This document shows positions 1 through 64,000 of a stretch of DNA of 64,000 nt, in pieces. The position numbers and the translations under genes were made by a program. The stretch's first letter is position 1; each line of letters starts with the position of its first letter. This stretch comes from Branchiostoma floridae (Eukaryota > Chordata > Leptocardii > Amphioxiformes > Branchiostomatidae): NCBI RefSeq assembly GCF_000003815.2, contig NC_049980.1, forward strand, positions 11,981,757 to 12,045,756. Reading direction: 5' to 3'. The notes under the pieces were generated by a model. That model was not told where the DNA came from, made no database searches, and saw nothing but the letters and a program-made list of their open reading frames with translations.

Positions 1-260
1 TAAACATATACAGTTTTGGTCAGAACATGGCCTGACGGACGTCCTTGTCATTACTGTCGTTGAGTCAAGAATGCCATCATTGTTCAACATGGAGACAGAC
101 ATATTCGGATGGACAAGCTTCGGCAAATGAAAAAGTTTATGCAAAAACTTCAAGCGCTAAATCTACAAACTTTAAAACACGTTAAGTAGATGGCGTTATA
201 CCATCCATTACCAATGCTACATACAACAACATTAGTAGATATTCCCCGTTGATAAGAGTG

Positions 261-269
261 GATAAAAAG
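261..269 (+). promoter_or_regulatory. TATA-like box of the fibrinogen-domain gene
   Basis: The sequence GATAAAAAG lies about 78 bp upstream of an ATG in a perfect Kozak context (gccaccATGG at 341-350). A plausible initiator region, TTCAAGTCAGAG, follows at 284-295, the usual 25-30 bp downstream of a TATA box. The spacing is seen directly; promoter function is inferred. Confidence 0.4.
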
Positions 270-346
270 CCAGTGGGTTTGCCTTCAAGTCAGAGATCAC
301 AATTTGAGCTTGTTCTAGTGTGAAAAAGGATCACAGATTTGCCACC

Positions 347-2208
347 ATGGTCAGGGTAAGTCATGACACTACGATCTTTGAATAAGCCTTAAAAGCGTTG
401 ACCGTGAGCGTGGTATTCTTGACTCAATGCATCTAACGTTAGTGTTTTTCCCCACAATGACTACCATTTTCAGTTTCTTGCAGTCGGTTTGGTTTTAAAA
501 AAGGTTACTTTGTATACAAATACAAAGTAACCTCTTTTTGGTTTTTAAAAAAGTTCCTTTGTGTACAAATTAAACCAAGCCGACTGCAAGAAACTGAAAA
601 TGGACTTACTCATTGTGGGGAAAACACTAGATGTAACACCTTGACCAGATCTTCTGTCTGTGCATGTACGACATTTACTACAACTATAGTTCGGTCAAAT
701 TAGCTAGTATAGAGTCACTACTTTTAAGTCACCATTTGGTATGGCATCCTTTCAGACTCTACTCTTCAGCCTGATGACTGTTGTGTTGCTTGTTGGTGGT
801 GGCTGGGGTGATGTCACCTTTTCTGCCGAGATTTCTCAACAAGATGCTCAAGGTATTACTGGTTCATTCGCAACCTTGTAGTGCCCCGTGACTCATATAT
901 ATCAGTAATTTGTATTGCAGTTTCAGTTAGCAGGGCTTTTAAAGGAAGGGGTTATGAGCCCTTCTCCTTCAATGTGCTCCAGACATGTATACGCGAACAG
1001 GTGACCCCGGGACCCCATTTTACGTCCCCTCCAAAAGACGCGGGTGAAGCCAGAATCGGCATGCCCTACACTTTACTATGAGCTAAACCTTATGAGGATG
1101 AGGACTAAGATTTGATCCACTCATACCGAGATGGATTTCTATTATTTCAATTAGTACGGTACCCGGTTGGTCACATGCGCTCCTAAAGGGACCTTCATCT
1201 ACTATCTTATCCAAAGCTTGGTACTCATTTTCACCTGAATGAAGCGCACATACCGGGGAATGTCAGAGGTTTTAAACCCAGAACCCTTTGATTCAATAAC
1301 CATATCTTTAACCATAGCCATACGATGCCACACATGCATATGGAGTTAATAATATACATGTACAGCTGTGTACATGTAGCTATATGCAGTGTAGAATATA
1401 ACTTGACAATAAAGAAAATATTCAATTACATGTACCATGTATGTTGAATGTATCTACAGAAGACAGGTTGAACCACCATGTGGACGTTAAAGCCCAGAGG
1501 AACGACCCTCTCCCCGGTACGCCTACCTTTGAGGACTGCGCCGCCCTTTACCCCCACCTCTCCGCGATCAGCACAACGCAAAACGGAGTCTTCTACATCA
1601 AACCACAGTCTGTCCCTGACCAGTTTGAGGTCTACTGTGACGTGACTACAGATGGCGGCGGCTGGACCGCCATACAGAGGAGGTTTGATGGAAGGGTCAA
1701 CTTTAACAGAAACTGGGCAGACTACAAAAATGGGTTTGGCAGGGTCACGGGTGAACACTGGCTTGGACTGGATAAAATCCACGCCTTGACAACACAGGGT
1801 AGTTATGAACTTTATGTGGAGGTAGGGGATTGGGAAGGTAATTTTGCTTATGCTATATATGATACCTTTAGCATCGGGGATGAGGGTACGGAGTATAGAC
1901 TGGACATAGGGGGCTACAGTGGGGATGCCGGGGACTCTATGAGTGACAGTGATGGTAGGAGGTTCAGTGCCAGAGACGTGGACAATGATGCTATGCTTGC
2001 TACCGACTGTGCTCAGCGGAATTCAGCAGGCTGGTGGTATTACCGTTGTGCTGACTCCACCCTGAACGGCCCCTACTACCAACTAGATGACTATAACGGG
2101 CAGGACACAGGGCGGGGGGTCTTCTGGCAGCACTGGAAGGGTTACTGGTACTCACTGAAAACCACCAAGATGATGGTGCGGCCTCGAAACTTTAAACGCA
2201 ATCTGTAA
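347..2208 (+). CDS. Secreted fibrinogen-related (FReD) protein, three exons
   Basis: This is a secreted protein with one fibrinogen C-terminal domain, the type used by ficolins, tenascins, angiopoietins and invertebrate FREP lectins. My model uses exons 347-355 (Met-Val-Arg, donor gtaagt), 756-852 and 1460-2208. The first junction is phase 0 and the second is phase 1, and both keep the frame. The N-terminus is a clear signal peptide: a basic residue, then TLLFSLMTVVLLVGGGWG. The domain fills almost all of the last exon. It shows NGVFYIKP, then VYCDVTTDGGGWTAIQRR, GEHWLGLDKIHALT, the calcium-loop region DVDNDAM before the CAQ cysteine, GWWYYRCADSTLNGPY and finally MMVRP just before the stop. 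The conserved cysteines are present. There is no collagen stretch and only a short linker, so it is not a canonical ficolin. An alternative start is the in-frame ATG at 741 (MASFQ), which would need no first exon. I prefer 347 because of its Kozak context, the upstream TATA-like box and the basic n-region. Ligand unknown. Confidence 0.93.
431..633. mobile_element. Foldback (MITE-like) element in FReD intron 1
   Basis: A near-perfect inverted repeat with arms of about 60-70 bp. Left-arm motifs (ctaacgttagtg, ccccacaatga, cagtttcttgcagtcgg) recur as reverse complements on the right (ccgactgcaagaaactg, tcattgtgggg, cactagatg). The centre is itself a set of smaller AACCTTTG/CAAAGTT-type repeats. 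There is no coding capacity. It lies wholly within the intron between 355 and 756. Confidence 0.8.
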
Positions 2209-2209
2209 C

Positions 2210-2225
2210 TTTACGATATCGTAAA
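2210..2225. repeat. 16-bp perfect palindrome after the FReD stop codon
   Basis: TTTACGATATCGTAAA begins two bases after the stop codon. It could form a hairpin in the 3' UTR or bind a dimeric protein. No function is known. Confidence 0.6.
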
Positions 2226-2441
2226 AGAACGTTGCTCGATGCAACGCAGTTCTGTAGGACTTGCAAACATTAATGCCAGCTTCACATGCACAAATGTACA
2301 TGTATTTCATGTGTTGGGAATATCATGATCATTGTGAAAGGCAGGAATCTCAAAGCTAGGAATTCTGCTGTGTTAAGTACACTGCGTCCTGAGTCATACA
2401 TGTACATGTGTGCGGTCATGGCCCCGATCGATACATCGTGC

Positions 2442-3023
2442 TACGAGGGGCGGTCAATAAGTAATGTCCCTGACCCATTTTCAGTCGTCTGATCTAAATG
2501 AAATTTTGTATGTGTAATGATTCATATCTTTATAGGTTATGTTGCAAAAAACAGCTCTGAACTAATTATGGTTTATGATTTACTGGTGTTTGAACTGAGT
2601 CAGGTGCGAAATGGACCATGTGTGAAATGGAACCAGTTGAGTGTCGCGCAGTGATCCGGTTTTTGTATTTCAAAGGACGCACACCAAAGAAGACTTTTGA
2701 TGAAATGAAAGAAACTTATGGTGATGATGCCCCATCATATGACCTTGTAAAACGCTGGCATCCTGAATTAAAACATGGCCGGAAGTCTGTGGAAACAGCT
2801 CCCAGACCTGGTCGTCCCTCTTCTGCCATTGATGAGGCATCTGTTGGAGGACCAACCTGGGGTGTCCTACAAAAACGGTGTCCAGAGCTGCATCAAACGA
2901 TGGGAGAAATGCATAACTCTGGGTGGTTCCTATGAAGAGAAAGACTAATAACTGTGCCAAGTTTCATTAATCTCCTGCTATGGAAAAAGGGTCAGGGGCA
3001 TTACTTATTGACCGCCCCTCGTA
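2442..3023 (+). mobile_element. Internally deleted mariner transposon
   Basis: Terminal inverted repeats of about 35 bp (CGAGGGGCGGTCAATAAGTA at the left, its complement at the right) are flanked by TA on both sides, as expected for Tc1/mariner insertion. The + strand ORF from 2618 encodes only the N-terminal helix-turn-helix part of a mariner transposase, ending in the basic linker RPGRPSS. After a deletion, another frame (from about 2867 to 2948) resumes with the typical mariner C-terminus, including RWEKCITLGGSYEEKD and a stop. The catalytic DDD region is absent, so this 582-bp copy is non-autonomous. Retained intact repeats mean it could still be moved in trans. Confidence 0.9.
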
Positions 3024-3965
3024 TTTACCACTATGGGGACTTCATGCGCTACAGTTAACACCGTACGTCGTATGTATGGCAAAATCGGGCGCACTTTAAG
3101 TGCTTCAAGATGATAAAGCTTGAAAACATCTTTGCCAGTTTCCTCTGCAATGTAGTGGCTGAAGCACTATTTGGCAAGTTTCCAAAACTTTATAATTGAT
3201 GCTATAGGATGTTGACTGAAAGCAATGTTTTCATTTCAAACAAAGGATGTAAATTCCTTAGCCGGTGATATCTTGGTTTATAGTAACGTATGAACTTCAC
3301 TAAGTGCGGTTGTGTTGTTGGGTTTTTAGCGAAAGTGCTCCGAGGCTTAATGATATATGTGTGATAAAACACAAGAATACAAAAATACACCATGTCACAG
3401 TCAATGCTGCTGTTTAAATTCCTCACTGACCAAAGCAGGGACCATCCTAACATGGAGACAGACATATTCAGATTAAAAAGTTTTTTTTACAAATTTTTAA
3501 ATGTGCACGTTTAGGTAACTTGACTTCAAGAAGTAATGTACACACTTTAACGTTTTGCACTTGACGTTTAAACCCTCCATTACGAAAATCAAGTACAGTT
3601 CTAGTACAGTTGCTCTTGTTAATCATGGCTTCATGCCAACTAAGTCTAAACTAACATCATTAATGTCTAAACATTTGACCTAAGCCACTTACAACCTAAA
3701 AGTCATGCCAATCCACCCATACCAACTTGTCTTTTGCCGATCCCACCTTTCCGACAAAACGCCCCTGCACTTCTCGAAAAAGCTGCAAGGCGTCCCACAC
3801 CTCTATCCCTTCTTTGCCAGCCTAAAAGAAACCCACCACTCCAATTTGGTAATAGTATCGTCTTCAGATCAAAAGATACAAAACTGAAAGTTCCGCGACA
3901 GTACCGTAACAAACCGCTAGGTAACCCCAAAATCTACTAGTAGTCATTAGAGGTCTTAGCTAGAC
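3024..3965. other. Intergenic region, no feature recognised
   Basis: The stretch between the mariner copy and the annexin fragment is AT-rich at the left. Short ORFs occur on both strands, but none has recognisable domains or paired splice signals. Confidence 0.5.
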
Positions 3966-4053
3966 CTACAAACATACCAAATATCCGCACAATCTACCAA
4001 CGTACTCTCGAGTTATGGCAAGCGTGACGGGGCCCCGACCCCCCTTGCCTGCG

Positions 4054-4153
4054 NNNNNNNNNNNNNNNNNNNNNNNNNNNNNNNNNNNNNNNNNNNNNNN
4101 NNNNNNNNNNNNNNNNNNNNNNNNNNNNNNNNNNNNNNNNNNNNNNNNNNNNN
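4054..4153. other. Assembly gap (100 N)
   Basis: Exactly 100 N, the conventional length for a gap of unknown size. It interrupts the annexin exon that begins at 4316 on the minus strand. Sequence order and orientation on the left (1-4053) relative to the right should therefore be treated with care. Confidence 0.99.
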
Positions 4154-5654
4154 AGCAGAGGATCTCGATGAGCACAGACTCGTCCGTGCCCGTGCCCTCC
4201 ATGGCCCCCCTCAGACACCTGGCGTCGTACAGTCGGGGCGGCGTCATCAGCGCCCACACAACCTTGCCGAAATCGTTATCAGCACCCAGCATGGTCACCA
4301 GGTCCCCGATCAGGTCCTGTCGTACACATAGAGGGTATAGATAGGTCCGATTTACACACAGGTTTTCTTAGACGACTTGGTGTCGACTCAGCAGCTTCAC
4401 GTCGACTCGGCGACGTTTAACTGACTCGTGTTTGTAAATTGGGTCATAGTGGCTAGAAATCGAAATTTGTTAATACCATAACGCTAGACATCACAGATGT
4501 TAGGTCTTCCCATCTTCCCGTAGACAATTTGTCGGGGACGGGAATGTCGGGATGTAATGCTGCAGTATCTTCACATACTGCTAGGATGCGCCGTGAGACC
4601 AAAATGTTTCTTCGGGACCTCAATAACTACCCATAGCATCCAATCTATCGAAATGTATACAAATCTATCGAAAAGATGTTGAATTATTTGTTTTCGCGAA
4701 CACAAAAACAACCAAAAACAGAACCCCCGTCGGAGGTAAAACTTAAGGGTATTATCGTCCAGTATATGTATAGTAGTGATACGTACCTCGTCGAAGTCCG
4801 TCTCGTATTGCAGGGCAATCTCCATCCTTTGCTTTTGGCTGCGGTGTGCCAAGATGTCAATCAGTTTCTGTTCATCCACATCTGAATGTATAGATAGATA
4901 GATATAGATATAGATATGAAGTAATATTTCAGACTTTTAAAGCTAAAGCCCAGGTTACACATAGCCGAACATGGTCCTGATATGGGTGGGTACCGGTACG
5001 GTGTACCTGTACAAAACCGGTTTTCTTCAATTACATGTAGGTCCAGATTCAGGTCCGGACCTGGATCTGATCCTCTGGACCTGGACTGTACCTGGACCTG
5101 AATTTTCTGTACCGGTGCTCACACCTGTCTTCCGACAGCCGAATTTTTTTTAAATTTCCAGAATAGGCTTTGATTGTAACATACCTGTTCATTAGGTCGT
5201 TTATCTACTTCTAACAAGCCGCCGGAGTTGGGAGAAATAGAGATGCTTATCTAAGTATAAAACCGGTTAACCAAGGAGGCTGAAATCTTATTTATAATGT
5301 TAATTTTTTTGATGAAACATACCAGAGTGAAGTACGAGTCTTCATTTACGCATCTATGAAAACGCCTTACAACGTATGTAACGTTATGCCTCAACCACTC
5401 TGGCACATATTGAGTTGATAGTAACTTCCCATGGAAAGGAAAAGGGCCGGCCATGGAGACATTGAACTTCAGCAATGCCAACTAAAGAGCCCACCTCTCT
5501 GCGTCACCAGATGACGTAGGGCCTTGGCGTCCGCCACCCTGTCAAAGTCCTTGGCAGGAAAGACTGTGCCGAAGTACTTCTTTTGGGGAGCTGCTTCTTC
5601 TTTGGCTGGCTCCTCGATGGCATCATTGTGCAACTGCTGCCAGAACTTCGTGTC
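4154..5654 (-). CDS. Annexin, N-terminal part only (repeat 1 and part of repeat 2)
   Basis: Three minus-strand exons join in phase: 5654-5496, 4881-4787 and 4316 down to the gap at 4153. The first encodes a charged N-terminal segment and then FPAKDFDRVADAKALRHLV. The second encodes DVDEQKLIDILAHRSQKQR and the helix up to ETDFDE. The third encodes DLIGDLVTMLGADNDF, ALMTPPRLYDARCLRGAM and GTGTDESVLIEILC. Together these form annexin repeat 1 and the first half of repeat 2. Annexins bind acidic phospholipid membranes in a calcium-dependent way through GxGTDE loops. Repeat 2 keeps this loop (EGTGTDE). Repeat 1 has TQRDVDE instead, so its type II calcium site appears lost. Repeats 3 and 4 are not found between position 1 and the gap, and no start-codon exon is found upstream. 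The gene is therefore partial through assembly, or truncated. The family is certain; the subfamily is not. Confidence 0.9.
4887..4917. repeat. Microsatellite (ATAG/ATAGAT)
   Basis: A run of tagatagatagatatagatatag just upstream (minus sense) of the 4881 annexin acceptor. Confidence 0.8.
5036..5101. repeat. Low-complexity GGACCTGG-rich cluster
   Basis: Overlapping, imperfect copies of GGACCTGG and GGTCCAG with local self-complementarity (ggtccggacc), within an annexin intron. It looks like a degenerate minisatellite. Confidence 0.6.
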
Positions 5655-5699
5655 CTGCGAGGAAAGGTGGGTTAACGTTCACACATGCGTATATGTTCA

Positions 5700-5960
5700 A
5701 TTCCGTATGAGGTCCGTACGGAATTCGTAGCCTATACCGAGCTCCACAGGTCACTAAAAATAGTAGAAATAGGACAAATATAGACAGATAACTGTGATGC
5801 CAAACGAGTTAGCTGGGTTGCAAACTAAACTCATCGGCAAGCTATACACGTTTGGCATGTTCATGATGTCTATATCTGTCCAATTTCTACTATCTTCCAA
5901 CGACCTGTGAAGCCTGGTAGAGGCTAAGTCTATCATACGGACCTTATACGGACTTGGAAA
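5700..5960. mobile_element. Foldback element, about 260 bp
   Basis: Imperfect inverted repeat with arms of about 110 bp. Left-arm motifs ccgtatgaggtccgta, agcctatacc, cacaggtc, atagtagaaat, atatagaca and gccaaacg recur in reverse complement, in the mirrored order, between 5848 and 5960. No ORF of significance. A non-autonomous DNA transposon is the simplest reading. Confidence 0.8.
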
Positions 5961-6101
5961 TATAAGCCCACCATAAGTGTGTGTAAGTTATGTTGAAAGA
6001 AGAATGCTGCAAGTTCGATATTTAGAATTCAATTTCCAATCTTATAATCAAATCATTAGGCATCCAAAACTACGTATTCCACTGAGTTGTGTTCTTGGTG
6101 G

Positions 6102-6295
6102 TGCAAATTTACGAACAATGTCGAGATCACGCTAAAATTTGCGACATCATCATCAAATCCTAGCATGCATGTGTGAAAGAACATACATGTTGTTGTATAC
6201 ATTTTGTACTTAAACATTGTAACAGCTTGTTTGGAGATATGTTTGTTCACCTCAATTACCGGATCTTAGCATTCTGGACAAGTTTGATAATGACA
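6102..6295. repeat. Direct repeat, copy 1
   Basis: Shares a diverged block with 7113-7273, in the same orientation: gtgcaaatttacgaacaatg, tcgagatcac, atcatcaaatcctagcat, acctcaatta, ttagcattctg and gtttgataatg. It suggests a local duplication or two copies of one interspersed element. Nothing coding is visible. Confidence 0.75.
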
Positions 6296-7041
6296 GAGGG
6301 ATATAAGTACAACCACAACTCAAATTCTAAAGTCCAATGTACATTCTGTAAGATATATATGAAACTGAGATACATGTGATATCAAAACAGTAAGTCGCAA
6401 GAACTTTTTATCCTTAATAAGATATTACAGATTTTCATGGGTCTGCTACAGTTATTAGGCCATAACATGCAAAATATTGGAACGCCCAAAAGTCGTCCGC
6501 AACATGGTTGTCTCAGTACGCAGATTTCGTCTTCCCATTGAAACTTTCCATATTGTTATGATTAAAGTACCGGTAAAGTATCATCAACTAGATACAGAAC
6601 TACATACTTAACTTGTGCTTGAATTCTAGAACTAAATCAATGTTTACATTCCGGCTCACACAGCCGTGTAATTCAATGACACAGAAAGAATTTCAGAGGT
6701 CATTCTTGTGGTTTAAAGGGTATGTACAATTAACTCGTTACACACACGCCTGGTAAATGTATATAAAGTAGTAGTTACCGCTAAGTGGTTCTTAAAGTTG
6801 CGAGATGTGACTCACTTCCTTGCGTAACTTGAGTTGAAAGGGTCTTGCGTGAGTTCAATTCACTGTTCACAGTTTGTATCAAAACACTTCAAGTTTACTA
6901 CGTAGTTGGTATTTCAACGCGAAAGATTTGCAACGTTGTATATATATAGTGTATATATACGTATATGTGAAATTTGTGATCATTGTACAAAATTGCAATT
7001 CAGCCGTTAGGCTGCAACAGTTTTTTAATCCAATAAACCAT

Positions 7042-7060
7042 TTCTCTCTCTCTCTCTCTC
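7042..7060. repeat. (TC)n microsatellite
   Basis: Nine or so uninterrupted CT units. Confidence 0.9.
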
Positions 7061-7112
7061 GAAAGAGTGACACATTTGACGGTACATATCAACGTTGCCT
7101 GTGGCATTGACA

Positions 7113-7273
7113 GTGCAAATTTACGAACAATGTCGAGATCACTCTAAAATGTGCAATAAGATCATCAAATCCTAGCATATAAAAGAACGTACATTTCGTT
7201 GTAAGAGGTTGTTTAGAGGTATGTTTACCTCAATTATCTGAGTTAGCATTCTGAACAGGTTTGATAATGGCAG
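7113..7273. repeat. Direct repeat, copy 2
   Basis: The second, slightly shorter copy of the block at 6102-6295. Internal deletions distinguish it, for example around the acatacatgttgttg segment. Confidence 0.75.
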
Positions 7274-9856
7274 GAGCTCGACTCGACTCGTGCATGAAAT
7301 AATTTTTCCCGCCCAGCCCCCTTTTGTCCTGCAACCTTCATTACTATCATTACGCACGATCTACCAACACTTCAACCAAGCAGTTGACAAAGTGGCGAAA
7401 CACACCCAGACTTTTGGGGGGAAATCTAGCTGATTCTGTCTATTGTACAAAGTCTGTAGTGAAATCACGTTGGATCGGGCCATTGAGTGCCCTTCTAGAA
7501 TGAACTCCCTTTTACTTAAAGGTCATTAGTCTGACACTGTAAGTGTGTCATGTTTACCAATGACTTGAGAAATCACCACACAAATAGTTATCATAGATGT
7601 AGACGTTGCGTTTTGGTTTGCTTGAATCGTAACAGACGTCGTGTAGGTTTGACCCCGGTGGTCCTACAGACAACGCTGCACTCAGATGTATGTACTCTGT
7701 CTACATATCAAGCGAAAATGTCATTTATCCCAGTAACATGAAGATCTTTTTCTCCTAAAGACTCAGTGGCAAGCTTACCTCTTTCTTGGTCGACATTTCT
7801 CCTCCGCGTATCAGTCGCAGGTCCGCAGGAATATGTTGAAAAAGCGTCGATGTTTTTTGCCCCTATGCGCGATAACCACCTCGAGGTTACTGATTTCACT
7901 GTGTTAACTGATAACAATGCTGAGCACTGCTGGGATTGGCCTTTTAAGAAGAGTTGACCCGACAACGCCTGCAGTGACGTGCGCCCAGTTCCCTCCCAGT
8001 TCCTCACCACTGAGATTACCACGGCCAAAGTGTCTGCGACAGCCCGGAATCTTTCAGGCACAATGACGCGAATACGACTATTAAGAGTGACTCAGAAAGG
8101 CTGCGCCTGACAAGAAAATGACTGAGACTGCGAAAGGGGACGTCTCGATCGTTTTTAGATGGAGTATAAACAAACTGACAAACTTTAAGAAATCAGAACT
8201 TTTCAGTTGAAAGGAATGGGTCTGTACTGTGAACATCGGAAATAAGGTTGAAAATGTATGGAAAATTGAAATCAAAGGGAGGAACTCGTGATATTTGTCA
8301 TAATCAGAGTTGTTATGGAATAACCGTTTACATCGGAATTTCCCAGTTAATGAGCCTCCCGCCCTGCCATGCCCTGAAGATGTTCGTAAAGAACAGGCTT
8401 ATCCAGATTCTGGTCGGACCATCGGGTCATCAACCCCAGGGGGAGGATCTACTTACCTGGATCTACTAGTCTACCCCTCCTTCGCAGCTCTCCGGGAGCG
8501 CTGGCGTTTGTCTGCGCCCTCTTTCAGGGTGCCAACTGATAGCAGTCGGCACCCTGAAGGCCGCTGACACGATCTCTCCGGTGTGTATCTTTAATGCTTT
8601 TATCTTGGTAGCGTAGAGCTTTCTATGTAAGGATTGACAGGTTTTGTTCTCTAAAACATTTCCATTTACTATCTTTAGCATAACGTCTAATTCATACTGC
8701 TGCAACTTCTTTTGACAACGTCTGAAATACCTCCTTAGGTTTTGACCTACTTGAATACGGGACCAAATCCTCTTGCTCTGGCATTTTCACGCAAGCTGTT
8801 CTTGTAGTAACTGGTGCTAACATCGGACTTAGAAATCGTCAATATGATAGAGACATTGTAGTTGTGGGGAAGTTACACAATGACACTTTGTATTGTCTTC
8901 ATTAAATTAAGATATTATCATTAACAGAGTATTGGACATGAATAAACGATTCAAAATAAATCGTCTTGTGAAAATAACCATTTCTAGTGAAATGTGTCTT
9001 TTGACAGTATCATATATTTGGGCAAACTTTTTGTCCTAAAGAAATCAACATAATGTAAACTCGTTTGAATTGTTAACTCGTTTGAATCAACAACATATAG
9101 CATTTCTGATGATAGAAATTGGCTGAGTCAAGGCAATTTGCCCTATAATCGCAATGCATTCTTTCACCACTCATTCACTTGCTCACTCACTCACTGAGCC
9201 TTAACTCACTCTGGTCTACTCACAGAATGTAGGACTTCTGTCTGTCACTATGTGTCACTTCATACGGCTTTTCCTGTTTTAACTTTCACCACAAAATAAT
9301 GACAGGAGATATGTATTTTCCATCTTTAGTATCCTTTCATTTGATAAAATTGTTGTAAGTTACAATGTAATTTTATTAAAGGCACTGAGATGTATACATT
9401 CATTTTGCATTTTTCCAATATCTGCATCTTTTTGACACAAGTTGTAAAATATAATGTGAAGAAAAACTCTTAGATTCGTGTATTTCAAAAAGCAATCTTG
9501 CTCTTGAATAGAACACTTCTTGTTATAATACTGAATTTCCTAACATTTGCTTCCTGATAGACAACACATAAAAGCAGCAATTTCATGATTAAGTATTGAC
9601 AGTGCCGACATGCAGTTTGTACTGTGTTGTCAATGCTATAAGACTGTACACTTATTTCAACACTATGTATACACTTATGTTACATATAGAGCTTTTAAAA
9701 CTGTTAGCAGCATCAGGGTTAATGTGCGTACACTTCTTAAAAGTTTAAAACTTGCTCTGTTTACCATGTACTGTAAATAGTAAAATGTTGGAAATGCATA
9801 TATACAGACATATAGGTCCACAAAACTACTGTTCATCTCGAAACTTTTGCATTGGT
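7274..9856. other. Intergenic region with scattered short ORFs
   Basis: No recognisable gene. ORFs up to 117 residues (for example 8061-7708 on the minus strand) show no known domain. A CACTCACTCACT-type run lies at about 9170-9195. The rightmost 1 kb is AT-rich and adjoins the CFAP95 polyadenylation signal. Confidence 0.5.
8524..8557. repeat. Perfect-loop hairpin, 15-bp stem
   Basis: TCAGGGTGCCAACTG pairs with CAGTCGGCACCCTGA (14 of 15) around a 4-base loop ATAG. It may be the core of a small foldback element. Confidence 0.7.
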
Positions 9857-9862
9857 TTTATT
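9857..9862 (-). terminator. Polyadenylation signal of CFAP95
   Basis: AATAAA on the minus strand, 155 bp beyond the CFAP95 stop codon. It is well placed to end the transcript, although this is not tested. Confidence 0.5.
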
Positions 9863-10016
9863 TGCATTGTATTGGCAGTGACTGTGAAAAAGTCTCCCTT
9901 GTAATCGTTTCAATTGTAAATTCAAAACTCCTGGAGACCTACTATGCCCTTCTAGTACAAAATAAAATCAATGCAAAAGTAGACAAATTTACTGAGGTGA
10001 TTATCGATCATATAGG

Positions 10017-13000
10017 TCACGTTAGTCGAGAAGGGATGGTATTGGTTGGTTTGAAGACCTCCTGCTTGACGCCGGAGTTGGCGTACATTCCGCTCTCGTC
10101 CTGCCAGGTGTTGATACCCCAGCGCCGGTAGTCGGCTGTGTCCGTGAACTGGGAGTGGCACTTCTTGTACGCTATGGAGTTGTCAGCAAAATCTGGAGGC
10201 TGCTCCTGTGGAAATGGTTTGATAGAAGAAGTCAATAAACCTTTTGTAACAACATACACCTTTATACTTGTTAATTGTTGTCCATTGTAAGCAGTGAAAC
10301 TTCAGATAAGCTTATTACACCAAATAGCACTTACTGAAGCAACTAGATATGATATTTGAATATCCATTTGTATTGCATATTTAAAGGTTGTCTAAAAAAA
10401 CGTCTCATAATAAGGGTATTATTATTATGTACCCTTATTATGAGACGTTTTTTAGACAACTTTTAGATATGCAATACACTATGAAGCATGCTGCTTTTGA
10501 ACTGATCTGCTCAGTGTCACTGATGAAAGGTAGTAGATGTCACCTGAAATGTCTGACCGTTTCCAAAATCATATCCAGTTGCTTGAGTAACTGCTATTTG
10601 CCGTATCCTATTACCTGGATGTCTAACCCTCATTGACGTAAAACTATTATAAGCCGATTTCTTTTTTAAGTCCACCATAGTTACATCAGCAAGATGATAC
10701 AATTCCAAGCAACAACACAAAATGATGCCTAGAAAAGTGTTTGTTTGTTTATTTTCAAACGCCTGGGTGGCCTATTCAGTTTCGACAAACTGGTTTTCAA
10801 TAGGGACCAGTTTCACATATACATAAAGTTTCACATAAACATACAAGGAGATAAAAACAAATTACAGAGAAAATAAGTAGACATACACATCGGAACATAT
10901 AAGTACAACTGAAACATGAAAGACATAAATCAAAATCATAAGCCATATATCCGATCCAGGTCAACAGTTTGGGCTTTACTATAGCTTTACTCTAAATTGG
11001 AATGTTCTTGACATGTTTGCATTTCCAGTCACATTTCTGCAACTGAAATGTACTTACAGGTGCAGGTGTGTAAGGGTAGGGGGCCTTGTAGTCTGCCCGG
11101 TGTGTGGTCTCCAAGTGCCTGTTGAATATTAATAAAGTTGAGTCAGTACACATCACAGTTGCACGTGACACCTGTTTCTCAATTCAACTACACACTTTCT
11201 CCTATAACTTACTCATTACAATCCATTGCAAATCTTAATGGGTATCTCACTCAAGCTGTGAAATGCTGGTGGTGTTGCTTCCGCCAAGCTATTTGACAGA
11301 GTTCTTGTCGAATTTCATCGACAAAAAGCAACGCTTTGCATGTTTTGTTGTATTTTTAGTCATATTTGTACATTTTGCATGCATGATTTCAGTTTATAAT
11401 GCAGTTTGCCGCCAACGTCACACAGTCCAGTGAGATAGTATATATTAGGACTTACGTAAAATACATTGAATTCTCCTGTTTTTGACTATTGCTTAAATGT
11501 CGCACAGGAGTGGATAGAAACATTTACAGAGTAAATAAAAAGACCTTTAAGATTTTTGCCCACCTTTTGCCATAGTCTGAATGATGTCTGGGTAGAACAG
11601 CACCAAACCCAGTGGTGGGGGCACCGGTGTCCCTATTAGATGCAGAAACAGAGATACAAAAATTTTCTAAAGATGTAAGCTTTATTTCTTAAAGATATAA
11701 ATTGTCCACTAAAGTTTGACACCACTTCCAGTCAAATGTAAGGACTTGTACACTATGGGCTTGAAATATCTGAACTTGTGATCTAAAATGTTGATGATTG
11801 GTAGACATCTAAGTAATAAGATTTTTTAGATGGTCAGACATTTCAGACAGCATCCATTTTTGTCAAAGAACCAGTCACTAAGGAAAGATTGTGGATGCTT
11901 TCTGGAACATCTGACCATTTACAAAATCTCTCAAGTTGTTTGAGTAACTCCTGATGATGCAAGTCTACAATGGATAATGCTGCGTTGTATTCTTGTATTT
12001 TGGATACTGTGAGTGGAGTCGTGTTCTAAGATTGTGGCCATTTCACGTCTGTACCTGCAAACAGGATCGGCCATTCAATGTCAAACAGCGTTGTACGTGT
12101 CTGTTTGCAGGTGCAATGTTCGACTGTTCGAGCATTTGAAATAAAAGAGAGTTGAGTCTTTGCATCCGAAGTGTCATGGGGTGTTTCAAGGCATGTTCTT
12201 CCGTCGTCTGTGTGATCCGTTCATCGGTCTCTTAAATGTGTTCCCAAACAACAGGAAAATACCACCATCTACGCTTTCCCTACACTCCGATTACACAAGA
12301 CTACTCTCACCTCTCGAGGTTGAGGTGGTTGATAGTGGCCAGGTCACCCATGGGCTTACTGGTCACCTTCTCCTCAAAATCCTTCTTCAGTTTCACCTGT
12401 CCCATCTGGAACTGGGTGGTGGTCAGGGGGAAGGACTGAAGTGGAGAAAGGGAAATAGATGAATACATGAAGGAAGGTACTTCTTGATGACATATTTCTT
12501 ATGTGGTATTACACAGAATTTTAAATTGCAGACTACTGTGAATCAATTTACTTTCATAGTGGTTTTATTTCGCTGTAACAGTTAGGAGGGAAACGAGATA
12601 TTCTATTTATAAAGGTGTTCTCAATTTGTGGTTGAATCATAAACAAGGGAGACATACTTGCACATTGCAATCTATGAATTTGCCGTTTCGGTCACTGCAA
12701 AAGTTTCAAGATTTACAGAATTTGGACATCAAAAAACATGCAAGGGCATGAAATTCTTGACTTAACTAGTTGTTGCAAAAAAATGAAATAGTGTATTGTG
12801 TATTTTGAATGTTTATTTGAATTGTCACAAAACAACCCAGAGAAAATGTTCTGTTTTGAGCTGAAATCTGGAATAATAAAACATATGTGGTACATTTCAG
12901 CAGTGCAAAACCCTACTCACCCCATCTGTAACGTCCAGTATCCTCCGGTAGGTGGAGTGGTGCATTTTGTTCTTCATGGGAGGTTTGTTTACTACGTCAT

Positions 13001-13753
13001 AGTCCTTGGGGTGGGCTTCTCGTGCCTGGTGCCTGGAAATACAAATTAATAATGTTTTAATTAAGAGTTTTTCTGAGTACATGTCTGTTTGCACATATGC
13101 ATGTCTGTTATCACATAATTCATTTTAGACTGTTGATAAATTGTTTGTTCTCGGCAATCTCGGGCCGGATAGTGGTTGCTTAGCAAGCTGCATGTCAGAC
13201 ACAATGTGTGATGTTGAATTAAACTTTAATGTCAATGATATGCAAACATTCAAACAAAAGGCTCTTGTGGAAACAATCTTTAATATTTACTTTAATCAAA
13301 TGACTGGCAACAACTGACCAGTTGAATTTTAGGACAGCCAAAACAGTTAACGTTAACGTTACATTGATACAAAACCAAGGAGGTTAAAAAATCAACCTCT
13401 TTGCACAAACCAGGGTAACATTTAATGCAACACCGTAACAACCAATCTCAAAACAGACTTTGGCTCTGGGAAAATAGTTGAAGAAGTTGAACAATTGAGC
13501 ATATAGTCGAAACACCACTGATAGAGAGGAGAGAAGAACAGCCATCACAAATTGGCCTGCTTCATATTAAATATATATAGCCCTCGAGGGCCCTCGGCAT
13601 GTAACCCGTTACACACAAAGTACAGCAAAAACTGGAGACTGACCAGTTGGAGTTCAGCGTTACCGGACTGTAGTCCATGTGATCTGAACGAAGATAGAGG
13701 GAACCCTTCCTCTCCACAAATTCCGGCAACATCCCGTAGTCGTAAGTCTCCAT
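10017..13753 (-). CDS. CFAP95: Cilia- and flagella-associated protein 95 (C9orf135-like), complete
   Basis: Six minus-strand exons join without a frame break: 13753-13644 (ATG METYDYGM), 13032-12921, 12435-12311, 11632-11564, 11118-11058 and 10205-10017 (stop). The product is 221 residues, against 229 in human as I recall. Conserved blocks in order are ERKGSLYLRSDHMDYSP (about 14-30), WHQAREAHPKDYDV (37-50), STYRRIL, APTTGFGAVLPRH, ETTHRADYKAPYPYTP, and the C-terminal CHSQFTDTADYRRWGINTW then QDESGMYANS. These match human CFAP95 (C9orf135) along its length. That protein is reported as a lumenal protein of the axonemal doublet microtubules in motile cilia; this role is family knowledge, not visible here. 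The exon 1 donor GTCAGT was chosen because it restores the conserved Trp-His codon pair. Introns carry a hairpin element, a dispersed repeat and a LINE tail. An RFX X-box lies upstream at 14100-14114. Confidence 0.95.
10370..10478. mobile_element. Near-perfect hairpin MITE in CFAP95 intron 5
   Basis: Arms of about 49 bp (gtctaaaaaaacgtctcata at the left; its complement at the right) are separated by a 10-base loop. Only a few mismatches occur, which points to a recent insertion or ongoing homogenisation. No coding capacity. Confidence 0.85.
10516..10635. repeat. Dispersed repeat, family A (copy 1)
   Basis: Contains cactgatgaaaggtagtaga, then ctgaccgtttcc, atatccagttgcttgagtaa and ttacctggatgtctaacc. 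The same ordered blocks recur at 38067-38175, and parts at 11819-11932 and 44101-44311. It is therefore an interspersed, probably non-autonomous element. Confidence 0.75.
10736..10990 (-). mobile_element. 3' end of a LINE (minus orientation)
   Basis: Read on the minus strand, the segment ends in a stem-loop (CAGTTT-gtcg-AAACTG), then a conserved-looking stretch (ataggccacccaggcg) and an AAATAAACAAACAAAC tail. A hairpin followed by a short tandem tail is typical of CR1/L2-type 3' ends. No reverse transcriptase sequence remains. Confidence 0.6.
11819..11932. repeat. Dispersed repeat, family A (inverted-arm copy)
   Basis: Inverted arms (agatggtcagacatttcag and its partner ctggaacatctgaccattta) of about 28 bp flank a diverged centre. 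The arm sequence matches the ctgaccgtttcc block of the 10516 copy. Confidence 0.55.
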
Positions 13754-14057
13754 GTTTCGTTCTGACGGTGAGCAGCGAAAAGTACGTCTGAACTTCCGTG
13801 CAACAGGTAGGTATGGCGTGTGTTGTGGTGTGTTTGGGTTACAATACGGAAGTAGGGCACATCACACGTCAACCGACTTGAGTATTCATCCGCTTTACAA
13901 AATAATCAGCACAACTTTACTCTATTATCCACAAATGGTGGAAATGGAATTTACGTACCATGAACAAAGATGTATTCAGTATTTTGTGCATTACATAATT
14001 GCAGGGATACTGATCTCCCCCCTGTAAACTGTTTTGCTAAGTGTCGTGCGGAGTGAT

Positions 14058-14180
14058 ATGTACTGGGAGAGTTTCTACAACGCGACCGTAAACTATCCCG
14101 TTGCCAATGGCAACATGGCGTCTTCTCCTGGCGAAAATTGTATGAACTGCAGGGATCCTATCGAGGCTTCTCTGTGACAG
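14058..14180 (+). other. Short ORF and splice donor downstream of the CFAP95 X-box
   Basis: An ATG at 14058 opens a 39-codon frame that passes through the X-box and a second ATG at 14115 (MASSPGENCMNC) and stops at TGA, 3 bases before a consensus donor (ACAG|gtaagt). It may be a 5' UTR exon with an upstream ORF for the gene at 14821, or a chance frame. Both ATG choices share the same stop. Confidence 0.3.
14100..14114. promoter_or_regulatory. RFX X-box motif upstream of CFAP95
   Basis: GTTGCCAATGGCAAC is an excellent match to the X-box bound by RFX transcription factors (two inverted GTTGCC half-sites, here with a 3-base spacer). X-boxes mark promoters of ciliary genes in animals. It lies 347 bp upstream of the CFAP95 start codon, between two divergently oriented genes. 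The motif is seen directly; use by CFAP95 is inferred. Confidence 0.75.
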
Positions 14181-14820
14181 GTAAGTGGTACTTGAGAGCG
14201 CTGTAACGGTTAGCCGTGAAATTATTGATTATACAGATATTAGTGTAATTTTCTGCGTCTGTTTTCTTTACCAGCGAAGCGTATGGTACTCAATAGGCTA
14301 GTCGTTCAAAACGCTGAATATAAAGTTTGTGTTGCATCGGATTTTTTTCTTCATTTAAGGTAACGTTAACGTTAACGGTATAGACTTTAAAATCAGTTTG
14401 ATGGTTTTCTGCATTATCATGACAGCAAAAAAAGTAAAATGAAGCCCATAACAAATGCTGATTTTTCACATTGATGTAATCATCGTAAGGTTTAGAACTA
14501 CGTAACACTGTAATTCACTTTGTTTTCTTGGTACCAAACTTTCACGGTGTGAGAAAATTAAACTTGTTCTCGGAACTAAATGTTCACAGATGGCGGCAGG
14601 TGCGCGTCAAAAAGTCAGCGTAGTCATGCCACTTCGCAGCAGATTATGAGAAATGTAAACTCAAACCTGGACTAACAGTCGCAGTGCTTATGACGTCATA
14701 ACCAGACTTTTCTTTATGCCAGTTCAGAGTGAACCAAGAGCAGACGTACTTATATGTTCTCCTGCTTAACTTGGCATTTTTTTCTTGGAATTCTTTGAGT
14801 TAGGTTTGTTTATTGAAACC

Positions 14821-16543
14821 ATGATAGGCTTGATGTTAGTGACCACTGGGGTCCTCCAGGAATTAATGACGAGGTCTATTAACATCTTCTTGAGACCAGG
14901 TAAGTGCAACGTTACGTCATCTTTTCACTAGCTATCAAACCGGGTCCGTTCCACAAGCGTCAAACGTTCTTAAATCTAAAACGTAAGCACAGCGGTCTCA
15001 CAGACGGGTTGGATACAAAACATTTTCACGATACCGAGGAGGCAACGTCTAAAAATGTATACATGCAAGTACCAGAATCAGCCCCAAATTTCCCATTGCA
15101 TTTATATCATAATGGTGATGGATACACTACTACTTCGACGTTCGATTTATTGCTTTCTTATATGGAAGGCGGGGAAGCCCGGGAAGGGGTTCAGTAGCAC
15201 TGCTTAATGAACACCCATGGAACAGTAACCTTTTGTTCTAGAACTCATTTTTCCTACATATAGTACAACACTTCTGGTGATGTCGAGAACACAGTTTTAA
15301 TACCAAAAGGAAAACGTGGTTTATTTCCTGGGATTTCAAAGCCACGATTAACTGACGTTTTAAAAGTTGTACATGGTCTGAAAGTGCTTAAATGACATAA
15401 CGTATATATTTTAGTCATAGTGTCAGCACAGAATGTCAGGCCTGAGACTACTGCGTGCAAGGCAGACAAACGGAGTGGCCCTGGTGTAGCTGCTGACTCC
15501 GCCGAGACGAAGCCGAAGAGTCGTGAGAGTCTCAATGGGACAGCCGCACCTTCGGGTGAAGCCTCACATGCCAGTGTGGCCAGAAAGTCCGCATCACCGG
15601 TAGATGTTGTAGGTAAGAATGGTTAAGACATTTTGGTCGTAACTTACAAGAAGTAAAAGCTTTCATTTAGAGTAAAATTGTTTATATATGGCATTTTGTT
15701 TTGAAAATACATATAGCTTTTGACCCTGTACTACTAATTATATATAATGCCAGGGTATATGCAAGTTTGGAATCTACTAGTGCTGTACCGTTTCATTTTT
15801 CGGTTTACAACTTGGGAGGGGGTTACTACACCGCATGAAACATTAAACTTTTGATCTAGAACGAATCTTTCCTAGCTGTTTAAGAACTCTTGCAGCAATT
15901 TCAATAAGCTTTCTAAAAAGGTGAAAATGTGTTTGCTTGTCCTGATTTGTAGGACACCTCATAGCTACAGAGAAATGATGCTTTAAATGTTTTACGTTCT
16001 TTTGTATTCCTTACAGGGCGACCTGCTCCGGTCAACCTGCCCCATCAAAGCTCTCTGGTGCCTACCCCCGCACCGTCTACAGACGGCCAGGACGCACAGT
16101 GTTTAACTACCCAGATCGGTGCTAGTAAGAAGGTAACCTTAGCACCGTCTACAGACGACCGGGATGCACAGCGTCCACCTGACAAGAGTGGTCCTAGGAA
16201 GAAGGAAACCTTCGGAGGAATGAAGCCCGGTTTTCTGTCTGGGGGCACAGCCGGGGGAACAAAGGCGAAGGAAGCTCAGAAAGTGGGGAAGATGAGAAGA
16301 GGAGGCAGGAGGCAGGTGCCGGCGAAGTCTCGGGAGGCGGCAAAGTCTCACAAGTCTGGCAATAAGAAGGCAACTGAGAAGAAGGCTCGGTTGGAGCAGG
16401 AGGCAGCGCAGATTGCTGACATGCATGCGGTGGCGAGCTTGCTGACCGCCTTTCCAAACACACGTATCGGCACCAGCGTGTCCCCAGCGATGTACCCACT
16501 CACGCCGAATATTGTGTTCCGTGCACCGATCAGTAATGAGTAG
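14821..16543 (+). CDS. Unrecognised basic, Ser/Pro-rich protein, three exons
   Basis: Proposed exons are 14821-14899, 15415-15612 and 16017-16543; both junctions are phase 1 and use good GT-AG sites. The product is about 267 residues. I do not recognise the family. The N-terminus (MIGLMLVTTGVLQELM) is mildly hydrophobic. Exon 2 is rich in Lys, Ser and Ala. Exon 3 contains two tandem copies of a 24-residue unit (APSTDGQDAQ / APSTDDRDAQ), then a strongly basic stretch (KMRRGGRRQVPAKSREAAK) that could be a nuclear-localisation signal. A more ordered C-terminus follows, with MHAVASLLTAFPNTRIGTSV and TPNIVFRAP. The start at 14821 is the first ATG in an open frame and has an A at -3. It is divergent from CFAP95, with the X-box between them, so a ciliary role is conceivable but unsupported. 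Confidence 0.5.
16069..16211 (+). repeat. Tandem 72-bp coding duplication
   Basis: Two units each start gcaccgtctacagacg and end in aagaagg-aacc. They encode the APSTD repeats of the unknown protein. The frame is kept because the unit length is a multiple of three. Confidence 0.75.
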
Positions 16544-17290
16544 ATACGTCCGAACCAAGGACATTATATATATTATATGGTTAGTTTTGAATTTGATAGC
16601 TGCTGACTCAAATTAGAAATTAGAGCCATTCTATTGTTTACGTACGCTGTGACTGAGTACGTTCTTGAGTACGCAATTCTTGCGTAATTGTGGCAGTGCC
16701 GAGGGAACTCTGTTACACTTCGCTGTAAACGTCGCTGTTTACCGAAAAGATAGTCCTCTTATGGTCGAAAATCTTCTTCAATTGACATCTGCCGTTATCA
16801 ACTGACATCTGCCGCCGTCAAGCCTGCAGTACCAAATACTTCGCTATGTGACGCTCCATCTGTGCTGTATTATAGTACATGAACACGGGTCAATATAGCC
16901 TGTTGACAAAAGTTAGGATCATTTAAACGGCGAAATTTCACAAATATAAAGCGGTAAATATTACCATGCGCACCTTATCAAGCTCAATTACTAACCACAA
17001 GCGGTGGCAGTGGTGTTCACTACATCTATTCAATGGAAACATCTTATAAGCGACAGAGAAAACTTTTGTGGCGAAAGAAGTATAATTTGCACCTGAGCAT
17101 GATCATAACCACTACCCGGTATCGTACATGGGGAGTTGTGAATCTCCTGGGACATTTATAAACAGGTCGTCTGTGGTCTGTAAGAGAGAACAGGTAGAAA
17201 AAGAACCTCTAAGAACTTTTGAGTAGAAGGCTTTACATAAGCATAGTGCTTGCAGCCTAATAGTCACAAAATGTATGTGAATGAATAAAA

Positions 17291-17805
17291 AGATCTAAAC
17301 CCTACACTTAGCGATGACGACTGTGTACGTGCGCAGCTGAAAAGTCTGTATAGTCGTGCTAATTGTATAAATCGCAAGTTTTCCCTTTGTTCCACACCTG
17401 TTAAGAAAAACTTGTTTATGGCGTACTGTGGCCAAATATATGGCGCGCAATTATGGAATTCTGTCAGTGCGGGTGTCCTCTCTAAGTGCCGGATCGCATA
17501 TAACAACTGTTTTCGGATTATCATGAATCTTCCACGACGATGCAGTGCTAGCACAATGTTTGTGTACAATTTGACCGACAGCTTTGAAGCAAGGCGTAGG
17601 AAAATGTGTTATTCTTTTCTACAAAGATTAACGTCTTCCAATAATATCATTGTCCAGCACTTGCTGACGTCAGGCATGTTCTACAGAAATACTTTTTTCC
17701 AGAACTGTTATGACTTATTGTACAGGTAGAGATTTTAATGTATATGTATGTATCTTTTGTGTGTCTATGGGTTTTTAACCTGAAATAAAGAATAAAGAAA
17801 AAAGA
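17291..17805 (+). mobile_element. 5'-truncated non-LTR retrotransposon (LINE) 3' end
   Basis: From about 17291 an open frame to the TAG at 17727-17729 encodes the post-reverse-transcriptase tail common to many LINE ORF2 proteins. Diagnostic segments are LKSLYSRANCINRKFSLCS, FMAYCGQIYGAQLW, RIAYNNCFRIIMNLPRRCSA and STMFVYN. The 3' end carries a short hairpin (ggtttttaacc) and a degenerate AATAAAG tail. The reverse transcriptase domain is missing, so the copy is dead. Clade assignment (Jockey/CR1/L2 group) is tentative. Confidence 0.85.
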
Positions 17806-18588
17806 ATTTCTTACCTCACAATTCAGTACAAACCGTGTTAGTGGATGTTTTAACAGGTAACATTGCGTGTGTAAAAGTCAGGTACTATCAATAGTTGGTG
17901 GCAAAAATCCCCGATATGTCTTCTTTTTCTTTGAGCAGTAGTCTGAAAGACACAAATGTGAATTCGGTCTGTTGTTTTATTGACTTATAATTAATTCTCG
18001 TCAGTTTGTGGAATGGAAGACAAAGATATTTCTGTGCTTATTCTGTCTAAATGATGCTTTCGGTGTAATTACAAAAAAAGAGAGAATATTTCCTTTTCGT
18101 CTTGAGTTTCTTTCATACCCTCGCGGGCAAGAAACCATGAATTTCCCTGTAAAGAGAACACATTAGATATTGTCGGGCCCGCCACACCCCGTCGTGGTTG
18201 TGAAACCCCATAATTACGGGGCATTAGGACAAGTGGGTGACAACAAGCGCATCGCTTCTGAAGCGCATTGGACCGGGCGAGATTTACATTACAACCGCCG
18301 GCGATACCATCACGCTCCTTTTTAGGGATGAATTTAATTTTGCGGTAAAATTAACAACTTTGTGTCATTTAAAAACATTGCTGTAATGCTTATATAAAAT
18401 CTTAATCTTATCTTGATACCTTGATTGATCCGCAAATATCACATACTAATTATAATGATCTATTTGTAGCGTACGTATACGAGAAAAAATACGAATACCC
18501 CTACTACAGGTGGTCGCTTTCCAATGCTCCCACCAGCGCGACTGCAATAGCTGGTGGTCGTACATACAGTGGTAGATCCCTGTACACT
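17806..18588. other. Upstream region of the laminin alpha gene
   Basis: AT-rich DNA with a GC-rich island at about 18160-18310. No canonical TATA box was identified at a convincing distance. The laminin reading frame is open back to 18421 without an upstream ATG, so a 5' UTR is likely here. Confidence 0.4.
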
Positions 18589-21500
18589 ATGGCGGGACAA
18601 CACGGATTTGTCCTGCTGACCGCCGCGCTCTTCCTACAGGCCTGTCGGGGGCAGGTGCTGACTCCCCCGTACCTAAACCTGGCACAAGGCCGGCGGATCG
18701 TCGCATCGGCCACTTGTGGTGAAGGCGTTCCCGAGCCGGAGCTGTACTGTAAGCTGGCCGGCGGGACCGGCAACGAGCCGGCTAACCTGATCCAAGGCCA
18801 GCAGTGCGACTACTGCGACCCCCGGGACCCCTCGCGCGCTCATCCCGTCTCGCAGGCCGTGGACGGCACCGAGAAATGGTGGCAGAGCCCTCCCCTATCC
18901 CGTGGAACCGACTACAACAGAGTCAACGTCACCATCAGCCTTGGACAGGTAAGTTAATAATGATACCATTCCCGTCCTGTCTTCTTCCCGCATCCTATCA
19001 TAATATTGCCTCATGATGCGCCGCTCAGATATTACGTCTATCCCAGTGCTGATTATAGGATCACCACAACCCCTCCCCTATGTAATTTCCTATACACATC
19101 ATCTGATTACCGAGAACGGCAGGAAGGGAAGCCTAGTGGCGACCTCTGCGGACAAGATCAGAATTTTTCTCGCCCCGTGCGTGCGATATGCGACTAGCGA
19201 TCTCTGTTCCCACCGCTATCGCCAAGGACAGAGCACTCAGCTTCCGCGACTCACGAGTCAACCACTAAGGCTGCTTCCATACAGGAAACTTTTATCATCA
19301 CATCGTAAACCTTGTCATGATTACAGAAATGCTGTGTTTTCTTCTCTAATTTGTTTTGAAGGTTTTGTATAGATTTGAAATTTACGACATCGTTAACGTA
19401 CGCTGCCTAATGTAGGACATCTACACAGAAGGATGTCACAGACGAGTGGCTCCTACCCCGTAAGTGGCCCTCTTCTTCGGCTGTTCGGCTCGTTCATCGA
19501 ATTATCCGGAGGCTCGGAGAGAGGACAATTTAATAAGCATGCCGTGTTCTTGTTATTTTGCGCTGGTGCGTACCGTGTGATTCGGGGATGTGCGGGGCCA
19601 GGAATGCCCTGAGCCCGGAGACAAACCCACCTGTTCCCCAGCGAAGTCGCGGTGTTTAGAGCATCGCAATGTCTGTTTGTCTGAGAGAGAGCGAGAGCAA
19701 ACACTCTCTTTTTCTCCGGAGCAGACGTCGGGACGATAGGATGTACAAACAAGAGCGCCCCTTCCACAGCGTTTTCTCTCCCCAGTCTTTTATCATTCTA
19801 ATCACTGCCTCCTTTTCCCGTGAATGAAAGGAGCGCTCAGAGGGGATTTTCAATGAGCGACAATGTCTGGCTCCGTCGGCAGGCTGAACTCAGGCTGGTG
19901 TGGTTAAATCAAAGTAATTACCAGTCAGGGAAAGGTCAGGGAGTGGGTATGTGTTGGTGCGCTAGAGGCTTGTCCATGCTGCGAAGTGTACCGCAGTGCG
20001 GTAGGTGTGGAGGCAGGTACAAGCAGATGTCGTGTCAGGGCCACACCCCGCGGCCATGTATGAATCTCTCTGCAGGGACCAGGTCAGACAGCTGACACGC
20101 CAGTGTCCTCCTAACCCGCTACTCTGTCACCAACAACCCTAGAAACAACACACGACTGACAAACGCACGTGGAAATTCGCAATGGCGTCGATACAGATCT
20201 TGTGTTGAGCGCTATCGAGTACTTGTGCATTAAAAACGATTCAGTGTTATCTCAGTGTTGTGGATGGGCTTATAGATGATAATCTCATTCACACACCCAA
20301 TTCTGACTGTCGTCTCCTGACGGCAGGGCACAAAGGCCGACATATGCACAAAAATGCCACCTCCAAACGAATGCATAGATCTAATTTCCTCCGCCAGAAT
20401 CAGTAAAAACCTCTCTCCCGGGAGTCGGGTGAATCGATGGGTGAAATCATATGCGTCACTCCCAAGGTAGCAAAATGGTAGCACAAGGTAGCAAAATGCC
20501 GAAAAAATCAACAGAAATTCTTACCTAATACTTCATAGTTATCAAAAATATAAATTTCGAGGACAATTTTCAGTGTGAAAAAATACCTGAGTAGAAATAG
20601 TAACATGTTTTTATGTGAAATTGTCAATTCTTTTGATGGTGCGAACAGGTAATGGACGAATGTGTGTGTCCCGGGACATTTGAGTTATGTCAGGTATTCC
20701 ACCACCTAGTTACCCTTTGCATAGCCATTTCGTGACCATGCATTCAACACACACACTACCTGTGCCGGCAGACTTTTCAAAACAGGCTGCCAACTGGATA
20801 ACACCAGCTGATGTTTTTACGACATGCATGGCCCTTTAGAGTTTACGTTTTTGTATGATACTTCAATAGCATCTGAGAAATTATGAAACTGAGAAGAAAC
20901 ATGTACAATCTTTCCTCCATGCCTGTTTGTCAAGAAGAAAGTTTCCCTGATAACTCAGTACACCAGACGACGAGACATCAATAAACTTCAACCAGAAGTT
21001 GCTGTTTTGTAGTCCGCGTGCGTGTAACACTGGTAGCTAGCATGACGGAGTGTGTAATAGTGTCGGCGCTGTGCAGGACCGTGTCCTCGATAACACCATG
21101 GCCCTAACAGGCCCTTCTAGACCTGTAATGGTTGTTTACATGCCCGCCTCGTGGATACGCCTTACCCTGTTGGCACAACACGATAGGTATTCCACTTAAT
21201 TTGTGTTCGTTTTACTTTCAAGGGTAGCGCCCGCTGCTGAGTAAAAGTGAAGCAAAATTTGAAAGGTGAATGAGAAAATGTAACAGACGGTCTCTTGAGG
21301 AGGACAGCTTGTCATGGAAATACGCAGAGGCAGTTGAAAACTTCGCGGCCGCGAAATCCTATTCAGACCCGGTGTAATCCATGTTGGAAGTCTGTTGGAG
21401 CGGAGAGCTTTGTTCACGGACAAGAGAGAAAAACAAAGGATTTCATCTGCTTGTATGGGGGCTTTTCTTTCCTCACTGCCGTTTGGCTTCGTTGGTGTTC

Positions 21501-24500
21501 TCAAGCCGCGAAAAACTACTAGTACTCAATTCACACCGTCGCATTTTCTTGATTTGTCTCGGTCACCGATCTCCTTTGCCAGGATAGTAATAATTGAAAT
21601 AAGTATTCAATTAGGTTATTTTTTATCACATTTTCTATGCCCCTGTTCAACCTCCTTGGTTGTTCCCAAGACAAGAGGTTGAAAGGAGTCTTTCTTTGTA
21701 CTACTACATATATTTCTTATCGCCGACGAAAAAGGATTCAGGTCATTTTGTTCTCAGACCTAGATGCCCTCTGCCGGACAAAAGTTGGATAGCATTGGCA
21801 TAACTTTAGAGGAAACCCTTTGTCTTGGTGATAAACTTTTAACATTTGTGAACTACTCTAGCTTTTTTTCACTTCATCAATTCCATAGGTGCTTGACATA
21901 GCTGAAGATGTTTTAATCAACTCGTTGAGTATGCCGAGCGTAAGAGCTGAAACCGGGATTTTATTTTTGTCACGTCATACCCCACGACAACTATTCCAAC
22001 CCCTTGCGGAATTGGCCAAACAGCCCAGCGGGACATCGGCCTTGCCCTGGGGGCGTTCCTGACAGGAAACCGCGCTTTCCGCCCCGCCACACACCTGTCT
22101 ACCTGTGCCCACCCGTCCACCTGGCCTGGTCGCACCGTGGGTCATCCTCCAGCTGCGTGCGGCAGGGTTGGTAACCACACAGAGATACGAAACTCCGTGT
22201 TTTCTGATTTTCTGGAGTCGCCATCACGTGTATGGCTTCAAAGGGGGATAAAGTTGACCCCATTTACGAGACGGATAATGAGAAACGTCCCCTGAGAACT
22301 GTTTACGCCAGAAATAATGGATGCATCCAGAATGACATGCATCTGAAAGGGCCTCCAACAAAGGGTTGGGCATTGTCTTAACGTGTAGCTTTTAGATCTT
22401 ATCCGATGAATACTTCCTCCATTGTGTCATTTTTGCGCCCATTTGGTCCTATTAACCCCAATCAAAGAAATCTCTAGAACGCCGCAAGCCTGACATGCCA
22501 TGTCTTGTATTCAGGTAGAAGAGGTGTTACATTTGTAATCTTGTGAACAATATGTTCAGGATTTCGTGGTTTTCTTAGATTAAAGCGAAATAATGAAAAC
22601 ATTTTTTTCCGTAGCAGGCTCGGTCCCGAGGCTTGACATTTATTTCTTACAAGTAAGTTATAGGGATAGCCTCTTTTTTCTTATAAGCGGGGACTTACAA
22701 GATCGTGCCAAAACATAAGCTATCCCTTGACGATAACAGGTGTTCCAAAGACGGTGTTCCAACTCTCACATTCTTTAGTCTGTGCCTAACTGTTAGGCAT
22801 ACAGAATATACAGTACAGTAGGTATGGTTACGTATTGTTAGTGGTAGTTTTTCGCCAGTCTTTTATTGTCTGCGATCTCTAAACCACACTTGTTCTGAAG
22901 CCATACATGTGCTTGGTAGCTAGAAGTTACACTGGGTCAAAATGGAACTTTCTTGTCACATTGTCTAATCTCTCTATCATAGAACCTCCTTGGTCATTCT
23001 GACACTGACAAGATATAGCACGAGACAGATCTTCCATCACCTTTCAGTTAGTCTATTTGTCACACACAACAACAGGACACACACTTGTTCGCAGAAAACA
23101 CACAGGGAGATGTAAAAGCTCCGCTCCACTGCGCATGTCCCGGTAGAGCTATTTGGTTTCTGTCGTGGAGAGTTGATTGTTTTTCATCGATCCGGCAGTG
23201 CGCACAGAGGTGCACCTTAATTAAAGGACCTGCGTGTTTTGCATAGCGACAAAGTTGCGGGGACGTTTCCATGACTCAGTTCATACATGCGTCTTTGCCT
23301 GTAAAGGAAGGCCTCATCTCATTCTATGTTTAGTGTGAAAGCAAAGTTTCGACGAGGACTGAATAAGAGAGGGAAGATAGACCAAGAAAATCAACTTTTC
23401 AGTGGTTATGAATTCAGAATGTGCACCAGGCAGCGACAATTGTGTTAGGGGACGGTAAACCGTCGTACAGCTGTCGGCATTTGGGCGCAAAGGAGAATTA
23501 TGTTGATTTTCGAGTTGTTTAAGTTGTGTTGTTGGTGCTGTGTCAAGACATTCATACACGCATTATATAATCTCTAAGCATATCCGGCTCACTCTTGATG
23601 GTTTACTCTTACTTTTGCAACATTTAATACTCTTTGATGAATTTGTTGACTTGTTTAGTGACTCAGTATTACTACGTCTGACCCAGTCTTAACCCAACTT
23701 TTACTCAGGGGTTCACCCACTTTACCAACAGAAACAAATAACCACATTATGCAGCTTACACAGACATACATACTCCAGACCAACCGTTTTCAAACTGATT
23801 GAACATTTTCCTTAAATCTTGTATGTATATACATTTATTTGTTGGATCCGTCATCCCATTGCTGTACTACTGTTTTATTTGATCTCACATTGTTTTGTCC
23901 TTTGTTTATTTTATTTTCAAATGTCCTAGTGGTAATGTTAATATTAGCTTTGCTAGAGTTCATTTACCACTGTGTCTTGTCTTACATGTATACCAATAAA
24001 AAAAAAAAAAAATACTCTTTTCTAGTATTGTATTTTATGGTACACCATATCAGATTATAAGAAAAGATACATGAATGTTGCAAAGACGCGTAAAACATCT
24101 GCTTGAAGATCACACAATCACTCACGACTACCGGCTATCATTATCATGGTAAATATATCTCTCCCCTGATACAGACAATGAATTATACAACGAGACATGA
24201 TACACCGTCGATGTACACTTCTTATGCGACAGGCTTTTAAATCATTCATATTGTACAATATATCCACGTTGATATATTCATATCCTGGCAATTTTCTACC
24301 AGTGCATTTCGATTCGTACCCTCCAGGGAGAAGTTAGTGGGGAAGGTTGAGATCTTTCTATCATATGGCCCGTTTTCTGTCCGCACTGCCCACCAACATG
24401 GGGTACTAGTATATCATAATAAAAGTTACAACCTGCCCCACCTACATGTGTTATGAGAGTATCTAAGAACAGAACAGTCTGGAGTTGCCCCGTCCTTGGC

Positions 24501-27500
24501 TGCACACTAGTTAACTGTTGCTGTGAACTCTAGTATAAACCCCTCATCCATATTCCGAGCATATTTTCCTGGTGACGACACCAACCCCGTCTAGAGCTAG
24601 GCGCCGTACACACAGTACTAACTTGGTACTCTGTATGTTTACAGTCAACACTTGTGCACTCTTAAATGACCATCATTGATACACTTAGGGTTGGGAAGGG
24701 ACCAGGGTAGTAGAGAAAGTTGAGCCCTTCTAAAGCACAGATCGGAATATTCTGTGTTCTTGGACTTTACACGGATACGGCGTATAATTATTGCTGGAAA
24801 AGAAGGAATAGACTAGACTAAAGGTTTAGAGATCATTTTCCATATTGGTCAATTTGCTCATTGTTCTTTTTTAATCGCGATTCATGTCACGATGTCCGTT
24901 TGAAGTGAGGGAACGTTTATGTGGCACCTGTGGTTTAGTGTAAACGGAATTTGTTTGAGTTATAGAGTCTGGTACAGTGTAAACGGAATGAGTCAGATAG
25001 GGATAGGGATTTAAGAAAATACTATGTACACTTGTCGATGTTGATAGTCCTAAACAGCTTTGTTATGTAGCGGTCATTTGTCAATTTATTGGTCTCACCC
25101 TCGCTCTCAGTGGTGTTGGGCTGGAAGGTCGTAGCGTTGTAACCTTAACATGAACGCACCTGGTGCATTTATCTTACTCATCAATTCATTGATAAGGAAT
25201 TGTTGTATCATACGATGTGTGGTGCATAGGAAAATTGTGTGCCGGAAGGTTTAAACAAAAGAAAGCTGGACTACCGGCTCTCGCCCAACCACCTGCTTAG
25301 CTAGAGATTATTACTATGGTGGGGTCTTATAGCCCGTAGTTTTACTGGTGCTATATAAAAAGAATTTGACGTCCTGACTAGATGTCTTCTCTTTAGCATC
25401 TCGAGCACCGTCCCTCCTTTAGAAAAAACTGATTATATCAAAGCCCACTGAGAACGCCGCCCCTCATTTATCTATCCGTGAAAAATACTGAGTACCAGAA
25501 CGTTGGTCGCTCGTCCGTGTAGAGAAAATTCGCCACTGACCTTGCCAAGGGCAGCGTGACTTGAAACAGGAGTCACAGGACACACCAATGATGATGTTTA
25601 TCGTTCTCACAATAGCACCGGAATTCTTCAACCTTCTACAAACCGTCTATGCACTCTTTGTGTAGGCGGTTTGGCAACACACTGCGGTGTCTTTGGAGGT
25701 CAGGACGCTGTGAAGTGTTGAAGGTAGGCACGGATGTGGCGCAGAAGGACGGAAAAACGGCTTCATATTTTGGGTCTTACACAGTACAGATAGACCCATT
25801 CATATCTGAAAGAGGTTATCAATAGCGTAGATGTCCTACAGGTCAGAACACGACAAACGTTCTTTACAAAAAAGAATAAAGTCTTTTAAAACTTTACCAA
25901 AAGGAGAAGATTGAGAGAAAGACGGCACCTTTATGTGAGGATTATAAGAACAAATTTCAGTAAATTTGATATGAAAAAATCTTTTAGATGCTTTTGTGGG
26001 CTTCCTTTCAAGTGTTTTGTGGTAGATGTCGTGTATATGAGACTTTGTGTTATGATTCTGCAATAGATCTGCTTGGTAAAAGACAGATACAATCAAGGTT
26101 CCTATTGAGCCAGGGGCACAGACTACCGTGGAGAGATTTCTTCCATACACACTGACTAAGATGACCCGGTGTGATAAGAATATCGGCCTTTTGTGTCCTC
26201 TTCAGAAACACTAAATTTGCTAGTCTGCTTACGCGCCAAGTATGTGTCAAACGTTCAACATCAGCTTTTCATTTTAAACGACTAACAGCTACGAATGAGT
26301 TGTTACTGTTTCCTGTGGGTTTGACCCTTGACCTGAACGAGGGCACGATTTTTGGCCCCAAACTCATGTGCTTTTGTGGTGGAGGGCGTTATTCGTTCTG
26401 AACACAGCAAAAGACATATTTATCAAGATATGAAACCGGAGGTTCTGTTGCAGCACCAGGGAAACTGGACAGTTGCCAGGAGGTATAAAATCTAACCATA
26501 AGTTCTTTGAAAAAGATATGCATGTAATGACTTACCATATTTCATGGTAATTCATGCATAGCTTTTTTGAGTTATGCCGCTAAACCACATACACATATAC
26601 GCGTGCATACATATGTGCGCTACCCAAAACATAACCTTATCGACGAGGGTGAAGACAGACATAGACAACGTAACGAGCTTCCTCAATCATGCGTCTGACA
26701 TATATGACAAAATGCCACTGCATTAACTGTAGCGTGCTACGGATGCTTGTGTTAGATAAAGAGCTTCCCCTCGACACCTGTGCCTGGGGCAACGCTTACC
26801 TGGGATTGAAAGGACCGCAGGAATGGAAGGACTTCCGTACCGCCGTCGAAAATGTTCCCCGGTTTCCTCTTCGATTCAATTACCGTTATCATTTACCTGT
26901 GAGAAAAATGTTAGATCCTTAACAGTTTATTTAGATACATAATCAAGATGACACGCATTTGTTGTCACAATCCTAATAGGGCCCTCATCCAGAAGCCCCT
27001 CTCACACAGGTGAGTATGCCCCTGTCATACGACCATGGCTTCCCGATGTTCTGAAGACCATGGTTGGGAGTTAGTCGTGAGCAAGGTCATCTATGGATGG
27101 GAGTTGGCTGCCAAGGCTGCCTACTAGTCGTCCGCGCCAGCCGTCTATAAATTGACATCAAGAAAGTCGTGTTCTGCTTTAATACGATCAGAAGAGCGAG
27201 CCGGAGCTAAATTTAGATCGTGGGAAGGTCTTGAATATGTGACAGGGACTTGACGTACAGACCAGCAGTTTCCCTATCACCGACCATAACAAGTGTACCC
27301 GTGTATAATCCCGTGACCTTGTCAGACAGGTAGATTATGAGTATATATACCTGATTATACGGTTCCTTTTGACTTCACCAGAGCCTTTAATTGGTGGTGG
27401 TTTCCGGTACATGAGCCTAGCGCGTAGGGACTAACCGTTAACTGTCGTGGGAAGGGTTTGTCTACATATGGGTCTAAACATCAGGATCTTGATACCTGAT

Positions 27501-30500
27501 TGAAACCTCCTTGATTCGATTGATGATAGTAGTCTTAGACAAGGTGTCTCTGCTGGAACATAGACTGGTGTAATACAACACTAGAATTCAACGTTTGACT
27601 TTTGCCAGTACTGGCTACTGTACCATGTCAAGTCCATAGTACGCTCTAGCAAAGATCGCATGAGAGCAAACGTTATTCTCCGTTTATGAAACGTCTGTTT
27701 GTTAAACAGTCACAAACTCTCAAAGTCCCGCCGTTTAACGTTGTTTCATACACTCAACACGATGAGAGTGACAGACAGACAGTTGAGACAGGGTTTGATA
27801 GACAGACACCTGTTGGGAGCCAATCGCCTCCGTGGATAACTCCAGGTACTCATTATCAGAGCTGCCCTCAGCATCTCCATGACGTGACCTTTGACCTAAA
27901 AGGTTGCCCTCTAAAAAGATAACATCACATGCCATCATGGTATCCAGGGCTAGAGTTCAGGTATATCAACTTGTGACAAATGAGGGTCCGTTTCTAGCTA
28001 AACTCCAAGTCATTGTGAATTACAAATTAACACGATGAAGGGTGGCAGCGTTGCTAAATAAATACTTGTCAGTGACGACAGCTCGTTCATAGTAAGAAAT
28101 TGCATCATAGCCTACAGTGTCTTATTCTATCAACATGTTTTCCAGTGCATTGCTACAAACTATCAAAGAAGAAGAAGAAAAGGCTACAAACGCTGTAAAT
28201 GAACAACAACTTAACTATTCCGTTAGTTTAACGTACGCCCTATCTATACAATTATTCTCTCTAAGGCTCCCGAGAGATCATCTTGTTGACAGGGTTATTA
28301 GTATCCTAATGTCCCATGACAGTTAGAGGGCTACGAGTGAGGGTAGTAGGTTAGCCATGCATAAATCCATCAGATGGTCGACCCCTATGAGTACTTGATA
28401 GTGGCCGGGGGTTCAGACACTGAGACAGTGCAATGATAGTCAATTTTGCTAGTGGCCAAAGGTACCTGAAGATAGTAACGAGAGTAGTGTCGTTAAGTAG
28501 GGAAAAGGGTTTTACAAATTCATTGTGTTCTAAAGATAAATGCAGGACGGAGCATGTTCGCCATCTTCGACCGTGGCAGTGAAAATAGAAGTATAGTGTC
28601 TTAGTACTCTGCAGTAGGAAAATTCCTCCGGCATACGTGATTCCTATTTTATTCATTAGTTGCAAATAAACTAGGAAAGCAACGAACGTGGAACAATCCT
28701 AGCAGTTTCTGACCATAAGGAAAGGAAAGCCTTCATGTTGACCTTTACTTATGTGCATACATTATAGATAACCTTCCCCTAGGGACTGTGTAATAACATT
28801 ACCTGGCCGGCATATACTAGTACGCATCTTTGCTTTCCGCGGCATATACTAGTACGCATCTTTGCTTTCCGCTGTACGTAACCGTTCATTTGGACTGGGA
28901 GAGCTCAACTGTTATAGACCGAGAGAAGGATATTCTAGTTAGATGGATGTGCCCGGCAAGATTTTGTACATGTACATGTATGGCATGACAAATACATTTG
29001 AAGTGAACATGAACTCCTATCCCCATAAAGTGATTATTCAAGTGAGACAGTGAGTGGTGTCGCCAAGGTACTGACCACCAGTCGTCATGGAGCGATAGTA
29101 ATGGCCAGCAATACGTTGCTCCCGTACTGTGTGACATATAAACCTGGACCCCCTCAATAGTAACTCATTAGAGGACAGTGGTGGCTGCCAAGCTACATGA
29201 AGTTATCACGAAACAATGGAGTCACCAGGCGTTCTGCAGTCGGACCCACACCCCTGCCTTTCACCATGTATAGCCAACATCGCTCCCTGCCGCCAAGTCC
29301 TGTCAGACTCCCGATGGATGGGTCTCAATCTGGAATCTGGGCACCGATTGTTCGCGCGCACTGATGCGGCCCCCTGGCGGTCACGACCTGCTCTGCCGAG
29401 CGAAAACAATCATCTATTATCTCATCAGCTTCCGCCACTTCGAGTAACTTGAACCCTTTACCAGATTAGGTAAAGGGTGCAAAAAGAAAGTGTTCACCAT
29501 ACGTGTTAGCTTTTAAAATGAGATTTTCCCTGCTCCGTCAATCGGGCGTTAATCTAGAATTAGGAAAATGGACGTTAGGCTATAGTAGTGAAAGGAAAAG
29601 GTACGTTACCACCTAAGAGACACAGGAAAAAGAGCCCGAAAACACCCGGGACACACCTGGTTGGCGGGGCTCAAGGGCGTGAGAATAGAGATGTGGTCAT
29701 CCGTCTTGTGTTTGAAAAGAAGAAAAGAAAGGGCCTTGAAGTTCGAAAGTCATCATAGCTTGGATTTCACATTCACAATGACCGCCTCTCTTCTACATAA
29801 TCGCTGTGACGTCGCAGTATGACAATAACCTTAGCTTGAAACTGTAGTTGATGCATAACGCTGTATCATATGAATTTATCACTCATTTACGCAGTCCTGG
29901 GTACCGTAGGCAGGGCGTGACTTGTTGGCATGCCATATCTGATATCCCTTCTGGGGGTTCAGGAGAACTCAATTAAGCCTCGGACTAATCTCGTTACAGG
30001 CGCCAGCGATGCTGTATCCATCTTCCCTCTTATTCAATAGACGGAAGAGCGACCGAGTGAATATGATTTATTTTCCTTGATGAGTGTTGACTGAATTATC
30101 TTCTGTGGAAGAACGTGATACTGATACTTTCTGCAAAACTTACACTAAAAAAAAAAAACGGCGTCGCAGATAACTTAAGTGTGGGGCCGTCATCCTGCCA
30201 TCACTTGATCAGGCAAAAATATGCCAACTTCAGTGTTCTGTCGCTAATGATCTTTTTGAATGGTTTGGCTTGGTTTTCCACGTGGGCCAGGTTTCTTTTC
30301 TTTCTATGGTATTCTATTCTTTTTCTTTCTAATATTTTCTTGCATGGAGGGATATGGCATTTGTGGCATTTTTGGTTTCGAAGTCTCGTCTCCCCAAGCT
30401 TTTCCTCACGCCTCAGCTCAGGGCGTGAGAAGGTAACGTTATAAAGATGAACTAGCATTACTTAACTAACACACTGTAAATGGCAATGGCACTAGTAATC

Positions 30501-33500
30501 CTTAAAACATGTTCCCTTAAATACATGTACATTCTCCCAAGGATGCTGATTCTCCTCGCTATCCCTTCGAAGCTTCTTGTAGTTTTAAGATGACATACTG
30601 GTATAGACAACTTGATACGACTTTGTGGGTATCTGTGCGGAAGAGTGAGTATCTATATGATATGTATACAGTACAAAGCCATTCACTATTGAAACAGACC
30701 TTCATCTCAGCTATACAGAGAGTTCACATATCGTTCCAGCTGATACCCGGGTAAAATGGATTGCGCAAGGTTAATGCTGCAGAGCGAACTGGTTTGTTCC
30801 CGGCATGACCTGCGCGCATCCATCTTGGTTCCAGCAAGGAGCTTTTGGTTCCAGCTGTCGTCACTTCGACGTGCGAAACATAAATCCAACCTCTGTGGTT
30901 AAATTCAAGGTTAAACACAGCGTTTACTTACCGTTGATAGGTATAGAGGAACGTATATCTTTCCTCATTCGAGGATGATAGACAAATTTTACGAATTATA
31001 ATGGTTTTTAGTGTATGTAACATGTGCCCTCTGACCTCACATGTGATTTTAGACTTTATGTATGTATTCTTATGTAAGTCTGATCTGTATTTGAGTGGAT
31101 GTTATTGTATCTGTTTATGTATTTGTGTGTATTGTGTCTTTTTCTTTGTATGAGCCTTGGAAGATTAGCTCAATCTGAGCTAATGGGTATCACAATAAAC
31201 TTAATAAGTTTTCTTATTGATAACCCAAAGTCTGGAATATCGCATCAAAGCCAGAAAGAACATTGCTTGTGTCCGGGTATTAGATAAAACTCCTCTACGT
31301 AACGTCGTTTGCCTGGTTGTGTGATGAATTGGGTTTAGTACAGTTTGCTGACGTCATCATGACCTCTTGCCGGACTCTACTTTGCATATAAAAAAAGACG
31401 TTCTCCCCTTGAAAATCTTTTCTCTGAAATTGAAAGTACAAGAAAGTGAGTTAACTACAAAGGAGTGGTAGTCGGCCCTCTTAAATTCATATTAATCACT
31501 CGTGTGTGGGACTCTTTTCATCCATTATTTTGAACAGAAAGAACTGCAGTTGGTTTATGCGTACAATGTAGTTTGCGGCCCCTAAAGCCCCGTTGTTTAG
31601 TCAACACGACAACTGTTGCAAGGTAAAACGGTGATATATATTTACAAGAAACATGTGAAGTGACATAACGTTTTAACTAAACGATGTATCAAACCTTGTC
31701 CTATTCGACGAAGAGATGCAAACCACCAGACGTCCTGGTGTACTGAACCCCAATGCAATGGTAGAATGTAGGCATGGAGGTTTCGTTGCACAATACACGA
31801 TTCTTGTCCCAAAACGGGAAATAGGGTCAAAGGTGCGCAGTATGAGACAATAGGACGGGATACCCGAGACAATAGGGCAGGATGTCTATAACACCTGTGT
31901 TTTGTCTTGTCTTCCTGATGACTACTTTTAACCAGACATATCGCGGCAACTCCTTTGTTTTGTGACCGGCACGAGAGCAACGTAAAGATATTGGCTACTG
32001 GGGTGTAATGGGGTTGAAAAGGTCTTTTTCGACAAGTTCGATTTTACAATATACATTTTATTGCATTATAATTTCATTCTTAATTTCATATTTCATAGAG
32101 GAATAAAGATACAAAACCATTTGAAAGCTAAACATCTACATTCAACATGCATCCTCTACATAACAGTGCTTTCAATCATTCGACCCTATTAAGAGATTGG
32201 ATAGTTTTTACAAGCGACAATCTTCTATATAAATCAGTCTGGCGTAAAGGAGACGACACGTCGCGAAGACTGAAATATTGGTTTCATCTGAATAACTCTC
32301 GCGTGTGCACTACACTAATGAAATTTGTGCTGACAGGAATCAATTTGGTTTCGTGACCGCAATAATGTTTGGCCACCCAGGCTCATTCTCAGGAATAAAG
32401 AAAGGGACCGAGGGCGTTGACCTGCTCATACACCAGAGTGTAAAGGATGGTTTGGCTCTGATGGCGTCCGATGTGACTTATCATCTAAAAAACAGATTGT
32501 GAGATCCAATCGAAAATGTTGGTTACGTCAAGCATTAACTAAACCGTATCTACGACTCGAGTTATGATCACCAAATACTTGACCACCCCACATCCTAAAC
32601 ATACTGAGCTGATCCTTTTCCACTGCTATGTCAACGTAATTGCGAAGGGCCGCGGAAGCATTATACTTTCTTCTGTGTACGTGTGTATGTGTTTCTATAA
32701 AAGACGTTCTCTTGGCTTTGTTCAAAGCTTTTCTTGGTATATATTCTTTTATTTTTGTTTCCACAAACAGGCCGGCGGATCCCCGATTTGGAAATGTCGC
32801 CCTAGCATAAGCAGTATTCTTCAGACTCATGTGTACGCTTGTATCTCACAATCGTTCTCCTCATTGTATCCCACAGTTGTTCCATGTGGCTTACGTGGTT
32901 TTGAAGTTCGCCAATGCCCCCCGCCCGGGCGTCTGGGTTCTGGAGCGGTCCACGGACTTCGGGCAGACCTACAAGCCATGGCAGTACTTTGCCGACACGC
33001 CGAGCGACTGCTACAACGTCTTCGGTGTCACCCCCATGGACAGGCCGACACACGACGACTCCGTCACCTGCACCACGGAGTACTCCAACATCGTTCCGCT
33101 GGAAAACGGCGAGGTAAGAACAGCTTTGCGATAATCTTCTCATATCAAGCGTAATATGCATTCATGAGATGCCTTCTGCCTAGAAATATTCATATCGTGT
33201 TTCCGATTAATTATTACGGGCCTGAAAAGCTTCGCCAGCGCTGCAGGTAACGTTAGAGATTCTCTCTGTCCTTTTCTCTAGATTTCCACCGATGCGATCT
33301 AGTAAAACAGTTAAACAAATGGCAATGCAAAACTTAAATGGACCAGGACACTAGTATTGTCATCAAATTTTGATCATTCAGATATACACTGTAGAAGCAC
33401 AATTTCCTATTGCAGCAAAAATGAGGAAACCATGTTATAAAACAGTTATAACGTGTTTTCATCAATCAGCAGATGTATTTAATGTCCCTTACCAGCGGTC

Positions 33501-36500
33501 GAGCCAAGTTTTCTTAGGGTCAGTTGGGTAACCCTAAGCAACTTTTTTCTTCAAGGCCTTAGTTTAAGTTTATTATATTTTAATAATAACGTCAACGTTA
33601 ATATCCTAGAAATATAAAACTCTGTCCTCTCACACACGAAAAGTAGATAGTTATTCGAGTAACGCACTACATATACATGTTTTCTTGTAGATTCACCTGT
33701 CGCTGGTGAATGGCCGTCCCAGTTCCAAGAACTTCACCCATTCCTCCATGCTGCACGAGTGGACTAAGGCCACCAATGTGCGACTCAGGTTCCTCCGAAC
33801 CAAGACACTGCTGGGTCATCTCATGGCGGTCACACAGCAGGACCCCACTGTCACCAGAAGGGTGGGTTATATCTGTAAACTACGCGGTCGGGGAAAAAGA
33901 GGAGCAAAGTTGGCTCTTTTACGACTTATACATCTTATACATTTAGAGGGATATGGTGTTTTAGACCCCATAACCACATAATTCTAGGTCAAATTGCATT
34001 TGCCTTCTTTTATAAAAAGCACACCTTGGCTTTACTCCCTACTTTTGTAAATAGAATAGTTCAAAATATCACATGGGCAGCTGAAAGAGACCATGCGTGT
34101 TTTGTGGAAACGTTCAGTGCAGTAAAACTAAAAGCGCGGGAAAGTGTAAGAGGGAAACGAAGGCTGGGGCATTCCTCTAAACAGTGAACAGATTAAGAAA
34201 CAGGGAATGTGTTAGGTAGGTAAGAAAGCGTGACATGATGGTATTTTCTCGGTTTTCCTGCAGTATTTTTACAGTTTGAAGGACATCTCTATCGGCGGAC
34301 GGTGTGTGTGTAACGGACATGCGGACGAGTGCGATGGAACAGGGTCTGCAGATCCGAACAGGTAAACATGGAGTTCCGCTGTGTTCAACAGTTCTGGTAA
34401 CCGTTACGCTGTTATGTTACTTTCCTAGATTTTATATATGTCACACAACGTTAGAACATTGTGAAATTAACGTTATATTTTCGGAAGAGACCGTCGGAGT
34501 TCTGGGAACATCATTTTGTCACACTCACTCAGATTTTTGCCGTAACGTAAGGTTACCAGTTTACGTGCAGGACCAATTAACGGTCAGTTAGCGACATGAC
34601 TGCATTTCAAGGTGCACCATGCAAAAATTAGTCAGTAATAATAAAACTATAAATGTGTTATTCACATTGAAAACCCTTGCAATGAATATTGCACAATTTT
34701 TGTGGAAGATCATGGGCCCATGGTGCCTGGGTCGACTTTACGTGACGTTCTACTGAGGCAAATTCGGCGGTCCAACCTCATTCATAACTACAGCGCTACT
34801 GCAGGCGATGGTGGGGTAGACACAAAAATTTTACCGTGGTTTGTTTGTTTACCACTTTCGTAATATTTTGCAGCAAGTATTTGAATATGTACGCTTATAG
34901 GTAGAGCACTACAAGGAGAAAGATTCAAGTGACCGTTAATTGGTCACCCTAGAACAATTCTTCACTGCCAACTACTCCATTATTACATGCTGGTGCGCAG
35001 CCAAAGATGGAGGGAAGAAATAAATTACCATGCACTTTTTAAACAGACAAACTACTGTTTCTTTAAATGGGTTAAATATTTAATTCTGCTTAGGCATTTT
35101 GGAACAATAATCATTTTCCATAATTTGACCGTAAACTGGTAACCTTACGTTACCTGTACAAATATGGTGCACTCACACACAGCGGAGAAAATGTGGGAAG
35201 AATAAGGGAGGGTAAATTCTATGAGTCACAACTATTGTGCCAACTTTCACAAATATTGCAAATTTCACATTTGTGATCATGAATATTTCCCAAATTTTGC
35301 ACCACCAGGGAAGTTAAGAATATTTCCAAAGTGTAGACAATCAATTACAAATATTGAAAGCTTTTGCAAATGATGACAATAACAACTCTCGCAGTGACTT
35401 CGAAATAACATCGTTTCAAACATAAAACCATGTGGTAAACCAACTCAACCCCAACTCTTTTGTCCAATGTCACGGTATATCTCTTTGCAAAGTTCTGCAT
35501 TGCTGTCAGGAGATCTCACATTAACTATGTCACAAATGAGATCTCCTGCATGTGTTTTCTACTCCTACTGACCCTACCATGTATGTACTCAAGCATATTC
35601 CAAGCTGGTGCAGAGGACGCTGGGTGAGCATATCGATCCTGACTTTGCTTACCAGCCCTGCCTAGGTGCCGTGCAAGTGTTTGTCCTGCCCTGCCTCTGC
35701 TAGCGCTTTTCTCTCAGCTGTCATAGTCCCAGCTTCACCTGAACAGCTGTAGCTACCACCTGTTGTGTCCAGTCATGTGCTGTGTTTGTGTCTCACCAGT
35801 GTTCCTGTAATCTTGAAGCAGGTCTTCCAGTAACAAAGTCGTAACTGTTGTGTCATGCTGCAGTTATGATTTTGCCTCTGGAAGATCTGTTTCAAAAGTC
35901 ATGTTTTTATAGATACTTTAGAACAGACCAAGGTTTCCTGCAGTTACTATGTCAACTAATATCTCTTCCCAAGCATCCAGAGCTTCAAATGATCAACCTA
36001 CCCCTTCTAGCTCAGTTGTTAATCTCACTCATGCTTCTAGCACCTCTATTGACCTGCCATGCATTAGCTTAGAACCTCATTGTGTGCTTTGGGTGTTTCT
36101 AGTACATTTTTCCAGTTTTATACCTGATTGTAATCTGTACAAAATCATGAGGCATATTTTGTGTGTGCCATATCTGTTGACTGGGAGATTGTTCTATGTG
36201 TTTTGAAATGGTGTAACTCTTAAATACATGAACTTTTGTGACCGTTTTATTCTGCGGTAGGAGGGAAGATGAGTTTTTTTCAGTGTTTAAAATTTGCGGT
36301 TGAAACAATTCTGCAGTACAGTAGTCATAGAAGGGAGAGGCATTTGCTGTGTCATCAGGAACCGCAAAATTAAAACCACAATGAAAGTTTGAAGATTTAC
36401 AGTATTTTGCTTCCATCTTACAGACTTGTGTGTAAGTGCCAGCACAACACCTGTGGGGAGTCATGTGAGCAGTGCTGTCCTGGATTTGTGCAGAAACCAT

Positions 36501-39500
36501 GGCAACCGGCCACACCTAACAACCTGTTTGAATGTGAATGTAAGTGACATTAAGCCAATACATGCAGTTCTGTTACCGTTTGATTACCAGGTTTGATACC
36601 AGTCAACTCGGTCAGGTTGAAAAATGATAAGAATTGAAATGTTTAAGCACTTTTTTTATGCTTTCAGTAGGTTTGATGACTTTTGGATTTTGCTTTTTTT
36701 TTAAACTTTGTGCTCAGTCAAGGTTTTAACATGAGATAAAACAATATCATCTATCATTATATACTTAACAATACATTGTGGATTCTGAAAATTTGATAAT
36801 GTTGTGTCACTGTCCTTGGTGCTGATTTATTTGTTCCCATTTCCTCACAGCCTGTAACTGCCTGGGCCACTCTACTGAGTGTTACTATGACCCTGAGGTG
36901 GCACAGAACCGGCTCAGTCTGGATATGAGGGGGGACTTCAATGGAGGGGGTGTCTGCATCAACTGTCAGGTTAGACAATGGAGTGTCTTAATTTTTATTT
37001 GGGTGGAAACAAGAGCGACTGTTTATCTATTTGATGTTTGATAACGTTTGATGGTTTGCTGGAGTGTAGATTTATTTCTAGCAGAAAATGCTGGCCTTAG
37101 TGTAACCATAAAAAATACAATCTTCCATTGGCACAATGGATGAAAAGTTATGTAAACATTTAGTGCAGAGGAATGAAGTGGAAAAACTTCATTGCTATGA
37201 CATCTTTCATGGGTCACGATTTCAAGAGACTTGTACATTTGGCAATGGTGTGAGCAAAGCATCATGAAACACAGATATAAGTGATTATGATGACTGTATG
37301 TGTCATGTCTTTTTCATCTTATAGCACAACACTGAAGGCATCAACTGTGAGCGGTGCAAACCAGGGTTCTTCCGAGTCCCTGACACCCCTCTAACATCAC
37401 CCTACGTCTGCCAGTGTAAGTGCAAATGCATGCTTATGTAGTTTGTTAAGTACAAACAAGTCCACCAAAGTTTACAACTGAGTGATTTTTTGAGCATCAA
37501 TTTTATTTAAGGGTGTATAATGTAATCAATTTTGCAGGGAACAGGATAGAAATGGAAACAAAAAAATACATAAAAATGTGAATCTACCAGTGAGGAAATC
37601 AAATTGGATAAAAAATTGAGTGGGGAAAGCACAGGAAAAGGATATAGCATTCATACTGACAAATGTTTTGAATAGATCTATATAATTTTACCCCATTGTT
37701 TCAGCCTGCCAGTGTAACTCTTTCTTCACCACTGGGACATGTGAACAGCTGACTGGACGTTGTTACTGTCTGCCTGGCTATGCTGGTGATGACTGTAACC
37801 AGTGTGCGTCTGGTTATGTGGGCTTCCCAAACTGCAAAGGTAATACCAGTACTTGTGTGCAATTTTGTTACATTATCGGATATGAAGCTGTTGTATTGTG
37901 ACTTTTGTCAGATTTGAGAAAACAGCTTTTGTTTGTAGGAATCTGACTATCATTAAGTCTGACTGGATTTCTTATCCCATGTAAATTTCTTGACATGATA
38001 CATGTAGTACAAGCATGAAACTGTAATAATGCTGCAATCTTTTTCTATCTTGAATATGTCAAAATCACCACCACTTAGGTTGTCTGAAACATCTGACCGT
38101 TTCCAATAATCATATCCAGTTGCTTGAGTAACTTCTTTTTGGCATATCTTATCACCTGGATGTATAACCTTCATCGACGCACCACCACTAGGTTTGATGA
38201 CACTGTAGATTACCATAGATTTATTTTACATGAACCCTCTGTTGTTGTCATATCATCTGATTTTCTCCAGCCTTATTGGTCAAAAAGACTAAGAGCAGAC
38301 CCAACCCAGAAGCAGAGGTGTTCATTCCCCTGACTTCTGAGATTGTGGACATCCCTCCTCCATATAGTCAACCAAAAGTGGTCCAGCCTACTCCAGGATA
38401 TGATGGAGGCTACAGTGCCTATGGCCTCTGTATGGGATGAACATAGTGCTTTTGAACTTGGAGGGTGTTGGAAACGCTTATTTCAGTTCTACAAGCCAGC
38501 AGAATCACAGTAAAACCAGAAATTGTTTCTTAAGGCTCCTGAAACAACACATAAACCAAGAAATGTAATCTATTTACTCAAATTATATCTGTTGGCTTGT
38601 AGGACTAACTCAATGGGATGAAAATAATTCCATTTTCACTCCCACTTTCTTCCAGAGCTTGCTGCTTTTCTCCAACTGTCCAACCAGCAAGTTTAACAAG
38701 TTTTGGTTCCCTGCAGACTTACATTTGGCAAGATCTCTGCTCTCTGCATAACAGAAAAGCGAATTTGGCTGACTTCTAATGGTTATGGTTTTCTCTAATA
38801 TTTTCCTCCTTCTTGGTGCTTTTGCTTTCCTTACCTCAGTCCCTGATGAATTCCAAGAACATGGTGAGGCTGGGGAAAACACTGTGGACAATGGTAAACT
38901 TTCCTGTCCATATCCTGACTTTTCATATAACATTGGCTTTGTCTTTGGTGACCTGAATCTCAATGATCATATTGAATAATCAATGATTCTGTCAACTTGT
39001 CTGTTGTAATAAAACAATAGAAGAATACACCCTGTAAAGCAACCATAGCCAATGATTGTATACTCTAGTCAATGATCTGAAATAAGCAACAATATTCTGT
39101 AACATATATCAGTAGTCGACTTAAATGTAAAAATCTTGTAAGTTTTCTTTAATTCTAAAATACCCCAATGCTTGAACTTCTGAAGAAGAACAAAGTTTCT
39201 TTTTCATGTGATAATCCATGTGTATCTCTTCCCCAGTGTGTGAGTGCCACATGAATGGTACAGCAGGCTTCACCTGTTCAGTAGAGGGTGATGGCCAGTG
39301 TCCCTGTAAGTACAACTATGCAGGGCGCTACTGCGAGGGCTGTGCACTTGGGTACTACAACTTCCCAGAGTGTCTACGTGAGTATTTATCCTTGGTGCTA
39401 TACCCTTACAATATCCTTGCCATGAGAACAAGTCAGAGCTAAGAAAATTTCTTGTGTGCTTCAATCAATCAACTTAAATCAAGTCTATAACTTTTACACA

Positions 39501-42500
39501 GTTATCTTGAATTTTCCAAGGTCACTTTGATACCTTAAATTCATATATTATTGCAGGTTTTTAATTTTTGGGAAAGGGTTTTTTGCAGTGCTGTAAGTTT
39601 GCATTTGGAACACCTCTGTAGAACATTTAGCAAATACATATTCGTGTTGAATTTGTGGTGGAGAGGTAACCAGGAAACCACAAAAATACACATTATTGAT
39701 TTACAAGATTTACCTTATTGCTGAAAAATAAATGGTGTACAATTCTTGTGATGACTGTCTTGTGAGCTCCTCCAATACAATTTATTACAAAGTGTAATCG
39801 TGAAGGCTTACCTGTTGTTTCTAATATGAATGAACTTTTCCAGCCTGTAAGTGTGATGAAGCCGGTTCTCTGTCCCACCGGTGTGACATCCAGCAGGGCC
39901 AGTGTGAATGTCGCAGTGGCTTCATGGGCCGGACATGTGACCGCTGTGCTACTGGGTACTACAACTACCCCAGATGCACCTGTAAGTGGGCAGTCCTTAT
40001 GTCAGCTTTGGTTACATGTATACTAAGGCAAACATTACACTGTTGATGACCTTCTGACAATTTTTAGATGCCATAGTGTCGCCAGATTTGAAAATTGCTA
40101 GTGTTGAGGAGCGTTTTATCCCTGAAAATCTGTCACTTTTGACAGGGTGACCTGTGAACATTGTTGGATAAAAAAAATCACAAATGATTGAAGAGGATGC
40201 CGGCTGTAGTGCTGCTTAAAATTTAATTAGAGTTTGCAGACTCTTAGGAGAGCTATTTTGCTGCTGTGTGATACCGGCTTAGGTAACACATTATCCAGCT
40301 AAGATCTTGCTTTGAAATTTTGTTACAAGGAAATATTTAACTTTAAGAACTGACAACTGTAAAACTTGATTTATTGGAAGGCAAATTTTCACCAACTTTG
40401 CCTTATTACTTTGCCATAACATCTATCACAGATATTAAAACATTTTTCTCTCCTCCTAGCCTGTGACTGTAATGTGATGGGAGCTACCCAGGAGGTGTGT
40501 GATGCTGATACTGGCACCTGTCTGTGTCAGGACCCGTTTACCGGTCCAAGGTGCGACCAGTGCAAGTCTGGGTCCTACAGCTTCCCAAACTGCATACGTA
40601 AGTGCTATCATCACATCAAAGTATTACTATGTTTTTTCTACTTCTGATTGTAACAATGTTGCATGGCTCTATTTTGAAATTTGCTGAGTCAGACTTACTT
40701 TCAGTTGTGTTTCCTGATGCTATGATACTTCCTCCTTCCCCCAGGTTGTAACTGCTATGGTGCAGGTGTGCTAGATGATGACAGTAAGTCCTGTACAGAT
40801 GGTGGCCAGTGTACCTGCAAGCCTGCATATGCTGGCATGTCCTGTGAGAAGTGTGCACCTGGATACTATGGATACCCTGACTGCAAGTGTAAGCTCAGCT
40901 AATACAATTATACTCTATCTGTTAGAAGTTCATTGGTGACCTAGTTTAATCTATACTTGCTAGTAGGTTGCTAGAAAAGCACCTGGTTCAGCAGAAATGA
41001 TTTTGACAATATGGGAGACAGAAAGCAACAGATTGATACAACTCTACAAACAATGATTTTGGAAAAACAAGAGAAATGTGCCCTCTTCTTAGCAATAGCT
41101 TAGGGGTATCTAACGTGAATGTACAGCTCATTAACACAGTCAACCATTTTCTTGTTTTCCAGCCTGTTCCTGTGAGTCCGGTGGCTCTATAGGTAGTGAG
41201 TGTGACCCCAGGTCAGGACAGTGCCGCTGTAAGGAACATGTGGAGGGGAGAAACTGCAACAAGTGTCAAGTGGGCTTCTTCAACTTCCCCAACTGCCTAG
41301 GTTGGTTTTGTTCTTCACTTGTATTTTTGTCCAATATTGTCTGCTATACAGAAGTTCTCCAGAGTTTGATTCATCCAGTGTAATGAATCTACAATCATGA
41401 TGCTAGTCATTTAAAAACTGCCAGTTGACAAATTTCTTATACATGTAGACTGAGATTGTGTTGACTTTGCGAAAAGACATTTGATATTCTTTTTTCTTTC
41501 AGAGTGCAACTGTAACCCAGCAGGCCGGGCCCCTGACACTGAGTGTCCGTCAGTCCAAACAGTAAGCAAATTGTCTTTGATCTGTTCGTTAGGTTCTCCA
41601 GCTGCATACACACGAGTTCAAAAGAGGCATGTCTACAGTACATAACATGAACAGGTTAACAGTAAAACACCTGTATTTATTATGTCCCAAAGATTCTAAC
41701 CCCTTGACATGTAACTGAAGTTCACTTACTGAATGACTCACAACACTAAAATGTACAGACTTGTGAAATGTTTCTTGCTCTATTCCCAGATGACGTGTGA
41801 CTGTAAGAGCCTTGTGGAGGGCCCAGCCTGTGACCAGTGTAAGCCCCTGTACTGGAACCTGCTGAAGGACAGACCTGAGGGGTGTGAGGAGTGCGGATGC
41901 TTCAGACCTGGGACCAGCAGTGGACTGGGCACTTGTGATATGGTGAGTTTAGCCCTGTTTCCACTAGACAACCCTGAACAAGCGACCAAAATTTGATCTA
42001 TGTGCCCCTTGAATTTTATAATTCAAACATGATGTATGGTGTAAAGATATGATTTAAAAGACGTTACAAACAAATGTGAAAAGACTTGTTCTTTATCTTT
42101 GAAATTTGTTGAGCGACATGTCAAATTTTGGGTTACTTGGCATTCTCAGCCGCCGCTGTCATGATGTATCTCATATTGCATAAGTTACAAGCCAAGTGTA
42201 TGCCCCTGGCAAAAAACATCCTTCAGTAGATTTCAAACAGACTTGTTTCCCACAGTAAGAACAGTGTTTTTCATTTACGCAGGCCATAGGTCAGTGTGCC
42301 TGCAAAGCTAACGTCCAGGGGAGGATCTGTATGGACTGTAGGGATGGAAGCTTTGGGATGTCGGAGGTGGACAGCCTCGGATGTCAGGGTGAGTACAGCT
42401 GTTACAATGTTATCATCATCATGATCTATTGACCTGTGTCAGACAATGCAATGTAGGATTAACAAGTAATGCATGGTCAGTATCAGTAAGGTACATTAAA

Positions 42501-45500
42501 GATACACCTTAAGAGATACCCAATGCTTTCCAACTTTTAGCACATTGAAGCAACTGGGAATTGTATATTGACTAAGGGGTAAGGTACATGTAACAGGGAA
42601 CTTGGGCTTTATAACTTTAAAGTTTTTATCCATCACTGCTATTGAATGACTTTGTCCTCATTTTCAATTGAATATTCATCATCATCATCATCGTCGCAGG
42701 CTACTTGCCCGGACCAGGTCCACTCTCTCCTTCCAGAGCCTGATTACATTTGGTCATGAAGGAAAAGCCATCAACATTCTACAGTTTCTTATGCAGCTCA
42801 TCTTTCACTACAGGTCTACAGCAGATGGGAACTTGCTGTTTGCATAAACTAAAATGTTACATTCATGTTACATTCGTCTAATTTCTGTAGGTTGCAGTTG
42901 TGATGTAGGTGGGGCAGTGACGGACGTGTGTGACAAGGCCACAGGACAGTGCGTGTGCAGGGAGGGGATGGAGGGGCGGCAGTGTGACGTCCCCACCCAG
43001 GGGCAGTATGTACCGGGGCTGTACCAGTACAGGTACGAGGCCGAGGACGCAGACACGCCCCGCGGCATGCCCGTCAGGTTTGGGTATTCTCCAAAGGACT
43101 TCCCAGGATTCAGCTGGAGGGGATATGCAATCATGAATACTGTCCAGGTACGTAAAATCTGTACTTGTATTATAGAAATGTTGAAAAGTTATTATCTGCT
43201 TAATTTTGCTGTCAACATTAACTTGAATTTGGGTCCCTGCATATTGTTTTCAATCAAATCCTTAAAGCATTGTTCAACAGTTATAGTGATCGTTTTTTCT
43301 ATACTTTTGTGTTTTTAGCCAAGGATAATCCTGTCAGTCCTAGTTGACCGCCCTGCGCTGTACCGTGTGGTTCTGTCATACGTCAACCCGGGACAGGAGA
43401 CTGTCATTGGCAACATTCGAGCAAACCCACTGTCTCAGTCAGCTGATGTTGGTAAGAGAGTCATGGGCGTACATGTATTAATTAGAAGATAAAGGCTATG
43501 TTTGTCTAGATTGCAGGCCATAAAAAAAGGCTGCATACATTTTTTTCATACCTTTACAGCTATCATACATTCATTTACTTAATACAAGCACAAGCAAAAT
43601 TTGAAAGAACATTACATGTGCACTTAGGCAATTTCTTTTACTTATTTTTGCTTCCATATCAACAGCTTATTCTTCAATGACTTGCATTTCTTTTATTTTG
43701 TTGGCATTTTTAGTGTCAAGAAGATCTTTGTACAATAAGTGATACAAGAATGTCAAATAAAGTTTAAAGTGTTTTAGATGGGAATATCAACCAAACTCTG
43801 CAACTTCCAATATTGTTTTTGACTGTGTTTTTGATGATTTTTTTTCTGTGTCTTTTTCTCCTCTCCTACTGCAGTTTCCCAGCAGAGCAGTGAGATAGTG
43901 TTCAACCCCACCAGCACCCCGACAACTGTCACTGTGGTGGGGAACAGTTTCATCATGCCCTTTGTGCTCAACCCAGGACAATGGAGCTTCACCATTGAGG
44001 TGTCAAGGGTCCTGTTGGTCAGTATTCTGCTGATATGTTTTGTCCTTTTTTCATTGTCAAGTGTTGTCAAGTTCAACATCGTCAAAAGGAGAGTAATTTG
44101 ATTCAAATACAATTCAATCTCTACAACTAAAAAATGGAGGTTTACTTCAATCTGGACGTTTCGAGTGACATCTATCACTTTTCTTCAGCATCACTAGAAC
44201 ATTGAAAGAGTGATGTCACGCGAAACATCCAGAAGTAAATCTCTGTTTTTATCCAGCTGTAGAGATTGAATTGTATCTGAATATTGTTTACCTGGATTTC
44301 TAACCTTTATGAAAATAAGTGTAACTTTATAACAAAGCAAGTTACATGTTTAGTGAATAGCCCCAACAGGGCTCAATAATAACATTTCCCAATAATTGAT
44401 AGATGTTCTCATCATGCACACATGCATAAGTACAGTCAAACCTGTCTATAGCGGCCACTCAAGGGACTGGTCAAAATTGGCCACTATAGAGAGGTGGCCA
44501 CTATAGAGAATATGCTAATTAATTGACCACAAGCAAAAAGTTACACATGGTTTTAGTACCCACTGATTTATATTCACATAATACAGTACTGTACATGTAC
44601 TGCAATGATTTTTATACTATGTGTATTAAGAAAACAAAAGCTATAAAAAAATTTAAATGTTCTACAGTTGATATTGTTTGAAGAGACCGGTATCGTCATA
44701 TTTCTTTGATCTTTCGTCTTGTATCCTTTGATAGTTCGCCGTCCGTGTTTTCCCGCTCACGTTCACACGTCAGATTCGCCCATTATGCTAATGTGGTACT
44801 CACAAGAAAAGTCTCGTCATTTTAGACTTATCTCTTAATAAATGTAAGAATAAAATGCACCATAGTCTGAAGTTCATATCATTTTGTCTTTGTAACAATT
44901 TGTTTAGAAAGATTTTGTGATGTAAATTAACCTAAGCGATAGTGTATTAGCACGTAACTTTAACACAATTTACCTCCGTAATATTGGTGTCGTCTATATA
45001 TGACCTCGTTTGTCGGCGGGTATGGGTAGCGCCAGTTTACGCAGTTTTGTTTTGAAAATAAATCACAGAGGTTTTAAATCCGGCGTAGCGTGCCGAAACA
45101 TAGACCAGCAGTCCGCGTGGCCGTAATCAGCAGTGTTTTTGTACCTGCGGGACCGGAAATCGTGTGGCCGTGGCCGCGTTGGACAGGTGGCCGCTAAGCC
45201 TATCTCTTAATCATTACGAATCCAAGGGACCGACAAAAAGTGGCCACTATGGGCAGGTGGCCGTTATGCAAAGGTGGCCGCTAATACAGGTTTGACTGTA
45301 CATATTGTGATAACATGAAAGCTCTATCTCACCTGCAGGACTACATGGTGCTGCTGCCTGCAGCCTACTTTGAAGCCCCACTGCTGCAGCTGAAGGTGGA
45401 GGTCCCCTGCAAGTATGAGATTCCAGAGGACCCAAAAGACCAGTAAGTCTCTCCTGGACCATCAGTAGCCCAAGCAGTCCTCAGTTTCTGTAGGGTGATT

Positions 45501-48500
45501 CATACAGTGTTTAATAGTTAACCCTGAACTTAAGCATCATATTAGAATTAAGGGCATGTGTTAATTCTACAATTTTCAGCAGGAAAAATTGCTCAAGTGT
45601 TTGTTGACTTTTACAGTCGAACCTCCAGCCTGTAATGATGATATTGTTTTGTATTGTATACTCAGATTAAAGGACAACTTCAATCTTTCAAGCAACACAC
45701 GCTTCACAACAAATAGCTCTCTGATGGTTTTTCACAATGTACAAAGTTTTGTCAACCGTTTTGTAACTGTCTCCTGTGATCTTAAAATGTAACTTTAAAC
45801 CGTATCCCAAATAATGTATAAGTTTCTGTATTCTAGGTTTTTTATCTTAACTTTTTTAACACTTTGATTAAGTTTCTTAGTTTGTAAGTTACAGTCTCAT
45901 GTATAAATTAGTGATAATTCAGGTGTTGCCTTTGGCACAAAGCCTGCAAATAAAGTTCTGTAACTTTGCTCTATGTGTGTTCCCAGCTGCCTGATGTACA
46001 CCCACCTGCCCCTGGATGACTTCACCACAGTCCAGGCAGAGTCTGGGTTCTTCCGTCCGCAGCAGGGCGATGATGACATGAACAACACCCTGTCTGTCCT
46101 GGGAGACAAGATCGCTACACAGTACATCCAGCCCTCCAAGTTCTACCCACTCATGGCACTGTTGGATCACAATCAGGTCAGGACTGACATAGAAGCCTTG
46201 AATTTTACAAGAATACTATTACAGGGAAACTGCAGACAATCTTCAATGGTCATGTTGTTTTTTTTGTGTGCAGATTTTGCATTGATACAGCAAATATGCA
46301 TTTTCAATTTATTAATTGTACTATCAATGGAAATATTCTAATCGTAAAATAAAAACCTCCTTTCCCTATCAACCAAGAAATCAAGTCTCCACAAAAATAA
46401 ATTCATATACAATATTCTCATGACACCTTCCAGACAGCTTTAACCGTGATAAATGATTGCCTTACAGGTAACTCATTCACCTTGTTACGATTTTGCAGAT
46501 CACCTGCACTAGAAGAGACATACTTAACGTTAATGCAAGAAATGCTAATAAAAACGGTGCTGAAAAGTTTGCAATGTTACCGTTATCACAGTGTGGCCCT
46601 TGTGCTGTAAACATAATTGTTTAATCATTTTAGCCTAGATACAGGCAATAGAACAAAATTTGCCAGATATCAGTCTGTCTGAGCCCTGTGCTTGGATTTC
46701 TTATTCCAAATTGACATTGAACTCATAATGCTGGTATTTCTGCCTCACAGATGGTTCTACTTCTGGAGCTGACTCTGCCCAAGGCTGGCGAGTACGTGTT
46801 TGTGATTGAGTATGCCAACTTTGAGACACGGGCACAGACCCTGCAGATCCGTGTGGACAAGACAGAGGGCAAGAATCAAGGCATCTTCAACATTAACACC
46901 TGCAACTTTAGGTATAGTACACTGTTCCTATCAGAGATGTAGAGTCTAGATGTACACAAGTCACTCAATGTTATCTGTCATTTGTTTTGCACAGGGATAA
47001 TGATACAGTAAGACATTATTACCTCAACAGTCATTTCAGAAGCAGTAGACACTAAACATATCCAGATTTTGGTCTTTATTGCAGTTTCCGCTGCCGTGCA
47101 GTTGGGATTGACGACAATGGGAGAGAGGCACGCTTCAAGGTTACCTCAAAGTCAACCACCATCAGCCTGTCTGGGGATAAGCTCAGAGTTGCCATTGTGA
47201 GTTTTTCAACACTGTATTTTCTTGCATTCATTTTATACTTTGCAACTAATTAACAAAACACATCATTCCTTGATCCTAAGGGTTGTTACAGACTTAGCCC
47301 TTAAGAATTCTTCAATCAGACAGCAAGTATAGTATTGATTCTGTACGTTGCTATTGGCATTCTGAAACATTGTATATGTCGGTCATTGCTGTATATTGTT
47401 CTGCATTTTTAGGACTCACTGACTGCCATTCCTGTTGAGTCATGGGACCCAGACTACATCATTCCCAAACCTCAGTGTGTGGCCAGTTACGGGCCATTCT
47501 CCAATCACAAGTAAGATCAAATGTTATATAAACAACTGTTACTTTTTTTATTGAAAATTTAAAAACATGTTTGCTTATTCAGTATGTGTGATATGACAAT
47601 ATATTGATGAATGATTTTTGTGGTAAAAGAAATTAGGATTTTGGTGTTGTATAATTGTAAAGCTTGTAAAAAGTATTGGAACATAACTACTTGTTGCATA
47701 AGTCTTCTACCATAGGAGAAAAATATTGTCTGATATCCAATCTACATGATTTTGTTCCTTACAAGTTTAATATTATACAGAACTTGCTACATTGGATAAT
47801 GATACTTATTTCCTCCTTTGTTTGTAAGAAAGTGGGTATTTTTCATTGTTTGTCTCTCTCTACCCTCCCCCTTCATCTCCCGATTCCATGCTCTGAGCAG
47901 GAAGAGGGCTGACCCCAGGTAAAACTGAATCAGTACTCCCTCTCACCTTTCACCTCTCACCTTTTCATCGAGCACCACAGATACTTTCTTTCACATCACC
48001 ATTTTTGACACGGCATCAAGCCTTGCAACAATTCCTTCGTAATTTTAATTTCTTGCAAGAAATTTTCTGTTTCTCATGATTTTCACTATTTTTGCATCCG
48101 TTTTTTACTTGGTGCATTTTGTGTATTTTAAGGGGAAATTTAACAGTTGTAGGTAACTTTACTAAACACAAAAACCTCTATAACGGTCCTCTGTCAGGTG
48201 TGTCCAGTCCATGTACACAGAACCAGTCGGAACAGTAAGGATCATGCCGAGTTCTGGGCAGGACTCGATGCGTCGCCAGCCTCTCCTGGTCCTGTCCAAC
48301 TCCAAACTCTTCCTCCTGGACAGGGAACAGGTGAGAGTTGTGTTTCTGATGGGGTCAGGGATGTAGCATTATTTGACATGTAAATTCTCTCAGTAGTTTG
48401 GATAACATAGTGTGTAAAGGTTGGCAAAATGTCTTGAGTCACCTATCTAATGTTTTGGGTTAGTAGGCACACTTGGAGGGATATTTTTGGTCTGAAAAAT

Positions 48501-51500
48501 GTAGAAATAGAACTAGATTATGTATAGAGCTTAGATTACTCTGAAATTAGTCTGAAGTTATTGTAGGCCTGATAGCTGTTGATCCCCAGATAGCAGAGTA
48601 TTCCATTAAAGCAAATATTCTCATTGTGGTCTGGTAATGTTACTATGCAAATTATGAAAATGAAACTGGACAACAATATTAAAGTTAGTGTGAAAGTCAT
48701 TCAGCAGTAGGGACAGGTACTGCAGAAATGTCCAGATTTAGACAGAACTAACCCAGTGTAGATACAATATAGAAAACATCTGATGGACGTACTAAAATTC
48801 ATGAAGTTCTTTTAGTTACACACCCTTGTTATCCTTGTCACTAAACTTCCATTCAAAACTTCACACTGAGTTTAGTCAACACCGCATCTCTCGTTTCAGA
48901 ACCAGCTTGAGTTTAGTGGCCGTCTCCTGTCAGCAGGTAGAATGGTGTTCCTGCTCCACTACTTCCAGCCTGAGAGTACAGGCTACACAGCACAGGTCAA
49001 GGTCACAACACCACTCAGGCAGGAGATTCAAGGTAGGTGCAGCTGTTTTGCGAGTGAATTTCATTTCAGCACCAAGGACAGATACTGTGGAAATTAAGGC
49101 AGAGACTGTCCTGTACATGCCATTCAGCACTAAGAATGGGGATATTATAGTTAGTGTGAAAGTCATTCAGCACCAAGGACAGGCACTGCAGAAATGTCCA
49201 GATTTAGACAGAAATAACCCAGTGTAGATTCCATTCAGCATTGATGACAGGGATGTCATATTAGTGTGAAAGTCATTCAGCACCAAGGGCAGGTAATGTG
49301 GTAATGTCCAGAAGCAGCCCTATCAGCATAGATGCCATTCAGAAAAAATGTAATGTTCAGTGTGAAAGTCATTCAGCACCAAGGGCAGAGACTTTGGTGA
49401 CGTCCAGACCAAAGCAGAAATAGCCCTGTCAGTGTAGATCTGTATTTAGCATGGGAAACAGGGACATAATATTCAGAATGAAAGTCATTCAGCAACATGG
49501 AAAGGTATAATGAATGGCAGTGATGACACTAATGTGATCAGCATTCAGCATATAAATGGAAACTGAACAGAAACGAAATTCAGCACCACGGACAGGGCAT
49601 ATGGTATCTATGTCAATGTATATATTCATAAGTCCCAATGAAAATCTTATTGTGGCAGAACATTTTATGCACTATTTTGCAAGACAACAATATGGTTAAA
49701 CATGAAACCTGTGTATTTTTCAGGAGTTATCCAGGTTGACTACTGTCCCCACAGTGCCGGCTGCCGTGCCATCATGCTGTTCTCAGGTCTGGGACAGGAG
49801 GTGGACATCACCCAGCCTGACATCAGGCTCATGATCACTGTTCCTGCAGACAGAACCATCTGGGTGGTCAGTACACAACTGCTCATCACTCAAAACAGTT
49901 CATGTGGTCAAAATGCATTAGAATGTACTGTTTCTTCTCATAAGAAATTTCACGTAAATGCGGATGTCATTCAATTTCAACACACAACATCATTGAGGAA
50001 GCCACATAAAATCTAAAATACATTAAAGCATTTGATGAAAAAAAAAAACTGTTTCGCTTGTAATTCTATGACCAATGCAGTTTTCTTGTCTGTTGCAGGA
50101 CCATGTTGTGGCTATTCCAGAGTTCAGCTACACCCCCTCCCTTCTCATGGACAGCAGGATTGACAAGTCTGGTGACTTCATCAAGCAGTGTGGCAAATTT
50201 GACTTTAACCTCAAGTAAGTTGCAAAAAACATAAAAGTCACTGTAGCCATAATCCTAAAACAATCCATTCCTAATTTCTTCAATAGAATTTTATCTCTTG
50301 GACCTAAAATGTTGCAACACTATCATTTTTCTCTTAGATGTCACCACTGCAAAGATATGTTATACAAAAAAGCTAACTGTCAAATTTACGACTCCTTCTA
50401 GTGACAGGGACCTGACTCCCTTCTGTCGGAAGTCCATCATGTCACTGTCTGCCCACTACAACGATGGGGCGACCCCCTGCAACTGTAATCCCCGGGGCTC
50501 TTCCAGCCAGACCTGCTCCCCCCTGGGTGGACAGTGTCCTTGTAAGGACAACATCGTGGGGCGCAGCTGTGATGTCTGTGCTACTGGGTACTTTGGCTTC
50601 CCCGACTGCAGAGGTAAGTTTATCTATTAAGATTCACTGAATGAGATCTGAGAGGTGTTGGCAACAGGATTCATACATCCTTTACAAGGCTGACACCTCC
50701 AGCATACAGTTAGTAACAACTAATAACATAAAACATAATGTGGAAGACAGTCTCTCTATGGACTGCAGTATGTCCCATTGTTTCCCTGCTGCCTAACCCC
50801 ATGACCAACACAAATTTGGTGCTGTAGCAGGCTGAAGCTGAATCTATCTTTTAGACCAATCTGTTAGATCTCCAACCGTAGATAGACATGATTCAGATTT
50901 TGTGATTTAGTCACAAATATTTACGTAATACGATGTCTTTTTTCAGCCTGCCCATGTGGAGAGAACCGCTTGTGTGACCCAGTGACGGGAGAGTGCATCT
51001 GTCCCCCACGTTCCCGCCGACCTGAGTGTACCGTCTGTGAGGAGGGGACATACGGGTACCACCCACTGCTTGGATGTGAGGTACACATGTGACCATGTTC
51101 TAAATAATGCATGGCATTGTGTGGACCTGACTACATGCATACCTAAAATGCAATGAGGCCCAGGAAAATTAATGTTGTGTTTCCTGAGAAAAATTACTGA
51201 TGGTAAGAGAGGGATTTTTTTGCAGGGATTCGATTTTAAGTGAAGAAAATCTTACTGCATCCCTTGGCAGCGGTTTGACCAGAAAATGGCTAGGGTTGGC
51301 CTTTTTTTTGGGAGAACAAAGTGATTTCTGCACAAGTTCTATTACAGGGAGAAAGTCTAGACATATAAATTAGAATTATAATGTGCCCTCGTGACCTCAA
51401 CTGAAATGTTGTATGTCCTACAGCCATGTGACTGTGATGCCATGGGGATCCTGGACCTGAACTACCCATCATGCAACAGGAACACAGGGCAGTGCAGGTC

Positions 51501-54500
51501 AGTTACCTGACAGTCAGGTTCAAACTACAGAAACTTGCATACATGCATACAATAAACAGAAAAACAAGTTACTGCTGCCCAGAATGAATGTCACTCAGCA
51601 CCAAGGACAACGGTAATTTATAACAGTATGGGTATTTGTGTCAATATGAGTGTAGATCAGAACCAGTGACAGGGCAAACAGAGCTATTTACAAGCATACA
51701 ATGAACAGAAAAAACAGACAGACAGGGTAACAGTAATGGAATAGTATGTTGCTGCTGCCCAGAATGAATGCATTCAGCACCAGGGACAAGGGTAACTTAT
51801 AGCATCAATTCATGGGTATTTGTGCTGATATGAATGTAAATCAGCACCAGGGACAGGGCCAGCTAAGGTCAGGTTTTCACAGTCTAGATACTGATATATC
51901 ATGTTAACACTCAGTAATGATCCTGATTGATTTTCAGCTGCAAGCCAAATGTAGGAGGCCGACGTTGTGACCGCTGCCTGCCAGGCTACTACAACTTCCC
52001 CTACTGCTCCCCCTGTAGCTGTAGTGCTGATGGGGTTACTGAGGATGTGTGTGACCAGAGAACAGGAAGGTGTCTGTGTAAGGTAAGAAAATCTTGCTTG
52101 TTTGTGCCTTTCATCCGTGTGCCATGTTACAGTAGTAACTTAAAATGAATTTGAAATTCTATCATGTTTGAGCTCATGGAATAATTTGTCCCTAGCTAAT
52201 CAGGACCAAGTTGCATCAATCCTAACCCTAAACCTAAATTATCTAGACCAATGTGGATGGCGTGAGGTGTGACCAGTGTAAGGCCAACACCTACCACCTG
52301 TCAGCCAGGAACCCTGAGGGATGCCACAGCTGCTTCTGCTTCGGTGCCACACCTTACTGTAGGAGCAGTGACTTGCATTACACAGAGGTATAGGACTGAA
52401 ATTTCTTACCTGTACTGTTAAGACAGCAAAACTCATCAAGTTTCAGTCTATACTATGATACCATATTATCATGTAGCGAGTCAGCTTACAGATGTGCTCT
52501 ATGTAGCAGAGACTGTCATTCTTGTATTTAGGACTGTTTACCCATAGCCAATGGTATAGGGCTGATATCAATTAGGATATTACCATGGTCATTAGTGAGC
52601 AAACGGGGCCATATATATATATATCATTTAGTGTCATTTCTTTGCAATGACAGCACACATCAACTTCTAAAAAGCAAAGAAAAAGGATTTTAGATTTGTA
52701 GTAAAAAGCTTTAAAGCAGTGTGAGAGAGTGTTTAAGAATAAGAAAAAAAAGTATAAACTTTTTACGATGCAATATCTTGACATGTACTTTTGTCTATCC
52801 CAGCTTTTGGACATGGAGGACTGGACCGTGTCCAACCAGGTTGGGTCAGAGGTCATGCGGTTTAACGACAAGGTGGAGGTGAAGCTGGGAGAACTGATCC
52901 AACCAGACGAGCCCGTGTACTGGGTGGCACCGGGCATCTACCTCGGCAACTTGGTCAGTACTGTACAGAGTCAAGTTTCCCTTGCAGCTCAGTATGTTAT
53001 TTGTGCATGTGTATACGAGCACAATTCTGCTGTCCTGAAAATCACTTACCATAATGCATTGACATGGACCTCATGCAAGGTAGTACACTTATTCCTCAGT
53101 TTTTATATTCTTATAGGTAACATCATATGGTGGGAGCCTCACCTACACTGTAGAGTACCAGGTGACTAAGACTGCCCTGATGGCCAGGATGCGCCCCACC
53201 AGGCTGCCTGATGTGCTCTTATCTGTGAGTTTGTCTTCTTCTTCCAAAGGATCATAGAATAATTGCAAGTCAAAAGAAACCTAAGATCTGTTAATGTTGA
53301 TAGTTTGCAGAGTGCCATTAACATTGATGCCGGCTTAATGATGATCATACTTTCATCTTGTAGCTGTTAACTATGTTGTAAGTACTCCATTAGTTAGGCA
53401 AAGTTAATAACTTCACAATGAACTATTTGTTCACCAGGGTAATGACATGACCATCATGTACTCCCACCCTGTCATCCCTGAGCCTGATGAGCCCCTCACT
53501 GTTACTGTGGACCTGCTGGAGGTGAGACAACAGGGCACTGGAATGTCTTTTTCTCTCCCTTAGAAGTCTTTTGTGAGATTTTACTTGATTATACAGTATC
53601 ATCCGGTAGTCTCACTTGTGACAGAATTATCTATTTTCATGGTCTCTTCCACAGAAAGTATATCACTAAGTTCATAGCAAACTTGTATGTCTTATCAATG
53701 AAGTTGTGCCAAAGTGATATATGATAAAGCATCATCATATTAAGCTTCTTAGACATAAATCCCATACTTGTAAACCACATGTTCAGGATGTTAACTTATC
53801 ATGGATAACTTTATTTAAGTTACGTTTTTTATTCACTCAATAAAAGATGTTCAATTTGTTTGAGTGTGTTTTGTGGCAAATAATTTAAGATTGATAATCA
53901 TACTGTAACAGCAGCATTTGATTGTATTGAGAGCACATTGTCACATTTTGTAGTAACAAATATTCTTGATTTTGTTCTACCTTGGTACCAGGGTAACTTT
54001 GTTCACAGTAACAGTAAGGGTGCCGTGAGCCGGGAGGACCTGCTGATGGTGCTGGCTGATCTGCAGGCACTGCTCATCAGGGCTTCCTACAGGGAGAAGA
54101 TTCTCAGTGCTACGTACGTAACGTTACTGGTCTCAGAATCATAGCAAGCTAGCTAATGATGAGGATTCAGACCTCTGTATTGGGTCTATATGAATAACTA
54201 TGATCGTGTCGTGATGCACCTGTAAACTAGAATGAAACCATTAAGAGGTTTTACCAATCTTTAAGTGAATGTTGGTTCTTGTCCTTAGTGCTGAAATGCC
54301 CTCAAGACTGGAGGTTTTCTCTTATACTCATATTGGGAGGAAAAACATAACCGTGTGCTTAATTAGGCAACTTTTATAAATCCTTGTGGTACACGTTAAT
54401 ATGCTACTATTCTATTTCAATCATACAATCATGTACATGAAAATATTGACTACCAATAATGTAATTTTTACTTCTTCTTTCTTTCTTCCATCTCTGAACC

Positions 54501-57500
54501 ACTATCTGTCACATCTATCTCTCTGTACAATCTATCTCTTTGTCTAACTCATCTCTCTTGCTGTCTCATTATTTTCTTCCTTCCATTTCACTGCCTGTTC
54601 ACATGAAGCACTTTCAGGTAGCAGGACATTCACCACTTCACCTTCTTCTTTCTTGATAATTTGTAATTAAGTACCAATGACAATTGTCTTTGTATTGTCA
54701 GCTGTGGGTTTATAGTGTTTTCCTATACTTGTGGGGCTTCTTTTGAAAAATAAACATGTAGGTTTACTGGTGTTATTGATAAAACTGAATACATTGTAAT
54801 TACAAGAATTGCATATCAATTTCCAACTTGGTTTTGTCAGCTCATGTCAACAAGGTGTTGTAGGAACTGCAGTTTCTTATACTTCAGATTATTGATATTG
54901 ATTCCTACATATATTTTCTAACCAGTAAGTTAACATCTTGTTACATGTAGCTCCAGGACAAAGTATCATATTTACAAGAAAAGTCATCTTTTATACCTTA
55001 TCATTAACCTTAGAAGAAACCTTATGAGCATATTTTGTAATGGGCTGAGACTTCTTCTTCAATTAATCTTCTGAGGAATGATTAACACTTGCCTTGATTT
55101 CTTCAACATTCTCTTCCAGTATTGAGTCAGTAAAGCTGAGCATCACGACCCAAACCTTCTCCGGCAAACCTGCCCTGGATGTGGAGTATTGTAACTGTCC
55201 ATATGGATACAAGGGGACTTCATGTCAGGTATGCACAGATTATGATTTGAATATCTTCATATCTTCTGGTGATTTCTTATCATTCCTTAGTCTAACTATC
55301 TTTTAAATTTCTTTCCTGTGGTTTGGATGTATTCATACAGATCAATGTTTTGCTTGACTCTATTCTTTTAACAGTATTTGAAATGCAACCTCTGTATGTA
55401 AGAATTTTCGTCATTCTCTGTGGTTTGTATTCTTTTCTGGAGTTTGCTGTCAGATTCCAGGACTCACAAGCATTAGATAATACAGAGGTGACCAAGAAGT
55501 GCATCAGGCTGATCTTGGAGAAGAGGCTGATATTCTTGTGATATCATGTGATACTCTATCTACAAATCAAACAATCATAGACTCTTCTAGAATAGACAAT
55601 TGAATCCATATTTCTCATCCTTACCTTGCTAAAACCACCAGATTTGGACTAAAATGTTGCACTTGTTGTACCCCAGGAGTGTGACGAGGGTTACTACAGG
55701 TCTAAGACTGGTCCGTACCTGGGCCAGTGTGTGAAGTGTGAGTGTTACGGGCACGCCAGCAGCTGTGATGAGAACGGAGCATGCATTGTGAGTACTGGGT
55801 CCTTGTTCAAACTTAAATACTAGCATGTCACTTGAATTTATGGTCAGTGTGAATTCAGCACCAAGGACAAGGTAACAGAATAATTTGTAAGGCTATATAT
55901 ACTAGCAGTATGGATAGTAGTGTTCATAAGAGTGTATTTCAGCACCAAGGACAGGGTAACAATGTAATTTTTAAGGCTATATTCTAGCAGTATGGATTGT
56001 AGTGTTCATGTAAGCGACATCATAATTTGTAAGGCTATATAGCAGTATGGATAGTAGTGTTAATAAGAATGTAATTCAGCACCAAGGACAGGATCAATGC
56101 CACCAGCATCAATACATTATAGAGATTGACTATCTAGCTTATCTTCATTTTAAACATATTTTTTGGACATTGATAAATCAGATATTTATGTTCCATTTTT
56201 TATATAGGACTGTCAGCATCACACTATGGGAGAGAGGTGTGACAAGTGCATGACTGGTTACTATGGTGAGCCCAGGAGGGGCACACCCGACGACTGTCAG
56301 ATCTGTGCCTGCCCCATGGCAACAGAAGACAACAAGTGAGAGACAGCATCTTGTTATCAAAGCCACCATTTTCTTTACACTGAATGTTTTTAGTACTCTG
56401 CCCCACATAAAAATGAAGAAAAAAATGTGACTTATGGTACCTTACTTATGGTACCTTTCAGACAAGAAATAGCTGTCATAAACTTTGACTGAACTGTGTG
56501 TATTACAGTATTGGTTTTTCATTGGCTTTACTACTTGAGAAAATATTCTCACGTTTCTTTTGTGTCCATTTTGACAGCTTTGCCTCAGAGTGTCAGCCAC
56601 TCGCTGGAGGACAGTTCCAGTGCACCTGTCTGCCAGGATATGATGGACCAAACTGTGACAGGTAACGTTATGTACTGCGCATTGATTTTATGTTGGAAAC
56701 TTAAGAAGACCATACAGGATTCTTAGTGCAACGATTGACTGCTTTTTGTTAATTTGTGAAAGGAAAAAAAAACAACTCATCTGTCAAGTACCATAACAGA
56801 GTACTTGTTCGTATTTATCATAAAAAGCAAAAGAGTAGATGATCATAGTAAGATTGCATTATACTTTGAACAAAAGACTCTATGGTGTGCTTGCATATTT
56901 TGTGAATTTCCATCCTCTCAGTACCTCATATGCCCCTTTGACCATCCCCCCACAGATGTGCTACTGGCTTCTACGGGAAGCCCAGTGAGGTTGGCGGGTT
57001 CTGTCAGCGCTGTGACTGCAGTGGGAATGTCCGACTGACCAAGGTGGGGATGAAGAACGTGGAACAGTGTGACGCAGAGACAGGACAGTGTGTGGACTGT
57101 CTGGACAACACCGGGGGCCGCAACTGTCAGAAGTGTGCTGCTGGGTTCTACGGAGATGCCATCAAGACCAGGAGTTGTTCAAGTAAATAAGATCTTTAAT
57201 TAAGAATATTGTTTTCTTTTCAAGTATGACATATGAGACTTGAAGTTTAGCTTGTAAGCTGTTTCATACTATCGTTACTTTGGTACAAATCCTCCACTGA
57301 GATACTGTTTCTTGTCTCCACAGAGTGCAGAAACTGTGATGTTTGCGGCACAGTACCTGATGTGTGCGATGACAAGACGGGCAAGTGTCTGTGTCGGGAC
57401 CATGTGGTAGGGGACAACTGTGATCAGTGTGAGGTGAGGAGTCTGATACTTTTTTTTCATTCACTGTAATTATCCTTTGTCTATATATTTAAAATCTAGA

Positions 57501-58546
57501 GTGCAAGTGATCTTTCAACTTGCCTTTCACTGCAAGAGAAAATTGCCATGAATTACAAAGATTCCTTGTGCAAAATTACTCTTTATGTTAGCATAGCCAT
57601 CACCAGACAAATCCTGAAGCACAAAGCACAGAAACAATAGAGTCCAGTCTAATCAAATTGTTTTTTCATAGCATCATTGACTATAGCATTTCAGACAGAA
57701 AACATGTTTAGTATAGTCCATAAACAATCAGCAAAAAAGCAGATGGCATAGATACAAACAGAAGAGACTGCGATGTAGGTTGAACCTGGAAGCTTACATT
57801 TGTGAGTGCATTTTAGGACCGTTTATAATACATACATTTTTCTTACAGGAGAACCACTATGGGTTTGACTCCTGCCAAGGCTGCCAGGCCTGTGATTGCT
57901 CAGTAGACGGTTCCTTGGCCAAGTCCTGTCACCCCAAGACTGGTCAGTGCACCTGTAAGCCGGGTGTGACCGGCCGGCGCTGTGACCGGTGTGAGGCCAA
58001 ACACTCCAACTTCACCAGTCGTGGATGCAGAGGTAAAAGACTTTTTGGTTCGAATTTTTTTATATATATGATCTTAAAAAGCTCCCTTGCCAAAAAAAGT
58101 CAACAATCTTATATAAGTGTTAACTACGGTGACGCAACTGTTCGTATCCATTTCCAAATTTCCAACATCGTACCATGTTGTACTTGGTAACTGGTAAGCG
58201 GTAAAAAAAAGTTACGATGAATATGATACATGTAGTCAAGAAACAAGAAAAAAGATGACCAGTTGTCACTATAGACATAACTCTTAATGCTTGTGTCAAT
58301 GGGAAAAATATAAGGTACTGCCAAAAACTGTTCATGTTAGCCAGGTTAGTTCTTATGAACTGGTATGACCGAACTTATTTGAAAACTCTAAATCTTGACT
58401 TTCCTTCTCAACAGCTTGCAACTGTCCAAAGGATGGACCATGCGACCCACAGACAGGGGAGTGCAGGTGTCCTGAGGGACTGACAGGGACAGACTGTGAG
58501 AGCTGCAAAAATGAAACCCTCCTGTACACCCCCAGAGGGTGCTGGG
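18589..58546 (+). CDS. LAMA5: Laminin alpha chain (alpha-3/alpha-5 class), 5' 46 exons; 3' end outside window
   Basis: This is the alpha subunit of a laminin heterotrimer, secreted into basement membranes. Its short arm polymerises through the LN domain. I join 46 exons in phase to about 2113 codons. Order: signal peptide ([20 protein letters not shown]), LN, about 10.5 LE (laminin EGF) repeats, the L4b domain found only in alpha-3/5-type chains, LE repeats, L4a, and a final LE block that ends at a phase-1 donor at 58546. The coiled coil and LG domains must follow beyond 64000. This architecture equals vertebrate LAMA5 and the long form of LAMA3, and a single pre-duplication orthologue is expected in an invertebrate deuterostome. 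The symbol therefore denotes the class, not strict one-to-one orthology. The start ATG was chosen for the signal peptide. Intron 1 is about 14 kb. Exon positions are given under the domain entries. Confidence 0.97.
23830..24014 (+). repeat. A-tract preceded by AATAAA (possible retro-insert tail)
   Basis: A T-rich stretch ends in accAATAAAAAAAAAAAAAA-type sequence. It could be the poly(A) tail of a retrotransposed transcript or a LINE 3' end. No coding homology is visible upstream. Confidence 0.35.
28809..28872. repeat. Perfect 32-bp tandem duplication
   Basis: Two adjacent identical 32-bp units, each starting GGCATATACTAGTACGCATC and ending TTTCCGC. Perfect identity points to a recent duplication or an assembly artefact. 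Confidence 0.9.
30960..31210 (+). mobile_element. LINE 3' terminus with conserved-type hairpin
   Basis: The segment ends with a perfect 9-bp stem, ATTAGCTCA-atc-TGAGCTAAT (31164-31184), then gggtatcacaataaacttaataag. A stem-loop close to a short TAATAAAC-like tail is the recognition structure of CR1/L2-type reverse transcriptases. No ORF2 sequence remains. Confidence 0.65.
35508..35551. repeat. 12-bp perfect inverted repeat
   Basis: CAGGAGATCTCA and TGAGATCTCCTG are separated by about 18 bases within laminin intron 4. It is a minor hairpin with no known role. Confidence 0.6.
38067..38175. repeat. Dispersed repeat, family A (copy in laminin intron 8)
   Basis: Shares the ordered blocks ctgaccgtttcca, atatccagttgcttgagtaa and tcacctggatgtataacc with 10516-10635. 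It lies about 95 bp before the alternative exon at 38271. Confidence 0.75.
38271..38440 (+). CDS. Candidate alternative terminal exon of laminin alpha (LaNt-like isoform)
   Basis: A good acceptor (gattttctccag) precedes an exon whose phase (1) accepts the donor of exon 8 at 37839. It encodes a 56-residue tail and a TGA. The tail starts [16 protein letters not shown], has the WW-binding-type motif PPPYSQP, and ends in Gly/Tyr-rich [14 protein letters not shown]. It has no cysteine pattern of an LE repeat and I recognise no family. Joined to exons 1-8 it would make a secreted LN plus three LE protein of about 440 residues. This is the general form of vertebrate LaNt proteins, which are short LAMA3 isoforms, and of netrins. 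An AATAAA lies at 39008-39013, so a 3' UTR of about 570 bases is possible. It could instead be a decayed exon of another gene. Confidence 0.45.
39008..39013 (+). terminator. Possible polyadenylation signal for the short laminin isoform
   Basis: AATAAA about 570 bases after the stop of the candidate terminal exon and 224 bases before exon 9. Placement suits an intronic polyadenylation event; not tested. Confidence 0.3.
44101..44311. mobile_element. Foldback element in laminin intron 19
   Basis: Arms of about 85 bp: attcaaatacaattcaatct at the left, agattgaattgtatctgaat at the right. They flank a short centre and are followed by ttacctggatttctaacc, as in family A repeats. It is probably a family A member with complete inverted arms. 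Confidence 0.8.
44431..45300. mobile_element. Non-autonomous pogo/Tigger-like DNA transposon
   Basis: An 870-bp element with TA-flanked terminal inverted repeats (CAGTCAAACCTG... and ...CAGGTTTGACTG). Subterminal regions carry several gtggccactat / gcaggtggcc repeats. No transposase ORF is present. The CAGT start and TA duplication suggest the pogo/Tigger branch of Tc1/mariner, but without a transposase this is an inference. The right end lies 38 bp before the exon 20 start at 45339. Confidence 0.8.
47901..47918 (+). other. LAMA5: 18-bp laminin micro-exon (exon 25)
   Basis: Between acceptor ctctgagcag and donor gtaaaa, 18 bases encode KRADPR across split codons. It enters and leaves in phase 2, so inclusion or skipping leaves the L4b frame intact. 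The preceding pyrimidine-rich tract (ctctctctaccctcccccttc) is strong, as micro-exons often require. Confidence 0.6.
48700..49599 (+). repeat. RE1-like motif array in laminin introns 26-27
   Basis: Diverged units of roughly 70-110 bp, most with gtgtgaaagtcattcagcac. The core TTCAGCACCAAGGACAG or close variants occurs at 48700, 49065, 49166, 49276, 49372, 49488 and 49579, with weaker copies at 49234 and 49542. The copy at 49579-49599 matches the 21-base vertebrate RE1/NRSE consensus at 19 positions by my alignment. Exon 27 (48900-49032) sits inside the array. Confidence 0.8.
50457..52803 (+). other. LAMA5: Laminin alpha: second LE block (exons 30-34)
   Basis: Exons 50402-50613, 50947-51080, 51424-51497, 51938-52082 and 52247-52387. 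Four full LE repeats (starting [33 protein letters not shown] and [13 protein letters not shown]) are followed by the first half of a split repeat ([10 protein letters not shown]). The LE split by an L4 module is a standard laminin feature. Confidence 0.92.
51594..51860 (+). repeat. RE1-like motif array in laminin intron 32
   Basis: Two imperfect units of about 180 bp share cccagaatgaatg before the core. Cores are at 51594, 51656 (weak), 51773 and 51840. The last reads ATCAGCACCAGGGACAGGGC plus C, differing from the vertebrate consensus at about three positions. Flanks differ from those in introns 26-27. Confidence 0.75.
52804..55185 (+). other. LAMA5: Laminin alpha: L4a domain (exons 35-39)
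   Basis: Exons 52804-52953, 53117-53224, about 53439-53521, 53992-54113 and 55120-55228 (first part). Landmarks: GWTVSN-like [40 protein letters not shown], and the [20 protein letters not shown] segment. The latter is the classic L4 (laminin B) signature. My base count for the 53439 exon gives 83 rather than the 84 needed for the phase; I treat this as a counting error at one boundary. The domain is expected to be stable and globular in the short arm. Confidence 0.93.
55186..58546 (+). other. LAMA5: Laminin alpha: last LE block before the coiled coil (exons 39-46)
   Basis: Exons 55120-55228, 55677-55787, 56208-56335, 56578-56661, 56956-57182, 57324-57433, 57849-58032 and 58415-58546. The second half of the split LE ([14 protein letters not shown]) is followed by about six repeats, starting [19 protein letters not shown] and ending [18 protein letters not shown]. 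The last exon leaves in phase 1. By comparison with LAMA5 the next exon should begin the coiled-coil region. It was not found up to 64000, so intron 46 exceeds 5.4 kb. Confidence 0.93.
55854..56095 (+). repeat. RE1-like motif array in laminin intron 40
   Basis: Tandem units of about 85-135 bp containing taaggctata, tagcagtatggat and agtgtt. Cores TTCAGCACCAAGGACA(G/A) are at 55854, 55938 and 56075. The unit sequence outside the core is unlike that of the other two arrays. Confidence 0.8.
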
Positions 58547-60763
58547 GTGAGTCGGTCCACTTGAATGTGTCAGACTGCAATATGTCCACATACGACTAAT
58601 ATCATGTATGCTTTAAGTTTGCAGCTAAAGTCATGCAGGAAAAAAAGATAATGCCCTAATTTTAAAGGCAGGGTTTGACATACAAAAGCCAGAATGAAGG
58701 CAGAAAGTGACAGTGTAAAATGGTTTGAAGTCCCAGAAAGTCTGTAAAACATGTTCAAGAGGCATAAGCTGTAAGTACTGTTTGTGATTATCTATCCCAT
58801 ATTGGCCAGGACACAGGATGTTGCCCATTAGCTGGTGGCCAGATAATCTTGGTTATTTGTGCTTCTCATTATAGCTAATTGGTCTGTCCCAAAGGGCTCT
58901 CATGATCAACATGACAAGATGCCCCCTAGAAGTGGAATGATAATCCTCAGGAACAGCTTCTGTGTGTAAAGAGTACACAAAGTCCTTCAAGGGTGCATTA
59001 TGAAAAATCCTCACTTGTAACAGTGAACAAGAACAAACAAAATCATCTCAATAATCATAGAAATGAATTAATAAGTACCAGTAATCAGTGTTAACATCCT
59101 TCAACAATCTATATGAAATCTCTTAAGTATCAAGGACAAGTAAATTGGCTTGAACTGGCCTTGAAGGCATGTTCCTGTCAGTGGTTGCCCATCCGTAGGT
59201 GGAGGTTATCTTAACTTGTCTTTACTTGTTAAAGTTGGGCTTTACTTGAGTGACAGCTGAGTCTCAAATCCTTAGCCTGGAGTCCAGCCTAGTTCACTTT
59301 GGTCTGCTCCAAAAGGTTGCAGGTACGGACCATTGGGAGTGGACCAAAGTGAACACAGCAAACAATCTTGCCTTGAAAGTATTGTATGTAATGCCACAGC
59401 AGTCTCCAGATCACATTTGAAAAAGAGTGATCCATTCTTCCTTTCTTTTAGAATTAACTCATTATAGTGATTAACATGCACTTTAAGTTTCACAGCACTC
59501 ACTGACAGTTTGCAGTTGTGAACAGAGAAACTGGATCTCTGTGTACGTATACGTGATCCTGTGGCAATATTTATCTTCATCCAAGTCCTTGCTAGTATCC
59601 TTCATCCTTTGAAAGCCAAACATCATATTTTTCACCTAGACTGAGTATTTAGTAGGATTGTCTTTAGTAAACTTGGAGAGGTTAAGGTTACAGGGAGAGA
59701 GGATTTGTGTACATTTACTATGGCACACTTGTCACAAAAGCAAAGTACTATTCCCAGAAGTTGAAGCGAATTTCAAAGAAGACTTGAGACAGATAATGGT
59801 TTGTCATTATGGATCCAACTGTAAGGTACAAAGGCTTGCCTTTGATCGATTAATTTTAAATACAAGTCTGAGTACAACACACTATAGAGATTAGATGTAG
59901 ACAAGAAAACTACCCGGTTAGCTGTGTAAATCTGTAATTTATAGCTAAGTAAGGGCAGACCATAAACACCTAAGTAACTCTAACCTTACTGCCGCCCAAT
60001 CACTGGCATCATTCCAATAACTGTAACCTACAGCAAATACTGGATCTTTTATCTGTCAAAAGGTCCTTTGGAGTAATTGATAATTCGATTGGCTGCTTGT
60101 TGTTCTTTCAAATCAAGATTCCCTTTTCTCCAAAGAAAAGGCTTCCCTTACAAACAAGAAAATGTGTTCCCAGAAAAGTGCTAATTTTACAGTTGGGTAA
60201 AGCTGTACCCATACCCTTTGTTCTTTTATGATAATCTATTAGTGATTTGTTAAGGGCCACTGGTAGACAGGCCAGACAGAAGGCACAGCTCTCATGTATA
60301 TGTATGGTAGAGATAGCGGAAGAAAAGCACCATTATCTCGCAGCTATTCATGCAGACAAAGGATTCCCTAATTTGCCTTTCTCCCCTGCTTCCCTGAGAT
60401 AGAAAAGTCCAAACTTTTTTTGGGACATCTTAACTTAAGTTCATTCATAGGGGTGTTTAGACTTGGCATGATTTTTCCTATCACCCTTTTTATGCTAAGC
60501 AATTATGGAATAAAGCAAATTGATTAAGACTTTGCAATACTTCACTTTTCGTTTTAGTGACGATGAAAGACAGAGTTTTGTTGTGTGACATTAATGCTAC
60601 GGGGGATCCTCCCCTTTTTTGTACATTGGAATGACCCAGAAAAAGCAGAAATCCTCCATCCAAGCTGAGCTTAGTGGTGCTTAGTCGGGGTTTAAAGCTG
60701 GACTGCAGTAGGGGACGTTTTGTTACTCAGCCAAGAACTTGTGTGGTAATAGTTTCCAGCTTC
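58547..60763. other. Laminin intron 46, left part
   Basis: No LE, coiled-coil or LG coding segment is visible. A foldback of about 19-bp arms lies at 59292-59354 (gttcactttggtctgctcc and its partner). The remainder is unique-looking AT-rich sequence. Confidence 0.5.
59292..59354. repeat. Short foldback
   Basis: gttcactttggtctgctcc pairs with gggagtggaccaaagtgaac around a 26-base loop, with one or two mismatches. Confidence 0.65.
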
Positions 60764-60857
60764 ATGGAGATAGTCCTAAGACTTGGTGCAATGGCCATCA
60801 GGATTTCCCTGTTGTTTGCCATTGTTTTTGTGCCTCTGGATGGGAGTGGAGTACCAG
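60764..60857 (+). CDS. Candidate alternative first exon (signal peptide) for an N-truncated laminin alpha
   Basis: ATG at 60764 encodes MEIVLRLGAMAIRISLLFAI followed by VFVPLDGSGVP and a phase-1 donor (CCAG|gtgagc). This is a typical signal peptide: basic n-region, a hydrophobic core ISLLFAIVFV, then small residues. A second ATG at 60791 (MAIR) would also work. The exit phase equals that of exon 46 at 58546, so it could splice to the same downstream exon beyond the window. A TTTAAAG element lies at 60690-60696, about 70 bp upstream of the ATG. In vertebrate LAMA3, an internal promoter in the equivalent part of the gene makes the short alpha-3A chain. A nested unrelated gene is the main alternative. 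Confidence 0.5.
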
Positions 60858-63800
60858 GTGAGCGTATAAATCTTAAGGCTTTCTCTCAGTTAGCTGCTTG
60901 GGGATAGAGTCAAGCAGAGTAGAGAGACAAGCAACATCATGTCTGTAATCAATTTAGAAACAAAAGGAATGTCAACCTATAACTATCAAGTATAAAAAAT
61001 TATATATTAGTTGAATGACAAAACAACTTTGAAGTAGTTTGCTTATTCCAAAATTTCAGTACTAAAAAAGTCCTAGACATTGTTGCCATTAGATTGAAAT
61101 AGTTCTTTTCTTAACATTCTGCATGAAACATCACTGTCTTATTTGCTTGTAGAAAAGAAAATTATTAGTGCACTTCAATTATTGTCTCGCTATCACTGTA
61201 GACTGCTATCAATTACTTTATACCCAGGATTCTGCAAAGGCCTGTCAGTATATCTAAAAGGATAGACCCTCCTTGGTCTGACCCATTCTGACTTTAAACT
61301 TGAACCCCCATATCTGTGCCATGCTTGATTATTGTTCAGGGCAACATTCAACCTGGTGGCGAGTAATTTGTTCCCTGAGATAATATTCCCTGGGTCCCCA
61401 CCTGTTAGCTGTCCTGTGGAAGTGTCAGAGTTGATCAGGCACTTCTGACTTTGAGAAAAACCTTGTTTTCACTGGGAGGTATTTCTTGTCAAGTGTAATA
61501 ATTTCCCAGAGTACTAGAGTTACATCCCCCATGTCTCTGGCCTTGTTTACCATTCTGAGAGCAATATTTCTCTTCTTCACAGCAGGTACATATTGAACTC
61601 CTTGAGAAAATAAACTTTTTGTAAGACACAGGTTATAGTGAAACACAGATGGCCATATATCTAGCACTGCTTGGAGATCTTAACTGGTTCTCTTGCAGTT
61701 CTTCAAAATGGGTGCAATGATTTCTTAGCAAATCTGTCATAATGGTTAAGTCATTTTCTATTTGAAACTTTGAAACTGTGTTTGGAGCCCTTTAATTATG
61801 AGTATCCCTCAACCATACATTCCAGAGTCTGAGTGTGCATATCTTGATATCTTGAAAAAAAGAAAGAAATTTATGTATGTCAATAAAGTACTTTTTAGAA
61901 TTTATTCCCTTGCTACAAATTGTTTTTCTTTGCTGGGAGGCACATTCAATTCTTAGTGAAGTAGAACAAATTTCCGGCCAGAAGACTGGTCCTCTGAAGA
62001 GGTTCATTTCCTGCAGGTGTTGCTATAGGTTAGGCAATATTTCTTGGTCAAAATATATTAAAGTAGCATACATGTACATGTATGTACATCTTGATTCAAG
62101 CTTTGGGTACTGTTGTCTGGCAGGTATATATATACGTGTGACTAAGTACCATGTAATACCAGACTGCGTGAGAAGGAAGCACACTGTAAAGTAATACACT
62201 GAGGCTAAGCTTAGAAGATAAGCTAGAGAGACAGCTAGAAAGTAACGTGTTATTTACATTTCTGGGATTTGGGTATTGCCTATTGTATGTTTGTCTTAAG
62301 AATCTTCCCTTGCAGAAAAAATAGAAATCTGGTTTAGTTCCTTGAACTTTCCATACTTTGACTCCTGAAATTCAAGTGCACCTGTCTAGAAAGTTCAGAC
62401 TAAAGGAAAAGTCAGTTTTAAGTAAGCCAAGAAAGGCTCCCAAAGGCAGGGATTCTATACCATACTTTGTTATTGTTATGCCCATGGAGGGTGACTCCAA
62501 TATCCAAATATTTTGGATGTTTTAGTGACATATCCATAGCCTAATTTGCATATTTTTTTATTCAAATGTTATCTTTCCTTGTTCAAAATACTCAGAGAGG
62601 TCTTTTGAATGTTACGTTGACAACTTTTTTTCACTTACTGATTTCTAGTCTTCATTTGCTTTTCTTATTCTTCTGGACATGTAAGACTGCTCAGAAGAAT
62701 GTTATGTTGAAAGATTGTGTATTCAAGCAGCTCAAGCATTTTGAGTTCCAGGGACTCATCTTTCCATGCAGAATGCCCAGGAATCCTTGATGGGTTCAGC
62801 AATGCAGACTTGGTTATTCTAGCCCAGCCATGCCTGGCTCATGGCAATTAAGGGTCCCTCTAGTGAACTGTGTGGAATGTAGGTCCCTTCTCATGGAAAT
62901 GTATCTCTATTGTTTCATCTAAGTACCATGTTGCAGTCCCCTGCTTCCCAGGACTTACTGGCTGTCTGCCAGGGAATTTGTCTGTATGCAGAGAAGATTA
63001 CACAGGGGGTCAACAGGTCAAAGATAAGTTTACATGTTGCCATGGCAACTGACACCTGTCCCAGGGTTCAGGGGTTCTAGCACAAATATGTAGATTTGTA
63101 GGTTTGAATTCTGACACTACTCTAACAGCAGACCTTGACCTAAGACCTCAGCAAAGCCCTTAATGTTTGGAATTTTTAACACTTGGGGATGGATGACAAT
63201 GGGTCTTGGGCGCCATTATTTTTTAAGTCATTAGATTTTTTGGCACAATATATAAAGTAGAATATCCTGTCCAATTTTGTGACAGTTTTAAAGATTTTTT
63301 TTATGACACTTTTAAAGATATATAGACGGTTGCAAGAAATTCCATGTGCACTGGTCCATATAATGTTGTTTCTTCACTTTTCAAAGGGACAGAAAGTTTT
63401 GACTAAGAGTTTCCATCAATGTACACTGTAACAGCTGTAGAGATTTCTTTTCAATAATTATTGATAATCTCAGTCCATCTACATGTAAGGTTATGCGAAA
63501 GCTCAGTGACACATGACTGCTGATACAGTGTTGTTTTTTTGTTCTTTGACTGTACACCCTTGAAATGCCTGCATGACCCCCTATCCCTACTAAATCTGAC
63601 ATAATTCCACACTGAGGAAATGAAAGTAGTAACAAACCAAGCATGTGTGATGACTTCCTGTGGATCTACTGTCTCCTATTCAATACATTAAATGCTGTGT
63701 TAACCTCTGTCTGACCTCCCTTTCCAGGTGAATGGATAGAAAGTGTTAGGTATAAAGGGATGGATCAGTTGATTATCTGAAGAGTGGCATTGGTGTATCA

Positions 63801-64000
63801 CAGAAAACTGTATTTTCTATAAATTAATATAGATAGAAATTGTTATTTGCCACATGTCCCGGTGTCTGAAAAAAAAAGGTCTAAATGGCTAAGGACCTGT
63901 GTGAAAGTAGCCGATGCTCAGTCATTCTGCCTGTCTACAACGTAGACTGTCATTTACTACATGCTTACTATGGGCTCGTTTCAAGATCTGTAGGAAATAG
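60858..64000. other. Laminin intron 46, right part
   Basis: Non-coding as far as I can see. It includes an acatgtacatgt palindrome at about 62070-62085 and a perfect X-box at 63036-63049. No further laminin exon was recognised. Confidence 0.5.
63036..63049. promoter_or_regulatory. Perfect RFX X-box palindrome in laminin intron 46
   Basis: GTTGCCATGGCAAC is a 14-bp perfect palindrome and an optimal RFX-binding sequence. No ciliary gene is seen next to it in the window. It may be a chance match or an intronic enhancer site. Confidence 0.5.

What the first reader, a model, noticed from the sequence alone, without database searches (positions are those of the whole stretch)
48700..56095. Arrays of RE1/NRSE-like sites in four introns of a laminin alpha gene
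At least ten copies of a core close to TTCAGCACCAAGGACAG lie in laminin introns 26, 27, 32 and 40, all on the sense strand. Seen directly: the core is shared, while the flanking unit differs from intron to intron (gtgtgaaagtca, cccagaatgaatg or taaggctata blocks). Established knowledge: TTCAGCACC-x-GGACAG followed by CGCC is the vertebrate RE1 element bound by REST. The copy at 49579 agrees at 19 of 21 positions and that at 51840 at 18 of 21. Inference: either a minisatellite seed happened to contain this motif, or the cores are held by selection as binding sites. Core conservation amid diverged flanks favours the second.
Basis: partly seen in the sequence, partly recalled or inferred. Interest (0 to 1): 0.78.

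Follow-up and report, generated by a model that had tools for sequence, protein, structure and literature searches.

The report
Vertebrate-type REST sites across lancelet-like genome
The short repeats in this laminin gene carry the same DNA word that vertebrates use to bind the silencer REST; the word occurs more than 7,000 times in this animal's genome, in the sample examined mostly alone with unrelated surroundings, and the genome also holds a gene that looks like REST itself.

Summary
In detail: 13 sense copies (<=2 mismatches) of TTCAGCACC-NN-GGACAG in four laminin introns, plus two antisense copies in the same gene. The genome decides. The motif occurs 7,427 times exactly in 513 Mb (reversed control 1), 4,344 with spacer AA. 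It is more than a repeat unit: of 59 sampled loci, 43 hold a core with no second core within 140 bp and flanks alike at 26% (chance 25.5%); 16 are clustered, some as 43-bp tandem arrays. Spacing is fixed at 2 bp, the spacer varies, orientation to genes is 7:7 in 14 scorable loci, and only 9 sites have the vertebrate CGCC tail. A REST-like gene lies on C4 (L082): 54% identity to recalled human REST fingers 3-6, and 10 of 12 base-contact residues of fingers 4-6 identical, against at most 5 of 12 in 13 other zinc-finger loci. Finger 3, which should read the missing tail, has changed. Best reading: a pre-vertebrate REST/RE1 system, the laminin arrays being local duplications of RE1 sites. Binding and any effect on laminin are untested.

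The parts
48700..48716 (+).
   Evidence: intron GT/AG 48331-48899
49065..49595 (+). intron array with six cores at <=2 mismatches (49065, 49166, 49276, 49372, 49488, 49579) alternating with five decayed cores (49123, 49234, 49338, 49445, 49544)
   Evidence: intron 49033-49723
49579..49599 (+). one of the two best full-length RE1 matches, TTCAGCACCACGGACAGGGCA (17 of 19 fixed bases; 19 of 21 against the consensus with spacer AC)
51594..51856 (+). intron array with cores at 51594, 51773, 51840 (the last also 17 of 19 fixed bases over 21 bp) and a weaker one at 51656 (3 mismatches)
   Evidence: intron 51498-51937
55854..56091 (+). intron array with cores at 55854, 55938, 56075; tandem unit 84 bp for the first two copies
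   Evidence: intron 55788-56207
54279..54295 (-). isolated antisense core, 2 mismatches, in another intron of the same gene
   Evidence: no unit-like flank visible
36810..36826 (-). isolated antisense core, 1 mismatch, about 25 bp before an intron acceptor (36840-36850) of the same gene
18610..63000 (+). approximate span of the laminin gene within the window (Laminin_N exon 18610-18939, EGF_laminin exon 50403-50606); limits not mapped

Best explanation
The core is an RE1-type site of two half-sites, TTCAGCACC and GGACAG, two bases apart, read by this animal's REST orthologue on C4. In the readable exons, fingers 4 to 6 and the start of 7 keep most vertebrate base contacts, so the protein should bind the 17-bp core. 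Finger 3 has changed, so the vertebrate CGCC tail is not required. Most sampled sites stand alone. Some have been locally duplicated into minisatellites, several with a 43-bp period, and the laminin arrays are such local duplications. Shown: motif counts, isolation of cores in a sample, fixed spacing, presence and contact residues of the REST-like gene. Inferred: binding, repression through co-repressors, and selection as the reason cores stay intact. Any effect on laminin is unknown.
For: 7,427 exact TTCAGCACCNNGGACAG in 513 Mb against about 0.5 expected from base composition and 1 for the reversed pattern. In 43 of 59 loci no second core lies within 140 bp, and flank identity is 0.263 and 0.261 against 0.255 expected. 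The spacer varies (33 single-site C1 loci: AA 16, AG 5, AC 4, TT 2, six others once each), while other spacer lengths give 0 to 5 clean cases each. 7 sense to 7 antisense in 14 scorable loci of 20. REST-like gene L082: 54% identity over 125 aa; contacts RVNA/QTHR/NHER against human RNNQ/QTHR/NHER; ZF2 RDHC against RDHA; ZF7 begins ATADRS as human TADRS. CGCC tail in only 9 sites, and ZF3 contacts changed from SYHK to KFLK. A 2-bp gap between half-sites is the canonical vertebrate arrangement (PMC9903721, passages read).
Against: The 8-9 bp spacing that vertebrate REST also uses is at most weakly present: 4 clean cases at 8 bp and 0 at 9 in the complete list (third spacer base not G), plus 2 at 8 and 1 at 9 seen by eye in the first 100 of 500 places. 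Finger 8, expected to read the 5' CAG, was not seen; a 100-N run follows the start of finger 7. The REST-like exon was not a top hit by score: 46.5 bits against 53.7 for the best; I picked it for its short open frame and full alignment. PF24540 is not REST-specific: it passes its cut-off at 21 places, while the recalled human fragment itself scores 17.7, under the cut-off of 27. Human REST was typed from recall. No binding, chromatin or expression data. Five of 11 units in one laminin intron have decayed cores. Some of the 43 loci keep traces of the 43-bp unit (L012, L017) or have another exact core further off (L011, L018, L048). Host genes looked at are not visibly neuronal.
Confidence: 0.78

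Rival explanations
1. The core is just part of a dispersed minisatellite (a 43-bp family) that spread through the genome; resemblance to RE1 is a coincidence of the seed.
For: Arrays L010, L020 and L036 share a 43-bp period (L010 also 45) and the end GAT(A/G)GTG; L029 shares them in part. Amphioxus genes are known for minisatellites at exon-intron boundaries ('mirages', PMC3087553, passages read). 16 of 59 loci are clustered, and at least two of the other 43 keep traces of the unit.
Against: Most of the 43 loci have exact cores with flanks at chance identity; neutral decay cannot erase flanks and leave 17 bases intact. The 2-bp spacer varies while both half-sites do not. Matching 15 fixed bases of RE1 by accident is very unlikely.
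Confidence: 0.08
2. The sites were spread by an old transposable element; only the RE1 part survives because REST binds it (as RE1s have been spread by repeats in mammals, recalled).
For: Thousands of near-identical sites are hard to explain by point mutation alone; spacer AA makes up 4,344 of 7,427 (arrays included).
Against: No shared flank beyond weak preferences at one or two bases (G at position 18) in isolated loci. This is a variant of the best explanation, not its opposite.
Confidence: 0.35
3. A different protein of the large expanded zinc-finger family binds the motif, not the REST orthologue.
For: Hundreds of REST-like finger matches exist (492, 21 for PF24540, both lower bounds); fingers 7-8 of the C4 gene could not be read in full.
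Against: Best match to human ZF4-6 contacts in 13 other fetched loci is 5 of 12, against 10 of 12 in L082. Only these 13 were compared.
Confidence: 0.1
4. The motif acts as RNA: it makes or is targeted by the annotated miRNA bbe-miR-2060c-3p, whose reported sequence contains the whole 17-mer.
For: PMC5650284 (passage read) lists gttcagcaccaaggacaggc. An inverted pair of cores (L050/L051) lies 1.7 kb apart on C1. One weak inverted pair (49088-49112 / 49176-49200, 76%) touches a window core.
Against: No orientation bias relative to genes (7:7); no inverted arms at the two antisense window sites; no Rfam match overlapping a core. The miRNA may itself be a read from an RE1-bearing inverted repeat.
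Confidence: 0.05

Closest known systems
Vertebrate RE1/NRSE bound by REST/NRSF
   Same: Same two half-sites TTCAGCACC and GGACAG, same 2-bp variable spacer, thousands of genomic sites, a REST-like gene with 10 of 12 contact residues of fingers 4-6.
   Different: CGCC tail in only 9 sites (7,427 sites in all), finger 3 contacts changed, no clear 8-9 bp spaced class, very many exact sites, some in 43-bp tandem arrays. The animal is taken to be a lancelet; no tool names it.
Amphioxus 'mirage' minisatellites (PMC3087553, passages read)
   Same: Tandem repeats in amphioxus genes; reported units run from 10 to 160 bp.
   Different: Mirages duplicate exon-intron boundaries; these arrays lie inside introns and are built on an RE1 core, and most sampled copies of the core are not in arrays.
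bbe-miR-2060c-3p (PMC5650284, passage read)
   Same: Reported mature sequence contains the complete 17-mer.
   Different: No hairpin found at the two isolated window cores; no strand bias against genes.

Membership tests
RE1/NRSE element | left half-site TTCAGCACC, 2-bp spacer, right half-site GGACAG | tested here: met
   5 exact copies in the window, 7,427 in the genome
RE1/NRSE element | variable spacer with fixed length of 2 bp | tested here: met
RE1/NRSE element | 3' tail CGCC | tested here: not met
   9 sites with the tail genome-wide, control 0; none of the window cores has it; positions 18-21 near background except G at 18 in 21 of 43
RE1/NRSE element | additional non-canonical class with 8-9 bp spacing | tested here: inconclusive
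   complete list with third spacer base not G: 4 clean at 8 bp, 0 at 9, about 0.4 expected per length; partial list (100 of 500 places) adds 2 at 8 and 1 at 9 by eye
RE1/NRSE element | bound by REST in cells | not testable with these tools
   no ChIP or binding data
REST/NRSF protein (L082) | contact residues of fingers 4-6 | tested here: met
   10 of 12 identical to recalled human REST; at most 5 of 12 in 13 other loci
REST/NRSF protein (L082) | eight clustered fingers | tested here: inconclusive
   fingers like 2-6 and the start of 7 seen, four further C2H2 patterns upstream; 100 N after the start of finger 7, finger 8 not seen
REST/NRSF protein (L082) | lone C-terminal finger | tested here: met
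   GHSCDFCGRFFTDRDIWEQHVQRHLQAS just before the stop; likeness to the human finger judged by eye, Pfam match below cut-off
REST/NRSF protein (L082) | N-terminal SIN3-binding region and co-repressor recruitment | not tested
   N-terminal exons not fetched
Amphioxus 'mirage' minisatellite | tandem duplication spanning an exon-intron boundary | tested here: not met
   the four window arrays lie inside introns

The most novel reading that the evidence does not exclude
A complete REST/RE1 silencing system existed before vertebrates and survives here in a distinct form: a REST orthologue whose third finger and target tail have changed together, thousands of unusually exact 17-bp sites, and RE1 arrays with a shared 43-bp period (about four helical turns) that could act as multi-site silencers or as sinks that titrate REST.
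Probability: 0.4. Interest if true: 0.86.

Novelty: new variant of a known kind. Interest (0 to 1): 0.72.

Why it matters
REST/RE1 is usually described as a vertebrate device for keeping neuronal genes off (recalled). A pre-vertebrate version with its own gene and thousands of sites would date the system, open the question of what it regulated before the vertebrate brain, and give a clean case of a zinc finger and its target triplet changing together. It also warns that arrays inside a gene need not be about that gene. I saw no paper on RE1 sites or REST in amphioxus in the listings (5 listed; 20 of 189; 15 of 2,255; 25 of 71); most subscription papers are not in that library and longer lists were cut.

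Tried and rejected
Rfam scan of the window: nine matches, all below their families' gathering scores and none over a core. Inverted repeats at the antisense cores: none. PF24540 alone: 21 matches, not decisive. Human REST fingers 2-8 as one query: the three best places fetched are generic finger genes with other contacts. Fingers 7-8 as query: no outlier, best listed identity 49%. Fingers 3-4 led to L082; two other short-frame hits (L083, L084) were generic. Orientation bias relative to genes, considered because the laminin array copies are sense: rejected, 7:7 (rule applied by eye to its output: one strand with at least 50 coding bits and twice the other; L015, L016, L019, L024, L026, L028 dropped; L010/L011 and L012/L013 may be the same or duplicated genes, so not all independent). 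Splice-signal reading (TTCAG and CAG|GT in the unit): considered, not favoured given no strand bias. Count with one mismatch: not completed. JASPAR matrix not available; consensus scoring used. The 17-mer in viral contigs: 3 contigs, taken as a rough control. Other lancelet species could not be compared.
Full report
What is in the window. The motif TTCAGCACCNNGGACAG, up to 3 mismatches, has 20 matches in 64 kb against a mean of 1.41 in 100 shuffles, none of which reached 20. Thirteen sense copies with at most 2 mismatches lie in four introns of a + strand gene between 48700 and 56091; five match all 15 fixed bases. The gene is a laminin: a Laminin_N exon at 18610-18939 and an EGF_laminin exon at 50403-50606. 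The four introns have GT/AG ends. Two further copies, 36810-36826 and 54279-54295, are antisense in the same gene and show no array flank. Three other matches outside the arrays, with 3 mismatches each, are at the level of chance.

Array anatomy. Intron 26/27 units share 93% over 88 bp, and intron 32/40 units share 82% over 46 bp, so the flanks are not fully independent. Between introns the 15 fixed bases average 0.89 identity, against 0.48 for the 13 bases to the left, 0.31 for the 13 to the right and 0.27-0.35 further out; within introns the core is 0.92. These 13 units were chosen by their core, so the comparison favours the core. The intron 27 array also contains five units, of 11 counted, whose core has decayed to 3-8 mismatches.

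The genome. The window is G000:C2:11981757-12045756 of a 513-Mb assembly of 431 contigs. I take that as likely: assembly size fits Branchiostoma floridae (recalled), and the 17-mer is contained in bbe-miR-2060c-3p of B. belcheri (PMC5650284, passage read). The exact 17-mer with spacer AA occurs 1970 + 2374 = 4,344 times, reversed control 0. With any spacer it occurs 3462 + 3965 = 7,427 times, reversed control 1, against about 0.5 from base composition. With CGCC added: 9, control 0; composition alone would give about 16 of 7,427 (my arithmetic), so the tail is not favoured.

Isolated sites. The 100 places listed, all on C1 (of 4,344), fall into 59 loci, all fetched. In 43 of 59 there is no second core (<=3 mismatches, same strand) within 140 bp. 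Mean pairwise flank identity over 50 bp is 0.263 left and 0.261 right, against 0.255 expected. One pair (L050/L051) is a local inverted duplication with 0.92 on the left; L012 and L017 still resemble the 43-bp unit on one side; L011, L018 and L048 have further exact cores farther away. Beyond the queried 17 bases only position 18 (G in 21 of 43) shows a clear preference. The core was queried, so its identity is by construction; the informative facts are the count and the random flanks. The other 16 loci are clustered. L010 (43 and 45 bp), L020 and L036 are tandem arrays and L029 partly so; in these four, core conservation is 0.95-0.96 and spacer conservation 0.70-0.89, with units chosen by core. 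BLAST of the four laminin arrays against the other loci (first 60 rows seen, intron 27 and part of intron 40) gives mostly 20-30 bp around the core; the longest are 57-74 bp at 74-80%.

Architecture. Among 43 independent C1 loci from the first 100 places, 33 hold one exact site, with spacers AA 16, AG 5, AC 4, TT 2 and one each of GC, CA, GA, AT, GT, TG. Other spacer lengths are rare. For spacers of 4 to 29 with a third base other than G there are 66 places (control 14); 31 contain a canonical or near-canonical site, and 35 are clean, at most 5 per length, against about 0.4 expected per length. At 8 and 9 bp, the class described for vertebrate REST (PMC9903721, passages read), there are 4 and 0. 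The looser search (500 places, control 15, first 100 listed) adds by eye 2 at 8 bp and 1 at 9 bp with third base G. I call this inconclusive. Relative to the coding strand of neighbouring predicted exons, 14 of 20 loci could be scored: 7 sense, 7 antisense. This points to DNA, not RNA.

The binder. The genome has a very large family of REST-like fingers (21 PF24540 matches; 492 matches to recalled human fingers 2-8; both lower bounds), and the three best places fetched do not share REST contacts. A query of fingers 3-4 gave, well down the list at 46.5 bits, a hit in a short open frame, C4:20317760-20317924. Fetched as L082, it shows a split gene: an exon with ZF3-6 (54% identity over 125 aa) ending RHVRQ before a GTAAGA donor, then an exon that begins VHLKIKPFQCPYCAYATADRS after CAG, then 100 N. 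A ZF2-like exon and four more C2H2 patterns lie upstream, and a lone finger lies just before the stop. Contacts (-1,2,3,6), this genome against human: ZF2 RDHC/RDHA, ZF3 KFLK/SYHK, ZF4 RVNA/RNNQ, ZF5 QTHR/QTHR, ZF6 NHER/NHER. Ten of 12 match in ZF4-6, against at most 5 of 12 in 13 other fetched loci. The exon just passes the zf-C2H2_REST cut-off, 27.8 against 27, but that model is weak evidence: the recalled human fragment itself scores 17.7.

How it fits. With the recalled finger code, each finger reads three bases: ZF8 CAG, ZF7 CAC, ZF6 CNN, ZF5 GGA, ZF4 CAG, ZF3 CGC. This divides TT-CAG-CAC-CNN-GGA-CAG-CGC-C exactly. The contacts kept in this animal belong to the part of the motif that is kept, and the finger that changed (ZF3) is the one for the tail that is missing. 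This is inference, but it makes a testable prediction.

Function of the laminin arrays. I see no evidence that they are about laminin. The same core occurs thousands of times. By Pfam, neighbours in the C1 sample include oxoprolinase, P450 and CD39-type genes; one looks by eye like a Vsx-type homeobox, but Pfam did not report it from the piece sent. The most likely account is that RE1 sites landed or arose in laminin introns and were duplicated locally, some units keeping the core and some losing it.

Literature. Listings for amphioxus with REST/RE1/NRSF terms (lists cut as given under Why it matters) showed no paper on RE1 sites or REST in amphioxus. A string search for the core found 16 papers, RE1 papers and the miRNA table among them. 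Human RE1 counts for scale: 1,892 in an early scan (PMC1794552, passages read) and 8,436 sites with a canonical motif and a ChIP peak (PMC9903721).

Noticed in passing
PMC5650284 table; L050/L051 on C1: The B. belcheri miRNA bbe-miR-2060c-3p (gttcagcaccaaggacaggc) contains the whole RE1-like 17-mer; it may be a product of inverted RE1-bearing copies such as L050/L051 rather than a conventional miRNA.
   Followed up: partly
L010, L020, L036, L029 (C1): Separate arrays share a 43-bp period and GAT(A/G)GTG before the core although the rest of the spacer has diverged; 43 bp is about four turns of the helix.
   Followed up: partly
contigs C158, C200, C323, C10, C16 of G000: Large clusters of long-open-frame C2H2 genes of one style (CDQCDYSAAQKS...), hundreds of matches to REST fingers.
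   Followed up: no
window 447-624: Sub-threshold Rfam matches on both strands (MIR4208, 59 bits, gathering score 140) suggest a long palindrome, perhaps a MITE-like element.
   Followed up: no
L063 (C1:15198050-15198350): Two RE1-like cores directly abut each other (TTCAGCACCATGGACA then TTCAGCACCAAGGACAG).
   Followed up: no
window 28808-28872: Perfect 32-bp tandem duplication (two copies, 100%).
   Followed up: no
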